Assembly: GCF_000429265.1 (NCBI RefSeq)
Contig: NZ_AUBN01000010.1
Location: forward strand, 62,001-126,000
Direction of reading: 5' to 3'
From: Actinomyces gerencseriae DSM 6844
GTDB lineage: Bacteria; Actinomycetota; Actinomycetes; Actinomycetales; Actinomycetaceae
Length of the DNA: 64,000 bases
This document shows, piece by piece, positions 1 through 64,000 of this stretch. Every line of letters begins with the position of its first letter. Within the stretch, counting starts at the first letter, position 1. Position numbers and translations under genes: made by a program. The notes under the pieces were generated by a model. That model did no database searches and was not told the origin of the DNA. It worked only from the letters and a program-made list of their open reading frames with translations.

Positions 1-758
1 GATCTCGGCCAGCGCCTCGACCACGGCGAAGCACTCGGGCCGCAGATAGTCGGCCACCATGGAGGAGCGCGAGGAGACGACCGCCTCGCCCTGTTGTCGG
101 TACTTCCCGGTCAAGAAGCCGGCGGCCAGCGAGAAGTACGGGATGAGGCCCATGTCGTGCCTGGCCGCGACGTCTCCGCGGTTCCCGGGCCCCTCGACGT
201 CGCCCCGGTGGAGAAGGTTGTAGTGCGGCTGGAGCGCGACGGGGCCTGGGCCCCCATGTCGGTCGCGACGCCGCACCACTGCTCGATGCGCTCGGGAGTG
301 TAGTTGGACAGCGCCACGTAGCGGGTCTTGCCGGCGGAGCGGAGCTCCTCGAAGACGGCCACGGCCTCCTCCAGAGGCGTGTCCGGGTCGTCGAAGTGCG
401 CGTAGTAGAGGTCGACGTGGTCGGTGCCCAGGCGCGTCAGGGATTCCTCCAGGGCGGTGCGGACGTTGCCGGGTGCGAGCCCGCCCCGGTCCGGTTTGGC
501 GGAGACCTTGGTGGCGATGACGACGTCGTCACGGCGCCCGCGTCCGCGTAGCCACGAGCCGATGATCGTCTCCGACTCTCCCCCGACATTGCCGTCCGCC
601 CAGGCGGAGTAGACATCGGCCGTGTCGATGAGGTTGCCGCCCGCATCGGCGTAGGCGTCCAGCACGCGATGCGAGGCGGCCTCGTCGGCGGTCCAGCCGA
701 AGACATTGCCGCCCAGTCCCATGCGGCAGACATCGAGGTCCGAGGCGCCGATCCTCAT
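1..758 (-). pseudogene. Aldo/keto reductase, 3' end cut by the window and broken by a frameshift
   Basis: NADPH-dependent aldo/keto reductase of the YdjG / potassium-channel-beta type. From the ATG at 758 (AGGAG eight bases upstream) the frame reads a typical TIM-barrel start: IDTADVYS carries the catalytic Asp and Tyr, VIATK the Lys, and YYAHFD the His. After the stretch CGVATDMGAQAP the frame is lost. The family sequence resumes in another frame with VALQPHYNLLHRGDV and continues through IPYFSLAAGFLTGKYR to the window edge. One base appears to be missing in or next to the G run at 241-244. It lies downstream of mcdR on the same strand. It is either a decayed gene or an assembly error in a homopolymer. 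The family call is secure; substrate is unknown. Confidence 0.8.
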
Positions 759-863
759 CGTGGGGTTCTCCTGTCCGTGGTCGTACGGCGGTACCTGGGT
801 CATGGCGGCCATGACGGGACCATGCGCGTCGCGAGGGGGCCGCCCCGGTCTCCGCGGACGCGA

Positions 864-1436
864 TCAGCCGAGCCGGCGCCTGGCCGCACGGCGCTTGGCC
901 AGCTCATCCTCGACCACCGGCGCCCGGGTCGCGTGGTCGACGGGGAGCTCGGCCAGAGAGCCCTCGACCTCGTGCCATACGCGTCCCACGGCGATGCCGA
1001 AAACGCCCTGGCCGCCCTGGACGAGATCGATGACCTCGTCGGCGCTGGTGCACTCGTACACGGAAGCGCCATCGCTCATCAGGGTGATGGAGGTCAGGTC
1101 CTCCACCCCTCGTTCATGAAGGGCGTTGACCGCCGTGCGGATCTGCTGGAGGGAGACACCGGTGTCGAGCAGTCGCTTGACGATCTTGAGCAGCAGAATG
1201 TCGCGGAAGGCGTACAGGCGCTGAGAGCCGGACCCCCTGGCCCCCCGGATGGAGGGCTCCACCAACCCGGTACGGGCCCAGTAGTCCAGCTGCCTGTAGG
1301 TAATGCCGGCAGCTCGGCAGGCGATCGGTCCGCGATAACCCGCGTTGGTGTCGAGCTCGGGGAGCGGGTCTCCGAAGAGCATCCCCTGACCGCGTTGGGG
1401 TGCCGGGGCGTGAAGGCTGGCTTCGTTCGCGCTCAA
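864..1436 (-). CDS. MerR-family cell-division regulator, McdR / Rv1830 type
   Basis: DNA-binding regulator of 190 residues in the family of Mycobacterium Rv1830 (McdR, linked to cell-cycle control). The winged helix is clear: YRGPIACRAAGITYRQLDYW followed by the recognition wing GSGSQRLYAFRDILLLKIVK. A conserved actinobacterial C-terminal part follows (SDGASVYECTSADEVIDLV, then QGGQGVFGIAV). The TTG at 1436 is chosen because AGGAG sits eight bases upstream. A later ATG (MLFGDPL) would remove 17 residues, and upstream codons read as non-conserved Gly/Pro-rich sequence. It is the last gene of the garA-ftsR-nuclease-mcdR cluster but has its own 274-base upstream region with a MerR-type promoter. 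The exact regulon cannot be seen. Confidence 0.85.
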   Translation of the reverse strand: MSANEASLHAPAPQRGQGMLFGDPLPELDTNAGYRGPIACRAAGITYRQLDYWARTGLVEPSIRGARGSGSQRLYAFRDILLLKIVKRLLDTGVSLQQIRTAVNALHERGVEDLTSITLMSDGASVYECTSADEVIDLVQGGQGVFGIAVGRVWHEVEGSLAELPVDHATRAPVVEDELAKRRAARRRLG

Positions 1437-1577
1437 CTGACCTGCTCCTGTCGGAATGGGGGCATCACATCGGGTGGGCCCCGTGGTGGTGGGATCGGGC
1501 GGACGTCCCCGACCGGGAACCACGATAAGGCCACCGCCCGCGGGGCTCAACGAAGGGCGCGCCGGGTCCCACTGTCA

Positions 1578-1606
1578 ACGATGTCTCAATCTCAAGGTGA
1601 GGTCAA
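1578..1606 (-). promoter_or_regulatory. Putative MerR-type promoter/operator ahead of mcdR
   Basis: On the minus strand a -35-like TTGACC (1606-1601) and a weak -10 CATCGT (1583-1578) are 17 bases apart. The spacer and -35 contain an interrupted dyad, CTCA-AGG-TGAG on the plus strand at 1591-1601. MerR proteins usually bind such dyads between -35 and -10. Autoregulation by McdR, or control by the paralogue FtsR, is inference. Confidence 0.35.
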
Positions 1607-1710
1607 GATCCATTCGACCGCGGTGGTTGTTTGCGGCTCGATATCAGGGATGTTGCGACAGACCAGCAGAAACGGCGTAGTGATGTACGCCATATTTTGA
1701 GTCACACACG

Positions 1711-2226
1711 TCACTTCTGTTCCGCGTGTCGTGGGCTCGGACGATCGCGATCCCAGGCCGGGGACGTCGCCTCATCGACCACGGCCGTGGCCAGCTCCTC
1801 CCGCCACTGCGCGAACCGCAGGCGGATCTCCCGGGCGTCCAGATCCAGCCCTCGCAGCTGCAGGAGCCTGGCGCTCGCCACGATGGGGCGCCTCAGGGAA
1901 CGCGCCGTGACCAGCGCCTCCGCCGGAGCGCATGGCACGCGGTGCTCGGTCCTGTCCCGGGTGAGCACCACGCGAGCGCGCAGCGCCGCATCCGCATCGA
2001 CATCGAGCTCGACGGCATCGACCTCGCCTCCCAGTACCCGGCACGCCTGTTCGAGGAGGTCGATCCACGTCGGGGCGTGCGTGGGCTCGCCGGCACTGAG
2101 CAGGAGGCCCTCGCGGGGGGTGACGGGGACCGCGATCACCGCGGGGCCTCCGTCCTCGACGAGGATGGCGACTAGCCCCTTCCGTGATGTCGTGGAGCGG
2201 ACGCTCATCAGTGTCATGGTGCTCAC
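1711..2226 (-). CDS. Bifunctional nuclease family (DUF151) protein
   Basis: Small protein of 171 residues at the position held by Rv1829 in mycobacteria, between ftsR and mcdR. It fits the BFN/DUF151 fold: an N-terminal strand region ending GLVAILVEDGGPAVIAVPVT, a middle helix (WIDLLEQACRVLGGEVDAV), a strand ARVVLTR and the segment CAPAEALVTARSLRRPIVA. Nuclease activity is known for plant members and is not shown for actinobacterial ones. The start is uncertain: GTG at 2226 or ATG at 2217; neither has a strong ribosome site. The C-terminus is charged and has no membrane segment. The position in the cluster supports the family call more than sequence identity does. Confidence 0.7.
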   Translation of the reverse strand: MSTMTLMSVRSTTSRKGLVAILVEDGGPAVIAVPVTPREGLLLSAGEPTHAPTWIDLLEQACRVLGGEVDAVELDVDADAALRARVVLTRDRTEHRVPCAPAEALVTARSLRRPIVASARLLQLRGLDLDAREIRLRFAQWREELATAVVDEATSPAWDRDRPSPRHAEQK

Positions 2227-2315
2227 GGGTCAAATCTACGGGCGCACGAGCGCCGTGTCCGGGAAACGGGGGCGAGACCTCGGCCCGGTCCCCGGGGGCC
2301 ATCCCGGGGCGCGTC

Positions 2316-3065
2316 TCAGCCCAGTGCCGAGACCGCCTGGTGCAGCAGCGCCGTATGCAGTTCGGCGAGCACGCCGGCGAGCTCGGAGGCCGCGTCCTCG
2401 GCGGCGGTGCTCGAGCGCACTCGCCGGTATTGGACGGCCAGGTCGACGACATCGGCCTCTCGCTCGGCCGCGGTCCGCACCGACCGGAGGTTGCGCAGCG
2501 GGATGCCGAGACGGTGAGCGCGCAGCGCGAGCGCCACCGTGCCCAGGGAGCGCGAGTCGAAACGGCCATGGGCGTCAGGCGTCACGACGCCGATGGCGAC
2601 CAGCTCCTCGAGCTGAGCCATGGAGGCGCCGGCGTGATGGGCCAGCGAAGCCGCGTCCAAGCTGGTGCCTATCACCGCATGGCCGTCCGCCGCCACCACA
2701 CGCGGGATCGGAGCGGGCTCGGGGGCCCGGGGCGAGGCGTCCAACTCGGCGAGCCGCTGTCGGATGACTGACAGCGGCAGGTACTCGTCGCGCTGGGCTG
2801 TCAGCGCATAGCGCAGCCGTTCCACATCGGCCTTGGAATAGCGCCGGTAACCGTTGCCGACCCTGTAAGGGGAGATGAGCCCCTCCCCCTCGAGGTAGCG
2901 GACCTTCGACAGGGACAGGGCCGGGAACTCCGTCTTGAGCCGATCGACGACCTCGGAGATCTTCATCTCCGGCTTGCGGGAGACGTCCCGGGGCCAGGGG
3001 ACGGCCTCGGCATCGTCGGCCGCCTCGCGCTCAGCGGGACGACGGCGCGCGGGGACGGCACTCAC
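2316..3065 (-). CDS. ftsR: MerR-family regulator FtsR
   Basis: Orthologue of Rv1828 and Corynebacterium FtsR, which activates ftsZ transcription. After a charged tail of about 33 residues the MerR DNA-binding domain begins at MKISEVVDRLKTEFPALSLS, then KVRYLEGEGLISPYR, GNGYRRYSKADVERLRYAL and LPLSVIRQRL. The C-terminal half (LAHHAGASMAQLEELVAIGV, LRNLRSVRTAAEREADVVDL) is the usual helical effector region. The GTG at 3065 overlaps the garA stop codon by four bases (GTGA), so translation is probably coupled. The 249-residue length is normal. DNA targets in this genome cannot be read from the window. Confidence 0.88.
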   Translation of the reverse strand: MSAVPARRRPAEREAADDAEAVPWPRDVSRKPEMKISEVVDRLKTEFPALSLSKVRYLEGEGLISPYRVGNGYRRYSKADVERLRYALTAQRDEYLPLSVIRQRLAELDASPRAPEPAPIPRVVAADGHAVIGTSLDAASLAHHAGASMAQLEELVAIGVVTPDAHGRFDSRSLGTVALALRAHRLGIPLRNLRSVRTAAEREADVVDLAVQYRRVRSSTAAEDAASELAGVLAELHTALLHQAVSALG

Positions 3066-3514
3066 TGCACAGCCGCACCAGCTACGGGACCGGGGTGGTA
3101 CGTCATGCGGTACTTGCCGATCTGGACCTCGTCCCCCCGACGCAGAGCGGCCTGCTCGACGCGCTGACGATTGACGTAGGTGCCGTTGAGGGAGCCCGAG
3201 TCGCGCACGGCGAAACCGCCCTCCTGCAGCGCCAGGAAGATCGCGTGCTTGCGCGAGACCGTCACGTCGTCGAGGAAGATATCCGCGCGCGGGTGCCGTC
3301 CCACGGTCGTCTCGGCCGAGTCGAGCAGGAAACGCGCACCCGTGGTCGGGCCCTGCTGAACCAGCAGCAGAGCCGTACCGGCGGGCAGGGCGGTGATCGC
3401 GGCACGGTCCTGCTGGGAGACTCCGATAAGCGGTGCGGCCGGATCAGCACTGAGATCCATGGCACCGAAGGACTGGGTCGTGCTGGGATCCGGCTCGATC
3501 GGCGTGCTCGGCAT
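3062..3514 (-). CDS. garA: FHA-domain glycogen accumulation regulator GarA/OdhI
   Basis: Phosphothreonine-switch protein of 150 residues. In mycobacteria and corynebacteria GarA/OdhI binds and inhibits 2-oxoglutarate dehydrogenase and is released after phosphorylation by Ser/Thr kinases. The FHA domain is clear: VGRHPRADIFLDD, VSRKHA, and GSLNGTYVNRQRV followed by LRRGDEVQIGKYRM. The N-terminal tail keeps a double-threonine motif (DPSTTQSFGAMDL) where GarA has ETTS, so the kinase site is altered but recognisable. ATG 3514 is preceded by GAGGGG. A candidate promoter lies about 50 bases upstream. It opens a four-gene regulatory cluster on the minus strand. Confidence 0.9.
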   Translation of the reverse strand: MPSTPIEPDPSTTQSFGAMDLSADPAAPLIGVSQQDRAAITALPAGTALLLVQQGPTTGARFLLDSAETTVGRHPRADIFLDDVTVSRKHAIFLALQEGGFAVRDSGSLNGTYVNRQRVEQAALRRGDEVQIGKYRMTYHPGPVAGAAVQ

Positions 3515-3560
3515 CTGTTCCCCTCGGGTCGGGCGGCGCGGGTCGCGCCGGCGTGGTCAC

Positions 3561-3591
3561 ACCATACCTTCGCAGCGCGCACTACTGGCAA
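3561..3591 (-). promoter_or_regulatory. Candidate garA promoter
   Basis: On the minus strand TTGCCA (3591-3586) precedes TATGGT (3566-3561) with a 19-base spacer, placing transcription start about 40 bases before garA. The -10 is good and the spacer slightly long. The rest of 3515-3784 holds only the gnd hairpin. Confidence 0.4.
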
Positions 3592-3730
3592 CGTAGTCGC
3601 GCCTTCGTACGCTCAGGGCACGTGTCAGGACATCATGGCGCGTACCGAGCAAAACTACTCCCGCGAGCGGCGCGGAACAACCACCGGGACTCATCCGAGG
3701 CTTCCGACGGCGTCGATGTCGCACAGCCGC

Positions 3731-3774
3731 GCCCTCCCGCGGCGGTCGCACGGCGTTCACGGGTGCGGGAGGGC
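3731..3774 (-). terminator. Hairpin downstream of gnd
   Basis: A perfect ten-base stem (GCCCTCCCGC with GCGGGAGGGC) with a 24-base loop begins ten bases after the gnd stop codon. No T run follows, so it may act as a weak terminator or as 3'-end protection. Confidence 0.5.
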
Positions 3775-3784
3775 GGGATCGGTC

Positions 3785-5272
3785 TCAGTCCCATTTCTCC
3801 TCGGGGCGGCCGTCCTGGGCCCACAGGACGTGATACACCCCCTCGGGATCGTCGACACGGTGGTAGGTGTGGGAGCCGAAGAAGTCGCGCTGCCCCTGGA
3901 TGAGGGCGGCCGGCAGCCGCGGCGCGCGGAGCTGATCGATGTACGCCAGTGAGGAGGCGAAGGCAGGAGCCGCCACGCCCGCCAGGGCGGACGTCGCCAC
4001 GACCTCGCGCCAGGCGGGCAGCGCAGTCTCCAGAGCGCGGGCGAAGACGGGCGCCGTCAGCAGGCTGGCCGGCTCATGGTCCTCCTCGTAGGCGCGGGTG
4101 ATGTCGTCCAGGAAGCGGGCGCGGATGATGCAGCCACCGCGCCAGATGCGCGCCATCGCGCCCAGATCCACGTTCCAGCCGTTCTCGGCGCTGGCGGTGG
4201 CGATCTCGTCGAAGCCCTGCGCGTACGCGGCGATCTTCGACCCGTACAGGGCCTGCCTGACCGACTCGGTGAAGACGGTGCGGTCGTGATCGGACGTGAG
4301 AGTCGAGAAAGATCCGGTCCTCCGCGCCCCGGCGTCCAGGTCGGCGGCGCGCACGGCGCCGCGGGCGGCCTCCGAGGAGGAGACGGCCCGCGCGAAGGTC
4401 GCCTCCGCGATCGCGGGGACCGCCGTCCCGAGCTCGAGGGCGGTCTGGGTGGTCCATACGCCGGTGCCCTTCTGACCGGCGGCATCGACGACGACGTCGA
4501 CGAAGGGCTCACCGGTCGCGGGGTCGAGGCGGTCGAGGACCTCGGTGGTGATGTCGATGAGGTACGAGTCGAGCTCGGAGCTCTTCCAGGAGCGGAACAC
4601 CTCGGCGATTCTCGGCACGCCCAGTCCCGCGACATGCCGCAGCAGGCTGTAGGCCTCGGCGATGAGCTGCATGTCGGCGTACTCGATGCCGTTGTGGACC
4701 ATCTTGACGAAATGGCCGGCGCCGTCGGGTCCCACGTGCGTGCAGCAGGGAACGCCGTCCACATGGGCGGAGATGGACTCGAGCATGGGACCGAGCCGGT
4801 CGTAGGACTCCTTCGTGCCCCCGGGCATGATGGACGGGCCGTGCAGGGCGCCCTCCTCCCCTCCGGACACGCCCATGCCCACGAAGCGGATGCCGGCCCC
4901 GCTCAGCTCCGCCTCACGGCGCTGAGTGTCCTTGTAGAAGGTGTTGCCGGCGTCGACGATGATGTCCCCGGGCTCGAGGAGTCGGCGCAGCTGGTCGATG
5001 ACCGTCTCGGTGGCCGCGCCCGCCTGAACCATGATGATGACGACGCGCGGGCGCCTCAGGGAGGCGACGAAGTCCTCCAGGCGAGTCGCCGGCACGAAAT
5101 CGCCCTCCGCCCCATAACGCTCCATGAGACGCTCGGTGCGAGCCGCGGTGCGGTTGAACACGGCCACGGCGTGCGCATGACGGACCAGGTTGCGGGCGAG
5201 ATTCGCCCCCATCACCCCCAGCCCGTAGACGCCGATGTCGGCACTGGAGGAAGCCGGGACGAAGTCGCTCAT
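3785..5272 (-). CDS. gnd: 6-phosphogluconate dehydrogenase, decarboxylating
   Basis: Oxidises 6-phosphogluconate to ribulose 5-phosphate with NADP, the third step of the oxidative pentose phosphate pathway. The 495 residues show the Rossmann start GVYGLGVMGANLARN, VDAGNTFYKDTQRRE, the substrate loop GMGVSGGEEGALHGPSIMPG, the catalytic HFVKMVHNGIEYADMQ and the long-form C-terminal domain with GQKGTGVWTTQTALEL. ATG 5272 has GGGGAAGG seven bases upstream. The open frame runs on beyond this ATG, but that part is antisense to zwf. The gene is divergent from zwf-opcA-pgl, so the three oxidative steps share one 200-base control region. Confidence 0.95.
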   Translation of the reverse strand: MSDFVPASSSADIGVYGLGVMGANLARNLVRHAHAVAVFNRTAARTERLMERYGAEGDFVPATRLEDFVASLRRPRVVIIMVQAGAATETVIDQLRRLLEPGDIIVDAGNTFYKDTQRREAELSGAGIRFVGMGVSGGEEGALHGPSIMPGGTKESYDRLGPMLESISAHVDGVPCCTHVGPDGAGHFVKMVHNGIEYADMQLIAEAYSLLRHVAGLGVPRIAEVFRSWKSSELDSYLIDITTEVLDRLDPATGEPFVDVVVDAAGQKGTGVWTTQTALELGTAVPAIAEATFARAVSSSEAARGAVRAADLDAGARRTGSFSTLTSDHDRTVFTESVRQALYGSKIAAYAQGFDEIATASAENGWNVDLGAMARIWRGGCIIRARFLDDITRAYEEDHEPASLLTAPVFARALETALPAWREVVATSALAGVAAPAFASSLAYIDQLRAPRLPAALIQGQRDFFGSHTYHRVDDPEGVYHVLWAQDGRPEEKWD

Positions 5273-5394
5273 GTCGTGCCTTCCCCGCCCGCATCGAGAC
5301 CGGCGGGCGACCATGGTTGCGCGAATGGATCCGGGAATGAGCGTACCGCAGGGCCCGCGAGAAGAGCAGGGCGCGCCCGGGCCGGGCGGAGTTC

Positions 5395-5423
5395 TTGTCC
5401 CACCGGGTGCTCGATGCTTTAGT
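5395..5423 (+). promoter_or_regulatory. Candidate zwf promoter
   Basis: TTGTCC at 5395-5400 and TTTAGT at 5418-5423 are 17 bases apart. They lie 47 bases upstream of the zwf GTG, in the divergent gnd-zwf spacer. This is a sequence match only. Confidence 0.5.
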
Positions 5424-5470
5424 GGTGCTCGCATCCTGTCCGGGACGCACACCGTCAGAGGAAGGTACTC

Positions 5471-7051
5471 GTGGACGATTCCTCCACCCCGACACCCGGT
5501 CGCGTCGCACCGGCCGCCGGTTCCAACCCCCTGCTGGATCCTCGCGACCTGCGAATGCCCCGGATCGCCGATCCCTGCGTGCTCGTCATGTTCGGCATCA
5601 CCGGCGATCTGGCGCGCCACAAGCTGCTGCCGGCCATCTACGACCTGGCCAATCGCGGCCTGCTCTCGCCGAGCTTCTCCCTGGTGGGCCTGGGGCGGCG
5701 CTCCTGGAGCGACGACGACCTGCGGGTCTACGTGGAGAAGGCCGTGCGGGCCGGCGCCCGCACGCCGTGGCACCAGGCCATCTGGGACCAGCTCGCCGAC
5801 GGCATGCGCTTCGTGGAGTTCTCCTCCTTCGAGGACGACGGCGCCTACGCCCGACTGACCGGCGTCGTGACGGACCTGGACGCCACGCGCGGCACGAGCG
5901 GCAACCGCGCCTTCTACCTGTCGATCCCGCCGGGATGGTTCCCGGCGGTCACCCAGCGCATCGCCGCCTCGGGACTGGTCGACGAGTCGCCGGGCTCCTG
6001 GCGTCGCGTGGTCATCGAGAAGCCCTTCGGCCACGACCGCGAGTCCGCTCGTGAGCTGGATGCCCTGGTGGGCGGGATCGTGCGCCCCGACGACGTCTTC
6101 CGCGTCGATCACTATCTCGGCAAGGAGACCGTCCAGAACATCCTGGCGCTGCGCTTCGCCAACACCATGCTCGAGCCGTTGTGGAACCAGCGCTACGTCG
6201 ACCACGTCCAGATCACCATGGCCGAGGACATCGGTATCGGGACTCGTGCGGGCTACTACGACACCATCGGCTCGGCCCGCGACGTCATCCAGAACCACCT
6301 GCTCCAGCTGCTGGCGCTGACCGCCATGGAGGAGCCGATCGCCATGACGGCTCCGGCCGTGCGCGCGGAGAAGGAGAAGGTCCTGGCGGCCGTGCGCCTC
6401 GAGCGCCACGGCGTGCTCGATCTGGGCTCCACCACCGCGCGCGGGCGCTACGACGCCGGGTTCCAGGGCGGCGTGCCCGTGAAGGGCTATCTCGACGAGG
6501 ACGGCGTCGCCCCCGACACGCGCACCGAGACCTTCGCGGCGGTCCGGCTGGAGATCGCCAACCGGCGCTGGGCGGGCGTACCCTTCTATCTGCGCACCGG
6601 CAAGCGGCTGGCCCGTCGCGTCACCGAGGTCGCCGTCGTCTTCAGGAGTCCGCCCTTCCTGCCCTTCGACGACGCCTCCACCGCCGGGGTGGGCGCCAAC
6701 GCGATCGTCCTGCGGATTCAGCCCGATGAGGGCATCACCCTGCGGCTGGCCTCCAAGGTTCCGGGCACCCATATCGAGCTGCGCGACGTGTCCATGGACT
6801 TCGGCTACGGGCGCACCTTCAACGAGGAGTCCCCCGAGGCGTACGAGCGGCTGATCCTCGACGCCCTGCTCGGCGACGCGCCGCTGTTCCCCCAGCAGCG
6901 GGAAGTCGACCTGTCCTGGCGGATCCTCGATCCCATCATCGAGCGCTGGGCCGCGTCGGGCGCCCCCGACGGCTACCGCCCCGGTTCCTGGGGCCCCGAG
7001 TCGGCTCACCGGCTCCTCGCTCGCGACGGCCGCACCTGGAGGCGTTCATGA
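5471..7051 (+). CDS. zwf: Glucose-6-phosphate 1-dehydrogenase
   Basis: First enzyme of the pentose phosphate pathway, making 6-phosphogluconolactone and NADPH. Visible signatures are the nucleotide fold VMFGITGDLARHKLLPAIYD, the motif VIEKPFGHD, and the active site RVDHYLGKETVQNILALRF with the substrate Lys and catalytic His. PFYLRTGKRL lies in the C-terminal half. The 526 residues match the family. An N-terminal extension of about 35 residues precedes the fold, as is common in actinobacteria. The GTG at 5471 follows AGAGGAAGG at normal spacing. Its stop overlaps opcA (ATGA), so zwf, opcA and pgl are translationally coupled. Confidence 0.95.
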   Translation: MDDSSTPTPGRVAPAAGSNPLLDPRDLRMPRIADPCVLVMFGITGDLARHKLLPAIYDLANRGLLSPSFSLVGLGRRSWSDDDLRVYVEKAVRAGARTPWHQAIWDQLADGMRFVEFSSFEDDGAYARLTGVVTDLDATRGTSGNRAFYLSIPPGWFPAVTQRIAASGLVDESPGSWRRVVIEKPFGHDRESARELDALVGGIVRPDDVFRVDHYLGKETVQNILALRFANTMLEPLWNQRYVDHVQITMAEDIGIGTRAGYYDTIGSARDVIQNHLLQLLALTAMEEPIAMTAPAVRAEKEKVLAAVRLERHGVLDLGSTTARGRYDAGFQGGVPVKGYLDEDGVAPDTRTETFAAVRLEIANRRWAGVPFYLRTGKRLARRVTEVAVVFRSPPFLPFDDASTAGVGANAIVLRIQPDEGITLRLASKVPGTHIELRDVSMDFGYGRTFNEESPEAYERLILDALLGDAPLFPQQREVDLSWRILDPIIERWAASGAPDGYRPGSWGPESAHRLLARDGRTWRRS

Positions 7052-8034
7052 TCACCACTCTCACCGCCACGACCACCGACGGCATCGTCTCGAGGCTCCT
7101 CGCCGAGGAGGGCCTCGCGGGCGGCTCGCACGTGCTGACTCTCCTCATCGACACCGATCGCCGGGGCCTGGAGGAGGCGCTCGCCGCCGCGCACGGGGCG
7201 AGCAGGGATCATCCGTGCCGGATCGTCGCAGTGGTGCGACCCGATGAGGGCGACGAGGCGGCGGCCGGGGCCCGCTCGCACGACGGGCACGTCGCACCCG
7301 AGCTGCCCGGGCACCTCGATGCCGAGATCCGGGTCGGTCACGACGCCGGAGCCGGTGAGACACTGGTTCTGCTCCCCTGGGGCGAGGCCGCCGAGCACAC
7401 CGACACGCTCGTCGTCCCCTTCCTGCTGCCCGACGTCCCGGTCGTGGCCTGGTGGCCGACTGAGCCGCCCGAGTGCCCGTCGAGGAGCCCGCTCGGGCGG
7501 CTGGCCTCCACCCGCATCACCAACACCCCGGCGCTCGCGCATCCGGTGACGGCGCTCGAGGCGCTCGCGCCGTCCTTCACCCGGGGCGACATCGACTTGG
7601 CCTGGACGCGGATCACGCTGTGGCGGGCCATGGTCGCCTCGATCCTCGACCCCATCCTGCGAGAGGGCTCGGTAGGGGGCCTGGTCATCGCCGGGGAGCC
7701 GGAGAACGCCTCCATGGCGCTCATGACCCAGTGGCTGGCACTGCGCACCGGGGTCGTGGTCGAGCGCGTCGATGTCCCCGGCTTCAGCGGCATCTCCTCG
7801 ATCACCGTGACGACGCCCGCCGGCGAGGTCGTGATCGCCCGCACGGATCAGGAGCGGGTCACCATCACCCGCCCCGGGGGCGGCGCCCCGCAGCTGGTCA
7901 CCATGCCCAGGCGCGAACCGATCACAACGATGAACGAGGAGCTGCGACGGCTCACTCCCGATCTCGTCTTCGAGGAGGTTCTGGCCTCCTTCGCCGCCGA
8001 GTGCCGCCGCGCATCCGGGAAGACCCGTTCGTGA
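7048..8034 (+). CDS. opcA: Glucose-6-phosphate dehydrogenase assembly protein OpcA
   Basis: Partner needed for assembly or activation of G6PDH in cyanobacteria and actinobacteria. The 328 residues carry family features such as RVGHDAGAGETLVLLPWG, PFLLPDVPVVAWWP, the segment RITNTPALAHP, then FTRGDIDLAWTRITLWRAM. The start ATG overlaps the zwf stop and its own stop overlaps the pgl GTG. The fixed order zwf-opcA-pgl makes the assignment firm. It is soluble and has no catalytic motif of its own. Confidence 0.92.
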   Translation: MITTLTATTTDGIVSRLLAEEGLAGGSHVLTLLIDTDRRGLEEALAAAHGASRDHPCRIVAVVRPDEGDEAAAGARSHDGHVAPELPGHLDAEIRVGHDAGAGETLVLLPWGEAAEHTDTLVVPFLLPDVPVVAWWPTEPPECPSRSPLGRLASTRITNTPALAHPVTALEALAPSFTRGDIDLAWTRITLWRAMVASILDPILREGSVGGLVIAGEPENASMALMTQWLALRTGVVVERVDVPGFSGISSITVTTPAGEVVIARTDQERVTITRPGGGAPQLVTMPRREPITTMNEELRRLTPDLVFEEVLASFAAECRRASGKTRS

Positions 8035-8810
8035 GCACCGTCGATCCGATCGAGGAGAGGGCCGTCTCCCTGCCGGCCGCGGGCGTGGTGCGCCGCCCCT
8101 CCTTCGACGAGGCCTGCGCTCTGGCGGCCGCGCGCACATCGGCGCTTCTCGCCGAGGCGGTGGCCGAGCGCGGCTCGGGGCATCTCGCCCTGACCGGCGG
8201 CTCAGCCGGCGTCGCGCTGGCGCGCGTGCTGCCCGCCGCCCTCGGCGCGGCGGGGATCGGCCCCGGGGAGGGGCTGGAGAGCATTCACCTGTGGTTCGGC
8301 GACGAGCGCTTCGTCGCCGCCGGTCTCACCGACCGCAACGACCTGCTGGCGGCGGATCTGGTGAGGGCCGGCGTGCCCGAGGGCAATGTCCACCGCCTGA
8401 GCGGCCCCGAGGAGGGCATCGGGGTCGAGGACGCCGCCGCGCGTCTGGCCGCGGAGCTCGTCGCGGCCGGTCCCGAGGGGGCCTCCTTCGATGTCGTGCA
8501 CCTGGGCGTCGGGCCGGATGCCCACGTCTGCTCCCTCTTCCCCGGGCACCCGGCCGCCCGGGTGATCGGGGCCGACGTCGTCGCGGTGCGCTCGTCTCCC
8601 AAGCCTCCGCCCGAGCGGGTCTCGCTGACCTTCGACGCGCTGCACCGGGCTCGGTGCATCATGCTGGCCGCGAGCGGCGAGGGGAAGGCGCGGGCGGTTC
8701 GCGCCGGTCTGGGAGAACCCGACGCGGTGAGGGCCCCGGCGTCGTGCGCGCGCGGGCTGACCACCACCTGGTACATCGATGACGCGGCCGCCGGGCGGCT
8801 GGAGGGGTGA
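8031..8810 (+). CDS. pgl: 6-phosphogluconolactonase
   Basis: Hydrolyses 6-phosphogluconolactone between the Zwf and Gnd steps. The 259 residues show the NagB/Pgl fold: LALTGGSAGVALARVLP, HLWFGDERFVAAGLTDRND and FDVVHLGVGPDAHVCSLFPG, then RVSLTFDAL. The family usually has GMGPDGH in the lactonase loop; here it reads GVGPDAH, a mild change that keeps Asp and His. The GTG at 8031 overlaps the opcA stop (GTGA). It ends the operon and is followed directly by a short hairpin. Confidence 0.93.
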   Translation: MSTVDPIEERAVSLPAAGVVRRPSFDEACALAAARTSALLAEAVAERGSGHLALTGGSAGVALARVLPAALGAAGIGPGEGLESIHLWFGDERFVAAGLTDRNDLLAADLVRAGVPEGNVHRLSGPEEGIGVEDAAARLAAELVAAGPEGASFDVVHLGVGPDAHVCSLFPGHPAARVIGADVVAVRSSPKPPPERVSLTFDALHRARCIMLAASGEGKARAVRAGLGEPDAVRAPASCARGLTTTWYIDDAAAGRLEG

Positions 8811-8826
8811 GCGCTCAGTGGAGCGC
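8811..8826 (+). terminator. Short hairpin after pgl
   Basis: GCGCTC-AGTG-GAGCGC begins at the base after the pgl stop. The six-pair stem has a four-base loop and no T tract, so the terminator role is weakly supported. Confidence 0.3.
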
Positions 8827-8914
8827 CGTCCGACGGTTCGTGCACAGCTGCCGAGCGCGCCCGGTTCGCGGCCGCGGCCTGTGGACGGGCACGCGGGCGG
8901 GGCGGCGGGCCGCG

Positions 8915-8920
8915 TAGCCT
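8915..8920 (+). promoter_or_regulatory. -10 element giving a leaderless start at 8927
   Basis: TAGCCT is followed by exactly six bases and ATG 8927, the spacing at which transcription begins on the A of the start codon. The same pattern recurs at several other genes in the window. Confidence 0.45.
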
Positions 8921-8926
8921 GAGCGC

Positions 8927-8980
8927 ATGCGAACCCAGCCGCTCGGCCCGTCCGGCCCGATCGTCGTCCCGACCTGCTGA
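8927..8980 (+). CDS. Putative 17-residue leader peptide ahead of the HNH nuclease gene
   Basis: A short frame MRTQPLGPSGPIVVPTC begins at a perfectly placed leaderless start. It ends in TGA one base before the HNH start codon. The nuclease gene itself lacks a ribosome site, so re-initiation after this peptide would explain its translation. The composition is Pro-rich with a terminal Cys. Whether it is regulatory or only a coupling device cannot be told, and no homologue is recognised. Confidence 0.4.
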   Translation: MRTQPLGPSGPIVVPTC

Positions 8981-8981
8981 T

Positions 8982-9974
8982 ATGCCCACTTCGACGCTGC
9001 ACGCTCTCGGCGCCGCTCTTGTCCTCGCAACGGCTCTGGCGGCGAGTCCCGTCCCGTCCGAGCAATGGGACGCCCGCGGGGACCAGGTCCTGAGCGCCCA
9101 GGAGGCGCTGGCCGCCCTGGAGTCGCTCCCGCCGGACGCCCCGGCCGCCGTCTCCTGGGCCGAGGGCGGGTCGCGCACGGGCTGGTTCGGCCAGGCGTGG
9201 GAGGACGTCGATGGAGACGGCTGCGATACTCGCAACGAGATCCTGGCGCGGGACCTCGATGAGGTGGACTACTCGCGTGCCGATGGCGTCCAGGACCGCG
9301 ACGGGGGAGTCGGACAGGGCGCATCGGGGTGCCCCGACGCCACGGTGTGGTCCGGGACGCTTCACGATCCCTATACGGGATCCGTCATCGCCTTCCAGCG
9401 CGGGCAGGGCACCTCCGAGGCCGTGCAGATCGACCACGTGGTGCCTCTGAACTATCTTTACGCGCACGGCGCCTGGGCGTGGGACGAGCGCACGCGCCTC
9501 CTGGTGGCCAACGACCCGCTCAACCTGCTGGCGGTCGATGGGAGGGCGAATCAGGCCAAGTCGGCCTGCGGCCCGGCGACCTGCCCGGCGGGCTCGACCG
9601 AGACGGGTTCATGGGACGCCGGCGCCGGCCCGGGCTGGTGGCCCCCCGACGACTCCTACAGATGCGCCTACGCCGCCCGCTTCGTCTCGGTTGCCGCTGC
9701 TTACGGGCTGGGCCCTCCTCAGGCCGATGTCGATGCGCTGCGCGTCACCTTGACAGACTGCGCCGCGGGTGGCGATGGTGCTCCGTCGGTTCTGGAGCGG
9801 GTGACCGGCACCGCCCGAAGCACCGCGGATGTCCTACGGACCGGACCCGTCTACCGTCTGGCGTCGATCATCGGAATCGCCCTGATCGGGGCGGGCCTGG
9901 TGACGCGCGCCGGACGGGGCCCGGCAATGGGGCGCCGGAGCGGACGACGTCGTCGGAGCCGGCGTCGCCGCTAG
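8982..9974 (+). CDS. Exported HNH-family endonuclease with C-terminal membrane anchor
   Basis: 330-residue extracytoplasmic nuclease of the HNH / DUF1524-like family. It has an N-terminal hydrophobic signal (HALGAALVLATALAASPVPS) and a body with SRTGWFGQAWEDVDGDGCDT. The nuclease core reads QIDHVVPLNYLYAHGAW, RTRLLVANDPLNLLAVDGRA and NQAKSACGP, followed by PGWWPPDDSYRCAYA. Asp-His and the later Asn residues form the metal-dependent site. Near the C-terminus one membrane helix (LASIIGIALIGAGLV) is followed by an arginine-rich cytoplasmic tail. A role in extracellular DNA breakdown is inferred. No Shine-Dalgarno is seen. The start follows a leader-peptide stop by one base. Confidence 0.8.
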   Translation: MPTSTLHALGAALVLATALAASPVPSEQWDARGDQVLSAQEALAALESLPPDAPAAVSWAEGGSRTGWFGQAWEDVDGDGCDTRNEILARDLDEVDYSRADGVQDRDGGVGQGASGCPDATVWSGTLHDPYTGSVIAFQRGQGTSEAVQIDHVVPLNYLYAHGAWAWDERTRLLVANDPLNLLAVDGRANQAKSACGPATCPAGSTETGSWDAGAGPGWWPPDDSYRCAYAARFVSVAAAYGLGPPQADVDALRVTLTDCAAGGDGAPSVLERVTGTARSTADVLRTGPVYRLASIIGIALIGAGLVTRAGRGPAMGRRSGRRRRSRRRR

Positions 9975-9977
9975 GAT
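9972..9977 (+). promoter_or_regulatory. -10 element for leaderless S4-domain gene
   Basis: TAGGAT, which includes the HNH stop codon TAG, is six bases before ATG 9984. Transcription would start on the ATG itself. Confidence 0.5.
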
Positions 9978-9983
9978 CGGATC

Positions 9984-10457
9984 ATGGGTACCAGGCGGCA
10001 GCGGGGCGAGCGGGCGCCCCGGGGCATCGACGGGGCCGACGGCGACGGGCCCGTCTCGGCGAGAATCGACGTGTGGCTGTGGAGCGTGCGTCAGGTCAAG
10101 ACGCGCTCCGCGGCGACGGCCGCGTGCCGTGCCGGGCACGTGCGCATCAACAGGGAGCCGGCCAAGCCCGCGCAGCATGTGACGGTCGGTGACGAGGTCC
10201 GCTACCGGGTCGATGGATTCGACCGGCATCTCATCGTCGGACGCATTCTGCTCAAGCGCGTCGGGGCGCCGATCGCGCGCGCCTCCTACACCGATGTCTC
10301 CGCCCCGCGCCCCTCCCCCATGGACGCGCCGGCGGCCATCATCCGGGATCGGGGTGCGGGTCGGCCCACGAAGAAGGAGCGCCGTCGGCTCGATGCCCTG
10401 CGCGCGGCGCCGAGCGACATCGACATCGAGCGCATCCTCGACGGCGACGGCCGTTGA
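9984..10457 (+). CDS. S4-domain RNA-binding protein (Hsp15-like)
   Basis: 157-residue protein whose middle is an S4 RNA-binding domain: RIDVWLWSVRQVKTRSAA, CRAGHVRINREPAKPAQHV and TVGDEVRYRVDG. E. coli Hsp15, in the same family, binds stalled 50S subunits carrying nascent chains; function here is by analogy. The N-terminal 25 residues are basic and low complexity. The C-terminal part is charged, with a GRPTKKERRRLDAL patch. The start is leaderless. It may be transcribed separately from the nuclease gene that ends ten bases upstream. Confidence 0.85.
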   Translation: MGTRRQRGERAPRGIDGADGDGPVSARIDVWLWSVRQVKTRSAATAACRAGHVRINREPAKPAQHVTVGDEVRYRVDGFDRHLIVGRILLKRVGAPIARASYTDVSAPRPSPMDAPAAIIRDRGAGRPTKKERRRLDALRAAPSDIDIERILDGDGR

Positions 10458-10479
10458 GGATGCGCCCACGGCCGCGCAC

Positions 10480-11340
10480 TCAGCGTGCCGGCAGGCGATC
10501 CAGAAGAACCTCGATGGTGTGCAGCACGCCGTCGTCCGCGTTGCCCGGGGCGATGTAGCGGGCGCGGGCGAGGATGTCGGGGTGGGCATTGGCCATGGCG
10601 AACGACAGATCGGCGTGGTCGTACAGCTCTGCATCGTTGAGGTAGTCCCCGAAGACCGCGGTCTGCGCCGGGCCGACGCCCAGTCGCTCCTGTATCGCGG
10701 CCAGCGCTCGGCCCTTGGAGGCGGACGGGGCCATCATGTCGACCCAGTGCGCGCCCGAGACCACCACCTGCACGCCGGGCACGGCCGCCGCCAGAGGGTC
10801 GCGGCACTCGGTCTCGGCGTCGCCGAAGGCGTAGACGGCGATCTTGATGACGTTGTCCAGCGGGAGGTCGAGCAGGTCCGCGACCGGTTCCAGAGCCGTG
10901 TAGTAGAGGGCGCATTGACGAACGAACCGTTCGTCGATGCGGTCGACGTAGGCGCGGTCCCTGGTGGCGATCACGGGTCCGACGTCGAGTTCCCGCTCCC
11001 GCAGGGCGCGAGTCGTGCGCACTGCGGCGACGGCGTCCGGGCGGGCGATGGTCTCGCGGTGGATCTCGGTGCCGCCCTGGACGACGACCGTGCCGTTCTC
11101 CGCGATCACCGGGCTGTCGGCGATCGCGGCGCCGAAGACGGTCCTGAGATTGTCGAGCTGGCGGCCCGAGGCCGGTACGAAGGCGACATCGTTCTCGCGC
11201 ATGCGTGTCAGGACGGTGCCGAAACGGGGCGGAAGACGCCCCTCGACGTCGAGCAGGGAGCCATCCATATCGGTGACGACCAGCCTGAGATCCACGATGT
11301 CGGGAAGGGCGTCGGTCGGAGTGGGAGCGGGAGCGGTCAT
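10480..11340 (-). CDS. HAD-superfamily (Cof-type) sugar-phosphate phosphatase
   Basis: 286-residue phosphatase of the Cof/HAD-IIB type. Motif I is VVTDMDGSLLD with both catalytic Asp residues. Motif II is VPASGRQLDNLRTVFG, the motif III Lys is in APSASKGRALAAI, and motif IV is AVFGDYLNDAELYDHA. The large cap between motifs II and III is typical. ATG 11340 is preceded by GGGAGG. It faces the S4 gene and is divergent from tag. Substrates of this family are broad (sugar phosphates, pyridoxal phosphate, FMN), so no specific substrate is claimed. Confidence 0.88.
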   Translation of the reverse strand: MTAPAPTPTDALPDIVDLRLVVTDMDGSLLDVEGRLPPRFGTVLTRMRENDVAFVPASGRQLDNLRTVFGAAIADSPVIAENGTVVVQGGTEIHRETIARPDAVAAVRTTRALRERELDVGPVIATRDRAYVDRIDERFVRQCALYYTALEPVADLLDLPLDNVIKIAVYAFGDAETECRDPLAAAVPGVQVVVSGAHWVDMMAPSASKGRALAAIQERLGVGPAQTAVFGDYLNDAELYDHADLSFAMANAHPDILARARYIAPGNADDGVLHTIEVLLDRLPAR

Positions 11341-11396
11341 GCCTCGATCCTCCCAGACCCGGCTCACCGGGCCGCACGCGGTACCGGGTGCGGTGG

Positions 11397-11402
11397 GACA
11401 CT
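11397..11402 (+). promoter_or_regulatory. -10-like element for tag
   Basis: GACACT lies exactly six bases before ATG 11409. It is a weaker form (nAnnnT) of the leaderless pattern. A GGTGGGA ribosome-site-like stretch overlaps it, so both modes are possible. Confidence 0.3.
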
Positions 11403-11408
11403 CGTGTC

Positions 11409-12035
11409 ATGTCCGACGCGCCCGCGGTTCCAGACTCCCCCGATCTCGTCGTGTGCGGGGACGGGCTCGCCCGGCCCCGGTGGGCCGCATCGGATCCGCT
11501 CCTGCGGGAGTACTACGACACCGAATGGGGCATGCCGGTGCGCGACGAGCGCGGTGTCTTCGAGCGGCTGAGCCTGGAGGCCTTCCAGTCCGGCCTGTCG
11601 TGGGCCACGATCCTGCGCAAGCGTCCCGCCTTCCGCGAGGCCTTCGCGAACTTCGATCCGGACGCCGTCGCCGCCTTCGACGACGACGATGTGACCCGGC
11701 TGCTGGCCGATGCGTCCATCGTGCGCAACCGGGCCAAGATCCTGGCCGCCCTGACCAATGCGCGCGCCACCGTCGCGCTCCGCGAGGACGCCGCGGTCGG
11801 CGGGCTGGCCGGCCTGGTGTGGTCCTACCGGCCCGCTCGCACGCCCGAGCCCCGCCGCGCCGCCGACGTCCCCGCGCGGTCAGCCGAATCGACGGCGCTG
11901 GCCAAGGATCTCAAGCTGCGGGGCTTCCGGTTCGTGGGGCCCACTACCTGCTTCGCGCTCATGGAGGCCATCGGGATCGTCGACACCCACCTGCTCGGCT
12001 CGTATCGTCGCGGCTCCTCAGGGGTCTGGAGCTGA
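11409..12035 (+). CDS. tag: DNA-3-methyladenine glycosylase I
   Basis: Base-excision repair glycosylase removing 3-methyladenine. The 208 residues show the Tag fold: LLREYYDTEWGMPVRDER, FERLSLEAFQSGLSWATILR and KRPAFREAFANFDP, then ASIVRNRAKILAALTNARA. The C-terminal region is GPTTCFALMEAIGIVDTHL, with the Cys and His that belong to the zinc-binding end of the family. ATG 11409 is preferred over an in-frame GTG at 11388. The gene stands alone between hadH-like and kinase genes. Confidence 0.9.
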   Translation: MSDAPAVPDSPDLVVCGDGLARPRWAASDPLLREYYDTEWGMPVRDERGVFERLSLEAFQSGLSWATILRKRPAFREAFANFDPDAVAAFDDDDVTRLLADASIVRNRAKILAALTNARATVALREDAAVGGLAGLVWSYRPARTPEPRRAADVPARSAESTALAKDLKLRGFRFVGPTTCFALMEAIGIVDTHLLGSYRRGSSGVWS

Positions 12036-12086
12036 GGCCCCCGAACGGCATCGGTGCGGATCGGGGCGCTCCGCACCGCCCGCGAA

Positions 12087-12092
12087 TATCAT
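12087..12092 (+). promoter_or_regulatory. -10 element giving leaderless kinase mRNA
   Basis: TATCAT followed by six bases and GTG 12099. Transcription start coincides with the start codon. Confidence 0.45.
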
Positions 12093-12098
12093 TCCGGT

Positions 12099-12650
12099 GT
12101 GGAAGAACTCATGGGGCCTCCTGCGCTCGTCGTGATCGGAGGCCTGCCCGCGACGGGCAAGACCGCTATCGGCCGTCCGGCGGCACGCGAGATGCGGGCC
12201 GCGTACCTCCGCATCGACACGATCGAGGGCGCCATCCTCCGCGGTGAGGGCCGTTCCGGGCTGCCCCGGGGGGACGAGGGGTACGTCATCGGATACGAGC
12301 TCGCCTCCGATCAGCTCGACCTCGGCCTCGATGTCGTCGTGGAGTGCGTGAATCCCATCGCCACCACTCGCGACGCCTGGCTCGCCGTCGGCGACCGGGC
12401 CCGGGCGCTGGTCATCGAGGTCGAGCTCGTCTGCTCGGACGTCATCGAGCATCGGCGCCGTCTTGAGGCGCGGGAGATCGATGTCGTCGGCATCACGAAC
12501 CCGCGGTGGCGGGAGGTCATCGATCGTGATTACGAGCGCTGGGAACGAGACCGCCTCATGATCGATACGAGTCTCGTCCGGCCGGACGCCGCGGCGCGGA
12601 CGGTTCTCGACGAGGTCCGCCGCCGGCGCGTGTCGCGGGTCTCCCGCTAG
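12099..12650 (+). CDS. P-loop AAA/zeta-toxin-like kinase of unknown substrate
   Basis: 183-residue nucleotide-binding protein with a clean Walker A, VVIGGLPATGKTAIG, near the N-terminus. An Asp-containing segment LRIDTIEGAIL follows, then DLGLDVVVECVNPIATTRDA, which resembles the strand-loop of gluconate/chloramphenicol-type kinases. A lid-like HRRRLEAREIDVVG and a long helix NPRWREVIDRDYERWERDRL complete it. It belongs to the broad AAA_33 / zeta-toxin-like kinase group. No antitoxin gene is adjacent, so a toxin role is not supported. GTG 12099 is chosen because of the leaderless promoter; ATG 12111 is the alternative. Confidence 0.7.
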   Translation: MEELMGPPALVVIGGLPATGKTAIGRPAAREMRAAYLRIDTIEGAILRGEGRSGLPRGDEGYVIGYELASDQLDLGLDVVVECVNPIATTRDAWLAVGDRARALVIEVELVCSDVIEHRRRLEAREIDVVGITNPRWREVIDRDYERWERDRLMIDTSLVRPDAAARTVLDEVRRRRVSRVSR

Positions 12651-12725
12651 CGCTCGTTCCGGTGGCCGACGGGGCCGTCCGCCGGCGTGAGTCGCTCGTC
12701 ATCGTCGTCACGCGACCCCGTGCGC

Positions 12726-13328
12726 TCACCGCGTCGCCTCGGGCCTGGGCAGCGGGCGGCGGGCCACGGCCTCCGCCACCTCGAACGCCTCGTCCAGGTC
12801 CGCCGCGTGACCGAGGTAGTTGAACCGGTAGACGATGGCGCCGATCATCATGTCGACGCTGGTCATGGGGTCGGGGCCCTGCCATCGGCCCGCGGACGCG
12901 GCCCGGGCCACGGCATCGATCGCACCATTGCGCAGCGGGGCGATGATGCGGTCACGGTAGGCGGCCTGCGCCTCGGGGTGCCCGATGAGCCCCAGAGCGA
13001 TCTGGGGCAGGCTGCCGGACAGCGGCGAGGTGGTGAAGAAGGCATGGGCCCGGACGATGATGGCGCTGAGGTCCACCAGCGGGTCCTCCCCCGGCTCGCA
13101 CTCGCGCGAGCCCATGGCGGTATCGACCGCGTCGACCGCCAGATCGACCAGGGACGGCCACCGACGGTAGATCGTCGACTTGGGCACGCCCGATCGCCGG
13201 GCGACCTCGTCGATGCGCAGGCCGCGGAATCCCTTGTCGGCGAGCAGGCCGAAGGTCTCGCGCAGCACCCTGACATCCACCGATGCGTCCCGTGGACGCC
13301 CGCCGCGTCGTCTGCCGTTCGCAGGCAC
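12726..13328 (-). CDS. TetR-family transcriptional regulator
   Basis: 200-residue repressor. The N-terminal helix-turn-helix reads LLADKGFRGLRIDEVARRSG, then VPKSTIYRRWPSLVDLAV, with the TetR_C-type ligand domain behind (HAFFTTSPLSGSLPQIALG, MMIGAIVYRFNYLG). The GTG at 13328 has AGGAGG seven bases upstream. It is divergent from the two HXXEE genes and probably controls them and itself through the 133-base spacer. The ligand is unknown. Confidence 0.88.
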   Translation of the reverse strand: MPANGRRRGGRPRDASVDVRVLRETFGLLADKGFRGLRIDEVARRSGVPKSTIYRRWPSLVDLAVDAVDTAMGSRECEPGEDPLVDLSAIIVRAHAFFTTSPLSGSLPQIALGLIGHPEAQAAYRDRIIAPLRNGAIDAVARAASAGRWQGPDPMTSVDMMIGAIVYRFNYLGHAADLDEAFEVAEAVARRPLPRPEATR

Positions 13329-13391
13329 CGCCGCCTCCTCATCATCATCATTTCATCATTCGGGTCACTCGGGTCGATCCGCAGCGGATTC

Positions 13392-13420
13392 TTCCAAAGC
13401 GGCCGGGGACGCGCTAGCAT
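13392..13420 (+). promoter_or_regulatory. Promoter for the HXXEE gene pair
   Basis: TTCCAA (13392-13397) and TAGCAT (13415-13420) are separated by 17 bases. They lie 42 bases before the first HXXEE start, in the spacer shared with the TetR gene. Confidence 0.45.
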
Positions 13421-13461
13421 CAATTGTGCGACCATCGGTAGCGGAGCTGTGGAGGGGACCC

Positions 13462-13977
13462 GTGGGCAAGGTGAGCAGACTGGATCTGGCGACCGGGGGG
13501 CTCTTCTTCTCCTGGCTCATCCACGATCTCGAGGAGTACGTGACCATGCCGGGCCGCGCCCACCCCTTCACCGGTGCGCTGCCCTTCATGCCCGCGGGCG
13601 TGCGCGCTCACGGCGTCTCGCGGGACCAGACGGATATCGCTCTCACTCTCGTGGGGGCGCTCATGGCGGCCGCCTCCATCGATGGCTACCGCACTCGCGG
13701 GCGCTCGCCCTTCTACCAGGCGATGCTCTACGGCTACGGCATGCACGCCCTCATCCACCTCGCCTCGGCTCTGACGGCTCGCCGCTACACGAGCGGAGCG
13801 GCCACTGCGCTTCCCGTGGTACTGCCCTTCTGGCTCTTCGCCAACGCAGCGCTGCGGGCCGACGGCATCGAGGTGCGGCCCCGCCGCTGGACGATCGCGG
13901 CCTTCCCCGTCGTCGGTCTCGTCGTCCACGGCGTGGGCTACCTGGCGTCCGGACGCCGGATCGGGGCCGCTTCATGA
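13462..13977 (+). CDS. HXXEE-domain integral membrane protein 1
   Basis: 171-residue membrane protein with the defining motif HDLEEY in the first helix (GGLFFSWLIHDLEEYVTM). Further hydrophobic helices follow around IALTLVGALMAAASIDGY, ALIHLASALTARRY and LPVVLPFWLFANAAL, with FPVVGLVVHGVGYLASG at the end. Histidine residues recur in the membrane segments (HALIH, VHGVG), which would suit metal or small-ligand binding; the function of the family is not known. GTG 13462 has GGAGGGGA upstream. An in-frame GTG at 13426 is also close to the promoter. Its stop overlaps the next start (ATGA). Confidence 0.75.
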   Translation: MGKVSRLDLATGGLFFSWLIHDLEEYVTMPGRAHPFTGALPFMPAGVRAHGVSRDQTDIALTLVGALMAAASIDGYRTRGRSPFYQAMLYGYGMHALIHLASALTARRYTSGAATALPVVLPFWLFANAALRADGIEVRPRRWTIAAFPVVGLVVHGVGYLASGRRIGAAS

Positions 13978-14552
13978 GTCGGCTGACCCGCATGGATCTG
14001 GTCACCTATGGACTGGCGCTGTGCTACCTGGTGCACGACGGCGAGGAGCTGCTCACCTACCGGGCCTCTTCGGCGCGGGTTTTCGGGTCCCTACCCGCCC
14101 GAGTGCCGCTGCCCGCCGAGCTCCGTGAACGGGGGTGGAGTCAGAACCATGTCAACCTCGGCATCGCTCTCATGGGCGTCCATTGGGTCGGCGCGGCGCT
14201 CGCCGGTCGACGCAGCGGTGGGCACTCGGCATGGTTCCAGAACGCGCTGGCCGTCTGGGGTCTGCACGGCGTCGGCCATCTCGGGATGTGCTTACTCCGG
14301 GGCGGTTACGTCTCCGGGGCCTTCACCGCTCCCCTGGTCATCGGCTACGGGGCCTGGGCGTGGCGCGAGCTGCGGGCCGAGGGCGTGCCGTGCCGGGTGA
14401 GCGTGGGCGGTGCCGCCGCGTCCCTGCCGGCGCTGCTGGCCGCTCACGCCGGGGCGGAGGGGATTCTCCGAGTACTCGAGGGGCCGAGTGCGAGACCGGC
14501 CGGGACATCCGGGATGTCCGAGGACTCCACGATCGGGAGCCGGTGGACGTGA
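13974..14552 (+). CDS. HXXEE-domain integral membrane protein 2
   Basis: 192-residue paralogue of the preceding gene. The signature HDGEEL lies in the first helix (ALCYLVHDGEELLTYRAS). More helices carry histidines (NLGIALMGVHWVGAALAG, ALAVWGLHGVGHLGMCLL). A short hydrophilic Gly/Ser-rich tail ends the protein. The start ATG overlaps the previous stop, so the two are made together and may form a heteromer. It is convergent with the dicarboxylate transporter, with only eight bases between stops. Confidence 0.75.
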   Translation: MSRLTRMDLVTYGLALCYLVHDGEELLTYRASSARVFGSLPARVPLPAELRERGWSQNHVNLGIALMGVHWVGAALAGRRSGGHSAWFQNALAVWGLHGVGHLGMCLLRGGYVSGAFTAPLVIGYGAWAWRELRAEGVPCRVSVGGAAASLPALLAAHAGAEGILRVLEGPSARPAGTSGMSEDSTIGSRWT

Positions 14553-14560
14553 GCCCGCAG

Positions 14561-15871
14561 TCAGAGCACCAGCGGTGCGAGGAGGAAGCCCAGTACGATG
14601 CACACGATGATCGAGACGGTTCCCGGGATGACGAAGGGATGGGCGAGAACGTTCCCACCCACACGGGTCGAGCCTGTGTCGTCCATCTCCATGGCCGCGA
14701 CCGTCGTCGGATAGTTCGGCAGCAGATAATAGTTGGCCACGGCGGGATAGCTGGCGACCAGAGCCGTCGCGGGCAGGCCGAGGCTCACCATGAGCGGCAT
14801 GAACGCCTTGGTGGTAGCGGCGTGGGAGAACATGAGCGGTGCCGTGAAGTAGAAGAACACCCCGGCCAACCATGGCAGAGCCTGGAACGGTCCCGAGAGC
14901 GCGTTGGAGATGGTCGCCTCGTACTGGTTGACGAAGGCATTCCCGAGCCACGCCAGGCCGAGGATGCAGACGGCGGCCGTCATGCCCGAGCGGAAGGTGT
15001 CCTGATTCGCGATCGTTCCGGTCGGCTTCTTCGCGATAAGGCAGATGATCGCCGCGGTCGCCAGCATGATGGTCATGATGGCGGGCGTTGAGGTCATCGG
15101 AGGGTCCTCGATGATGCCGAGCTCATTGGAGGTCAGGGTCGCGTAGGCGACGACGAGGACGAGGGAGACGAGGAAGAGGAGCAGGCCCGGCACGGCGCCG
15201 GGCGCCGCCGTGTAGTCATCGGCAACCGCCGCGCTCGGCTTGATGAGCCCCTCGGCCCTTCTCTTCCGGTACACGGGGTCGTCCGCGAGCTCGGAGCCCT
15301 GGCGAGCCGCGACGACGGCACCGACGGCGCAGCCGATGAAGGTTGTCGGGATGACGATCGCGAGGCACTGGAGGTAGCCGACGCTCACCGGCTCGAGCGC
15401 GATGACGAGGGCGACCATCGCCGCGGAGATCGGCGAGGCGGCCACGCCCACCTGCGAGGCGACCACCGCGATGGACAGGGGTCGTGAGGGGCGAATGCCG
15501 TGCTCCTTGGCGACATCGACGATGACCGGGATGATCGAGTAGGCGGTGTGCCCGGTGCCGCACATCACCGACATGACGAACGTGACGAACGGAGCGAGGT
15601 AGACGATCTGCCTGGGATGCCTGCGCAGCAGCACCTCGGTGAGATGGACGAGATGGTCCATGGCTCCGACCACCTGAAGGGCGGCGACGGTGCAGATCAC
15701 GGACATGATGATGCCGACGACCTCCCAGGGAGCATCGTCGGCCGAGGTGTGCACACCGGTAGCGGCCAGGACGATGACTCCGGCCGCACCGGCCAGGCCG
15801 ATGCCGATGCCGCCGAGGCGGGCACCGATGATGATGAACAGTAGGACGACGACAAGATGGAACCAGATCAC
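14561..15871 (-). CDS. Anaerobic C4-dicarboxylate transporter, DcuA/DcuB type
   Basis: 436-residue secondary transporter of the Dcu family, which exchanges fumarate, malate, aspartate and succinate in anaerobic bacteria. About ten membrane helices can be traced, starting FHLVVVLLFIIIGARLGGIG. The family signature CGTGHTAYSIIPVIVDVAKE is present, followed by VASQVGVAASPISAAMVALV and the C-terminal LPNYPTTVAAMEMDDTGSTR. GTG 15871 has GGAGGA six bases upstream; the longer in-frame ATG would add a non-hydrophobic tail. A role in fumarate respiration or aspartate uptake is plausible. Aspartate supply to the adjacent NRPS is possible but unproven. Confidence 0.88.
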   Translation of the reverse strand: MIWFHLVVVLLFIIIGARLGGIGIGLAGAAGVIVLAATGVHTSADDAPWEVVGIIMSVICTVAALQVVGAMDHLVHLTEVLLRRHPRQIVYLAPFVTFVMSVMCGTGHTAYSIIPVIVDVAKEHGIRPSRPLSIAVVASQVGVAASPISAAMVALVIALEPVSVGYLQCLAIVIPTTFIGCAVGAVVAARQGSELADDPVYRKRRAEGLIKPSAAVADDYTAAPGAVPGLLLFLVSLVLVVAYATLTSNELGIIEDPPMTSTPAIMTIMLATAAIICLIAKKPTGTIANQDTFRSGMTAAVCILGLAWLGNAFVNQYEATISNALSGPFQALPWLAGVFFYFTAPLMFSHAATTKAFMPLMVSLGLPATALVASYPAVANYYLLPNYPTTVAAMEMDDTGSTRVGGNVLAHPFVIPGTVSIIVCIVLGFLLAPLVL

Positions 15872-16210
15872 GCGACTTCCTCCGGGTGTCGAGACAGGGG
15901 CTCTACCGTGAGGCGGTGCGGCCGCGTCCCGCGGGGCAGCCGAATACCGCGCAACGGCAACAGTGGCGGAGCGCGGAATGCGACGCATCGTCATTCTTAC
16001 TCCCTTACTCTATGAGTCATCGCTCGCTCCCGCCGGCGATTGCGCACCCGGAAACCTTTGATTTACCTGGGAACAACGTGTGACGGGACGGGAAGGTCGT
16101 CGTCAGGTGGGCCGCGCGGCCCGGCACCGCTCCCCGACCGTTCCGTTCGTTATGGAATCCCACAAACGATTGTGCGACGCATTGTGTTCCCGCCTAGATC
16201 GTAGTCGCCG

Positions 16211-16238
16211 TATAAAATGCTACCGTTCCCTGCAGGGA
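16211..16238 (+). promoter_or_regulatory. Candidate NRPS-operon promoter with overlapping palindrome
   Basis: TATAAAAT at 16211-16218 is the best -10 in the region; no good -35 precedes it. The perfect palindrome TCCCTGCAGGGA (16227-16238) sits at the expected transcription start, where a repressor dimer could bind. The leader to the first start codon would be about 140 bases. Confidence 0.4.
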
Positions 16239-16306
16239 GCGGCAGCACTCCATGTCGGTGCTTCCTCCCTCGCTTTGTCCTGTATGTACCTGACTGTGTC
16301 ATCCGC

Positions 16307-16323
16307 ATTGCACAGAATTGCAC
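16307..16323 (+). repeat. Direct repeat ATTGCAC spaced ten bases
   Basis: Two copies of ATTGCAC (16307-16313 and 16317-16323) are one helical turn apart, 40 bases before the FAAL start. The spacing suits protein binding on one DNA face. Confidence 0.35.
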
Positions 16324-16362
16324 TGAGAATCCTGCCGCCCAGCCCGAAGGACGGAACCCCTG

Positions 16363-18009
16363 ATGAACCTCTATCAACGAGCTCGTGAAAGCTGCGCGTC
16401 ATCGAGTGCCTCGATTTCATTCGATGACGGCAGGCGGGTGAGAGAAATCTCGTACGCCGAGTTCTTCCACAACGCGGAGGCGCTGGCTAACGGAATATGC
16501 GACATCTCCCCGACGCCCCGGCCGCAGATAGTCGTCCAGGCCAGGGAGCCATCGAAGTTCCTGAGCGCGTTCTGGGCCGCCATCTCCCTCGATGCGACCG
16601 CCGTCATCGCCCCGATCGTGGAATCCGACACGCATGCGGATCTTATCCGAAGAATTGTCGGACAGCTCGACGATCCGATCATCGTAGGGGATGGGAGAAC
16701 ACTCGATCATATCCGGATCGGGGCTTCCCCCATCGACATCGAGGCAGGCGACGACGGCGATCTCCGGTTGCTCAAGCCGTCCCGGCACTCGGGAGACGAG
16801 TCCTCTGAGTACCAGCCCGTCATTCAGTACTCGTCCGGATCGACGGGAGCCCCTAAAGGCGTGCAACTGCGCGCCGAGTCCTTCATCAGGACTGCTGAGG
16901 CACTCGAGGAGCGTCTGTCCCTCGGCGCACATGACTCGACCTACAGCTGGCTCCCCCTGACTCACAACTTCGCACTGTTCGGATTTCATATATCGGCGAC
17001 TCTCCTTGGGGTCGAGCAGGTCATAGGGACTCCCATCGGATTCATGCTGAATCCGATGTCCTGGCTGCAGCGCATGAGCGAACTCGGTACGACGCTCACC
17101 GGCTCTCCGAATTTCGGTCTCCGCCTCCTACTGAATGCGATCGAAAAGGAAAGGATAAGAGGGCGCGAGCCGGCCCTGGACCTCCATCGGTTAAGAGTGG
17201 TCGTCAGTGGAGCGGAACCACTCGACCTGGCGACGGCGACGAATTTCGAGAAAGCTCTGAGCGCGTACGGATCCCGGCCTCATCTGATCGCACCCGCGTA
17301 CGGGATGTCCGAGACGACCGTCGGCATCTCCGTCCGTCCGCCGGGAGCTCCTCTCAAGTCGATAACTGTCGATCGCGACCGGCTCAGGATCGGCTCCCGG
17401 GTCCACGACGTCCATCATGAGGGTCGCGGCGGACTCGAGGCCGTCGCCCTCGGGACGCCCCTGACGGGCACCTCGGTGAGGATCGTCGACGACGATCGCC
17501 ATGTTCTGGAACCCGGGACGCTGGGGCACGTCGAGGTGACGGGTCCGACGATGATGGTCGGCTACGTCGAGCAAGACGCGTCCCCGGACGAATGGTCTGG
17601 AGAAAACGACTGGTTCAGGACCGGGGACATCGGGTTCGTTCTCGACGACGAGATCTACCTCACCGGGCGCCAGAAGGACATCATTTTCATCAATGGAAAG
17701 AACTACTACCCGGACGACCTCGAACATGTGGTGCTGGGCATTCGCCCGGACCTGGCCGGCCTCATCGCCGTCACGGGAGCGGTGGATCAGAGGAACGGGA
17801 CCGAACGCATCGTGCTCTTCATCGAGCGGGAGTCGCATGATCCGGAGGATCTCGACAAGGAATTCTCCGACATTCGAGCGGGGTTCGGGGACGCAACGCA
17901 CCTCCGGATCGACCAGATGATCGGGGTGAAGGCCCTTCCGCGCACATCCAGCGGCAAGGTGCAGAGATTCCTCCTGAGGGCGACGACGACCGCCGGAGGA
18001 GCCCGATGA
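16363..18009 (+). CDS. Fatty acyl-AMP ligase (FAAL-like) that starts the lipopeptide
   Basis: 548-residue adenylating enzyme expected to activate a fatty acid as acyl-AMP and pass it to the carrier protein of the next gene. Motifs in order: P-loop QYSSGSTGAPKGVQL (Tyr156 onward), SWLPLTHNFALFGFHI, and GSPNFGLRLLL where FAALs have APNFAY. VVSGAEPLDLATATNFEKAL is a FAAL-like 'GAEP' segment. APAYGMSETTVGIS, WFRTGDIGFVLDDEIYLTGR, IIFINGKNYYPDDLEHVV and the catalytic-Lys end PRTSSGKVQR follow. The GAEP and N-x-YP-x-DLE segments separate FAALs from amino-acid A domains. The stop overlaps the next start (ATGA). Chain length of the acid is not readable. Confidence 0.85.
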   Translation: MNLYQRARESCASSSASISFDDGRRVREISYAEFFHNAEALANGICDISPTPRPQIVVQAREPSKFLSAFWAAISLDATAVIAPIVESDTHADLIRRIVGQLDDPIIVGDGRTLDHIRIGASPIDIEAGDDGDLRLLKPSRHSGDESSEYQPVIQYSSGSTGAPKGVQLRAESFIRTAEALEERLSLGAHDSTYSWLPLTHNFALFGFHISATLLGVEQVIGTPIGFMLNPMSWLQRMSELGTTLTGSPNFGLRLLLNAIEKERIRGREPALDLHRLRVVVSGAEPLDLATATNFEKALSAYGSRPHLIAPAYGMSETTVGISVRPPGAPLKSITVDRDRLRIGSRVHDVHHEGRGGLEAVALGTPLTGTSVRIVDDDRHVLEPGTLGHVEVTGPTMMVGYVEQDASPDEWSGENDWFRTGDIGFVLDDEIYLTGRQKDIIFINGKNYYPDDLEHVVLGIRPDLAGLIAVTGAVDQRNGTERIVLFIERESHDPEDLDKEFSDIRAGFGDATHLRIDQMIGVKALPRTSSGKVQRFLLRATTTAGGAR

Positions 18010-19679
18010 TGGCGCATCGCGATCCGGTCGATGTGAGCGCGCACTGCATCGGCATCATCGAAAGGGTGCTGGATGTTGACGGCGTGAGGACGCAGGACGA
18101 CCTGTTCTCCCTGGGCGCCGACTCTCTTCGAATCGCGATGATTCTGAATGAGATCAACGCCGACTTCAACATCGATCTCCTCATCGAGTCGCTTTACGAG
18201 TTCCGAGTCGTCCAGGAGCTGATCGACGAGGTCACGCGACTCACCGAGCGCCACGAGTGCTCTCCCGGGCCCCCCGCTCATCCATCGATAGCGAGCCCGC
18301 CGCCCAGCCCGACTCCGGCCTCCCCCCAGGAGAGGAGAATGTTCGCCATCTGGAGTGGGGCGCCGGAAAGCACGGCGTACAACATCAACGCCGGGGTGCG
18401 CGTCGGCGCGTCCTTCAGGGCCGATCTCGCTGTGGATGCGATCAATCGGATCCTGGATGCGCGGCCAATCCTGAGGAGCACGTTCGACACGGACGCCGAT
18501 GGTGTTCTTAAACGGTACGTCGGCGATCGGGAGGATGCTCAGGTCTTGTCCCGGCGATGGGACCGCGGCGGCGCAGAGGATATTGATCCCGAGGAATTGA
18601 CGCGACCCTTCGATCTTCGAGGGGGACCGCTTCTGCGCGTGCATCTGGTCACCGCGCAGGACGAGAGCGGACTTCTGCTCTTCGAACTTCATCACATTAT
18701 AGGCGACGGACGTTCGATGGCTCTCATCGCCCAGGACTTCATGACCTGCTACAATGCTTTGGCGACGGGTGAGGATCCTTCACTCGCAGAATCATGGGAC
18801 TATGGAGTCTACGAAGAGGAATGGGCCGCTTCCGATGAGGCGGACTCTTCCTCGTCGTCCGGTTCCTACTGGGCCGCCGTTCTCGATTCTCCATATCGTC
18901 TGTGCCCGCCGGTCGGCACGGACTGCTCCAAGAATCGGGGACGGTCACTGTTCGCGACCGTTCCGCGGGCGAAGATCCAGGCGGTGATCGATGCGTGCAA
19001 GGAGGGCGGTGGATTCCAGGCGACAACCGCCGGGGTTCTTCTGACCGCGTACGCCGTCAGTCTCCATCGCTGCTACGACACCGACTCATTCATCATCGGC
19101 GTTCCATTCAGTGGGAGGAATGACGGGCGCTTCGATCGAACAATAGGACTCTTCGTGAACACCCTACCGATCCCCATTCGCCTGCATGACGCGCCGGAGG
19201 GGATCACCGCAGTCGGTTCGGTCTCCCAGCGGCTCAGGGAGGCCCATCAGCATGAGAGCGATCAACTCGACTGGATCATGCGACGGCGCGGAGACGCCGG
19301 CCGCGAGGATCGCAGCCTGTTCTCCGCAATGTTCACCATGGAGAACGTAGGGATTCCCCCGCTCGTGCTTGAGGGCGCCGAGGCCCGGGCGCTCCCGCTG
19401 CACCAGAGCGGGCTGAAGGTTCCGCTCAATCTCCTCGTCACGGAGGAGGAGGACTTCGACGTGGAGCTCTACTTCGACGAGACGCAGATCCCGGTGGCGG
19501 ACGCCGCGGCCGTTGCCGACATGATGCGAATCGTCATCGATGAGCTGGAAGAACGACCGGGAGCCCGGGTTGATGAGTACGGCGGCAACGACTCCACGGA
19601 TCATCCCGTCGTGGATCCGGGGCCGGCGATGTCCTTTCTCGATGACGGATATGAGGCGGGAGACGATGATGCCAGTTGA
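18006..19679 (+). CDS. NRPS protein: acyl carrier (PCP) plus condensation domain
   Basis: 557 residues in two domains. PCP: FSLGADSLR with the phosphopantetheine Ser40. A Pro/Ser-rich linker (residues about 85-108) leads to the C domain: C1 SPQERRMFAIW, C3 FELHHIIGDGRSMAL with His229-His230, C5 VPFSGRNDGRFDRTIGLFVN and TLPIPIRL. The intact HHxxxDG predicts an active domain that joins the fatty acyl group on this PCP to the amino acid on the next protein, as starter C domains do. The acidic C-terminus (FLDDGYEAGDDDAS) may be a docking tail. Start and stop overlap both neighbours. Third-position A/T use is higher than in neighbouring housekeeping genes. Confidence 0.87.
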   Translation: MMAHRDPVDVSAHCIGIIERVLDVDGVRTQDDLFSLGADSLRIAMILNEINADFNIDLLIESLYEFRVVQELIDEVTRLTERHECSPGPPAHPSIASPPPSPTPASPQERRMFAIWSGAPESTAYNINAGVRVGASFRADLAVDAINRILDARPILRSTFDTDADGVLKRYVGDREDAQVLSRRWDRGGAEDIDPEELTRPFDLRGGPLLRVHLVTAQDESGLLLFELHHIIGDGRSMALIAQDFMTCYNALATGEDPSLAESWDYGVYEEEWAASDEADSSSSSGSYWAAVLDSPYRLCPPVGTDCSKNRGRSLFATVPRAKIQAVIDACKEGGGFQATTAGVLLTAYAVSLHRCYDTDSFIIGVPFSGRNDGRFDRTIGLFVNTLPIPIRLHDAPEGITAVGSVSQRLREAHQHESDQLDWIMRRRGDAGREDRSLFSAMFTMENVGIPPLVLEGAEARALPLHQSGLKVPLNLLVTEEEDFDVELYFDETQIPVADAAAVADMMRIVIDELEERPGARVDEYGGNDSTDHPVVDPGPAMSFLDDGYEAGDDDAS

Positions 19680-22600
19680 CGACGTTTCGAAGAACCTCTC
19701 CTTCAGCGGCTCCCGCTACAGAGCGCACCGTCAGCACTGGCGCACGGTCCTGACCGTCGCGAGGGAGCTCGCGTTCACCAACGGTCGGGACTCGGGACGC
19801 CCTGAGGGGACCGGACCGTCTCGTCACTCGGTCGTTCTCCCGTCGTCCCGGGGCGAGGCCCTGGAACGGCTCACTGGCGGGAATGCGGATGCGTTGACGG
19901 CGTCGCTCGCGGTCGCACTCGCCTGCGTTGCCGACAGGCTCGGATACCTGACGGGCTCCGGTGAGGTGAGGTTCTGGTTCTCCTCCGGGTCGGCCGCGGA
20001 CGGAGGTCCGACGGACGGTCCTCTTCCGGCGGTGGTCGGGGACCCGGCGACGACGACCGTGGGGGATGCTCTCCTCGACTCGGCGCGGTGCGTCGCCGCG
20101 TCGCGCTCGTATCGCGATTATCCGTACACGATGCTCCAGGAGCACGGTCGTGGCACGACGGACGCCCCGTTCGAACGAGGCGTGGTCCTGACCGTCGGGC
20201 GATCGGGTACCAGCGCGGACGAGGCGGGCGTCGGCGGGCGCCCCCGATGCTGGCTCGACATCTCGAAGACGGTCGAAGGGTATCGGTTGACCCTTCGAGC
20301 CCCCGCGGGATCATGCGACGCGCCGGAGGCCGAAGCCGCCCTGTCAACGGTCGCGGACGTCGTGGGTCGCCTGCGCGGATCACGTCGCCTGCTGCTCGCG
20401 GACCTCGTCGACGACGTGCTGGAGCAGAGCCCGGCGTCGATGCTCGCGGGCCCGACGCCGGCGGGGGAGGCCGCTGCGCCGTCGCTATCGGATCTTCTCA
20501 CTCGGGTCGTGACAGCACACCGGGATGAGAGTGCGTTGACGCAGGGCGGCCGGTCGATGACGTACGGCGAGCTCGACGCCCATGCGGAACGACTGGCCGG
20601 CCGGGTGCTGGACCATATCGGCCGCGAGAAACTCGTCGGGATGATCGTTCGTCCCTCGATCGACTGCATTATCGGCATGCTGGCATGCATCAAGGCGAGT
20701 GTGGGCTTCGTCCCGCTGGATCCGGACAGTCCGGAGTCACGGCTTTCAGCGATCCTCACTGATGGAGAGCCCGCCGCTGTCATGGCGGGCCCGGATGACG
20801 ATGAGGTCGTCATGCGTCTCGGGCTCCCCCGTCTTCCTCTGGAGAGCGCCTGCGATACCGGCTCCTCCCCCGCCCTGCCGGATCTCCCCGATGAGACGCC
20901 CGACGACGTGGCGTATGTGATATACACATCGGGTTCCACAGGCCGTCCGAAGGGCGTCAAGGTGACCCGGGCCAATGTTGCCAACTACTTGTCGTGGTTC
21001 GTGGAGCTCGCGGAGCTGTCGCCGGCGGACAATGCGCTACTGGTATCCTCAATGGCTTTCGACCTCGGCTACTCGGGTGTTCTTGGAGCGTTGTCCTGCG
21101 GCGCCTGCCTGCATGTGATCCCGAAATCCACGTACAGGGACACCTCGAAACTGCTGCGGTACATCGCGGACGAACGGATCACATTCATCAAGATGACTCC
21201 TTCGCTCTTCTCCCTCGTGGTGGACGAGCTCCGACGCGAACAATTCGATCTTGCCGCGCTCCGACTCGTCGTGCTCGGGGGTGAGCGTCTGCGCGTCGAC
21301 GACGTCGAGTCTCTGAAGGAGATCCTGCCATCGACACGGGTGATGAATCACTATGGGCCCACGGAGACGACGATCGGGTCGTTGGCCGGATATTATGAGG
21401 CCCATCGGGACGCGTTCCGGCGGGGAAGATCCATCATCGGGACGCCGGTCGCCGGCACCAAGGTGTATATCACGAACGATGATCTGAAACCGCAGCCCGC
21501 CGGAGTCGCCGGCGAAATCGTCGTCAGTGGCGCGGCCGTCGGTGCGGGATACGTGAACGACGACGAGCTCACGGCTCGGTCGTTCGTCGACTTCCCGGCG
21601 GACGGCTCCCCCGCGTACCGCACAGGAGATCGCGGCAGGCTCCTGCCCGGCATCGGCGTGGAGTACCTGGGACGAGTCGACGACCAGGTCAAGGTTCACG
21701 GATACCGCGTGGACACGCACGAAGTGGAGACCGCGGTCCTCAAGACCGGGCACGTGCATGAGGCTGTCGTGGTTCCGATCGAGACGACGACCGGAGTGAA
21801 ACTGGCCGCGTACTGCACGACCGATCCCGAGTTCGATGAGGAGTCTGCGCGCTCAGAAGCATCACGACTGCTTCCCTCATACATGGTTCCGGCATGGTTC
21901 GTGGAGATCGACGAGATTCCTCTCACGGCCAACGGCAAGGTCGACCGCGCGGCGCTGCCGGAACCACGGCGTGCGGGCGGGACGCAGTCGGGTCACGGCC
22001 CATCCAACGATCTGGAGATGCGGATCCTGAGCATCTGGCGCGATGTGCTTGCTCTTGATCATGAGTGCGGTGTCGATGAGGAGTTCCTGAGCCTGGGGGG
22101 CGATTCGATCCAGGCGATGCAGATCGCCGGACGGCTCCGCGCCATCGGTGTCGAGGCGGAGGTCGCCGAGATCCTGAACGGCGGGACGGTCCGTAGGCTC
22201 GCGCAGACGTCTGCCGAGTCCTCCGAGATCGAGACGGAACCTGAGCGGCATGTCGGCCCGGTGCCGTGCGGCCCGATGATCTCCCGGTGGATGGAGCGGG
22301 TCGGGTACTGGGATCATTGGAATCAGGCCTTCGCGTTCCACGTCGATGCGCATGTCGATGATGACGCGCTGGCTCTCGGATTCGAGCGCCTGGTGGAGCG
22401 GCACGACATGCTGAGAGTTCGCGCCGTGCTGTCGGGCCAGGACGACGGCCTCAGCCTCGTGATCGATGGCGACACGACCCCTTCGGCTCACATCACCTCC
22501 GATTCCTTGAGGGTATCGGGTGAGATCGCACCCGACCTCATTCAAGAGGTGGCGGACCGCCTCCACCGCGACATATGTCCGCGTCGTGCGCTGAACCTCT

Positions 22601-24924
22601 CGTACTGCCTGATCGAGAGCGACGGCGAGCAGGTCCTGGTGGTCGCGATCCACCACCTGGTGGTCGATGGCGTATCCTGGCGCATCATCTGCGAAGAGCT
22701 CTCGGCGCTCATCGAGGATCCGGGGGCGCGCCTTCCGGCCGTCCGGACGCCCTACCCGGCATGGGTCGAGCGCATGAGCAGCGCCTGGGGCGATGACATC
22801 GATCTGGCCTACTGGGGCGCGCAGGCGGAGTCGGGGGCCGGAGGCCCTTCATCGGATCACGGATCGCAGCGCGACGCGACGGTGGTGCGCAGGACGTTCG
22901 ACGGGGGTGCGGCGCAGTCCATATTGACGGACGCCAACTCATGCCTGTCAACCAATACCGGCGAACTGATCGTCGCAGCACTGAGCAGGCCCCTCTCGGA
23001 TCTGCTGGGAGTTTCGGATTTCGACATTTGCATTGAGTCTCATGGGAGATTCTCCGACGAATCGCTGGGCGATCCGTCAGGCGCGGTGGGCTGGTTCACC
23101 TCTTCTTATCCCATCCACGTGGACGGTAGTGCCGAGGATGTTCGCGATCGTATTGTTCAAGCAAAGGAGACAATGCGAGGAGTTCCTTCACTGGGTGCCT
23201 CGTATAACTATTTGCGGTACAGCAGGAAGGTCCCCGCGGGACCGTCCGAGCCCGTCGTCTGCATCAACTTCCTCGGAGACTGGAGATCGGGCGGGCACGG
23301 GTCCGGGGGGCTGACCCCTCTCCCCTATGATACCGGGGAGTGGCGGGATCCCGATTCTCCGCTTCAGTACGCATTGACGATCGACGCGATCTCAGTCGGC
23401 GAGGGTCTCTCCATCCGAGCGACATTCTCTTCCGGGGAGATCGACGAGGGTGGCGTCCGCCGACTGCTCATGGAATTCGAGAGGGATGCGGCCGAGCTGG
23501 TCCGATACTGCTCGGATCCCGCTCATGCCGAGAAGACCGCGTCCGACTTCTCCGGCCTGGATCTTCCACAAGATCAGTTCGAGGCTCTGGTGGACGGCCT
23601 TCCAGGGGAACGTAGGTCCACCGACGTGGATGACATTCTTCCGATGTCGCCGTGCCAGAGGACGATGTGGCGAGACTCCTGCCGCACGCCTCGAACCATT
23701 CAACCGTATTATCATTCACGCGCTTTCCGCGTCAGGGGGCCACTGGACGCGACGAAGATCGAGGAGGCATCGGGACGACTGGCTCGCCGGCATTCCGCAT
23801 TACGTACCGTTGTGACACCGGTGGGCGATGCGGTCCCGGTCCAGGTGGTGCTGAAGGATGCTCGCATACCGATCACTCTTACCGATATTGGAAACCTGTC
23901 AGCCGACGAGATCGGGAACTACCTCGAGTCCAGGACTCTGGTTGACGCCGCTCTCGGATATCGTGATCCGGGACAGCCGCTGACTCGTGTGGAAATATTG
24001 AGGGTGAGTCCTGACGATCACTTCGTGATCTGGTCGAACTCTCATCTGATCCTGGATGGGTGGAGCCGCATGACGCTGCTCTCGGAGCTCATTGAGATGC
24101 TTCGCGCGCCGGAGTCTCTTGAGCGCGAGGGCGCCGGTGGGTTCGGCGAATATATCAGATTCAATTCAAGACCGGATGTCGAGAGGGAGGCGCTGAGCTA
24201 CTGGGAGGATTATCTCGCGGGCTACGAGACGGTGTCGCTGTTCGATGATGGCGGAAGGATCGAGGACAGCCTCGTGAGCCTTCGTGAGATCAGGACCTCG
24301 GTCAGAGGCTCGGTCATGCAGCGCATCGAGGATCTGAGTGCTGCCGAGAACGTCACTGTCAGTGCCGCTCTTCAAGTGCTCGTCGGATTGGCGATTGCGC
24401 GCGCTTGCGGCTGTGATGATGTGACCATGGCGACTGTGGTTTCCGACCGGCCTGCGGCCATAAGGGGCATCGGAAGCATGGTCGGCCCCTTGGTGAACAC
24501 GGTTCCCGTCAGGGTTCGCAGGAACGGTGGGGAGACAGTCGGGGATCTGGCGCGTCGGCGAGTGGAGGAGGTGCTGGAAGGAGGTAGGTTCGCATACTTC
24601 TTCGATCCCTACCTGGGCGATCCGGACGCCATGTGCGTACGGCTCGCGATCGAGACCTATGAGGTCCCCGATTCCGTGCGCGGCACATTCATGGACAGGC
24701 GGATCATCGATGACATGCGCATGACGGATCGGGTCGGTGGGGATCTCGTGATCTTCATCGTTCCCGGGGACGGGGTGAGCGTTTCCATCCAGGCGAATCC
24801 GGTTCGGATCAGTGCCGAACGGCAGAAGGAGCTCCTGGATCAGTTGGTAGAATATATTGTGCTGTTGAGCGAGCGTGGATTCGGCGTGAGCGCGAGTGCG
24901 GAAAGCGAGGATGTCCGATCATGA
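19666..24924 (+). CDS. NRPS module (half-C)-A(Asp)-PCP-E-C
   Basis: 1752-residue synthetase. Residues 1-275 resemble only the C-terminal lobe of a condensation domain and have no HHxxxDG. A domain about 277-760: YTSGSTGRPKG, NHYGPTETTIG, YRTGDRGRLLPG and NGKVDRAALP. Pocket residues aligned to GrsA read D466 L S K509 V G H I G K758, that is DLSKVGHIGK, one change from the aspartate code DLTKVGHIGK. PCP: LSLGGDSIQ with Ser814. Epimerisation domain about 860-1300: HHLVVDGVSWRI (His996-His997), IESHGR, AVGWFTSSYPI and INFLGDW. Final C domain about 1320-1752: ILPMSPCQ, NSHLILDGWS and VGPLVNTVPV; the first His of HHxxxDG is Ser1459, the catalytic His1460 remains. No thioesterase or second module follows. 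Start is ATG 19666 (or 19669) after GGGAG, overlapping the previous gene by 14 bases. Confidence 0.9.
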   Translation: MMPVDDVSKNLSFSGSRYRAHRQHWRTVLTVARELAFTNGRDSGRPEGTGPSRHSVVLPSSRGEALERLTGGNADALTASLAVALACVADRLGYLTGSGEVRFWFSSGSAADGGPTDGPLPAVVGDPATTTVGDALLDSARCVAASRSYRDYPYTMLQEHGRGTTDAPFERGVVLTVGRSGTSADEAGVGGRPRCWLDISKTVEGYRLTLRAPAGSCDAPEAEAALSTVADVVGRLRGSRRLLLADLVDDVLEQSPASMLAGPTPAGEAAAPSLSDLLTRVVTAHRDESALTQGGRSMTYGELDAHAERLAGRVLDHIGREKLVGMIVRPSIDCIIGMLACIKASVGFVPLDPDSPESRLSAILTDGEPAAVMAGPDDDEVVMRLGLPRLPLESACDTGSSPALPDLPDETPDDVAYVIYTSGSTGRPKGVKVTRANVANYLSWFVELAELSPADNALLVSSMAFDLGYSGVLGALSCGACLHVIPKSTYRDTSKLLRYIADERITFIKMTPSLFSLVVDELRREQFDLAALRLVVLGGERLRVDDVESLKEILPSTRVMNHYGPTETTIGSLAGYYEAHRDAFRRGRSIIGTPVAGTKVYITNDDLKPQPAGVAGEIVVSGAAVGAGYVNDDELTARSFVDFPADGSPAYRTGDRGRLLPGIGVEYLGRVDDQVKVHGYRVDTHEVETAVLKTGHVHEAVVVPIETTTGVKLAAYCTTDPEFDEESARSEASRLLPSYMVPAWFVEIDEIPLTANGKVDRAALPEPRRAGGTQSGHGPSNDLEMRILSIWRDVLALDHECGVDEEFLSLGGDSIQAMQIAGRLRAIGVEAEVAEILNGGTVRRLAQTSAESSEIETEPERHVGPVPCGPMISRWMERVGYWDHWNQAFAFHVDAHVDDDALALGFERLVERHDMLRVRAVLSGQDDGLSLVIDGDTTPSAHITSDSLRVSGEIAPDLIQEVADRLHRDICPRRALNLSYCLIESDGEQVLVVAIHHLVVDGVSWRIICEELSALIEDPGARLPAVRTPYPAWVERMSSAWGDDIDLAYWGAQAESGAGGPSSDHGSQRDATVVRRTFDGGAAQSILTDANSCLSTNTGELIVAALSRPLSDLLGVSDFDICIESHGRFSDESLGDPSGAVGWFTSSYPIHVDGSAEDVRDRIVQAKETMRGVPSLGASYNYLRYSRKVPAGPSEPVVCINFLGDWRSGGHGSGGLTPLPYDTGEWRDPDSPLQYALTIDAISVGEGLSIRATFSSGEIDEGGVRRLLMEFERDAAELVRYCSDPAHAEKTASDFSGLDLPQDQFEALVDGLPGERRSTDVDDILPMSPCQRTMWRDSCRTPRTIQPYYHSRAFRVRGPLDATKIEEASGRLARRHSALRTVVTPVGDAVPVQVVLKDARIPITLTDIGNLSADEIGNYLESRTLVDAALGYRDPGQPLTRVEILRVSPDDHFVIWSNSHLILDGWSRMTLLSELIEMLRAPESLEREGAGGFGEYIRFNSRPDVEREALSYWEDYLAGYETVSLFDDGGRIEDSLVSLREIRTSVRGSVMQRIEDLSAAENVTVSAALQVLVGLAIARACGCDDVTMATVVSDRPAAIRGIGSMVGPLVNTVPVRVRRNGGETVGDLARRRVEEVLEGGRFAYFFDPYLGDPDAMCVRLAIETYEVPDSVRGTFMDRRIIDDMRMTDRVGGDLVIFIVPGDGVSVSIQANPVRISAERQKELLDQLVEYIVLLSERGFGVSASAESEDVRS

Positions 24925-25397
24925 GCATTGACGATACGAATGGGCTGAAGGCCCTGTTGCGTAGTATTGGTAGTTCCGGACGTTTTCAGGAGGACGCGAC
25001 GGGGCGCGGGCGCGACGAGTCTCCGGAGATCGTTCTTGAGGGGAGGGATCCTGGTGGGGTCTCGTTGGCGGTGACTCTGGAGGATGTGACCCACCCATTG
25101 TTCGGGACCATGGCCCATTGGCTGATCTGGAACATCGAGCCGACGGACAGGATCCCGGCCGCAATTCCTCATGGTAAGGAGGTGGATTCTCTTTCCGCAC
25201 GCCAGGGCCTGGCCTACGGGTGGCATCGTTATCGCGGGCCCAAGCCACCGCGCGGCAAGACACACACCTATCGGTTCACCGTATACGTGCTGGATGCGCG
25301 GTTGGATCTTCCGGCACGCTCTCGGCACAGGGCCCTGCTCCGGGCCATCGAGGGGCACGTGCTCCAGCGGGCCGTCATAGAGGGAACCTTCGAGTAA
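24921..25397 (+). CDS. PEBP-family (YbhB/YbcL-like) protein inside the NRPS operon
   Basis: 158-residue phosphatidylethanolamine-binding-protein homologue. Family landmarks are LAVTLEDVTHPLFGTMAHWL with IWNIEPTD following, GWHRYRGPKPPRGKTHTYRF, and TVYVLDARLDLPARS near the end. The usual D-P-D-A-P stretch is replaced by EDVTHPLF, so the ligand pocket differs. No signal peptide is seen, so it should be cytoplasmic. Its ATG overlaps the NRPS stop and its TAA touches the exporter ATG, which ties it to the pathway. It might bind the acyl-aspartyl product or a phospho-ligand, or act on release; none of this is shown. Confidence 0.82.
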   Translation: MSIDDTNGLKALLRSIGSSGRFQEDATGRGRDESPEIVLEGRDPGGVSLAVTLEDVTHPLFGTMAHWLIWNIEPTDRIPAAIPHGKEVDSLSARQGLAYGWHRYRGPKPPRGKTHTYRFTVYVLDARLDLPARSRHRALLRAIEGHVLQRAVIEGTFE

Positions 25398-26801
25398 ATG
25401 ACCGCATCAATGAGACGCGTACGCCCGCCGATCGTCCTGCTGACCTGCTGCACGGCCCTCTTCATCTCCTCGATGAACGCGGCTCTCATCAATGTCGCAC
25501 TGCCCTCGATCCGTGCCGACCTGGGCGCGTCGGCCGCGCAGCTGCAGTGGCTGGTTGACGCCTACACGCTCGTTCTCGGCACGCTCCTACTGGCCAGTGG
25601 GTCGCTCGCGGACCGGTTCGGCCGCAAGAAGGCATTCATCCTCGGGCTGGGCCTGTTCGCCGTGACGTCCTCCTTCTGCGCCCTGGCACCCTCCGTCCTC
25701 TGGCTCATCGTGGGGCGGGGGCTGCAGGCGGTGGGAGGAGTTCTGCTCACGCCGGTGGCGCTGTCGATCATCTCGGCCACCTATACCGATCCGGCCGAAC
25801 GCGCTCGCGCCATCGGGGTGTGGGGCGCCGTCATCGGCATCTCGTTGGGGTCCGGTCCGCTCCTGGGAGGGTTTCTCACCGAGTCCTTCGGCTGGGAGGC
25901 GACTTTCTGGATGAATGTGCCCGTCTGCACGGCGGCTCTCGTGGCGACCGTGGTGTTCGTACCGGAGTCGAGGGCGGCCAGACCCCGCCGCCTCGATCCG
26001 GCCGGCCAGCTGCTCATCATGGCCTTCCTCGGCGGGACGGTGGGAGCCCTGATCGAGGGGCCGGAAAGGGGCTGGGACTCGCCGCTCGTACTCGGCCTGA
26101 TGGTTCTGGCGATGCTGGGCCTGATCGCATTCATCGCCGTCGAGAGGCGGGTGACGGACCCGGTCGTCGACATCCGCTTCTTCGGCTCGGCCCCTTTCAG
26201 CGCCGCGGTGATCATCGCCGTCGCGGTCTCCACCGCTCAGGGGAGCTTCCTCTTCCTCTTCTCGCTGCTCCTGCAGGGCCCCTTCGGATACACGCCGTTG
26301 GGGACGGGAGCCCTTCTGCTGCCGCTGGCGGTGGCCCTGGCCGTGAGCTCACCCCTTGCGGGCCGACTCATCGCCAGCAGGGGAACACGACCGGCGCTCG
26401 TGACCGGCGGGGCCTGCGTCGCGGCGTCGAGTCTGCTGCTGACCTTCCTGCGCGCGGATGCCAGTACGTGGTACTTCGTCGTCGTTCTGATGATAGCGGG
26501 CGCGGGCCTCGGTTTCATCAACCCGCCCATCTCGACGACGGCGGTCGAGGGGCTCCCGCCCTCGCAGTCGGGCGCCGCTTCGGGGATCGCGGGAGCCTCC
26601 CGGCAGGTGGGTGTGGCGCTCGGCGTGGCTCTGGCCGGTTCCGTGGCGCGAGCGGATGATATGAGTCTCCTCCAGGCCAGTCACGGCATGTTCGCCCTGG
26701 TGACCGGGCTCGGAGTCGGGATCGTCCTGCTGGGGATCGTCTCGACGAGCGCGTGGGCGCACGAGACTCGGCGGAGGCTCGCGGGCCTGTTCGACGAGTG
26801 A
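25398..26801 (+). CDS. MFS exporter, DHA2 (EmrB/QacA) family
   Basis: 467-residue proton-driven efflux transporter, about 14 membrane helices. Helix 1 region reads CCTALFISSMNAALINVALP. Motif A is GSLADRFGRKKAFILG, and the motif C-like stretch is IGVWGAVIGISLGSGPLLGG with FLTESFGWEATFWMNVPV. Its ATG follows the PEBP stop with no gap, so it is the last gene of the operon and the likely exporter of the lipopeptide, or self-protection. It ends convergent with lysE. Third-position G+C is back near the genomic level here, unlike the NRPS genes. Confidence 0.9.
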   Translation: MTASMRRVRPPIVLLTCCTALFISSMNAALINVALPSIRADLGASAAQLQWLVDAYTLVLGTLLLASGSLADRFGRKKAFILGLGLFAVTSSFCALAPSVLWLIVGRGLQAVGGVLLTPVALSIISATYTDPAERARAIGVWGAVIGISLGSGPLLGGFLTESFGWEATFWMNVPVCTAALVATVVFVPESRAARPRRLDPAGQLLIMAFLGGTVGALIEGPERGWDSPLVLGLMVLAMLGLIAFIAVERRVTDPVVDIRFFGSAPFSAAVIIAVAVSTAQGSFLFLFSLLLQGPFGYTPLGTGALLLPLAVALAVSSPLAGRLIASRGTRPALVTGGACVAASSLLLTFLRADASTWYFVVVLMIAGAGLGFINPPISTTAVEGLPPSQSGAASGIAGASRQVGVALGVALAGSVARADDMSLLQASHGMFALVTGLGVGIVLLGIVSTSAWAHETRRRLAGLFDE

Positions 26802-26869
26802 GCGCCGACGGCGTCCTCGAGGACTCGGTTCCCAATTCTGGCTACCGCGCCCTGAGTACGAAGAACCGG

Positions 26870-27487
26870 TTATCCGATCGCGACACGGACTCCGAGGCCC
26901 AGGAGCACGGCGCCGAGGACCCGTTCCATCCAGGTGGCGACCGCGCCGCGGGTGAGAAGCCTTCTCGCAGAGGATGCGAGTAGCGCGTACGTGGACAGGC
27001 AGATGATCGCGATGACGAACTCGATCGCCATGAGAACCATCGCCCAGGCGAATACCGGCCCGTCCTCAGGGATGAACTGCGGGATCACTGCAAGATAGAA
27101 GATCCCCATTTTCGGGTTCAGGAGATCCGCGATCAGACCTGTCCAGAACGCCTTCGGCACGGGTGCGCTCGCCGGCGATGTCCCGGAGTCCCCGGGTGCG
27201 AGCCACGCGCCTGCGGTGATGATCGCCCGCATCCCGAGGAGGCCCAGATAGATCGCTCCCGCCCAGCGGAGGATCTCGAAGGCCGCCGGGATTCGGATGA
27301 TGAACGTCGCGACACCCGCAGCCGCCGCGATCCCCCACGCCAGCGACCCTGTGGCCGCTCCGAGGGCGACGGCCACTCCATGTGCGATGCCGTGAGCGAG
27401 CGAGCTGCGCAGCGCCAGTGCGACGTCGGGCCCAGGGGTGATCCCGAAGACGAGAGCAACTGGAACGAAAGACCAAACCATTGTCAT
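26870..27487 (-). CDS. lysE: LysE-family amino-acid exporter
   Basis: 205-residue exporter of the LysE/RhtB superfamily for basic or other amino acids. The signature FGITPGPDVALALRSSLAHG is at the N-terminus, followed by five to six helices (WGIAAAAGVATFIIRIPAAF, WAGAIYLGLLGMRAIITAGA). The conserved WTGLIADLLNPKMGIFYLAV lies in the middle and VLGAVLLGLGVRVAIG at the end. It is divergent from a LysG-type regulator, the same arrangement as lysEG of Corynebacterium, which supports the lysE name. ATG 27487 is chosen; ATG 27481 is two codons later. Substrate is inferred from the pairing. Confidence 0.82.
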   Translation of the reverse strand: MTMVWSFVPVALVFGITPGPDVALALRSSLAHGIAHGVAVALGAATGSLAWGIAAAAGVATFIIRIPAAFEILRWAGAIYLGLLGMRAIITAGAWLAPGDSGTSPASAPVPKAFWTGLIADLLNPKMGIFYLAVIPQFIPEDGPVFAWAMVLMAIEFVIAIICLSTYALLASSARRLLTRGAVATWMERVLGAVLLGLGVRVAIG

Positions 27488-27512
27488 GCCAGGACGGTAC
27501 GACTCCGGTAAC

Positions 27513-27527
27513 ATGAAAGAAAGTCAT
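27513..27527. promoter_or_regulatory. LysR-type operator dyad in the lysE-lysG spacer
   Basis: ATGA-AAGAAAG-TCAT is a perfect four-base-arm dyad of the T-N11-A kind bound by LysR proteins, in the 68-base divergent spacer. A TAACAT that could serve as the lysG -10 overlaps its left edge (27509-27514). Confidence 0.5.
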
Positions 27528-27555
27528 TTTTGCTTCCCTCCCGTGAGGAAATCTT

Positions 27556-28479
27556 ATGTTCAAGTCCTCGCATCTCGAGGCGCTCAGCGCCGTCTGCGAG
27601 TCCGGCTCCTTCGAGGTCGCCGCTTCGACGTTGAGGATTACGCAGTCCGCTCTGAGCCAGCGGATCGGTGCGCTGGAGCGCGAAGCGGGTCTCGTCCTGG
27701 TGCAGCGATCACGGCCTGTCGAGCCCACGGCTCCTGGCCGGATCATTCTCGGCCTCGCCCGGCAGGTCGCCCTCCTCAATTCCGACGCCGAACACTTGAT
27801 CGCAGTCGAGAACTTGCAGACCGAGAACGTCGAGATGACACGCGTTTCCCTGGCGATCAACGCGGACTCCATCTCGACGTGGTTCCAACCGGTCGTCGCG
27901 CAGATCGCAGCGGAGCGCTCACTGCTGCTCGACCTCCATGTCGAGGACCAGGACCACACCGAGACGCTGCTCAGGGAGGGTCGAGTGATGGCCGCGGTCA
28001 CGACCTCCAACGCTCCGGCGCCCGGATGCTCCGTGGAAGAACTGGGCGCGATGGTGTACTGGTCGGTCTGCGCGCCCTCCCTGATCGAGGGGCTGGAGGA
28101 GGAGGTGGACCTGGGCGCGCTGCCGATGCTGCGCTACAACATCAAGGATGATCTTCAGCACTCCTACCTGAGGCGGATGGCGGTTCGGAACCAGCCGCCA
28201 GTCCACTACATCCCGTCGAACCGGGAGTTCCTCATGGCCGCACGCCTCGGGCTCGGATGGGGTGTGCTCCCGGAAGGGCAGATCTCCGATGATCTCGAGA
28301 CCGGTCGGCTGGTCAAACTCCATCCTGATCGCAGCGTGCAGGTACCGCTCTACTGGCAGCGGTGGAGGTTCGACTCACCCACGCTCGACGCACTGACCAC
28401 GATCGTGGAGCGAGCAGGGGCGCTCGAACTCGCCCCCTGGAACGGGCAGGAAAAACGCAAGGCTGGCCGGAAACAATGA
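27556..28479 (+). CDS. lysG: LysR-family regulator LysG/ArgP
   Basis: 307-residue transcriptional activator. The N-terminal winged helix is VCESGSFEVAASTLRITQSA with LSQRIGALEREAGLVLVQR. The effector domain holds VSLAINADSISTWFQPVVAQ and FLMAARLGLGWGVLPEGQ, both typical of the ArgP/LysG branch that senses lysine, arginine or histidine. In Corynebacterium LysG with its amino-acid ligand turns on lysE. The divergent lysE and the T-N11-A dyad between them match that system. The last ten residues (QEKRKAGRKQ) are a basic tail of no known function. Confidence 0.87.
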   Translation: MFKSSHLEALSAVCESGSFEVAASTLRITQSALSQRIGALEREAGLVLVQRSRPVEPTAPGRIILGLARQVALLNSDAEHLIAVENLQTENVEMTRVSLAINADSISTWFQPVVAQIAAERSLLLDLHVEDQDHTETLLREGRVMAAVTTSNAPAPGCSVEELGAMVYWSVCAPSLIEGLEEEVDLGALPMLRYNIKDDLQHSYLRRMAVRNQPPVHYIPSNREFLMAARLGLGWGVLPEGQISDDLETGRLVKLHPDRSVQVPLYWQRWRFDSPTLDALTTIVERAGALELAPWNGQEKRKAGRKQ

Positions 28480-28627
28480 CCCGACCCGGGCTTCGCCGTC
28501 GGCCTCTGGCTGCCGCACTCAAACTGTTGGGAGGAGGCGTGGCGGTACGTCATGCGGGAGGTGGGCGACTCGGTGCGGTCAGACGAGAGGCTTGGTGATG
28601 CCTCACCCGTCGGGCTGGAGTCGGAGA

Positions 28628-28663
28628 AAAACCCGCATCATGGATTCACCATGACGCGGGTTT
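28628..28663 (-). terminator. Rho-independent terminator of tRNA-Pro
   Basis: On the minus strand AAACCCGCGTCATGG pairs with CCATGATGCGGGTTT around a five-base loop, with one mismatch, and the stem ends in five Ts. It starts about 15 bases after the tRNA-Pro CCA. This is the clearest terminator in the window. Confidence 0.85.
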
Positions 28664-28677
28664 GAGTGTGGACTTAA

Positions 28678-28754
<77 letters not shown>

Positions 28755-28787
28755 TCGCCCGGCGGCTCGGCGCCGGCAACGATCAGA

Positions 28788-28793
28788 ACCTTA
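28788..28793 (-). promoter_or_regulatory. Candidate -10 of tRNA-Pro
   Basis: TAAGGT on the minus strand lies 34 bases before the mature 5' end. No strong -35 is seen at 17 bases. Confidence 0.35.
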
Positions 28794-28937
28794 GCCCATG
28801 AGCACCCTGCTCCCGAAATCGTCTGGCGGTGACGCCACTCACCGTGAGAAAGCAGACTCGTCCGCGCCAGGATCGGCCCTCTGCCGGGGCCGCCCGGAAG
28901 GAGCGATCTCGACGCGGAACTGAACCGATCTCGAGGT

Positions 28938-30119
28938 TCAGGCGCTCTCGTTCCAGGCCCTCATGCCGCCGGCCAGATTGGTGAGCGCTCCCGTGTAGCC
29001 GGCCGCGGTCAGCGCCTCGATAGCGCGCGCGGAGCGCACTCCCGCGGCGCAGTGGACGATCGTCTCCCGGCCCGGGTCCAGCTCGTCCATGCGCTCCACA
29101 ACCTCCCCCAGCGGGATCCGCAGCGAGCCGGCAATGGCATCGGCCTCGACTTCGTCGGGCTCGCGCACATCCAGCAGCGTGTAGGCGCCTCCCGGCAGCC
29201 GGCCCGCGGCGATCCGCGCGCGCAACTCGGTCGCCGTCATCTCGTTCATGGTGCGTCCTTTCCGGCCGTCGATATGACCATCGGGAGTATCCGGCGTCCC
29301 TGTGACGCCGCAGAGGACCTCGTCGTCGATGAGTCCGGTGATGGTGGGTTCGGAGCCGCACACGGGGCAGGTCGGATTCTTACGGATCGTCAGCTCGCTC
29401 CCCCGCCCGGCCCAGACATTGAACAGCATCATGCGGCCGATGAGCGGCCGGGCGCCACCGACGACGAGCTTGAGGGCCTCGGCGGCCTGCATGGTCCCGA
29501 CGATCCCCGGCATGACGCCCAGCACCCCGCCCTCCGCGCACGAGGGCACCGCCCCCGGATCGGGTGGTGTCGGGTGCACGCAGCGGTAGCAGGGGCCGCG
29601 CCGGGCGTCGAAGACCGCGACCTGCCCGTCGGAGCGGAAGACGGCTCCGTGCACGAGCGGGGTGCCGAGCATGACGCAGGCGTCGTTGACCAGGTAGCGC
29701 GTCGGGAAGTTGTCGGTCCCGTCGATGACCACGTCCCAGCCCTCGAGCACCTCCAGCGCATTCCTGCTCGTCAGAGCCTCCCGATGCGCGACGACCTCGA
29801 CGTCCGGATTGAGGTCCTTCACGGCGCGGCGCGCCGACTCGACCTTCGCCAGGCCCACGTCCGGCATCGTATGGAGGACCTGACGCTGCAGGTTGGTCAC
29901 GTCCACGTCGTCGTCGTCGATGATGCCGAGGGAGCCCACCCCTGCGGCCGCCAGATAGAGGGCAGCGGGAGACCCCAGCGCGCCCGCTCCCACGAGCATG
30001 ACGCGGGCGGCCCGGATGCGCCGCTGCCCCGCCGCACCCACCTCGGGGACGAGGATATTGCGGGAGTACCGATTCCTCTCCGCCGTCGACAGCGGCCGCA
30101 GGCGCTCGTCCGCGATCAC
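28938..30119 (-). CDS. moeB: MoeB/ThiF-type adenylyltransferase fused to a rhodanese domain
   Basis: Activates the C-terminus of small sulfur-carrier proteins (MoaD or ThiS type) by adenylation and supplies sulfur. The E1-like half (residues about 1-280) shows SRNILVPEVGAAGQRRIRAA, the nucleotide loop VGAGALGSPAALYLAAAGVG, DDDDVDVTNLQRQVLH, DGTDNFPTRYLVNDAC and zinc pairs CYRC and CPVC. The rhodanese half has YTLLDVREPDEVEADAI and the active-site loop HCAAGVRSARA with the catalytic Cys. GTG 30119 with GGAGGAG upstream is chosen over ATG 30185, whose extra 22 residues are low complexity. It lies 71 bases behind pgi. MoeB and MoeZ cannot be separated by sequence alone. Confidence 0.88.
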   Translation of the reverse strand: MIADERLRPLSTAERNRYSRNILVPEVGAAGQRRIRAARVMLVGAGALGSPAALYLAAAGVGSLGIIDDDDVDVTNLQRQVLHTMPDVGLAKVESARRAVKDLNPDVEVVAHREALTSRNALEVLEGWDVVIDGTDNFPTRYLVNDACVMLGTPLVHGAVFRSDGQVAVFDARRGPCYRCVHPTPPDPGAVPSCAEGGVLGVMPGIVGTMQAAEALKLVVGGARPLIGRMMLFNVWAGRGSELTIRKNPTCPVCGSEPTITGLIDDEVLCGVTGTPDTPDGHIDGRKGRTMNEMTATELRARIAAGRLPGGAYTLLDVREPDEVEADAIAGSLRIPLGEVVERMDELDPGRETIVHCAAGVRSARAIEALTAAGYTGALTNLAGGMRAWNESA

Positions 30120-30190
30120 CGACTCCTCCGGCCCGGGGCCGTGGGAGCCGGCTCGGGACGCGCCGCCCGCAACCCGTCCGGGCATGGTGC

Positions 30191-31846
30191 TCAGTGCCGC
30201 AGCTCCCGGTAGCGACGGATCAGCCGCCGGGTCGAGGAGTCCTGGGCATCGAGAGCCGCGGTATCGCCCTGGACCGCCGGGGCGATCTCCAGGGCCAGCT
30301 TCTTGCCGAGCTCGACGCCCCACTGGTCGAAGGAGTCGATGCCCCACACGATGCCCTCGGTGAAGGTGATGTGCTCGTAGAGGGCGATGAGCTGGCCGAC
30401 GACCGCGGGAGTCAGTGCCGGGGCGAGGATCGAGGTGGTCGGCTTGTTGCCGGCGAAGACGCGGGCCGGGACGATCGCCTCGGCCGTGCCCTCGGCACGC
30501 ACCTCCTCCTCGGTCTTGCCGAAGGCGAGGGCGGCCGTCTGCGCCAGGTAGTTGGACAGGAACAGCTCGTGGACGTCCGCCTCCCCGTCCTTGACCGGAT
30601 ACGCAGGGTCGGCGACGGCGATGAAGTCCGCGGGGATGAGCCGGGTGCCCTGGTGGATGAGCTGGTAGAAGGCGTGCTGGCCGTTGGTACCGGGCTCGCC
30701 CCAGAAGATCTCACCGGTCTCGGTGCGCACCGGGGTCCCGTCCCAGCGCACGGACTTGCCGTTGGACTCCATGGTGAGCTGCTGGAGGTAGGCCGGGAAG
30801 CGGTGCAGGTCCTGGGCGTAGGGCAGGATGGCGTGCGAGTCCGCCTTGTAGAAGTTGACGTACCAGACATTGAGCAGGCCCATGAGCATGGGGACGTTCT
30901 CGGCCGGGGCCCTGGTGGCGAAGTGCTCGTCGACGGTGTGGAATCCGGAGAGGAAGTCGGCGAAGCTCTCCGGGCCGATGGCCACGGCGAGCACGGTGCC
31001 GACGGCGGAGTCCACCGAGTAGCGCCCGCCCACCCAGTTCCAGAAGCCGAAGGCGTTGGACGGGTCGATGCCGAACTCGGCGACCTTGTCCAGGGCGGTG
31101 GACACGGCCACGAAGTGCTTGGCGATGGCGTCGTCCGTGCCGATGCCGCGCTCGGCGAGCGCTCCGAGGAACCAGTCGCGGGCCATGCGGGCGTTGGTGA
31201 GGGTCTCCAGGGTGGTGAATGTCTTGGAGGCGATGATGAACAGGGTCGTCTCGGGGTCGAGATCCGCGACCTTCTCCGCGCAGTCGGTGGGGTCGATGTT
31301 GGAGATGAAGCGGCACTGCAGGCCCTTCTGCACATACGGCTTGAGGGCCTCGTAGACCATGACCGGCCCCAGGTCGGAGCCGCCGATGCCGATGTTGACC
31401 ACCGTCTTGATGGGCTTGCCGGTGATGCCGGTCCACTCCCCCGAGCGCACGCGGCGGGCGAAGGCGTAGATCCTCTCCAGGACCTCGTGGACGTCGGCGA
31501 CGACGTCCTGCCCGTCCACGGTCAGGGAATCGGTTGCGGGGCGGCGCAGGGCCGTGTGGAGGACGGCGCGGTCCTCGGTGATGTTGATGTGCTCGCCGGC
31601 GTACATGGCGTCGCGGCGGCCCGGGACATCCACCTGGGTGGCCAGCTCGGCCAGGGCGTCGCGGACGTCGTCGATCAGCAGGTTCTTGGACAGGTCGACG
31701 TAGAGGTCCCCCAGCTCGTAGGAGAACCGCTCGGCGCGCTCGGGATCGTCGGCGAACCAGGCGCGCAGGTCGGGAGTGAGTGATTCGTGGAGCTCGGTGA
31801 GCCGCTTCCAGGCGGGCGTGGTGGTGGGGTCAACCGGATTCAGCAT
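30191..31846 (-). CDS. pgi: Glucose-6-phosphate isomerase
   Basis: Interconverts glucose 6-phosphate and fructose 6-phosphate. The 551 residues carry the two PROSITE-type signatures, [19 protein letters not shown] and, near the end, [20 protein letters not shown]. The phosphate-binding [19 protein letters not shown] and the catalytic base region [18 protein letters not shown], then MESNGKSV, are present. It is full length for the long-form enzyme. The ATG is leaderless: TAGACT stands six bases ahead. It is transcribed with or just ahead of moeB. Confidence 0.95.
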
Positions 31847-31852
31847 GGCTAC

Positions 31853-31858
31853 AGTCTA
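31853..31858 (-). promoter_or_regulatory. -10 element giving leaderless pgi mRNA
   Basis: TAGACT on the minus strand, six bases, then ATG 31846. Spacing is exact for transcription from the A of the start codon. Confidence 0.6.
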
Positions 31859-31920
31859 TGGGAGTCGCCATCGTGCGCCACCCTCCGGCGCCAACCGTTC
31901 TCAGGATTGCGGGGTCCTCA

Positions 31921-32751
31921 ATGATGGTTCCTGAAGCGCCGGCGGGAAGCCAGGCGGTTCTCGCCTCCGCCGACGCCGTGCGCGCCGCCCTGGTCGAGCT
32001 GTCCGACGAGTCCAAGGCGGCTCAGGTGGCCCGCTACCTGCGCGCCGTGCCCGGCGGCTACGGGGAGGGCGACCGCTTCCACGGCGTGCCCGTCCCGCAG
32101 GTACGCGCCATTGCCAAGCGCGCCGTCCTCGACGACGACGAGCTGGAGCGCCTGGCGGCCAGTCCCTGGCACGAGGAGCGGATGGCCGCGCTGTGCGTCG
32201 CCGTCACTCGGGTCAAGCGGATCAGCCGTCTGCTGGACTCGAGGCGGGCGCGGCGAGATCCCGGTTCGCAGGCTGTCCAGGAGGCAGTGGCCAGGCGCGG
32301 GGGGCTGGGGCGGAAATACCTGGACTGGGTCGGCCGGGGCCTGGTCAACAACTGGGACCTGGTGGACACCTCGGCCGAGCACCTCGTAGGGGCCTGGCTC
32401 CTGGTCCCCCTCGCGGGATCGCCAGGGCTGCCCTCCCGGATCAACGATCTCATCGCGAGCAGCAATGTGTGGGAGCGGCGGGTGGCGATCATGTCCACCT
32501 TCGCAACCACCCGGGCCGGCACCGACTGGCCGACCTACGCCGTCGCCCGGCGGCTGCTCGATGATCCTCATGATCTCATCCACAAGGCGGTGGGCTGGAT
32601 GCTGCGGGAGGCGGGCAAGCGCGTTGACGAGCGGGCCCTGGTCGTCTTCCTGGACCGGCACGCCGCGCGCATGCCGCGAACGATGCTGCGCTACGCGATT
32701 GAGAGGTTCTCCCCCGAGGTCCGAGCCCACTACCGGTCGCTGAGATCCTGA
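31921..32751 (+). CDS. DNA alkylation repair protein, AlkD-like
   Basis: 276-residue HEAT-repeat DNA glycosylase of the AlkD family, acting on N3- and N7-alkylpurines. Family stretches are YLRAVPGGYGEGDRFHGVPV, QVRAIAKRAVLDDDELERL, NNWDLVDTSAEHLVGAWL and NVWERRVAIMSTFATTRAG, then HDLIHKAVGWMLREAGKRVD and MPRTMLRYAIERFSPE. The last two are the most conserved repeats. ATG 31921 is chosen; an upstream ATG at 31858 would overlap the divergent pgi promoter and adds unlike sequence. It stands alone. Confidence 0.85.
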   Translation: MMVPEAPAGSQAVLASADAVRAALVELSDESKAAQVARYLRAVPGGYGEGDRFHGVPVPQVRAIAKRAVLDDDELERLAASPWHEERMAALCVAVTRVKRISRLLDSRRARRDPGSQAVQEAVARRGGLGRKYLDWVGRGLVNNWDLVDTSAEHLVGAWLLVPLAGSPGLPSRINDLIASSNVWERRVAIMSTFATTRAGTDWPTYAVARRLLDDPHDLIHKAVGWMLREAGKRVDERALVVFLDRHAARMPRTMLRYAIERFSPEVRAHYRSLRS

Positions 32752-32915
32752 CGATCGCTGATGCTCTGCTGCCGGTACGGGCTCGGTGGGAGGCCCAGGA
32801 CTTGTCGGAAGTCGGCCGTCAGGTGGGCGCGGTCGGCGTCTCCGAGCTCTGCGGCCATATACGCAACGGTGAGAGACGGATCCTCCCGGAGCCGCTGCGC
32901 CGGCTGGGGCAGTCC
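32730..32915 (-). pseudogene. C-terminal remnant of an AraC-family regulator
   Basis: About 55 codons read as the second half of an AraC DNA-binding domain: LREDPSLTVAYMAAELGDAD, then RAHLTADFRQVLGLPPSPYR. The preceding residues (PQPAQRL) join the family, but further upstream the similarity stops and der follows at 32991. There is no ligand domain, first helix-turn-helix or start context. It is a decayed fragment in the 239-base gap between the AlkD-like gene and cmk-der. Confidence 0.6.
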
Positions 32916-32990
32916 GCTCACCCCGGAGCTGGACCGGGGACAGGACCGCAGCATCAAGATGCAGTTTCTCGATGCACGCTGCGGCTCCCC

Positions 32991-35150
32991 TCAGCGCCGT
33001 TTGCGCTTCTCCCGCACGCGCACTCCGATCTGAAGGGGTGTGCCGACGAAACCGAACTCCTCACGCAGGCGCCGCTCGATGAAGCGGCGATATCCGGCAT
33101 CCAGGAAACCGGTTGAGAACACGACGATGCGTGGCGGTGCCGTCTGCGCCTGGGTGGCGAAGAGGATGCGGGGCTGCTTGCCGCCGCGCAGCGGGTGCGG
33201 CGTCGCGGATTGCAGCTCACCGAGAAAGGCGTTGAGCCGGCCGGTCGGGATCCGCGTGGTCCACCCCTCGAGGGCGGAGTCCAGGGCCCGTGCGAGACGA
33301 TTGGTGTGCCAGCCCGTGCGCGCCGCGAGGTTGATGCGCGGCGCCCAGGACACGTGCGCCAGGTCGTGCTCGCTCTCCCGGGCCAGCAGCTTCCGGCGCT
33401 CCTCGTCCACCAGGTCCCACTTGTTGTTGACCAGGACGAGGGCGCGACCGGCATCCACCACCTGCTGGATCACCCGCACGTCCTGCTCGGTGATCGGCTC
33501 GGAGGCGTCCAGCAGGACGACGGCGACCTCCGCCTTCTCTATGGCGCCCCGGGTGCGCAGGACGGCGTAGTAGTCGGCGCCACGAGCCTGCCGCACACGC
33601 CGACGAACGCCGGCGGTGTCCACGAAGACCCATGTCCGCCCATCGAGCTCCAGGACCTCGTCAACCGGATCGCGAGTCGTGCCGGCGGCATCATCGACCA
33701 CCACGCGCGCCCGTCCGGCTATGGCGTTGAGGAGGGAGGACTTGCCGACATTGGGTCGTCCCACCAGGGCGATGCGGTGAAGGCCGTCCTCGGGCCCCGG
33801 TCCCGCGACGGCCGAGACCTCGGGAAGGATGCTCATGGCCGCGTCCAGAACCTCGCCGCTGCCGCGCCCGTGCAACGCCGAGACCGGGTACGGCTCGCCG
33901 AGCCCCAGGTTCCACAGGGCGGCGGCGTCACCCTCCTGGGCCGGTGAGTCCACCTTGTTGGCGGCCAGCACGACGGGCTTGCCGGACCTGCGCAGCAGGC
34001 GCACGACTCGGGCGTCGGTCTCGGTGATGCCGACCCGGGCATCGACGACGAGCACCACGGCGTCGGACATGGCCACGGCCGCCTCGGCCTGGGAGGCGAC
34101 GGCGGCGTCCATCCCGGCCACGTCGGTCTCCCAGCCGCCGGTGTCCACGATGGTGAACCGGCGACCCGCCCACTCCGCAGGATAGGAGACACGATCGCGA
34201 GTCACGCCCGGAGTGTCTTGGACCACGGCCGCACGACGCCCCAGGACCCGGTTGACCAGGGTGGACTTCCCGACATTGGGCCGACCGACGACAGCGAGGA
34301 CGGGCAGCCCGGCCTCCGGGACGGAGTCCGCGGCCGGGGCGGCCCGACCGTCCAGCAGGGCGAGGTCCTCCTCCTCGAGCTCGTAGTCGGACAGGCCCCC
34401 GCGCAGGGCCTCGGCGCGCAGCGCGTCCCGGCGGTCGCGCTCAGCGGCCTCATCGAGGGACTTCTCGATCAGGGCGATGACGTGCTCGACGGTCTCCGGC
34501 AGATCCATGTCGGAGGTGTCCACGAGGGTGACGCCGTCCGGAGCGGTGAGGAACTGGGAGACGGTGGCGTCGTCCCGATCCCTGCGGAGCACTTGGTCGC
34601 GCAGGGCGGCGGCGTCGACGCTCTTGCCCGCGGCCTCCAGATCGGCGGCGCGACGGGTGAGTCGAGCCTCCTGGCTGGCGGTGACGAGCAGACGCGCGTC
34701 CGCGTTGGGCGCGATGACGGTGGTGATGTCGCGGCCCTCGGCCACGACGCCGGCGCCGTCGGAGAAGGCGCCGGGCAGGCCCGTGGCCTCGGCGTGGATG
34801 AGCTCGCGCTGGAGGCGGGCGAGCTCGGCGCGAACGTCGAGGTTGGTGGCGACCCTGGAGACGACGGTGGCGATGCGGGGGTCGCGGATGGCTGTGGTGA
34901 CGTCCTCCCCGCCGCACACGACGCTCGGGGACTCGGGATCCAGCCCCATCTCCAGGGGCATGGCCTCGACCGCCCGCGCCACGGCGTCCGCGCGATCGAG
35001 GTCGATGCCCTCGTGCTCGCACCACCAGGCGGCGGCCCGGTACATGGCGCCGGTGTCGAGGTAGGCCAGGCCGAGCCGGGAGGCGACGCGCTTCGAGACG
35101 GTCGATTTGCCCGATCCGCTCGGCCCGTCGATCGCGACGACGATTCCCAT
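32991..35150 (-). CDS. der: Cytidylate kinase fused to GTPase Der
   Basis: 719-residue fusion. Residues 1-225 are (d)CMP kinase: [53 protein letters not shown] and [13 protein letters not shown]. After a linker of about 55 residues, Der begins: first G domain [35 protein letters not shown] and NKVD. The second G domain has [40 protein letters not shown] and NNKWD. The KH-like end is [20 protein letters not shown]. One enzyme recycles CMP; the other is a 50S subunit assembly GTPase. Both sets of motifs are intact and in one frame, so this is a true fusion, as known from related actinobacteria. ATG 35150 follows GGAGGA. Confidence 0.93.
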
Positions 35151-35363
35151 GTGCTTCCTCCAGATCTCGATGAGCCCGTCCAAGGTTCCCACACGCGGCG
35201 CTCGCCCCCGACACACCGTTGCCATGAGATCGCGCACGACGGCGAGCGATCGCAGCACCCGTCGCGCCCGATCGCCCCGGCGTCGCAGTGACTCGCCGCG
35301 GCGCGCCGAGGACCGGGAGCGCCGCCTCCGCGAGGACCGGACGAGGCCGACCAGGGCGGGATC

Positions 35364-36533
35364 CTACCCGGAGACGACCCGCCAGCCCCTCGCATCCAGT
35401 GCCTCCTGGAGGTCCTGGGCCGATGATGGCCGGACGGAGAGCATGGCGAGCCCCGCGCGCTGTCCGGCCGAGTGCTCCAGGGAGAAGTCCTCGATGTTGA
35501 CTCCGGCCTCTCCCACATCGGAGAAGAGACGCCCGAGCTCGCCGGCGGAGTCCGGGACGAGGACCTGGACCTCGGCATAGCGGCGCGGCGCTCCGCCGTG
35601 CTTGCCGGGGATGCGCGCCCTTCCGGCATTGCCCCGGCTCATGACGTCGGTGACGGCGCCCACCGCACCCGGGGCGATGGCCCCGGCGCCGCCGGGAGCG
35701 GAGTACCCGGGGGACCCGGGGGGCGGAGCGGCGGCGGAGATGCCCTCGATGAGAGCGTCGAGGTCGGTGCGCACGGCACGCAGCAGCTCCGTCACCGGTC
35801 CGGCATTGCCGACGACGATCGCCGCCCACAGGCGCGGGTCGGAGGCGGCGATGCGCGTGGCGTCGCGCAGCCCCTGCCCGGCCAGGGCCAGGGCGGCCTC
35901 GGGCAGGGGCTCCAGCCGCGCGGCGAGCAGTGAGCTGAGCAGCTGGGGGATGTGCGAGACGGCCGCCACCGCGGCGTCGTGCTCGGCGGCGGTCATGCGC
36001 ACGGGGGTGGCGCCGACGTCGACAGCGAGATTGCGAACCACCAGCTCGGCGGCCGGGTCGGATCCCTCCCCCACGATCACCCAGGGGCGCCCGGCGAACA
36101 GATCGGAGTCCGCTGCCGCGGCACCGGAGCGCTCGCGCCCGGCCATCGGGTGAGAGCCGACGTAACGGCGGACGTCTCCCCCGCGAGCCCGGACCTCGGC
36201 GGCGACGCGGTCCTTGACGGACGCGACATCGGTGACCACGGCACCCGGATGGCGGTCCAGCTCGCGCAGGACGACGCTCGCGGCGACATCGGGCGGCGTG
36301 GCGACCACGACGATGCGCGGTTCGGCATCATCACCGGTCCGCGCGCTCCCGGCCCCCATGTCGCGGGCCAGGGCCAGAGATGTGGGCGAGGTGTCGGACA
36401 GGTGCACCTCGATGCCGGCGGCGGTCAGGGCCAGGGCCAGGGAGGTGCCCAGCAGGCCGGTGCCCACGACGAGGATCGGTCCTCGGGTCGAGAACGCGGG
36501 CGTGCCGGCGGAGGGACGGTCGGGGCCGCTCAC
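35364..36533 (-). CDS. tyrA: Prephenate dehydrogenase with ACT domain
   Basis: Converts prephenate to 4-hydroxyphenylpyruvate in tyrosine synthesis. The 389 residues start with the NAD fold ILVVGTGLLGTSLALALTAA. VVVATPPDVAASVVLREL, TDVASVKDRVAAEVRA and the catalytic-His motif YVGSHPMAGRERSGAAAAD follow, then SHIPQLLSSLLAARL. A Gly/Pro/Ala-rich linker leads to a C-terminal ACT domain (YAEVQVLVPDSAGELGRLFS, VGEAGVNIEDFSLEHS) for feedback by tyrosine. The GTG at 36533 overlaps the rluB stop by four bases (GTGA). Confidence 0.92.
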   Translation of the reverse strand: MSGPDRPSAGTPAFSTRGPILVVGTGLLGTSLALALTAAGIEVHLSDTSPTSLALARDMGAGSARTGDDAEPRIVVVATPPDVAASVVLRELDRHPGAVVTDVASVKDRVAAEVRARGGDVRRYVGSHPMAGRERSGAAAADSDLFAGRPWVIVGEGSDPAAELVVRNLAVDVGATPVRMTAAEHDAAVAAVSHIPQLLSSLLAARLEPLPEAALALAGQGLRDATRIAASDPRLWAAIVVGNAGPVTELLRAVRTDLDALIEGISAAAPPPGSPGYSAPGGAGAIAPGAVGAVTDVMSRGNAGRARIPGKHGGAPRRYAEVQVLVPDSAGELGRLFSDVGEAGVNIEDFSLEHSAGQRAGLAMLSVRPSSAQDLQEALDARGWRVVSG

Positions 36534-37462
36534 AGCCCGACCTCGCTCTGCAGGGCCGTGATCTCCTCACCGGTGAGCCGCCGTGTCCGCCCCGGACGCA
36601 GGGAGCCGAGCGTCAACGGCCCGAGCCGCGTGCGGGCCAGACGCACCACCGGGTGATCGACGGCGGCCAGCATGCGCCGCACAACGCGGTTCCTGCCGGA
36701 GTGGAGCGTGATCTCGACGATCGAGCCGGCGGGTCCGGAGTCCTTGACGACGACGCGGTCGGCACGGACCGCTCCGTCGTCGAGCTCGATACCGCGCTTG
36801 AGCCTGCGCGGCACCCAGTGCTCCACCCGACCCTCCACGATGGCCACGTAGGTCTTGGCGATCTCATAGCTGGGGTGCATGAGGCGGTGCGCGAGCTCAC
36901 CGTCGTTGGACAGCAGCAGCAGGCCCTCGGTCTCGGTGTCCAGGCGCCCCACGTGCACGAGCCTGATGGACTCGGGAGACTCCAGCTCATCGGCGTGCTC
37001 GGTCACCCAACGGGCCCCCTGCTCGCCGACGGTGGGACGTCCCCCCGGGTCCTCCATGGTCGTGACCATGCCGGCGGGCTTGTGCAGCATGACGGTGACG
37101 ACGTCGGGGTCGGTCAGAACGCGGGCGCCGTCGACCCGGATCTCCTGGGTCGCGGGATCGACCCGCACCCCGGCCCCGGTGACGGTCACCCCGCCCACAC
37201 TGACCCGGCCCGAGGCGATGAGCGCCTCGCATGCGCGCCGCGAGCCGAGGCCGGCGCGGGCCAGCACCTTCTGGAGGCGCTCGCCGTCGGCGACGTGCGG
37301 GTCGTCGCCTCCACCGCGGACCGCGTGGCGCCGGGCGGCGATACGATCGGCATCCTCGTCCGGCGCCTCGGCGCCGGTGGTCCGGCCCGGCTCCGCCGGC
37401 TCCTCCAGGTCGTCCTCGTCGTAGAACTCCTGATCGGTCAAGTCGAGCTCATCGCCGTTCAC
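36530..37462 (-). CDS. rluB: Ribosomal large-subunit pseudouridine synthase, RluB/RsuA family
   Basis: Modifies uridine in 23S rRNA. An acidic tail of about 60 residues precedes the S4 domain (RLQKVLARAGLGSRRACEAL, IASGRVSVGGVTVT). The synthase domain reads VMLHKPAGMVTTMEDPGGRP, the catalytic motif VHVGRLDTETEGLLLLSNDG with the nucleophile Asp, YEIAKTYVAIVEGRV and LHSGRNRVVRRMLAAV. In actinobacteria this gene regularly follows scpA-scpB. GTG 37462 overlaps the scpB stop and has GAGGAG upstream. Confidence 0.93.
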   Translation of the reverse strand: MNGDELDLTDQEFYDEDDLEEPAEPGRTTGAEAPDEDADRIAARRHAVRGGGDDPHVADGERLQKVLARAGLGSRRACEALIASGRVSVGGVTVTGAGVRVDPATQEIRVDGARVLTDPDVVTVMLHKPAGMVTTMEDPGGRPTVGEQGARWVTEHADELESPESIRLVHVGRLDTETEGLLLLSNDGELAHRLMHPSYEIAKTYVAIVEGRVEHWVPRRLKRGIELDDGAVRADRVVVKDSGPAGSIVEITLHSGRNRVVRRMLAAVDHPVVRLARTRLGPLTLGSLRPGRTRRLTGEEITALQSEVGL

Positions 37463-38094
37463 CGCGGGCTCCTCTCGATCGTCTCATTCTCAATGTCGTC
37501 CAGAACCGTGGCGTCGGGCAGGTAGGGGGCCAGGGGCGGCAGGTCCTCCAAGGAGTTCACGCCCAGGTACTCCAGGAACTCGCCGGTCGTGCGATACAGG
37601 ATCGCGCCGCTGGGCTCGGTGCCGGTCTCCTCGATGAGCCCGCGCGCCTGCAGGGTGCGCACGACACCATCAACGTTGACGCCGCGGATGGCGGAGACGC
37701 GACCGCGGGTGACCGGCTGACGGTAGGCGATGACGGCGAGGGTCTCCAGAGCCGCCTGGGACAGGCGGGCCGTCGCCCCGCCGACGACGAAGCGCTCGAC
37801 GATCTCGGAGAACTCCGGCGCCGAGGCGAGCCTCCATCCTCCCGCCGCGCGGCGCAGCACGAAGCCCCGGGACCGCCCGGTGCCGTCGTGCCCGCTGTAC
37901 TCCACGGCCAGGGACTCCAGGAGCTCCTCGGTCGCGGTCTCCTCCAGTCCGAGAGCCTCGGACAGCGCTGCGGTGGTGACGGGTTCATCGGCCACGACGA
38001 GGATCGCCTCGGCCGCGGACCGCAGGCGGTCTCCGGGCACGATGCTCGATTCTCCCTGCTGATCCCCCTGCCGGGCGGGCGAGCTCCGACTCAT
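37459..38094 (-). CDS. scpB: Segregation and condensation protein B
   Basis: 211-residue winged-helix partner of the SMC-ScpA condensin complex. Family stretches are AAEAILVVADEPVTTAALSE, RSRGFVLRRAAGGWRLASAP, TARLSQAALETLAVIAYRQP and VTRGRVSAIRGVNVDGVVRT, with GAILYRTTGEFLEYLGV at the end. The ATG overlaps the scpA stop (ATGA) and the stop overlaps rluB (GTGA). Confidence 0.93.
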   Translation of the reverse strand: MSRSSPARQGDQQGESSIVPGDRLRSAAEAILVVADEPVTTAALSEALGLEETATEELLESLAVEYSGHDGTGRSRGFVLRRAAGGWRLASAPEFSEIVERFVVGGATARLSQAALETLAVIAYRQPVTRGRVSAIRGVNVDGVVRTLQARGLIEETGTEPSGAILYRTTGEFLEYLGVNSLEDLPPLAPYLPDATVLDDIENETIERSPR

Positions 38095-38957
38095 TCGAAC
38101 TCCTCCTCGATGTCCGGGGACATGATGCCCGCCGGATCGTCCTGACCGCCGCACCACGCCACGGTGATCTCCCTCATCGGCTCGGTCTGGTCGAGATTCA
38201 CACTGCCCTGGCGATGCAGGATGAGAAGGGCCAGGAAGCGGGCCACGACAACGGGTGTGCGCTCGGCATCGGCGATGAGGCCGCTGAAGGTCAGGGTGCC
38301 GTGCCTCCGCAGGCGCAGCGCGATCAGACTCAGCTGCTCGCCCACGGGCACCTGCTCGTGAAGGTGGACGGTCTGGATGCCGGGCTCCGCGGGGCGGGCG
38401 AAGGCGCGCGCCGCCAGATGGACGAACTCGGTGGCGTCGACCGTGGCCACGAGCCGGGGCAGCAGCGCGGCGAGCTCGGGGGCCGGGCCGACGACGCGGG
38501 GATGGCTGTGCGAGGCGGCGGAAGCCATGTCGGACAGCTGCCGGGCGGCCTGCTTGTAGGCCCGGTACTGCAGCAGCCTTGCGAACAGGAGATCCCTCGC
38601 CTCGAGGAGATCCAGGTCCTCCTCCTCGTCCTCGGAGTCGTGTGGCAGAAGGCGATGGGCCTTGAGGGCCAGGAGAGTCGATGCCACGACGAGGAACTCG
38701 CTGGCCCGCCCCAGGTCCCAATCGGAACGCATATGCGCGATGAACTCGTCGGTGACCTCGGCCAGGGCGAGCTCGGTCACGTCGAGGCGGCGGCGCGCGA
38801 TCAGGCTCAGAAGCAGGTCGAAGGGTCCCTCGAACTGGGGCAGGGTGACGGAGAAACCGGGAACGCGCGTTGTCGCGCCCTCCTCGCCGTCCACGGCTCC
38901 GGTACCCGGGACGGTTGCCGCTTCCGCTGGAACCGCAGGGTCCGCCTCAGGCGACAT
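38091..38957 (-). CDS. scpA: Segregation and condensation protein A
   Basis: 288-residue kleisin that bridges SMC heads. The N-terminal motif FEGPFDLLLSLIARRRLDVT and the following LAEVTDEFIAHMRSDWDL and ASEFLVVASTLLALKAHRLL are characteristic. An acidic hinge (DSEDEEEDLDLLEARDLLFA) leads to the C-terminal winged helix FLALLILHRQGSVNLDQ. ATG 38957 overlaps parA by eleven bases; the longer open frame upstream is antisense-like sequence inside parA and is not used. Confidence 0.93.
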   Translation of the reverse strand: MSPEADPAVPAEAATVPGTGAVDGEEGATTRVPGFSVTLPQFEGPFDLLLSLIARRRLDVTELALAEVTDEFIAHMRSDWDLGRASEFLVVASTLLALKAHRLLPHDSEDEEEDLDLLEARDLLFARLLQYRAYKQAARQLSDMASAASHSHPRVVGPAPELAALLPRLVATVDATEFVHLAARAFARPAEPGIQTVHLHEQVPVGEQLSLIALRLRRHGTLTFSGLIADAERTPVVVARFLALLILHRQGSVNLDQTEPMREITVAWCGGQDDPAGIMSPDIEEEFE

Positions 38958-39822
38958 TGCCGCGGGCGATGACCTCCCTGGCGAGCCGACGATAGGCCTC
39001 GGCACCGGGATGGGTCGGGGCATAGCTCGTGATCGGCTCACTGGCGACGGTGGCGTCGGGGAACTTGATGGTCCTGCGGATCTGCGTGTCGTAGAGCTGA
39101 TCCCCGAAGGCGTCCTCCAGACGCTCGAGAACCTCCCGGGAGTGCAGGGTGCGGTGATCGACCATGGTGGCCAGAATTCCATCGATCTGCAGACGGGGGT
39201 TGAGACGATCGCGAACCCGGTCCACGGTCTCCACCAGCAGGGCGACCCCGCGCAGAGCGAAGAACTCGGTCTCGAGCGGGATGATGACGCCGTGGGAGGC
39301 GGTCAGAGCGTTGATGGTCAGCAGTCCCAGAGAGGGCTGGCAGTCCACCAGGATGGCGTCGTAGTCATCCATGACCGGGCGGATGACCCTGGTCAGGGCC
39401 TGCTCGCGGGCGACCTCGTTGACGAGCTGGACCTCCGCGGCGGACAGGTCGATGTTGGCCGGGACGATGTCCAGGCCCTCGACGCATGTGGGATGGATGA
39501 TGGAGCGCACATCCGGGCTGGCGGAGACCAGCAGGCTGTAGACGGTGGACTCCAGCTCGTGGGCGTTGATGCCCAGACCCGCGCTGGCGGCACCCTGGGG
39601 ATCGAAGTCGACGACGAGAATCCGGCGACCGCACTCGGCCAGGGCCGCTCCGAGATTGATGGTGGTGGTCGTCTTGCCGACCCCGCCCTTCTGGTTGCAC
39701 ATGGAGATCACGCGCGCAGGGCCATGCGATTCCAGCGGCGCGGGGACAGGGAAGACCTTCTCCTCATGCTCATCCGCGGAGGAGTACTGGTCGGTCATGC
39801 CGGGCTGGTTGGACTCACTCAC
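38947..39822 (-). CDS. parA: ParA-family ATPase upstream of scpA
   Basis: 291-residue Walker-type partition ATPase. The deviant Walker A CNQKGGVGKTTTTINLGAAL carries both Lys residues. VVDFDPQGAASAGLGI, the Walker B AILVDCQPSLGLLTINAL and the C-terminal ITSYAPTHPGAEAYRRLARE are present. This copy, next to scpAB and xerD, is the conserved actinobacterial 'soj-like' gene and not the parAB pair near the origin; no parB is adjacent. GTG 39822 is leaderless (TAGGCT six bases ahead). ATG 39798 is the alternative. Confidence 0.88.
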   Translation of the reverse strand: MSESNQPGMTDQYSSADEHEEKVFPVPAPLESHGPARVISMCNQKGGVGKTTTTINLGAALAECGRRILVVDFDPQGAASAGLGINAHELESTVYSLLVSASPDVRSIIHPTCVEGLDIVPANIDLSAAEVQLVNEVAREQALTRVIRPVMDDYDAILVDCQPSLGLLTINALTASHGVIIPLETEFFALRGVALLVETVDRVRDRLNPRLQIDGILATMVDHRTLHSREVLERLEDAFGDQLYDTQIRRTIKFPDATVASEPITSYAPTHPGAEAYRRLAREVIARGNVA

Positions 39823-39828
39823 ATCGGC

Positions 39829-39834
39829 AGCCTA
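39829..39834 (-). promoter_or_regulatory. -10 element giving leaderless parA mRNA
   Basis: TAGGCT on the minus strand, six bases, then GTG 39822. It opens the parA-scpA-scpB-rluB-tyrA run. Confidence 0.55.
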
Positions 39835-39929
39835 GTCGATAACCGCTCGTAAGCCGTGGCGGGCGTGTCCATAGCCGGATCGTGGACCGGGTCGGGCGCG
39901 CGCTCGGCGGAGGAGACGGTGACGTCTCA

Positions 39930-40955
39930 TCAGCCGCGGGCGCGCGGGTGGCTGGTGGCATAGACCTCCCGGAGGTGGTCGACGGTGACCTTCGTGTAGA
40001 TCTGGGTGGTCGTCACCGAGGCATGACCGAGCATCTCCTGAACCACGCGAACATCGGCGCCTCCTGCGAGCAGGTGGGTGGCGAAGGAATGACGCAGGGT
40101 GTGGGGCGAGATGCGCAGCTCCTCCAGGGCGTCCGCGTCGCCAGCACCATCACCGGCATGATCGGCACCGCCCTCGCCCGCGCCGGTCAGTCCGGCGCGC
40201 TCGGCGGCGTGCCGGAGCGCGCCCCAGGCGGACTGGCGCGACAAGGGCCTGCCCAGGGTGTTGAGGAAGACCTGCGGCGCCCCCCCGCCCCGGGCGGCCA
40301 GCTCGGGTCTGCCTCGGACCAGATACGCCTCCAGGGCGTCCCAGGCGTACTGGCCCACGGGCACGACTCGCTCCTTGCGGCCCTTGCCGAAAAGGCGCAG
40401 GCACCCGGAGTCCTCGTCGAGGTCGTCGACGACCAGGCCCACGGCCTCCGAGATTCGCGCCCCCGTGGCGTACAGGACTTCGAGGAGGGCTCGATCCCGC
40501 AGGCTGACCGCGTCATCGCCGGTCGAGGCGGCGTCGAGCAGACGGGTTACTTCGTCGATGGTGAGGGCCTTGGGCAGACGCCGCCCCACCTGCGGCGGGC
40601 GCACCTGCGCTGCGGGATCGGCCTCGGTCAGGCCCTCGTCCAGAAGGAAGCGGTGGAAACCGCGCACGGCGGTGACGGTGCGCGCCGCCGACGAGGCGGC
40701 CAGGGGCCGCCCCCCGTCCGACCCGGTGCGCAGCGCCTCGAGGAAGGATGCGACGTCCGTCTCTTTCACATCGGTGAGGATCGTGGACCGTCCGCGTAAA
40801 AAATCGGCATAACGACTCAGATCCCGTTCGTAGGCGGCCAGGGTGTTCGAACTCAGGCCGCGCTCGACGCGAAGATGGGCGAGGTACCCGCGCAGGGACC
40901 GCTCAAGCGCGTCCCCGCGCGAATCCGCGTCGATCCCGGCGTCCGCCGTCGCGAT
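39930..40955 (-). CDS. xerD: Site-specific tyrosine recombinase XerD, start codon unclear
   Basis: Resolves chromosome dimers at dif with XerC. The catalytic set is complete: Arg in [13 protein letters not shown], Lys in [12 protein letters not shown], His-x-x-Arg in [20 protein letters not shown], His in [15 protein letters not shown] and the nucleophile Tyr in the last motif. An Asp/Gly-rich insert of about 20 residues precedes the HTLRH motif. The core-binding domain begins [20 protein letters not shown] and [19 protein letters not shown], but no ATG, GTG or TTG exists in frame before it. The first such codon is GTG 40769, which would delete that helix pair. The coordinate given is the ATC at 40955, a guess. 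The frame stays open back into secG. Confidence 0.75.
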
Positions 40956-40983
40956 GGAGGTCGTGGTCGTGTCCCGGTGGTGC

Positions 40984-41226
40984 TCAGGCGAACCTGGCGA
41001 CGAGCCCGAGGCCCACGATCGTGATGGACCACAGCAGGGCGACGCCGACCGTGATGCGGTTGAGGTTGCGCTCGGCCACGCCCGAGGAGCCGGCTGATGA
41101 GGAGATGCCGCCGCCGAACATGTCGGACAGCCCGCCGCCCTTGCCCTTGTGCAGCAGGATCGACATGATCAGGAAGAAGCTCGACAGGACGAGGAGCACC
41201 TGGAGGACGATTCTCAGCGCAGTCAC
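40984..41226 (-). CDS. secG: Preprotein translocase subunit SecG
   Basis: 80-residue subunit of the SecYEG channel with two membrane helices, [20 protein letters not shown] and [20 protein letters not shown]. Between them is the conserved loop [18 protein letters not shown] 41226 has GAAGGGAA upstream. Position after tpiA is the standard actinobacterial order. Confidence 0.93.
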
Positions 41227-41434
41227 GCCGTATTCCCTTCGTTATCGCGCCTCCGCGAACCGGTAGGCGCTCTTGCGGGGCAGCGATCTGCCCGATCCGT
41301 GCCGGACTCTACCCGATCCGCGGGACCGGGCTCAGCCTTCTCGGGTGTGAGACGGCTGAGCCCGGGTCACGACTCCGACCGAGCCCATTCGGTGCATGCG
41401 GTGCACGCCGAAAGGGCTCGGCGCGTGGGCGCGC

Positions 41435-42214
41435 TCAGGCGTAGAAGTTGGCCATCGCGGCGAAGGAGTCGGCCTTGAGCGAGGCTCCGCCGACCAGGGC
41501 TCCGTCAACGTCGCTCTGGGCCATGAGCTCCTTGATGTTGCCGGGCTTGGCGCTTCCGCCGTACAGGATGCGGGTCGCGTCCGCGATGGCATCGCCGAAG
41601 TCGGCGCGCAGAGCCTCGCGGATCGCGTGGCAGACCTCCTGAGCGTCGGCGGCGGTGGCGGTCTCGCCGGTGCCGATGGCCCAAATGGGCTCATAGGCGA
41701 TGACGATCCTGGCGACGTCCGCGGGACTCCAGCCCTTCAGGGCGGCACGGATCTGGTTGAGCACGAACTCGACGTGGGTGCCGGCCTTGCGGATCTCCAG
41801 GGCCTCACCGCAGCACAGGATCGGGGTCATGCCGGCGTCCAGCACCTTACGGGCCTTCGCACCCACGAGCTCGTCGGACTCGCCGTGGTACTCACGACGC
41901 TCGGAGTGTCCCATCACCGCATAGGTGCAGCCCAGCTTGGCGAGCATCGCGGTGGAGACCTCACCGGTGTATGCGCCGTTGTCATGCACCGAGACGTCCT
42001 GGGCGCCGTACGCGATGTCGAGCCCGTCGGCGTCGACGATCGTCTGGACGGTGCGGATGTCGGTGAAGGGGGGAATGACCAGGACCTCGCACTTGGCGTA
42101 GTCATGGTCGTCGTCCTTCAGGGCCATGGCCAGGCCCTGGACCAGGTGGTTGGCCTCGAGGTGGTCGAGGTTCATCTTCCAGTTGCCCGCCATGAGCGGG
42201 ATACGATTCGTCAT
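41435..42214 (-). CDS. tpiA: Triosephosphate isomerase
   Basis: 259-residue TIM-barrel enzyme. [11 protein letters not shown] holds the substrate Asn and Lys, [15 protein letters not shown] the catalytic His, and [16 protein letters not shown] the catalytic Glu and flexible loop; [16 protein letters not shown] closes the phosphate site. ATG 42214 has GGAAGG upstream and sits six bases after the pgk stop. It is the third gene of gap-pgk-tpiA. The 208 bases to secG hold no gene. Confidence 0.95.
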
Positions 42215-42220
42215 AGTCGA

Positions 42221-43414
42221 TCAGCCTTCCAGAACAGCGATGCCGGGCAGGGTCTTACCCTCGAGGAGCTCGAGGGAGGCGCCGCCCCCGGTGGAGATGT
42301 GGGAGAACGTGGATACGTCGAAGCCGAGTGTGCGCACAGCGGCGGCGGAGTCGCCGCCGCCGATGACACTGAAGGCGTCGGACTCCGAGATCGCCTTGGC
42401 CACGGCCTTGGTGCCCTCGGCGAATGCGGGGAACTCGAAGACTCCCATAGGACCGTTCCACACGACCGTCTTGGAGGACGCAATGGCCTGGGCGAAGAGC
42501 TCGCGAGTCCTGGGACCGATGTCCAGGCCCATCTGGTCGGCCGGAATGGCATCGGACGGCACGATGGTGGCGGGGGCGTCGGCCTTGAACTCGGGTGCGA
42601 CGACGGTGTCGATCGGCAGAAGAAGCTCGACGCCGCGCTCCTTGGCCGTAGCCAGGTAGCCCTTGACGGTATCGACCTGGTCCTTCTCGAGCAGTGAGGT
42701 TCCGACCTCATACCCCTGGGCCACCAGGAAGGTGTAGGCCATGCCGCCGCCGATGAGAAGGCGGTCGGCCTTGCCCAGGAGGTTGGCGATGACGCCGAGC
42801 TTGTCGGAGACCTTCGAGCCGCCCAGGACCACGGTGTACGGCCGCTCGGGGTTGTTGACGGCCCTGCCCAGGGACTCGATCTCCTTGCCCACGAGGAGGC
42901 CCGCCGCGGCCGGCAGAAGCTTGGCGACGTCGTAGACGGACGCCTGCTTGCGGTGGACGACGCCGAAGCCGTCGGAGACGAAGACGTCGCCCAGGGCGGC
43001 CAGCTCCCTGGCGAAGGCCTCGCGCTCGGCGTCGTCCTTGGAGGTCTCGGCGGCATTGAAGCGCACGTTCTCCAGCAGGACGATATTCCCCGGCTCCAGG
43101 GCCGCGACAGCAGCCCTGGCGGACTCTCCCACAGTGTCCTCGGCGAGGGTGACCTTGACGCCGGTGACCTCGGCCAGGCGCTCGGCGACCGGGGCCAGCG
43201 AGTAGTCGGGGTTGACCTTGCCCTTGGGACGTCCCAGGTGCGCGACGATGATGACCTTGGCACCGGCGTCGAGGAGGGTCCTGAGGGTCGGCAGGGCGGC
43301 CTGGATGCGACCGTCGTCGGTGATGTTCTTGTCGGCGTCGAGCGGGACGTTGAAGTCGGAGCGGACCAGGACGCGCTTGCCCTTGAGGTCGCCCAGGGAC
43401 TCGATGGTTTTCAT
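42221..43414 (-). CDS. pgk: Phosphoglycerate kinase
   Basis: 397-residue glycolytic kinase. The signature [13 protein letters not shown] is followed by [40 protein letters not shown] and [18 protein letters not shown]. The nucleotide half has [18 protein letters not shown] and the C-terminal [13 protein letters not shown] with [19 protein letters not shown] 43414 follows GAGAGG. It lies 173 bases behind gap and is probably co-transcribed. Confidence 0.95.
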
Positions 43415-43587
43415 ACGAAGCCTCTCATCGGTGGTGGTGACTGGCGGAGGGACCCCGGTCCGATACGCCCGGACCGGGAGGGACCCGGCGCCGATGGCGG
43501 GCAGCGCCGGACCCGACGGACTGCGCCCGCGCACGCAGTGGCGTGCGCGGGCGCAGTCTCAGCGGAGCATTGTGCTCACCGGTGTGC

Positions 43588-44913
<1,326 letters not shown>

Positions 44914-45894
44914 TCACATGTCGAGCATGTCCTGGGTCAGTGCGGACTCGGTGTCGGGAACGCCCAACTCGCGGGCACGCTTGTCCGCCATGGCGAGCAG
45001 CCGCCGGATGCGTCCCGCGACGGCGTCCTTGGTCAGCTGGGGGTCGGAGAGCTGGCCGAGCTCCTCCAGGCTCGCCTGCTTGTGCTTGACGCGCAGGCGC
45101 CCCGCCTGCACCAGGTGGTCGGGGATGTCCTCGCCCAGGATCTCGAAGGCCCTCTCGACGCGCGCGCCCGACGCGACGGCGGCACGGGCGGAGCGTCGCA
45201 GGTTGGCGTCGTCGAAGTTGGCCAACCGGTTGGCCGTTCCACGCGTCTCCCTGCGGGAGCGGCGCTCGCCCCAGGACGCGAAGGCCTCGACGGCCCCCAT
45301 CTTCTCCAGCAGGACGCCGATGGCCTCGCCGTCGCGCACGACGACCCGATCGGCCCCGCGCACCTCGCGGGCCTTGGCGGCGATGTCGAAGCGCCGGGCC
45401 GCGCCGACCAGCGCCAGGGCGGCCTCACTCCCGGGGCAGGTGACCTCCAGGGAGGAGGAGCGTCCGGGCTCGGTCAGTGAGCCGCGTGCGAGGAAGGCTC
45501 CGCGCCAGGCGGCGGCCGAGGCGTTGCGCCCGCCCTGGACGACGGCGACCGGCATGCCGCGCACCGGCCGTCCCCGCCCATCGACGAGTCCGGTCAGGCG
45601 CGCCAGGTCCCTGCCACGATCGGTCACGCGCAGCACGTAGTGGTTGCCGCGGTGAAGAGAGCCGGACTGGACCACGATGACCTCGGGTTCCATGGAGAAC
45701 AGGTCGCGCAGCTCGCGATGGAGTCGCCGCACCGCTCCGCCGTGGTCGAGCTCGGCCTCGACCACGATCCTGCCCGAGACGATGTGCAGCCCGCCCGAGA
45801 AGCGGAGCATGGAGGCGACCTCCGCGCGCCGCTGGGCAGCGTTCTGAGCGGCCACGCGCGCGAGCTCGTCCTTGACGGCCACTGTCAGTGACAT
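44914..45894 (-). CDS. whiA: Sporulation/division regulator WhiA
   Basis: 326-residue DNA-binding protein found in all Gram-positives; it controls ftsZ and division genes in Streptomyces. The LAGLIDADG-derived domain shows [20 protein letters not shown] and [19 protein letters not shown]. The C-terminal helix-turn-helix is [20 protein letters not shown], then [17 protein letters not shown] 45894 has AGGAGG upstream. It is the last gene of rapZ-yvcK-whiA. Confidence 0.95.
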
Positions 45895-45929
45895 GGCGGG
45901 GAACCTCCTCGGTCAGCGGAGGCGGACGG

Positions 45930-46943
45930 TCAGTCCGCCGGGGTCCAGGCGACGTCGCCCATCACGCCGTCGAAGGCGTCGCGGAAGGCGGCGGCCAGGC
46001 GTAAGGGGTCATGGTTGCACAGGGTCTCGCCCGTGCGCACCTGACGCAGGACGACGACTGCGCCGAGCCGCCCCGCGACGGTCGCCAGATCATCGACGTC
46101 CTCCACGACGCTCGGGTCGGCGATGACGACATCCAGTCGCAGCTCCGGCGCGTACTCGTTGAGCACGCGCAGGTGATCCGCGGAGGTCATTCCATCGGTC
46201 TCACCGCGCTGCGGGGACAGGTTGAGCACGACGGCCTTGAGCGCCTTCGTGCTCTCCAGGGCCCGTCGCATGGAGGGCAGGATCAGATGGGGCAGGACCG
46301 AGGTGTACCAGGAGCCGGGCCCCAGCACCGCCCAGTCCGCCTCGGCGATGGCCCGCAGCGCCTCGGGATGAGCATCGGCATCGGCGGGGACGACGCCCAC
46401 GTTCTCCATCCGGCCTCGCTCAGTGGCCACGGCCACCTGCCCCCGCACCCGTCTCCGACGGGCGTCATCGACGATGTCGGCCTCGATGACCAGCGGCGAG
46501 GCGCTCATGGGAACCACTCGCCCATGGATCGCCAGGAGTCGCCCGACCCAGTCGAGGCCCTCCACCTCGTCGCCGAGCAGCTGCCACAGCGCGAGGATGA
46601 GCAGGTTGCCCAGGGCGTGGTTGTCCAACTCCCCCTCGCCGGCGAAGCGGTGCTGGAGCACGTCGCGCCAGGTCAGACCCCATTCGGAGTCGTCGGTCAG
46701 CGCCGCCAGGGCCATGCGCAGGTCGCCGGGCGGCAGGCAGTCGAACTCGCGACGCAGGCGCCCGGAGGATCCGCCGTCGTCGGCGACCGTGACGACGGCC
46801 GTGAGGCGGTGGGTGACGTGACGCAGCGCCCGCAGCGTCGCCGACAGGCCATGTCCTCCGCCGAGCGCCACGACCGCCGGTCCGTCCTCGCCGCGGCGCG
46901 GCCAGCCGGCGGAGTCGAGCATGGAGTGGGAGTGCGTGCTCAT
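45930..46943 (-). CDS. yvcK: YvcK/CofD-like protein (gluconeogenesis factor)
   Basis: 337-residue UDP-sugar-binding protein needed for growth on gluconeogenic carbon and for wall synthesis in Bacillus and mycobacteria (CuvA). The nucleotide loop is VVALGGGHGLSATLRALRHV, followed by VADDGGSSGRLRREFDCLPP, GDLRMALAALTDD and NHALGNLLILAL. Late motifs GPGSWYTSVLPHLILPSMR and NLSPQRGETDGMTSADHL are conserved. Seven bases separate it from rapZ. Confidence 0.94.
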   Translation of the reverse strand: MSTHSHSMLDSAGWPRRGEDGPAVVALGGGHGLSATLRALRHVTHRLTAVVTVADDGGSSGRLRREFDCLPPGDLRMALAALTDDSEWGLTWRDVLQHRFAGEGELDNHALGNLLILALWQLLGDEVEGLDWVGRLLAIHGRVVPMSASPLVIEADIVDDARRRRVRGQVAVATERGRMENVGVVPADADAHPEALRAIAEADWAVLGPGSWYTSVLPHLILPSMRRALESTKALKAVVLNLSPQRGETDGMTSADHLRVLNEYAPELRLDVVIADPSVVEDVDDLATVAGRLGAVVVLRQVRTGETLCNHDPLRLAAAFRDAFDGVMGDVAWTPAD

Positions 46944-46949
46944 GAATGC

Positions 46950-47939
46950 TCACTCCCGCCCCAGGTCGCGGTGCTGGGCGGAGACCTTGAAACCGGCGGC
47001 GCGCAGGTGCCCCGCGATCCGCTCGGCCGATGCCACGGATCGGTGCTTGCCGCCGGTGCACCCCACCGCGATCGTCACGTTCGGCTTGAGCTCCTTGATG
47101 TAGGAGGGCAGGGCGGGGATGAGCAGGGCCGCGTAGCCGTCGACGAAGGCGGCGGCCCCGTCCTGCCGGAAGACGTACTCGGCCACGGGCGCGTCGCGGC
47201 CGGTGAGGTGGCGCAGCTCGGTGACCCAGTAGGGGTTGGGGATGAAGCGCACGTCCAGGACGTGGTCGGCGTCCATGGGCAGGCCGTACTTGAAGCCGAA
47301 GGACATCACCGTCACCTGCAGCGCCAGCTCGGACTCGGTGGCGACCAGCTCCCGCACGTGCCGCGCCAGGTCGTGGACCGAGTAGTCGGTGGTGTCGATG
47401 ACGTCATCGGCCTGGGCCTTCAGGCCAGCCAGCAGGGTGCGCTCGTGCTCGATGCCGTCCAGGATCGAGCCCGTGCCCTGCAGCGGGTGGGGGCGCCGGG
47501 AGGACTCGAAACGTCGTATGAGGACGGAGTCGGAGGCGTCCAGGAAGATGAGGCGCAGCGAGATCCCGGACTCGCGCAGCTGCCCGAGGTACTGCATGAA
47601 GGAGGCGAAGAACTCGCGGCTGCGCACATCGACCACGGCCGCCAGGCGGTGGACGCCCGCGCCGACCGTCGTCATCATGCCCGCCATGGCCGGCAGCAGC
47701 TGGGGCGGGAGGTTGTCGATGACGTACCAGTCCAAATCCTCCAGCGCATTCGCGGCTCGGGAGCGACCGGCGCCCGACAAACCGGTGACGATGAGCACCT
47801 CGGGACGCTTCGCCGGCGGTATGGGCGGGGCCGCGTCATCGATCGCGGGGATGAAGGAGGGCACGGTATCCCGTAGGGGATCGCGCCCCCTGGCCGGGTC
47901 GCGGGCGGAGTTGACGGCGGGCGGGCGATGGGCGTCCAT
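46950..47939 (-). CDS. rapZ: RNase adapter / nucleotide-binding protein RapZ
   Basis: 329-residue P-loop protein; in E. coli it controls GlmS synthesis by guiding RNase E, and in Gram-positives the role is unclear. About 50 N-terminal residues are a Pro-rich extension. Walker A reads VTGLSGAGRSRAANALED, with Arg in place of Lys as is usual in actinobacteria. DLDWYVIDNLPPQLLPAMA and FGFKYGLPMDADHVLDVRFI, then the C-terminal IAVGCTGGKHRSVASAERI, are conserved. The start is leaderless (CATGCT six bases ahead). uvrC, its usual upstream neighbour, is 5 kb away. Confidence 0.94.
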   Translation of the reverse strand: MDAHRPPAVNSARDPARGRDPLRDTVPSFIPAIDDAAPPIPPAKRPEVLIVTGLSGAGRSRAANALEDLDWYVIDNLPPQLLPAMAGMMTTVGAGVHRLAAVVDVRSREFFASFMQYLGQLRESGISLRLIFLDASDSVLIRRFESSRRPHPLQGTGSILDGIEHERTLLAGLKAQADDVIDTTDYSVHDLARHVRELVATESELALQVTVMSFGFKYGLPMDADHVLDVRFIPNPYWVTELRHLTGRDAPVAEYVFRQDGAAAFVDGYAALLIPALPSYIKELKPNVTIAVGCTGGKHRSVASAERIAGHLRAAGFKVSAQHRDLGRE

Positions 47940-47945
47940 GCGTCT

Positions 47946-47951
47946 AGCATG
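47946..47951 (-). promoter_or_regulatory. -10-like element for leaderless rapZ
   Basis: CATGCT on the minus strand, six bases, then ATG 47939. It deviates from TANNNT at the first base, so support is moderate. Confidence 0.35.
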
Positions 47952-48046
47952 GCACGCCCGGCGGGGCCATCGGGGCGCGCCGCGGGCGGCCGTGGGTAGC
48001 GTTGTCGCTGATGCGACCTCGTCCCCGCCCCTCCCGGGAGATACTC

Positions 48047-49312
48047 ATGACCGCCGAGATTCCCACGACCGCCGCCGGCACCATCAGCGTCGACCGCCCC
48101 ACTCCCCCTGTCATGGGAACGCCGTGGACGCCGTCGGCCACCCGCGTGGCGCTCCTGGGCTCGGGGGAGATCGGCAAGGAGGTGGCGATCGCCCTCATGC
48201 GGCTCGGGGCGGAGGTCACCGCCATCGACCGCTACGACGGCGCCCCCGCCCAGCAGGTGGCGCACAACGCCCTGACGGTGGACATGTCCGACGCCGACGC
48301 CCTGGGAGCCGCCGTCGTCTCCACCGGCGCGAGCATCGTCGTGCCCGAGATCGAGGCCCTGGCCACCGACGCGCTCGTGTCCCTGGAGCAGGCCGGTCGG
48401 GCGCGGGTGGTTCCGACGGCCCGCGCGGCGCAGCTGACGATGAACCGTGAGGGGATCCGTCGTCTGGCGGCCGAGGAGCTGGGGCTGCCCACCAGCCCCT
48501 ACGCCTTCGCCTCCAGTCCGGCCGAGCTCGCGGCCGGGGCCGAGCGGGTCGGCTTCCCCTGCGTCGTCAAGCCGGTCATGTCCTCCTCCGGGCACGGGCA
48601 GTCGCTGCTCCGCTCCCCAGACGACGTCGTGGCGGGCTGGCGCCGTGCGGCCGAGGGCGGACGGGTGGACCGCGGACGCGTCATCGTCGAGGCCTTCGTC
48701 GACTTCGACACCGAGATCACGCTGCTGACCGTGCGCTCGCGCGACCCGCGCACCGGTCGGACGGCGACGAGCTTCTGCGAGCCGATCGGGCACCGCCAGG
48801 AGGCCGGCGACTACATCGAGTCCTGGCAGCCGCAGTCCCTGCCGCCCACCGCTCTGGGGAGAGCCCGGCGGGTGGCGTCCGCGGTCACGGACGCCCTCGG
48901 CGGCTGGGGACTGTTCGGGGTCGAGCTGTTCGTACGAGGCCAGGAGGTGCTGTTCTCGGAGGTCTCCCCCAGGCCCCACGACACGGGACTGGTCACTCTG
49001 GCGAGTCAGCGCCTGAGCGAGTTCGAGCTGCACGCCCGGGCCCTGCTGGGGCTGCCGGTGGACACGTCGCTGCGCTCCCCCGCCGCCTCGGCCGTGGTCA
49101 GGGCCGATCGGCAGATCGACCGCGATCACGGTGCCCGCGTGCTGGGCGTGGTCGAGGCCCTGGCCGTGCCCGGGGCGGATCTGCACGTCTTCGGCAAGCC
49201 CGAGGCGCACCCGGGCCGGCGCATGGCGGTGGCCGTGGTGGCCGGCGACGACGTGACGACGGCTCGCGAGCGGGCGCGCTCCGCGGCCGCCGCCGTCACG
49301 ATCACCGAGTAG
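48047..49312 (+). CDS. purT: Formate-dependent phosphoribosylglycinamide formyltransferase PurT
   Basis: Third step of purine synthesis using formate and ATP instead of formyl-tetrahydrofolate. The 421 residues show the ATP-grasp enzyme order: [49 protein letters not shown] and [20 protein letters not shown]. Later come [20 protein letters not shown], the metal/ATP site [20 protein letters not shown] and [16 protein letters not shown] 48047 follows GGGAG; an upstream ATG 48011 would add Pro/Arg-rich residues. It is divergent from rapZ and unrelated to its neighbours. Confidence 0.93.
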
Positions 49313-49468
49313 GCCGCGGCTCAGCGCCTCAGCGCCGTCGAAATCGACGTCTCCGCGCGATGGGGCATGTCGAGCCGAGGCCGGCGACTGCGGCCCGCCG
49401 CGCCCCTGAGGGACCCGTCCCCGCGTCGGCGCTCTTCCCGACGAACGTATCGGGTATTCCGGTTGACC

Positions 49469-50170
49469 TCACCACTGAACCGCCCAGTAGTTGGCCATCG
49501 AGTCGAAGCGCATGGCGTGCAGGCGCTCGGGTGCGAGCGCAACGGGATTGCCCGTGACGCGCCCTGTCAACTCGCCGAGCGCGTCACGGAATTCGTTCGG
49601 AGGCAGCGGCACGGGCATCGCCGGTCGGTAGTAGGCGAGAGTGATGTGGGGTGTGAACGGTTCGGAGGGAACGATCTCGTCGAACATGCCCCGAGTCGTC
49701 AACAGCTTGCGATGCTCGTTCTCATTCGCGGCCCTGATCCCGATGACGACGCTCGTGTTCATCAAGTTGAAGACCGCAGTGCACATCGTGTGGATGGAAC
49801 CTATCTCGCGCGCTTGCGCGACGAGCTCAGCCGCGCGCGCCGTGCCGGCTTCCACCGACGGCCGCACCTGCGCCCGGTCCGGGGAGGCGTGGAGATCATG
49901 GAGCGTCACGTGCGCCATGTCCACTGGCAGTGGCAGCGACAGCGACTCGCCGAAACGAGTATGGAGGTCGTTCGCGATCAATCCAACGAGTTCCCGGACC
50001 TGGTCGTCGAGAAAGTACGCAATCGTGTCCCCGTGGAAAGGCAGCAGCGAACCGACTCGCGGTGCCACCTTCTCCTCCAGCGACGGAGGAAGCCCGAATA
50101 CCGGTTCGTCGGGGACCGAGTTGGTCTGAAACATCCCGATGCGCTTGTCGAACTCGTGGAGTGTTTCCAA
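49469..50170 (-). CDS. 2H phosphoesterase / 2'-5' RNA ligase-like protein
   Basis: 233-residue protein with the two H-x-T motifs that define the 2H superfamily, AHVTLHDLHASP and PHITLAYYRPAM. The N-terminal part reads LHEFDKRIGMFQTNSVPDEP and GSLLPFHGDTIAYFLDDQ, a conserved extension seen with this subgroup. Members act on 2',3'-cyclic or 2'-5' linked nucleotides; substrate here is unknown. TTG 50170 is chosen because AAGGAG stands six bases upstream. The frame remains open far beyond this, but that part is low-complexity Pro/Arg/Thr coding against the transposase relic. Confidence 0.78.
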   Translation of the reverse strand: METLHEFDKRIGMFQTNSVPDEPVFGLPPSLEEKVAPRVGSLLPFHGDTIAYFLDDQVRELVGLIANDLHTRFGESLSLPLPVDMAHVTLHDLHASPDRAQVRPSVEAGTARAAELVAQAREIGSIHTMCTAVFNLMNTSVVIGIRAANENEHRKLLTTRGMFDEIVPSEPFTPHITLAYYRPAMPVPLPPNEFRDALGELTGRVTGNPVALAPERLHAMRFDSMANYWAVQW

Positions 50171-50283
50171 TGCGGACTCCTTTGTCGGGAGAGACGATCG
50201 TAATCGGTGTTTGGGGCTTTTCGCGTTTGGTGGGTGTGGTCGGGGTTGGCGCGTTGTTGTCGGTGTGGGGGTCGAGGTTTGCC

Positions 50284-50321
50284 GGGGGGGGGAGTTCTGA
50301 TGTCGTCCATCCCGGGGGGGG
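50284..50321. repeat. Two long G homopolymers next to the ISL3 relic
   Basis: Runs of nine G (50284-50292) and eight G (50314-50321) lie 21 bases apart. The second ends six bases before the relic's ATG. They are the longest homopolymers noticed in the window. They may be slippage products of decay or sequencing-sensitive sites. Confidence 0.6.
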
Positions 50322-50327
50322 ATCTCG

Positions 50328-51500
50328 ATGTTGCTTGATGTTGTCTTCGCTTGCCCTGACCTGACCTGTTCTGGCCTGTTCTGGTCACGTTTTGTCGGTT
50401 CGATGGGCTTGGTCTTGAGGTCATGGGGCGGCGGCTCGGACCCGGCTGCGTGGTGCTGGTTTGGTGCGTCGTTGGTTCCGATCAGTGGTGTCGCCGGTGC
50501 GATTGTGAGGGCGTGCTGCGTGACGGTGCGATTCGGAAGGGCGGTGCGCGAGCGGTTCGGGTGGTGGCCGGCCATGCTGGAGGTGATCCTGCGCCGTTGC
50601 CGGTGAGTCGGCTGTGGGCGCGTAGGGTGTCAGGACGCTGGTCGTGCGGCCGAGCCGCGGGTCAGGCTGTCGCGACGTGGGTTGCGGTGGGCGCTGGGAG
50701 GCATCGTGCACCAGCACCTGACCGTGGCCCGTGTCGCCGAGGGCCTCGGGGTCGCGTGGCGTACGGCGAATGACGCGGTCCTGGCCGAGGGGAAGCGGGT
50801 GCTGATCGCTCGCCCCGGCCGGCCGAACGACCCCGGGCGTGGCGCGACCGGGTGGAGGTGGTCGCGATGGGTGGGTTTGACCGGCTTCACGACCGCTGCC
50901 ACTGGAGGGCTCCCTGACGCGGTCGCGGTGATGGGCCCCTTCCACGTCGTTGGCCTTGGAGGCGATGGCCTGGATCGGTGCCGGCGCCGCATCCAGCGGG
51001 CGATCACGGGGCGCCGGGGCCGCGAGGACGATCCGCTCCACCGCGCGCGGCCGACCCTGCGCACCGGCGCGGGTGTCCTCACCGACAAGCGGCAGGACCG
51101 GCTCGAGGCGCTGCTCGCCGTCGATGCCCGCGTCGGGGGTGAGGTCGCATGGTCGGTCCACCGGCGGGTGGTCGCGGCCTACCGGCACGCCGATCGCCGC
51201 CGGGGACGCGCACCGATGGTCAGGCCGATCAACTCGATCAGCAAAGCGCCCGAGCCGCCGGCCGAGATCATCGCCCTGGGCAGGACGCTCGAGAATCGGG
51301 CCGCTCGAGGTGCTGGCCCACCTCGAGCGGCCCGGCACACCCAACAAACCGACCGAGACGATCAACGACCGCCTCGAGCACCTACGCGACTCAGCACCCG
51401 GATCCACAAGCCCCACCAACCACATCACCAGACCACCGCCCGAAACCAGCGGATCCAGACCCCGACCACACCCCAACCCCGAAGAACCCGTTTGGATACA
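50328..51500 (+). mobile_element. Decayed ISL3-family transposase
   Basis: The ISL3 transposase can be followed through several frames. ATG 50328 gives MLLDVVFACPDLT. Another frame gives the zinc-finger-like DQWCRRCDCEGVLRD, a third FGWWPAMLEVILRRCR. From 50682 a long piece reads RWALGGIVHQHLTVARVAEG, LGVAWRTANDAVLAEGKRVL, then GLTGFTTAATGGLPDAVAVM and GRREDDPL-like sequence to LGRTLENRAA. From about 51306 a shifted frame gives VLAHLERPGTPNKPTETIND. The segment between VLI and the GFT motif is shorter than in intact ISL3 proteins, removing the first catalytic Asp region, and the usual DPFHV is GPFHV. It is inactive. Terminal inverted repeats were not identified. Confidence 0.8.
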
Positions 51501-51542
51501 ACAAAAGATTATGGAAAGAGCATCTCGGCGGGGCCGGATCGC

Positions 51543-53006
<1,464 letters not shown>

Positions 53007-53061
53007 TCACTCGCTGTTCGAATATCCTGATCGGAGTCGAATCCCGCCGTCGCGATCGTCA

Positions 53062-55266
53062 TCATGATCCCGGCCGACGGCGATTCCCCGGATGGGGGCG
53101 GAGATGATCCGCTTCCTCTCGGTTGTGCTTGTCGGTGCGCCTCGCGGATGCTCGGGAGACCGACGCGAGGTGTTCGAGAATCGTAGCCGCCAGGGTCGGA
53201 CCTATGCCCTTGACCGAGGCGATCTGCTCCTGAGTGGCGGCACGGATCCGCTTGACCGAGCCGAACTCCTTGAGCAGGGCGGACTGCCGTGCGGGCCCCA
53301 GCCCCGGCACGTCGTCGAGTACGGAGCGAGTCATGCCCGCCGAGCGCTTCTTGCGATGGTGGGTGATGGCGAAGCGGTGCGACTCGTCGCGCAGGTACTG
53401 CAGCAGGTAGAGCGCGGGCGAGGTGCGCGGCAGCACGACGGGGAACTCGTCATCCGGCACCCATACCTCCTCCAGCCGCTTGGCCAGCCCCACCAGGGGC
53501 GCGTCGACCCCGAGCTCGTCCAGCACGGCGCGCGCGGCCCCCACCTGGGGCGGGCCGCCGTCGACGACGACGAGACCGGGGGCGTAGGAGAAGCGCCTGG
53601 CGCGCCCCGTCTCGGGGTCGATGGGGCCCGAGACGACGGGAACGCCGTCGCCGTCGGCGCCGACGAGCTCCACATCCGCGAGCTCGGCGCCCTGCTCGGC
53701 CAGCAGCCTTTTGAAGCGGCGGGTGAGGACCTCGCGCATGGCGGCGGTGTCGTCGTTCGCCCCGTCGCCGTCCTGGCCGCGGACGACGAAGCGCCGGTAA
53801 TCGGACTTGCGGGGCGCTCCGTCCTCGAAGACGACCATGGAGCCGACCTGATGGGTGCCCTGGGTATGGGATATGTCGTAGCACTCGATGCGCAGTGGCG
53901 CCTCGGGCAGGTCCAGGGCCTCGGCCAGCTCCTCCAGCGCGGCGGAGCGCTGGGTGAGGTCGCCGGCGCGGCGCGTCTTGTGCAGGCGCAACGCCTCCTC
54001 GGCGTTCTTGCGCACGGTGCCCATGAGGGCGGCCTTGTCTCCGCGAGCCGGCACGCGCACATCGACTCTTCCTCCGCGCAGGCCGGCGAGCCACTCGCGC
54101 ACAGCAGCGGCGTCCCCGGGCACGGCGGGAACGAGGATCTCCCGCGGGACTGCCGTGGTGGCGGTGTGGGCGACGTCGTCGATGCTGGTCGCCGCGGCGG
54201 CGTCGGAGCGCCGCGCCGACGCGCCGCGGGGCTGGGCGCGAGCCGGAGCGGCGACGGGGGCTCGCCCACCCACCCCGAGCGAGGTCGTGGGACCCGAGCG
54301 CTCGGGCGCACCCGCTCCGGAGGGGTCGGCCAGGTCCCCGTAGACCTGTTGCAGGAGGCGCTCGACGAGCTCGGCGTCGGTGGTCTCCTCGACCAGATCG
54401 ATGACCCAGCCGCGCTGGCCGCGCACGCGTCCGCCGCGCACGTGGAAGACCTGAACGGCTGCGGTGAGCTCATCGCGCACGAGGCCGAAGACATCGGCGT
54501 CGGTGGCATCGGGCAGGACCACGGCGTTGCGCTCGATGACCTTCCTGAGCGCCTCGGCGTCGTCGCGCAGGCGCGCGGCCTTCTCGAACTCCAGGTTCCC
54601 GGCCGCCAGGCGCATGCGGTCCTCGAGCTCGCGCAGGTAGGGCCCGGTGCGTCCCGCCATGAAGGAGCAGAAGTCCTCGGCGAGCTCACGGTGATCGAGC
54701 TCGCTGATACGGCCCACGCAGGGCGCCGAGCACTTGTCGATGTATCCCAGCAGGCAGGGGCGGCCGGAGGCGCGGGCGCGCTTGAACACTCCCGCCGAGC
54801 AGGAGCGGACGGGGAAGACGCGCAGGAGCTGGTCGAGCGTCTCGCGGATGGACCACGCCTGCACGAAGGGGCCGAAGTAACGAGTCCCCGTCCTGCGCGC
54901 GCCGCGCACCACCTGGGCGCGCGGATAGGCCTCCTGCATGGTGACGGCCAGGTACGGATAGGACTTGTCGTCCCGGTACATGACGTTGAATCGGGGGTTG
55001 AACTCCTTGATCCAGGAGTACTCCAGGGCCAGGGACTCCACCTCCGTGCCCACGACCGTCCATTCCACGGCGCAGGCGGTGGTCACCATCTTCTGAGTGC
55101 GCGGGTGGAGGGCCGCTTGATCCTGGAAGTAGCTGGACAGGCGCGCCCGCAGGTTCTTGGCCTTGCCGACGTAGATGACGCGTCCCTCCATGTCGAGGAA
55201 CCGGTAGACGCCCGGCGACGTGGGGATCTCGCCGGGTGCGGGGCGGTACGTCGAAGGGTCGGCCAT
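53062..55266 (-). CDS. uvrC: Excinuclease ABC subunit C
   Basis: Makes both incisions in nucleotide excision repair. The 734 residues contain the GIY-YIG start ([35 protein letters not shown]), a Cys-rich cluster [19 protein letters not shown], the UvrB-binding helix [20 protein letters not shown], the RNase-H-like half ([52 protein letters not shown]) and the final helix-hairpin-helix pair ([37 protein letters not shown]). A low-complexity Ala/Arg-rich insert of about 50 residues lies in the middle. ATG 55266 is nearly leaderless. Confidence 0.95.
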
Positions 55267-55273
55267 GGCACGC

Positions 55274-55279
55274 AGACTA
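55274..55279 (-). promoter_or_regulatory. -10 element for uvrC
   Basis: TAGTCT on the minus strand lies seven bases before ATG 55266, giving a zero- or one-base leader. Confidence 0.45.
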
Positions 55280-55354
55280 GATGAGTCGAGTCCCCGGGCC
55301 GAGGACCTGTCGCACATCGCCCGGGTGACGGCGGGAGGACGGCCTTCACTCCGG

Positions 55355-55426
55355 TGGGCGATACTGGGATCGAACCAGTGACCTCTTCCGTGTCAGGGAA
55401 GCGCGCTCCCGCTGCGCCAATCGCCC
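55355..55426 (-). tRNA. tRNA-Val (GAC)
   Basis: Acceptor GGGCGAT/ATCGCCC, anticodon stem CTTCC/GGAAG with loop CTGACAC (anticodon GAC), discriminator A. CCA is not encoded (CCG follows). It is third in a Gly-Cys-Val cluster. Confidence 0.95.
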
Positions 55427-55427
55427 G

Positions 55428-55498
55428 AGGTGGGTACCGGATTCGAACCGGTGTAAACGGCTTTGCAGGCCGGTGCCTAGCCTCTCGGCCAACCCACC
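55428..55498 (-). tRNA. tRNA-Cys (GCA)
   Basis: Acceptor GGTGGGT/ACCCACC, anticodon loop CTGCAAA (GCA), discriminator U as expected for cysteine. No encoded CCA. Only one base separates it from tRNA-Val. Confidence 0.95.
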
Positions 55499-55539
55499 AG
55501 TGAGATGCCGGGGGCTGGGAGGCTCCCCAAGCTCCTCGG

Positions 55540-55612
55540 AGCGGATGACGGGACTCGAACCCGCGACCCTCACCTTGGCAAGGTGATGCTCTACCAACTG
55601 AGCCACATCCGC
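55540..55612 (-). tRNA. tRNA-Gly (GCC)
   Basis: Acceptor GCGGATG pairs with CATCCGC, the anticodon loop TTGCCAA carries GCC, discriminator U. No encoded CCA. It is first in the cluster. Confidence 0.95.
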
Positions 55613-55653
55613 GCATGCTCCAACGGCTCATTCAGGCCGCCAGGCGCTGGAAA

Positions 55654-55659
55654 ACCATA
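55654..55659 (-). promoter_or_regulatory. Promoter -10 of the tRNA Gly-Cys-Val cluster
   Basis: TATGGT on the minus strand, 42 bases before tRNA-Gly. A TTGCGG lies 19 bases further upstream. Confidence 0.5.
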
Positions 55660-55720
55660 ACACCCCGACGACCGTCGACCGCAAACGGCAATACGGTGAT
55701 CCACCTCACCGAGCCCTCGT

Positions 55721-55750
55721 TTGCCCGACGGCTCGGGCGATGGATACCCT
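55721..55750 (+). promoter_or_regulatory. Promoter of tRNA-Val (CAC)
   Basis: TTGCCC (55721-55726) and TACCCT (55745-55750) with an 18-base spacer, 12 bases before the mature 5' end. Confidence 0.55.
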
Positions 55751-55762
55751 GTCCCCCGCGCC

Positions 55763-55838
55763 GGGCGATTGGCTCAGGGGTTAGAGCGCCTCGTTCACAC
55801 CGAGGAGGTCACTGGTTCGATTCCAGTATCGCCCACCA
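55763..55838 (+). tRNA. tRNA-Val (CAC)
   Basis: Acceptor GGGCGAT/ATCGCCC, anticodon stem CTCG/CGAG with loop TTCACAC (anticodon CAC), discriminator A and encoded CCA. It reads opposite to the nearby tRNA-Val (GAC) and shares its acceptor and T arm. Confidence 0.95.
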
Positions 55839-56151
55839 TCATCCGTCGGACGCGTTCCCGCACTCCGACGCATCGGCCCCGTGAGGGGCGGAGTCCTGGA
55901 TCACTCCTCCGAACGGCACCTGCAGAGGGAATGGAGAATCGAGGGCCGCGGCAAGGGAGCCCCCATCTTCGAGCCGGCCTCGGATGAGGACGACGCGCCG
56001 CCGCAGTCGCTCGATCTCTCGCATCAGGAACTCGGCACCGTTGTTCTCGACGCATGGCCGCGGGAGGGCTCCGGAGGGCGAGGACGGGCGGGTCGGCCGC
56101 GTCTCCGGAACGAGACCTCCCGCCGTCCTGCCTCGGCATTTCTCACATGCT
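55839..56151. other. Intergenic stretch without a supported gene
   Basis: 313 bases between tRNA-Val and the uridylyltransferase. A minus-strand frame from ATG 56024 would give 61 residues beginning MREIERLRRRVVLIRGRLED. It has a helical, basic look but no ribosome site and no recognised family. Otherwise nothing is seen. Confidence 0.4.
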
Positions 56152-57552
56152 TCACGCACGCCCCTCGGATCCGGGTCGGATCCGGGTGCCGTCGGCCACC
56201 TCTCCGGGAGAGCCCTCCTCCCCCACATGAGCCTCGCCGGTGACGACGACGTCGGCCCCGAAGGTCCAGTCGCCCTCCACCGTCAGCGACTCGGCCCCTC
56301 GGATGGAGGGGACCCCGTGGGGGAACCGCGCTTCGAAGTCGCCGATCTTCTTGTAGTAGCGCGGGTCGAGGCTCACTGTGCAGGCCCGCTCCGGCACCAT
56401 TCGCAGCAACCCGGCATCGTCGATCTCGTAGACGTCGGAGCGCACGAGCAGCAGATCGTTGGTGGTCTTGACCGGCAGGAAGCGGGAGCGGGGAACCTCG
56501 ATGGCGGTCGCGCCCTCGAAGGCCTCCACCGCCGCCCCCATGGCGGTCTCGAGCTGGATGACCGGCGTCGAGGAGGAGTCGGCCGGATCGACCGTCTTCG
56601 CGTTCTTGATCAGCGGCAGGCCGAGGATCCCCTTGCGCGCGACGAGCATGTCGCGCAGGACCTCCAGGTCGAACCAGAGGTTGTTGGTGTGGAAGAAGGG
56701 GTGACGGTACTGGTCGGTGAAGAAGCGCATCTCGTCGGCCGGTGTCTGCGCGGTGTCGCGCAGGATGATGCGGCCGTCGCTCTTGCGCACCGCCAGGTGG
56801 CCGCCCTTGACGTCGGCCGGCGTGCGGCGGCACATCTCAGGGGCGTAGGGGGCGCCGGAGGCGGCGAACCAGCCGGCGATGCGAGCGGAGGGGGAGGCCC
56901 CCAGATTGTCCGAGTTGGAGGTCATGGCGTACGTGTAACCGCGCTCCAGCAGGGCGTCGAGGACGCCCGAGGCGACCAGGGCGGTGTAGATGTCGCCGTG
57001 CCCGGGCGGGCACCATTCGAGATCGGGATCCGCCTCCCATGTCACCGGGGTGAGGTCGTCGGCGCGCAGCTTGGGCTCGCGGTTCTGCAGGAAGTCCAGG
57101 GGCAGACCATCGACCTCGATGCCGGGGTGCTCGGCGAGCGCCGCGAGCGTGTCCCGACGGGTGCGGAAGGAGTCCATGAAGATCAACGGCAGAGCGACTC
57201 GGTGGAGCCGGCGCGCCGCCATCACCTGGTCGACCAGCAGGTCGAGGAACGACTTGCCGTCGCGCACGGGCAGCAGCGACTTGGCCCGGTCCATCCCCAT
57301 GGAGGTGCCCAGACCCCCGTTGAGCTTGATCAGAACGGTGCGCGACAGCGCCTCGCGGGCGTCGTCCTCCCCGATTTCGACATCCTCGATGGAGTCGATC
57401 CGCGTGAGGGGCTCGATGGTGTCCTCGGGGATCAGACCGGTGGCCCCATCCTCCAGGGCCCGGTAGTAGTGACTGAAGACATCAATGGCCTGCTCGGCGA
57501 CGTCGGCGTCGCGCATCTTGCGCTGGGCAGCGGTGAGTCCGTTCTCGCTCAT
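56152..57552 (-). CDS. UTP-glucose-1-phosphate uridylyltransferase, UDPGP (eukaryotic-type) family
   Basis: Makes UDP-glucose (or a related UDP-sugar) from UTP and sugar 1-phosphate. The 466 residues follow the UDPGP family rather than bacterial GalU: LIKLNGGLGTSMGMDRAKSL with LPVRDGKSFLDLL, PLIFMDSFRTRRDTLAAL, WCPPGHGDIYTALVASGVLD and MTSNSDNLGASPSARIAGWF. Later come HTNNLWFDLEVLRDML, LPLIKNAKTVDP, VPRSRFLPVKTTNDLLLVRS and a C-terminal beta-helix stretch. ATG 57552 is leaderless. UDP-glucose would feed wall or capsule glycans; no such genes adjoin. Confidence 0.9.
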   Translation of the reverse strand: MSENGLTAAQRKMRDADVAEQAIDVFSHYYRALEDGATGLIPEDTIEPLTRIDSIEDVEIGEDDAREALSRTVLIKLNGGLGTSMGMDRAKSLLPVRDGKSFLDLLVDQVMAARRLHRVALPLIFMDSFRTRRDTLAALAEHPGIEVDGLPLDFLQNREPKLRADDLTPVTWEADPDLEWCPPGHGDIYTALVASGVLDALLERGYTYAMTSNSDNLGASPSARIAGWFAASGAPYAPEMCRRTPADVKGGHLAVRKSDGRIILRDTAQTPADEMRFFTDQYRHPFFHTNNLWFDLEVLRDMLVARKGILGLPLIKNAKTVDPADSSSTPVIQLETAMGAAVEAFEGATAIEVPRSRFLPVKTTNDLLLVRSDVYEIDDAGLLRMVPERACTVSLDPRYYKKIGDFEARFPHGVPSIRGAESLTVEGDWTFGADVVVTGEAHVGEEGSPGEVADGTRIRPGSEGRA

Positions 57553-57558
57553 GGGAGC

Positions 57559-57564
57559 AGCATA
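57559..57564 (-). promoter_or_regulatory. -10 element giving leaderless uridylyltransferase mRNA
   Basis: TATGCT on the minus strand, six bases, then ATG 57552. Confidence 0.55.
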
Positions 57565-57793
57565 TCCGCTGAACGGCCCCTCCCACAGGTCCCACAGGGC
57601 GCTTGCGCGCAGGGACCCGGCGGAACGACCCGAGCGGGGACCGCGCGAGCCTCCCCCGACCTCGCGATCATCACCATCCGACGGCCTCGCCGCGCCCTCC
57701 CCGGGGAACCCGTCCACAGGGGAGCACTTCCCTTCCCTCGAGCCGCATCGGCCTCATAACCTCTATGCGTCAGCACCCCGTCTGGAGTCAGCC

Positions 57794-60511
57794 ATGTCAG
57801 TCCCCTATCACCCCGGCTCTCGGCCGCCGTTCGGCGGCGAGCTGCAAGAGATCCTGCGGCGGCTCGATCTCATGGAGCGCAAGATCGACTGGATCGCGCG
57901 GCATGCGGTCGAACCCGGGCGCTCCGACGCATCGCGTGCGCCCGAGGACCCGGAGTCGCACGCCCGCTCCGAGCCGAGCCCCGCCGCGCGGCCGGAGGAG
58001 CCCGAGCCCGAGCCGGCCAAGCCGCCGGAGCGGTCCGAACCGATTGCCGTTGCCGAGCCGATCGAGCCCGCGGACGTCGAGCCGGTGCCCGAGGACGGAC
58101 CCGTGCAGCCGGAATCCGACATCCCTCGGCCGGTCGCCGCGTCGCGGCCCGCGTCCATACCACCGGCCGCGCAGCGTCCGGCCCGCGCGCCTCAGACCCG
58201 GCCCCGGGTCACGGTCTCCAGCACCCCGGCGAGGACGAGCGCCCCCGGCACGCGCGATGCGCACGGACCATCGACAGGCGCTCCCCGGCCGCGACCTCCG
58301 GCCGGCCCTCCCTCCGCCTGGGAGCGCATCCGCTCCGAGGGCAACGTCGGGCGCTATCTGCTGTCGGGCGCGGCCGCGATCCTGGTCGTGCTGTCGGCCG
58401 TCAGCCTCATCGCGCTCGTCTGGGACTCCATCTCCGACGGGGTCAAGGTCGGTTCCCTCCTCCTGGTCGCGGCCGGACTGGTCGCCTCGGGAGCCTCCCT
58501 GGCCCGGCGCGCCAAGCGCCAGCAGGTCGCCGCCGCGACCCTGACCGGCACCGGCGGCGTGCTCGGCTTCGTGGCGATCATCGGCGCGGTTCTGCTGGAC
58601 ACGGGGCTGCCGGTCCTTCCCGCCTTCGGTCTCATGACGGCATGGGCCGTCCTCCTCCTGGTGACCGCCAAGATGACGGAGCAGATCTTCACGGCGGTCA
58701 TCGCGGGTCTGGGCACCCTGGTCACCATCGGCTTCGCGGCGTGGCACTCCAGCGCTCACAGCGACGCGGCCATCCTCACCTGGTCGCTCGTCTGCCTGGA
58801 CGTCCTCGCCCTGGCCGCCATCACCGCCCACCTGGCGCGCTCCTCGGAGTCGATGCGCCTGGCCCCCTGGTTCCCCGCGACCGCGGTGCCCGCCACCATG
58901 GCCGCGGTCCTCCTGGCCCCGGTCCGCATCCTGGCCGAGGCGAGTGGGCCCCTGTGCGCTCTGATGGTCTTCATGCCCGCCGTTCTCATGGGGCTTCAGG
59001 TCATGGATGCCGGCCCCCGGCTCCACCGCGCGGGATGGCGGTGGGTGGCGGGCGTCGACTGGGGTCTGTTCGGCATCGTGGTGCTGATCGCCCAATGCCG
59101 GCTCGCAGTCGTCCGCACCGGGTCCGTGGGGATCGGGTCCGGGCAATGGGATGCCGGCGCGCTGGCCGACGCCGGCGCGGCGATGGCCCCCCTGCTGGTC
59201 GCTGCGGCCAGTGCGGCGCTCCTGGCGAAGCCGGTGTCCCGGGCGTGGCGCGGGCAGGTGGCGCCGGTGCCCCTGGGCATCGGTCTTCTCGTCGGGTTCG
59301 TATCGTGCGTCACCCAGATGCGCCTGTTCCCCCTGGTCGTCGTCGCACTCACGATGAGCGCGATGCCGTGCGCGCGCCTGCTCCACTCGGCGGCCGTGCC
59401 CGTTGTCTCGACCTTCGGCGCCATGGTGCTCCTCGGCTCGATTCGTCAGGCGGACCCGGCGAGTCAGGCCTGCGCGCTCGCCGGGCTCGTCCTGCTTCCG
59501 ATCGGGGCGGTCGTGCTCGAGCAGATGCTGAAGCGGGCGCCCCTGCCCCAGCAGGATGAGGGGATCCCGTGGACGAGTCATGAGCAGGAGCTGGCCGCAC
59601 GAGGCGTCAGCCTGATGTGGGCCTCGTGGGTCCTGGCGGCCGATCTGGTTTTCGTCGCTCCTCTGTCCCTCTTCTTGGCCCTGTCGCGATTGCAGACGGC
59701 CAACGCGATCAGCGCCCTGGTCGCGGGCACGATCGCGATCGCCCTGATGCGCCTGGGTCTGTGCTCGTCCGCCCCCACCCCCGTGGCGCTGCTCATCGGT
59801 GCCAGGGCGGGGCAGCGCATCGGCGCGGAAGGAGAGGCGCCGACGACCCCCATGCCCCCCGCGCCGCTGTGCGGCGGGTACCTCGTCCTGGCCGTCATCG
59901 CCCTGGCCCAGCTCCTGGTCGCGACCGTGACCGATGGTCTCGTGTGGCAGGGACTGCTCGTCGTCGTCGCTCTGGGGGCGGGCACGACCGCGGCCTGGCT
60001 GCTGTGGCCCTGGCTGCGCGGCACCGCCGAGACGATTGCCACGGCGGGGCTCATGTCGGCCGTGGTGTGGTGGTCGGTCTGGATTCTCTCGGGCGAGCGA
60101 TTGTCGGGCGTCCTGCTGACGATCGTGGTGCTGGCCACCGGTGCGGTGTGCATCATCGCAGGCTTCCGGCTGCGGGCGACGGCACTGCGCCATTACGGGC
60201 TCGTGCTGGTACTCGTCTCGGTGCTCAAACTGGCGGTGATGGATATCGGCAACCAGAATTCGATCACCCGTGTCATCGCCCTGGGAGTCGCGGGCCTCAT
60301 CTGCTTCGGCCTGTCATTGGCCTACAACCGCATCGCGGCCGACGGGAGCGCGAGCGGGACGCCGTCCTCGCGGCCCGCGCCCGATGGGCGGTCGGGCCCG
60401 GACAGCGGCGCCGCGCCCCGGGTGAGCTCGCCGCCGACCGTCGGTTACGGCTACATCGCCGGCAGCGCCGACAGCGGTGTCGATGACGGAGGATTCCAGT
60501 CGCCCGAGTAG
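57794..60511 (+). CDS. Large multi-pass membrane protein, DUF2339-like
   Basis: 905 residues. The first 30 form a possible coiled helix (GELQEILRRLDLMERKIDWI). Residues about 45-175 are a disordered Pro/Glu/Arg linker. From about 185 onward some 20 or more hydrophobic helices follow, for example YLLSGAAAILVVLSAVSLIA and AATLTGTGGVLGFVAIIGAV. The end reads FRLRATALRHYGLVLVLVSV, LKLAVMDIGNQNSITRVIAL and GVAGLICFGLSLAYNRI, the conserved close of DUF2339 proteins. A soluble tail of about 50 residues ends it. ATG 57794 has GGAG upstream. The function of the family is unknown; envelope or transport roles are guesses. Confidence 0.75.
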   Translation: MSVPYHPGSRPPFGGELQEILRRLDLMERKIDWIARHAVEPGRSDASRAPEDPESHARSEPSPAARPEEPEPEPAKPPERSEPIAVAEPIEPADVEPVPEDGPVQPESDIPRPVAASRPASIPPAAQRPARAPQTRPRVTVSSTPARTSAPGTRDAHGPSTGAPRPRPPAGPPSAWERIRSEGNVGRYLLSGAAAILVVLSAVSLIALVWDSISDGVKVGSLLLVAAGLVASGASLARRAKRQQVAAATLTGTGGVLGFVAIIGAVLLDTGLPVLPAFGLMTAWAVLLLVTAKMTEQIFTAVIAGLGTLVTIGFAAWHSSAHSDAAILTWSLVCLDVLALAAITAHLARSSESMRLAPWFPATAVPATMAAVLLAPVRILAEASGPLCALMVFMPAVLMGLQVMDAGPRLHRAGWRWVAGVDWGLFGIVVLIAQCRLAVVRTGSVGIGSGQWDAGALADAGAAMAPLLVAAASAALLAKPVSRAWRGQVAPVPLGIGLLVGFVSCVTQMRLFPLVVVALTMSAMPCARLLHSAAVPVVSTFGAMVLLGSIRQADPASQACALAGLVLLPIGAVVLEQMLKRAPLPQQDEGIPWTSHEQELAARGVSLMWASWVLAADLVFVAPLSLFLALSRLQTANAISALVAGTIAIALMRLGLCSSAPTPVALLIGARAGQRIGAEGEAPTTPMPPAPLCGGYLVLAVIALAQLLVATVTDGLVWQGLLVVVALGAGTTAAWLLWPWLRGTAETIATAGLMSAVVWWSVWILSGERLSGVLLTIVVLATGAVCIIAGFRLRATALRHYGLVLVLVSVLKLAVMDIGNQNSITRVIALGVAGLICFGLSLAYNRIAADGSASGTPSSRPAPDGRSGPDSGAAPRVSSPPTVGYGYIAGSADSGVDDGGFQSPE

Positions 60512-60605
60512 GCCGGGCAGCGCCATGCGCAGGAGCCGACGCCCCGCAGCACCGGCGCCATCGGTGCTCGGCGGGACCCGATGGCGCCGGGCGATCACGG
60601 GATGA

Positions 60606-61163
60606 TCATGAACCAGCGGCTCGCGTCAGCAGGAGCCGGTGCAGGGTCGGGTCTCCCGTCAGCTCCGGGTGATAGGACACGGCCATGATGGCCTCCTTCT
60701 CCACTCCGACGACGCGCGGAGGCCGTTCCGGCCGAGCGGGGTCGCGGTAGGAGGAGCACGCGCTCACCCCTTCGCCCATGCGCGTGACGGCCGGCGCGCG
60801 GATGAAGGCCGCCGTCAGCGCAGCGCCCTTCCACTTCAGATCGACGCTCATCGAGTCGACCTGGGGGCCGAAGGCGTTGCGCTCGATATCGATGTCGAGC
60901 ACTCCCAGAGCGGCCAGGACGATGAGTCCCGCACAGGTCCCCAGCGCGGGCAGACGCGACGCCGCCTCGGCCAGGGGCTCGCGCAGCCCGGCCAGGTCCA
61001 GGAGTCGCAGCAGGGTGGTCGACTCGCCGCCGGGAAGGATGAGGGCGTCCAGGTCGTGGAGGTGCTCGTCGCGTCGCACGAGCACGACGTCGTGGCCCAG
61101 GGCCCGTACGAGTCGGGCGTGCTCGATGACGCCTCCCTGAAGCGCGAGGATCCCGACTCTCAC
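60606..61163 (-). CDS. pdxT: Pyridoxal 5'-phosphate synthase glutaminase subunit PdxT
   Basis: Supplies ammonia to PdxS. The 185 residues contain the class I amidotransferase triad: Cys in [14 protein letters not shown], His and Glu in [30 protein letters not shown] forms the oxyanion region, and [20 protein letters not shown] is the N-terminal signature. GTG 61163 overlaps the pdxS stop by four bases. Confidence 0.95.
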
Positions 61164-62089
61164 CAGCCGCGCTCCGCCAGGCGATGAGGCGCGGGCAAGT
61201 CCGCCACGTTGATGCCGACCATGGCCTCGCCCAGGCCACGCGAGGCCTCCAGGACGGCGGAGGGGTCGTCGTACCAGGCCGTCGCGCGCACAATCGCGGC
61301 GGCCCGGCGGGCGGGGTCCCCCGACTTGAAGATGCCCGAGCCCACGAAGACGCCGTCGGCGCCCAGTTGCATCATCATGGCCGCGTCGGCGGGCGTGGCC
61401 ACGCCGCCGGCAGTGAACAGCACGACGGGCAGTGCGCCCGCGTCGGCGACCTCGCGCACCAGCTCGTAGGGGGCGCCGAGCTCTTTGGCGGCGACGTAGA
61501 GCTCGTCCGCGCCCAAGCCCTTCAGCGCCGCGATCCCCTTCGTAATGGTGCGGATGTGGCGGGTGGCCTCCGAGACGTCGCCGGTGCCGGCCTCGCCCTT
61601 GGAGCGGATCATGGCCGCGCCCTCGCTCACCCGCCGCAGCGCCTCGCCGAGGTTGGTGGCCCCGCACACGAAGGGGACGGTGAAGCGGTGCTTGTCGATG
61701 TGGTGGACGTAGTCGGCCGGCGAGAGGACCTCGGACTCGTCGATGAAATCGACCTTGAGCTCCTGAAGCACCTGGGCCTCGACGAAGTGCCCGATACGGG
61801 CCTTGGCCATGACGGGGATGGAGACCGCGTCGATAATGCCCGAAATAAGATCGGGATCACTCATGCGGGCCACCCCGCCCTGCGCGCGGATATCGGCCGG
61901 CACGCGCTCCAGGGCCATGACCGCAACGGCACCGGCGTCCTCTGCGATACGAGCCTGCTCGGGCGTGACGACGTCCATGATGACGCCGCCCTTGAGCATG
62001 TCGGCCAGCCCGCGCTTGACGAGCGGGCTCCCGGTGGTCGGCGTTCGCGCGGGTCCGGTGCTTTCGGCAGCGTTGTCAGTAGTGTCCAT
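61160..62089 (-). CDS. pdxS: Pyridoxal 5'-phosphate synthase lyase subunit PdxS
   Basis: Makes PLP from ribose 5-phosphate, glyceraldehyde 3-phosphate and ammonia; it forms dodecamers with PdxT. The 309 residues show [40 protein letters not shown] (active-site Lys), [40 protein letters not shown] and [19 protein letters not shown] with the second Lys. [20 protein letters not shown] closes the phosphate site. It is divergent from pdxR. Confidence 0.96.
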
Positions 62090-62111
62090 GGGGGTGATGC
62101 TGCTCCTCGAC

Positions 62112-62156
62112 GTGGACTACTCTGAAGTCCGGTTCCGGACCATTCCTTTGGACCAC
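62112..62156. promoter_or_regulatory. PdxR operator region between pdxS and pdxR
   Basis: Contains GTGGACTA (62112-62119) and its near inverted copy GTGGTCCA on the other strand (62156-62149). Between them is the palindrome GTCCGG-TT-CCGGAC (62127-62140). GTGGACTA fits the AAAGTGG(A/T)CTA type of site described for corynebacterial PdxR from memory, apart from its AAA. The element lies in the 104-base divergent spacer. Confidence 0.55.
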
Positions 62157-62193
62157 CTCTCGCCCGCACGGCTCGACCGCGGAGACGACGCAC

Positions 62194-63507
62194 ATGCAGA
62201 TCGACCACGACCGCCCCGTCCCCACCCAGATCGTTGAGGACATCCGCAACCGCATCACCGATTCCCGTCTCGCCCCGGGTGATCCGCTGCCCTCCACACG
62301 CGTTCTGGCGCGTCAGCTGAGGGTATCGCGGGGCAGTGTCGTCACCGCCTACGAGCAGCTCGCCGGCGAGGGCTTTCTCGTGGCGAGCCCCGGCGGCACC
62401 CGCGTGGATCCCTCGCTCCAGGTGCCCTCCCCGCCGCCTCCGGGACCGGGTCCCGGGGAGCGCACCGCTCCCGTCCGAGGCGATCTGAGACCGGGTGCAC
62501 CGGCCGACGGCCCGCTGACGACGGCTCTGTGGCGCAGCGCCTGGCGGGCGGCCGCCGCCCATCCCATCGCCCATCCGCCCGCGGGCTCGGAGGAGCTGCG
62601 CGCCCTCATCGCCGAGCACGTGCGTCTGACGAGGTCCATACGTGTTGATCCGCGCAACGTCGTCGTCACCTCCGGCGCCCGCGACGGCCTGCGGCTGCTG
62701 CTGGCGGCCCAGGAGCGCCCCGGGCGCCTCGCGGTTGAGGATCCCGGGTATCCCTCCCTGCGTCGCGTGCCCCGCGCAATGGGCTGGAGGCTCCAGCCGG
62801 TGGGCACCGACACCGCGGGCATGAGCGCCGACGCCGATGGCGACCCGGCCGACATCCTCCTGGTCACGCCCAATCACCAGTTCCCCACCGGCACCCAGAT
62901 GCCCGCCTCACGCCGCTTCGCGCTGCTGGAGGCGGCGCGTCGCACCGGTGCCCTCGTCATCGAGGACGACTACGACTCCGAGCTGCGCTCGACCCACCCG
63001 CCCCTGCTCGCCCTGGACACCGAGGGGCGAGTCGCCATGCTCGGGTCCTTCGCCAAGACCCTCACCCCGGCACTGGCCCTCGGGTACCTCATCGTGCCGC
63101 CGGCACTGCGCGACCGGGTCGCCGATCTGTGCCTGCCGACGTCCGGACTGGTGCAGGATGCCGTCGCCCGCTACATGGAGGCCGGCGGGCTACGACGGCA
63201 CACCGCGCGCATGCGCAAGGAGTATCGAGCCAGACGCGCCGCCTTCATCGGCCTGTTCCCCGAGGGCGTGCCCATGGAGGGCGGACTGCACGCCGTCGTC
63301 CCGCTGCGTGCGGACGCCGACGAGGACCGCGTCGTCGCCCGCTGCCGCGCCCGGGGTCTGGGGGTCACGGGCATGGCGGATTACTGGTCGGCCCGGCGCC
63401 CCCGCACTCCCGGCATCGTCCTGGGCCTGGGGACCGGGTCACTCGATCGCCTGCGGGAGCGGCTCGCCGTCCTGCGCCGCACCATCGAAGAGGGCCAAGG
63501 GCTCTGA
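62194..63507 (+). CDS. pdxR: MocR-type regulator PdxR
   Basis: 437-residue GntR/aminotransferase fusion that senses PLP and activates pdxST. The N-terminal winged helix is VPTQIVEDIRNRITDSRLAP, then GDPLPSTRVLARQLRVSRGS and VVTAYEQLAGEGFLVA. A Pro-rich linker leads to the class I aminotransferase-like domain: VTSGARDGLRLLLAAQERPG, EDPGYPSLRRV, TPNHQFPTGTQMPASRR, IEDDYDSELRST and the PLP-binding Lys in LGSFAKTLTPALALGYL. ATG 62194 has GCGGAGA upstream. Divergent pdxS confirms the role. Confidence 0.93.
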   Translation: MQIDHDRPVPTQIVEDIRNRITDSRLAPGDPLPSTRVLARQLRVSRGSVVTAYEQLAGEGFLVASPGGTRVDPSLQVPSPPPPGPGPGERTAPVRGDLRPGAPADGPLTTALWRSAWRAAAAHPIAHPPAGSEELRALIAEHVRLTRSIRVDPRNVVVTSGARDGLRLLLAAQERPGRLAVEDPGYPSLRRVPRAMGWRLQPVGTDTAGMSADADGDPADILLVTPNHQFPTGTQMPASRRFALLEAARRTGALVIEDDYDSELRSTHPPLLALDTEGRVAMLGSFAKTLTPALALGYLIVPPALRDRVADLCLPTSGLVQDAVARYMEAGGLRRHTARMRKEYRARRAAFIGLFPEGVPMEGGLHAVVPLRADADEDRVVARCRARGLGVTGMADYWSARRPRTPGIVLGLGTGSLDRLRERLAVLRRTIEEGQGL

Positions 63508-63580
63508 GGGCCGACTCCCCGGGGCCCTCGGTACCTCCCCCGGGTCCGCCGGCATCTCCCCGTCGCCCGGAGGGAGGATC

Positions 63581-64000
63581 TCAGCCGCGGGCGCGCTCCA
63601 GCATGGGGGCGAGGAAGCGGCCGGTGTAGGAGGCCTCGTCCCGGGCGATCCTCTCGGGAGTGCCCGTGGCGACGATGGCGCCCCCGCCCCTGCCCCCCTC
63701 CGGGCCCATGTCGATGACCCAGTCGGCGTTGGCGATGACGTCGAGATTGTGCTCGATGACGATCACGGAGTTGCCCTTATCGACCAGTCCCTGGAGCACC
63801 GCCAGCAGCTTGCGGATGTCTTCGAAATGCAGACCGGTGGTCGGCTCGTCGAGGACGTAGACGGTCCGCCCGGTGGAGCGGCGCTGGAGCTCGGTGGCGA
63901 GCTTGACGCGCTGCGCCTCCCCGCCCGACAGGGTGGTGGCGGCCTGTCCGAGACGCACGTAGCCCAGGCCGACCTCCACCAGGGTGTTGAGATGACGGGC
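63581..64000 (-). CDS. uvrA: Excinuclease ABC subunit A, C-terminal part
   Basis: The last 139 codons or so of UvrA, continuing past the window edge. The second ABC signature is complete: [20 protein letters not shown], Walker [16 protein letters not shown], and [20 protein letters not shown] with the His switch. [20 protein letters not shown] and a short tail close the protein. The next gene inward is pdxR, convergent, with 73 bases between stops. Confidence 0.95.

Follow-up and report, generated by a model that had tools for sequence, protein, structure and literature searches.

A FAAL-initiated nonribosomal peptide synthetase operon in Actinomyces gerencseriae with a predicted N-acyl-D-aspartyl product

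The first subunit of iturin-family synthetases is a hybrid with ketosynthase (KS) and aminotransferase domains, and the bacillomycin D line (BamA-BamB-BamC) adds seven amino acids, a complete condensation (C) domain standing opposite a C-lobe remnant both at BamA|BamB and at BamB|BamC. Other described systems bear on single traits of the operon reported here. In the glidonin synthetase the terminal C13 domain hands the chain end to a free small nucleophile and has A*, T and TE behind it; release onto free putrescine by this terminal C domain is proven, and in engineering the C domain alone was insufficient and C plus A was required (PMC10587159). ThdA of thermoactinoamide carries an N-terminal truncated C* before its A domain, as part of a starter module (PMC7253712). 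Finally, PEBP/YbhB genes lie inside the clusters for tautomycin, tautomycetin and fungal maleidrides, which are polyketide or maleic-anhydride pathways (PMC8793217, PMC8902786).

The operon was found in a 64,000-nucleotide stretch of the Actinomyces gerencseriae DSM 6844 genome, referred to here as the window. The features in and around it are as follows.

14561-15994, minus strand: dcu, resident C4-dicarboxylate transporter gene, one flank of the insertion
15995-28677, no strand: 12.7-kb insertion between the dcu 5' end and the tRNA-Pro 3' end, placed by the junction in relatives
16363-18009, plus strand: FAAL-type acyl-AMP ligase, 548 aa (Pfam AMP-binding; FAAL insertion)
18006-19679, plus strand: PCP-C protein (P0002), 557 aa, PCP serine at residue 40, C motif HHIIGDG at 229 (Pfam, motifs)
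19666-24924, plus strand: NRPS with probable C-lobe remnant, A, PCP, E and terminal C (Pfam; start from the 14-base overlap)
19717-20148, plus strand: N-terminal part of the NRPS (P0007 residues 18-161), aligned to the condensation C-lobe (hhalign)
20503-21939, plus strand: adenylation domain, pocket DLSKVGHIG (Pfam AMP-binding, AMP-binding_C; pocket)
22021-22206, plus strand: PCP of the NRPS, LGGDS (Pfam PP-binding)
22315-23553, plus strand: epimerisation domain, HHLVVDG, ESHGR, VGWFTS (Condensation profile, tree, motifs)
23632-24909, plus strand: terminal C domain, SHLILDG (Condensation profile match 23632-24579; domain end estimated)
24921-25397, plus strand: PEBP / YbhB-YbcL family protein, 158 aa (PF01161, TIGR00481)
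25398-26801, plus strand: DHA2-type MFS exporter, 467 aa (PF07690; TIGR00711 268.5 bits, over cut-off)
26870-27514, minus strand: LysE exporter, within the insertion (Pfam)
27556-28479, plus strand: LysR-type regulator, within the insertion (Pfam)
28678-28754, minus strand: tRNA-Pro, the other flank of the insertion

Five consecutive plus-strand genes at 16363-26801 encode FAAL, PCP-C, NRPS, PEBP and MFS proteins. Overlaps of 4 bases join the FAAL to the PCP-C gene and the NRPS to the PEBP gene, and no gap separates PEBP from MFS. The longest open frame of the NRPS gene begins at 19540; we place the likely start at 19666 because of the resulting 14-base overlap with the PCP-C gene. Pfam matched the five proteins to AMP-binding; PP-binding and Condensation; AMP-binding, AMP-binding_C, PP-binding and two Condensation stretches (NRPS); PBP (that is, PEBP); and MFS_1. 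The coordinates and profiles bear out the compact gene order, with 4- to 14-base overlaps or zero gaps, and the carrier-condensation protein in second place, both described in a first-pass annotation made from the sequence alone. No sigma-70-like site was found on the plus strand ahead of 16363, and terminator-like sites numbered 5 against 4.1 by chance.

The likeness to bacillomycin D/iturin lies in the acyl ligase, in the complete C domain at a subunit end opposite a C-lobe remnant of the next subunit and in the succession of an E and a D-donor C domain. In contrast to that line, the operon has neither a PKS nor a thioesterase, adds one amino acid instead of seven, and has a stand-alone FAAL and a PCP-C protein, plus PEBP and MFS; Pfam detected no KS or aminotransferase domain in its five proteins, which places it outside the iturin family as defined by the hybrid subunit.

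The ligase scored 128.5 bits against Pfam AMP-binding (cut-off 29.9). The FAAL-specific insertion is absent from CoA ligases, and by this criterion the ligase belongs with the FAALs: 66 residues separate the two bordering motifs, and the spacing is 65-69 residues in all four acyl ligases of the comparison set and 40 in its single FACL. The protein scored below the cut-off of all NCBIfam FAAL/acyl-ligase models shown (best 252.8 bits against 572; PRK09192 240 bits against 600), and its identity to the aligned acyl ligases was 24-31%. Its top bit scores in a plasmid collection were to Bacillus NRPS acyl-ligase regions, one of them annotated as BamA (30-31%), making bacillomycin one of its best-scoring named relatives. 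Judged from its sequence, the ligase is a diverged FAAL branch, in line with the FAAL-like ligase that had been proposed to head the operon.

The first eight residues of the adenylation pocket, DLSKVGHI, match seven of the eight of the surfactin Asp code DLTKVGHI. As a control on the reading of the pocket, six bacillomycin A domains yielded distinct codes, which we take to be those for Tyr, Asn, Pro, Glu, Ser and Thr. The reference code is that of SrfAB (PMC3207962; also PMC10548584), and Asp- and Asn-activating domains can have the same code (PMC12283262). We suggest that the A domain activates Asp, as the first-pass annotation had it, with Asn as the less likely alternative. The E domain clusters with the three E domains of bacillomycin D (support 100/100) and carries HHLVVDG, ESHGR and VGWFTS, which we take to be E-domain motifs.

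At the boundary between the PCP-C protein and the NRPS, the half-C domain that had been proposed is upheld in part. Profile-profile comparison by hhalign placed the N-terminal part of the NRPS on the C-lobe of complete condensation domains with a score of 30.2, compared with at most 25.1 for 300 shuffles and at most 24.4 for 65 unrelated segments of other window proteins; against three remnants alone the alignment was weaker (24.8 over 51 columns). Pfam gave no match even at E<=10, a C-lobe HMM gave 0.2 bits (shuffles reach 0.4), an HMM of the three remnants gave 2.2 bits (shuffles reach 5.5), and the best E-value in BLASTP against four sequences was 0.03. The segment aligned poorly to the operon's own C-lobes, and its single-sequence fold (pLDDT 38.7) was too poor for a search; the order of helices and strands seems to resemble a C-lobe. 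With one profile method of four succeeding, the segment is most likely a C-lobe remnant opposite the complete C domain of the upstream protein. The same arrangement is present in G958, whose C domain clusters with that of the PCP-C protein (support 97/98), and because bacillomycin D has the same boundaries we suggest that the split is most likely a known inter-subunit architecture and not a damaged domain. Taking the hhalign placement of the remnant, the boundary is of the iturin type, in which a complete C domain ends one protein and a C-lobe remnant opens the next. The operon shares with ThdA a truncated C domain before the A domain, but here a complete C domain precedes the remnant on the upstream protein.

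The terminal C domain clusters with the three D-donor C domains of bacillomycin D (support 80/82), on a long branch (2.6), and the E-type and D-donor-type assignments in the tree agree with the single amino-acid module with epimerisation and terminal C described earlier. A chance motif (BamB 1525) was left out of the tree, as were two sets of sequences from contig C14, its Cy-like domains and a below-cut-off domain (C14 10449). Elsewhere in the genome C domains were found on C14 alone, where they belong to a separate region with thioesterases of its own. The motif reads SHxxxDG for HHxxxDG, the first His being replaced by Ser while the second His, Asp and Gly are kept; because of this motif and the very long branch the domain may be inactive. 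From the motif to the C-terminus the NRPS has 294 residues compared with 312-329 in four proteins that stand opposite a C-lobe subunit and therefore seems to have no docking-like tail, a weak argument given five proteins.

Combining these data, we suggest that the operon encodes a FAAL-initiated two-subunit NRPS that makes an N-acyl-D-aspartyl compound, joined by the last C domain to a small free nucleophile, a reading that we rate slightly better than even (about 0.55). The FAAL would adenylate an acid, probably a fatty acid, and load it onto the second protein's PCP; the C domain next to this PCP would couple the acyl group with L-Asp carried by the PCP of the NRPS, the third protein, with the C-lobe remnant as a platform for the A domain and a docking face for the upstream complete C, as in bacillomycin D; and the E domain would convert acyl-L-Asp to the D form. 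The FAAL insertion, the Asp pocket and the E/D-donor C grouping make the succession acyl-PCP, acyl-L-Asp-PCP and acyl-D-Asp-PCP well supported at the level of sequence. The terminal D-donor-type C domain may then release acyl-D-Asp onto a free partner, most likely an amine, the MFS protein may export the product and PEBP may bind, or protect against, the product or an intermediate. Such a release would be the step known from C13 of glidonin synthesis, which is followed by further domains, whereas the terminal C domain here follows E and has nothing behind it (PMC10587159). Pfam recognised no amine-making gene among the five proteins. As to conservation of the acceptor step, there was no intact relative among the collections searched.

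Alternatively, the operon may be the front of a longer iturin-style line that has lost its third subunit, so that slow hydrolysis frees N-acyl-D-Asp or no product is made. The D-donor class of the terminal C domain, which normally stands opposite a further module, the missing first His, the continuation of bacillomycin from BamA to BamC at such boundaries and a decayed cousin in another species (G026), a sign that this operon is open to erosion, all speak for such a loss. We nevertheless consider it unlikely, given that the NRPS stop and the PEBP start overlap without a visible scar, that an NRPS tail directly precedes PEBP in G026 too, that the tail is short, like the end of a line, and that the frame is open to its end with a GC3 of 0.67-0.81 throughout. 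Slightly more doubtful still is that the substrate of the ligase is not a fatty acid but, for example, an aromatic or keto acid, the product being a small acyl-D-Asp conjugate and not a lipopeptide. The ligase's failure against all FAAL models fits this idea, as does its best PDB match (168 bits), which is the adenylation domain 6ulx, presumably selective for a keto acid, with polyketide-synthase FAALs ranking behind it; the FAAL-type insertion and the Bacillus acyl-ligase regions at the top of the plasmid-collection scores argue against it.

For PEBP and MFS the choice is closer, and it is only a little less probable than an even bet that both are genus genes, acquired for self-protection or by chance, with no part in synthesis. 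PEBP (PF01161 77 bits, cut-off 24; TIGR00481 71.3 bits, cut-off 57.75) has homologues in eight further genus genomes (49-63%) and an 89% identical one in G026, directly behind all that is left of the synthetase, a decayed tail; its dN/dS against that homologue is about 0.13, pointing to purifying selection, and because PEBP outlived the synthetase there a strictly biosynthetic role is not favoured. MFS has a native-like GC3 (0.86), and DNA homologues of it (72-74%) lie at other sites of three genus genomes and of its own genome. On the other side stand the overlapping genes of a single operon, the low GC and GC3 that PEBP shares with the synthetase genes, and the NRPS-PEBP order kept in two species. 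A PEBP gene inside the cluster is also what the operon has in common with the tautomycin, tautomycetin and maleidride pathways, from which it differs in encoding an NRPS. A far more speculative idea, which we regard as very improbable, is that the terminal C domain cyclises acyl-D-Asp to an N-acyl aspartic anhydride or imide with PEBP as the dedicated partner for this reactive C4 species; if true, the link between PEBP and cyclic C4 anhydrides would reach from polyketides to nonribosomal peptides, and a specific chemical function within an NRPS pathway could be assigned to bacterial PEBPs.

In four relatives (L052, L055, L056 and L059) dcu and tRNA-Pro lie ~0.46-1.3 kb apart without the operon. 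Because of these four junctions and a 77-82% homologue in 18 other genus genomes, dcu probably predates the operon, and we rejected the idea that this divergent neighbour supplies the cluster with aspartate. The LysE/LysR pair occupies a different locus in G059 and G061 (76-78% DNA), where no synthetase-gene DNA was found; it was rejected as part of the pathway and probably lies outside it. Within 13.0-28.6 kb there was no 14-18-base copy of the tRNA-Pro region (<=1 mismatch), and no recombinase family was found among the insertion genes scanned.

That the gene order had not been recognised in the first-pass annotation matches the searches: except for the G026 remnant, the collections searched held no close relative, the best matches being 24-38%. 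In the available parts of the literature we found no pathway to acyl-D-aspartate and its kin, nothing leading to this operon among work on FAALs, C domains and aspartate lipopeptides (including PMC5550956), on PEBP/YbhB and nonribosomal peptides or on Brachybacterium NRPSs, and nothing further on truncated C domains or terminal-C release.

The operon thus appears to be an orphan, nearly unique variant of known FAAL-initiated lipopeptide machinery and not a new kind of system. As a minimal three-gene NRPS line from acyl loading to release in which every step but the last can be predicted, it offers a tractable test of a lone terminal D-donor C domain, and it could also show if an upstream C domain is able to act in trans with the help of a C-lobe remnant. 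PEBP, under purifying selection beside a decayed synthetase tail in a second species, may provide a route to the function of bacterial PEBPs.

The five-gene operon proposed in the first-pass annotation was recovered at the positions claimed, with agreeing gene coordinates and with junctions that, in order along the operon, overlap by 4, 14 and 4 bases and end in a gap of 0:

16363-18009, plus strand, FAAL (Pfam AMP-binding)
18006-19679, plus strand, PCP-C protein (PP-binding, Condensation)
19666-24924, plus strand, NRPS (AMP-binding, AMP-binding_C, PP-binding, two stretches of Condensation)
24921-25397, plus strand, PEBP (PEBP)
25398-26801, plus strand, exporter (MFS)

Pfam detected no thioesterase in the five proteins. 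Judged from sequence, we predict that the operon is a real, orphan and compact acyl-aspartate synthetase. The FAAL has the FAAL-type insertion, which distinguishes FAALs from CoA ligases, with 66 residues between two motifs compared with 65-69 in four acyl ligases and 40 in the single FACL compared. Its top plasmid-collection matches by bit score are Bacillus NRPS proteins (30-31%), one of them annotated as bacillomycin D BamA, and its top PDB match is 6ulx, a chain of an 'amino acid adenylation domain-containing protein' (168 bits), followed by a longer form of the same protein and polyketide synthase FAALs (162 bits). Because 6ulx presumably selects a keto acid, a substrate other than a fatty acid is possible. 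FAAL-like ligases were also seen in other settings: in genome G059 (L061, contig C25, 10973-15604) a stand-alone ligase of 565 aa adjoins a MacB/FtsX-type ABC transporter pair, and inspection of the 20-kb stretch by eye showed no NRPS; the mobilizable Levilactobacillus brevis plasmid pKB290-3 (L073, 5478-14972) carries a small group of genes annotated as PPTase, SagB-type dehydrogenase, NRPS, thioesterase, AMP-binding (FAAL-like) protein and permease.

The A-domain pocket, mapped by alignment with the BamB, BamC and G958 A domains (G958 being a genome of the same class), reads DLSKVGHIG. The same mapping gave DALSVGEVV, DLTKIGEVG, DVQFIAHVV, DAKDLGVVD, DVWHFSLID and DFWNIGMVH for the six bacillomycin A domains, which we take to specify Tyr, Asn, Pro, Glu, Ser and Thr, in that order. 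The code reported for the surfactin Asp domain is DLTKVGHI (PMC3207962, PMC10548584). Because beta-hydroxy-Asp goes with DLTKVGHVGK in tistrellabactin (PMC10391617) and a survey describes that code as common to Asp and Asn domains (PMC12283262), Asn and hydroxylated Asp are kept as less likely substrates than Asp. In a tree of 16 domains, for which the tool warned that long branches make placements unsure, the E domain clusters with E domains (support 100/100), the terminal C domain with three C domains that come after E (80/82, on a long branch) and the P0002 (PCP-C protein) C domain with a G958 C domain (97/98).

The 'half-C' placed by the first-pass annotation at the start of the NRPS stood in one kind of comparison and failed in three: the N-terminal 288 residues of the NRPS matched no Pfam model, a C-lobe HMM failed to match and BLASTP found nothing significant, whereas against a profile of the C-lobes of 13 complete domains (C or E) from BamA, BamB, BamC and G958 it scored 30.2, in register from the lobe start. 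On this scale the highest score among 300 shuffles was 25.1 and that among 65 segments taken from other window proteins 24.4, and positive controls outside the profile (three remnants and two C-lobes) scored 79-137. As predicted for the operon, bacillomycin D synthetase has a complete C domain upstream and a C-lobe remnant downstream at subunit boundaries (a complete C ends BamA and BamB, a remnant starts BamB and BamC), and a G958 protein pair shares this split arrangement, a complete C end followed by a remnant start. The truncated C* of ThdA in thermoactinoamide synthesis is described as probably inactive and may influence the A domain (PMC7253712). Because of the profile score and these similar remnants, the 'half-C' is most likely an ordinary feature of such a split boundary, here strongly diverged. 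The G958 pair, on contig C1 (L080/L081), consists of an A-PCP-C protein and, after it, an NRPS with a C-lobe remnant at its start.

From active-site motif to C-terminus, BamA, BamB, the G958 protein and P0002, each of which faces a C-lobe subunit, have 315, 312, 313 and 329 residues, respectively, and the NRPS has 294. The simplest reading is that acyl-Asp would be released onto a free nucleophile, for which C13 of glidonin, releasing onto putrescine, provides a precedent (PMC10587159). All further C domains detected in the genome were on contig C14, and PCPs in short frames outside the operon were found once each on C12 and C14. The C14 region (L032-L034) is a second NRPS/PKS region, which we read as partly yersiniabactin-like, with NRPS proteins containing methyltransferase and thioesterase domains, a ketosynthase-PCP-thioesterase protein, an ABC pair and an MFS gene; a PPTase-like gene was recognised by eye at C14 49066-49734.

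Part of the operon has a counterpart in genome G026, where 792 aligned columns match window 24622-25411 at 83.6% DNA identity, spanning the NRPS end and the whole PEBP gene:

L088 (G026, contig C15) 9678-10464, relic with a decayed NRPS tail and an intact PEBP gene

The NRPS piece appears to be a decayed tail because it differs from the window by single-base gaps and its stop lies two codons earlier. The PEBP frame is open and its product 89% identical to that in the window (dN 0.056, dS 0.443, dN/dS ~0.13), and the flanks include two glycosyltransferase genes and a DUF6270 protein gene. Because an NRPS tail lies beside a PEBP gene in G026, the neighbourhood is present in two species, and purifying selection has acted on the G026 PEBP and not on the NRPS, which argues for a PEBP role independent of the pathway, e.g. 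self-protection, or an ordinary cell role. Family membership is clear by profile; five PDB sequences matched, the best being a PEBP (4beg) and E. coli YbhB. PEBPs of fungal maleidride pathways are reported to raise anhydride coupling yield (PMC8902786), and a tie of this PEBP to C4 anhydrides is speculation.

The genome comprises 3.42 Mb in 28 contigs. The FAAL, PCP-C, NRPS and PEBP genes have a G+C content of 62-64% (GC3 0.72-0.76), the MFS gene 69% (0.86) and the dcu and PGI genes 66-68% (0.86-0.95). Ten dcu-bearing loci of 13-16 kb each were fetched (L052-L060, L062); five also have the ThiF gene, and these five were scanned for tRNAs. Because dcu and tRNA-Pro(ggg) adjoin in four of them (spacing ~0.46 to 1.3 kb, relative orientation as in the window) and are 12.7 kb apart in the window, the operon and the LysE/LysR pair together form an insertion at the tRNA-Pro 3' end; in the fifth, L060, dcu is inverted. 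On the PGI side, window similarity ends at ~10.4 kb and restarts at tRNA-Pro in 7 of the 12 loci fetched next to PGI (L036-L042), in which the gene at 10.5-11.3 kb and the tRNA stretch are rearranged. The stretch between ~10.4 kb and tRNA-Pro is a variable place and a possible hot spot for insertions, in which no recombinase was recognised. Gene content and orientation at window 10.4-28.7 kb, beside tRNA-Pro, vary among genus members. Elsewhere in the window (57485-60511), a 1008-aa ORF whose AT skew is strong (-0.249 at 58-60 kb) matches only DUF2157 and DUF2339, both under the cut-off.

Searches for the synthetase genes, in which up to three candidates per genome were scored in the sets of 394-396 genomes, recovered the FAAL in 5/49 genus genomes (E<=1e-30; the other four 27-31% identical) and 54/396 phylum genomes (E<=1e-45; best others 33-36%), both including its own. 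The PCP-C protein was found in 9/59 relatives including its own genome (E<=1e-3; best other match 28% over 466 residues), in its own genome alone among 396 of the order (E<=1e-40) and there and in G958 (30% identical) among 394 of the class (E<=1e-38). In the species collection, no P0002 relative was found among 21 matches to short exact peptide patterns, and 18 such matches for the NRPS included one relative (27%). Among plasmid records, 348 matched P0002 and 235 the FAAL, all below 60% identity (24-29% and 26-35%, respectively, among the matches listed), and the A domain at 35-37% among the matches listed. As DNA, 16.02-24.62 kb was unmatched at E<=1e-10 in the other 48 genus genomes (six candidates scored per genome). 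Other genus PEBPs are 49-63% identical (eight genomes), and the MFS gene has DNA homologues in G015, G022 and G059 (73-74%), in G014 (65%) and in a second copy elsewhere in its own genome (72%). We suggest that the synthetase is a new variant of FAAL-initiated NRPS, the part types of which are all known, and that the operon may combine a core that is foreign or fast-changing with parts resident in the genus.
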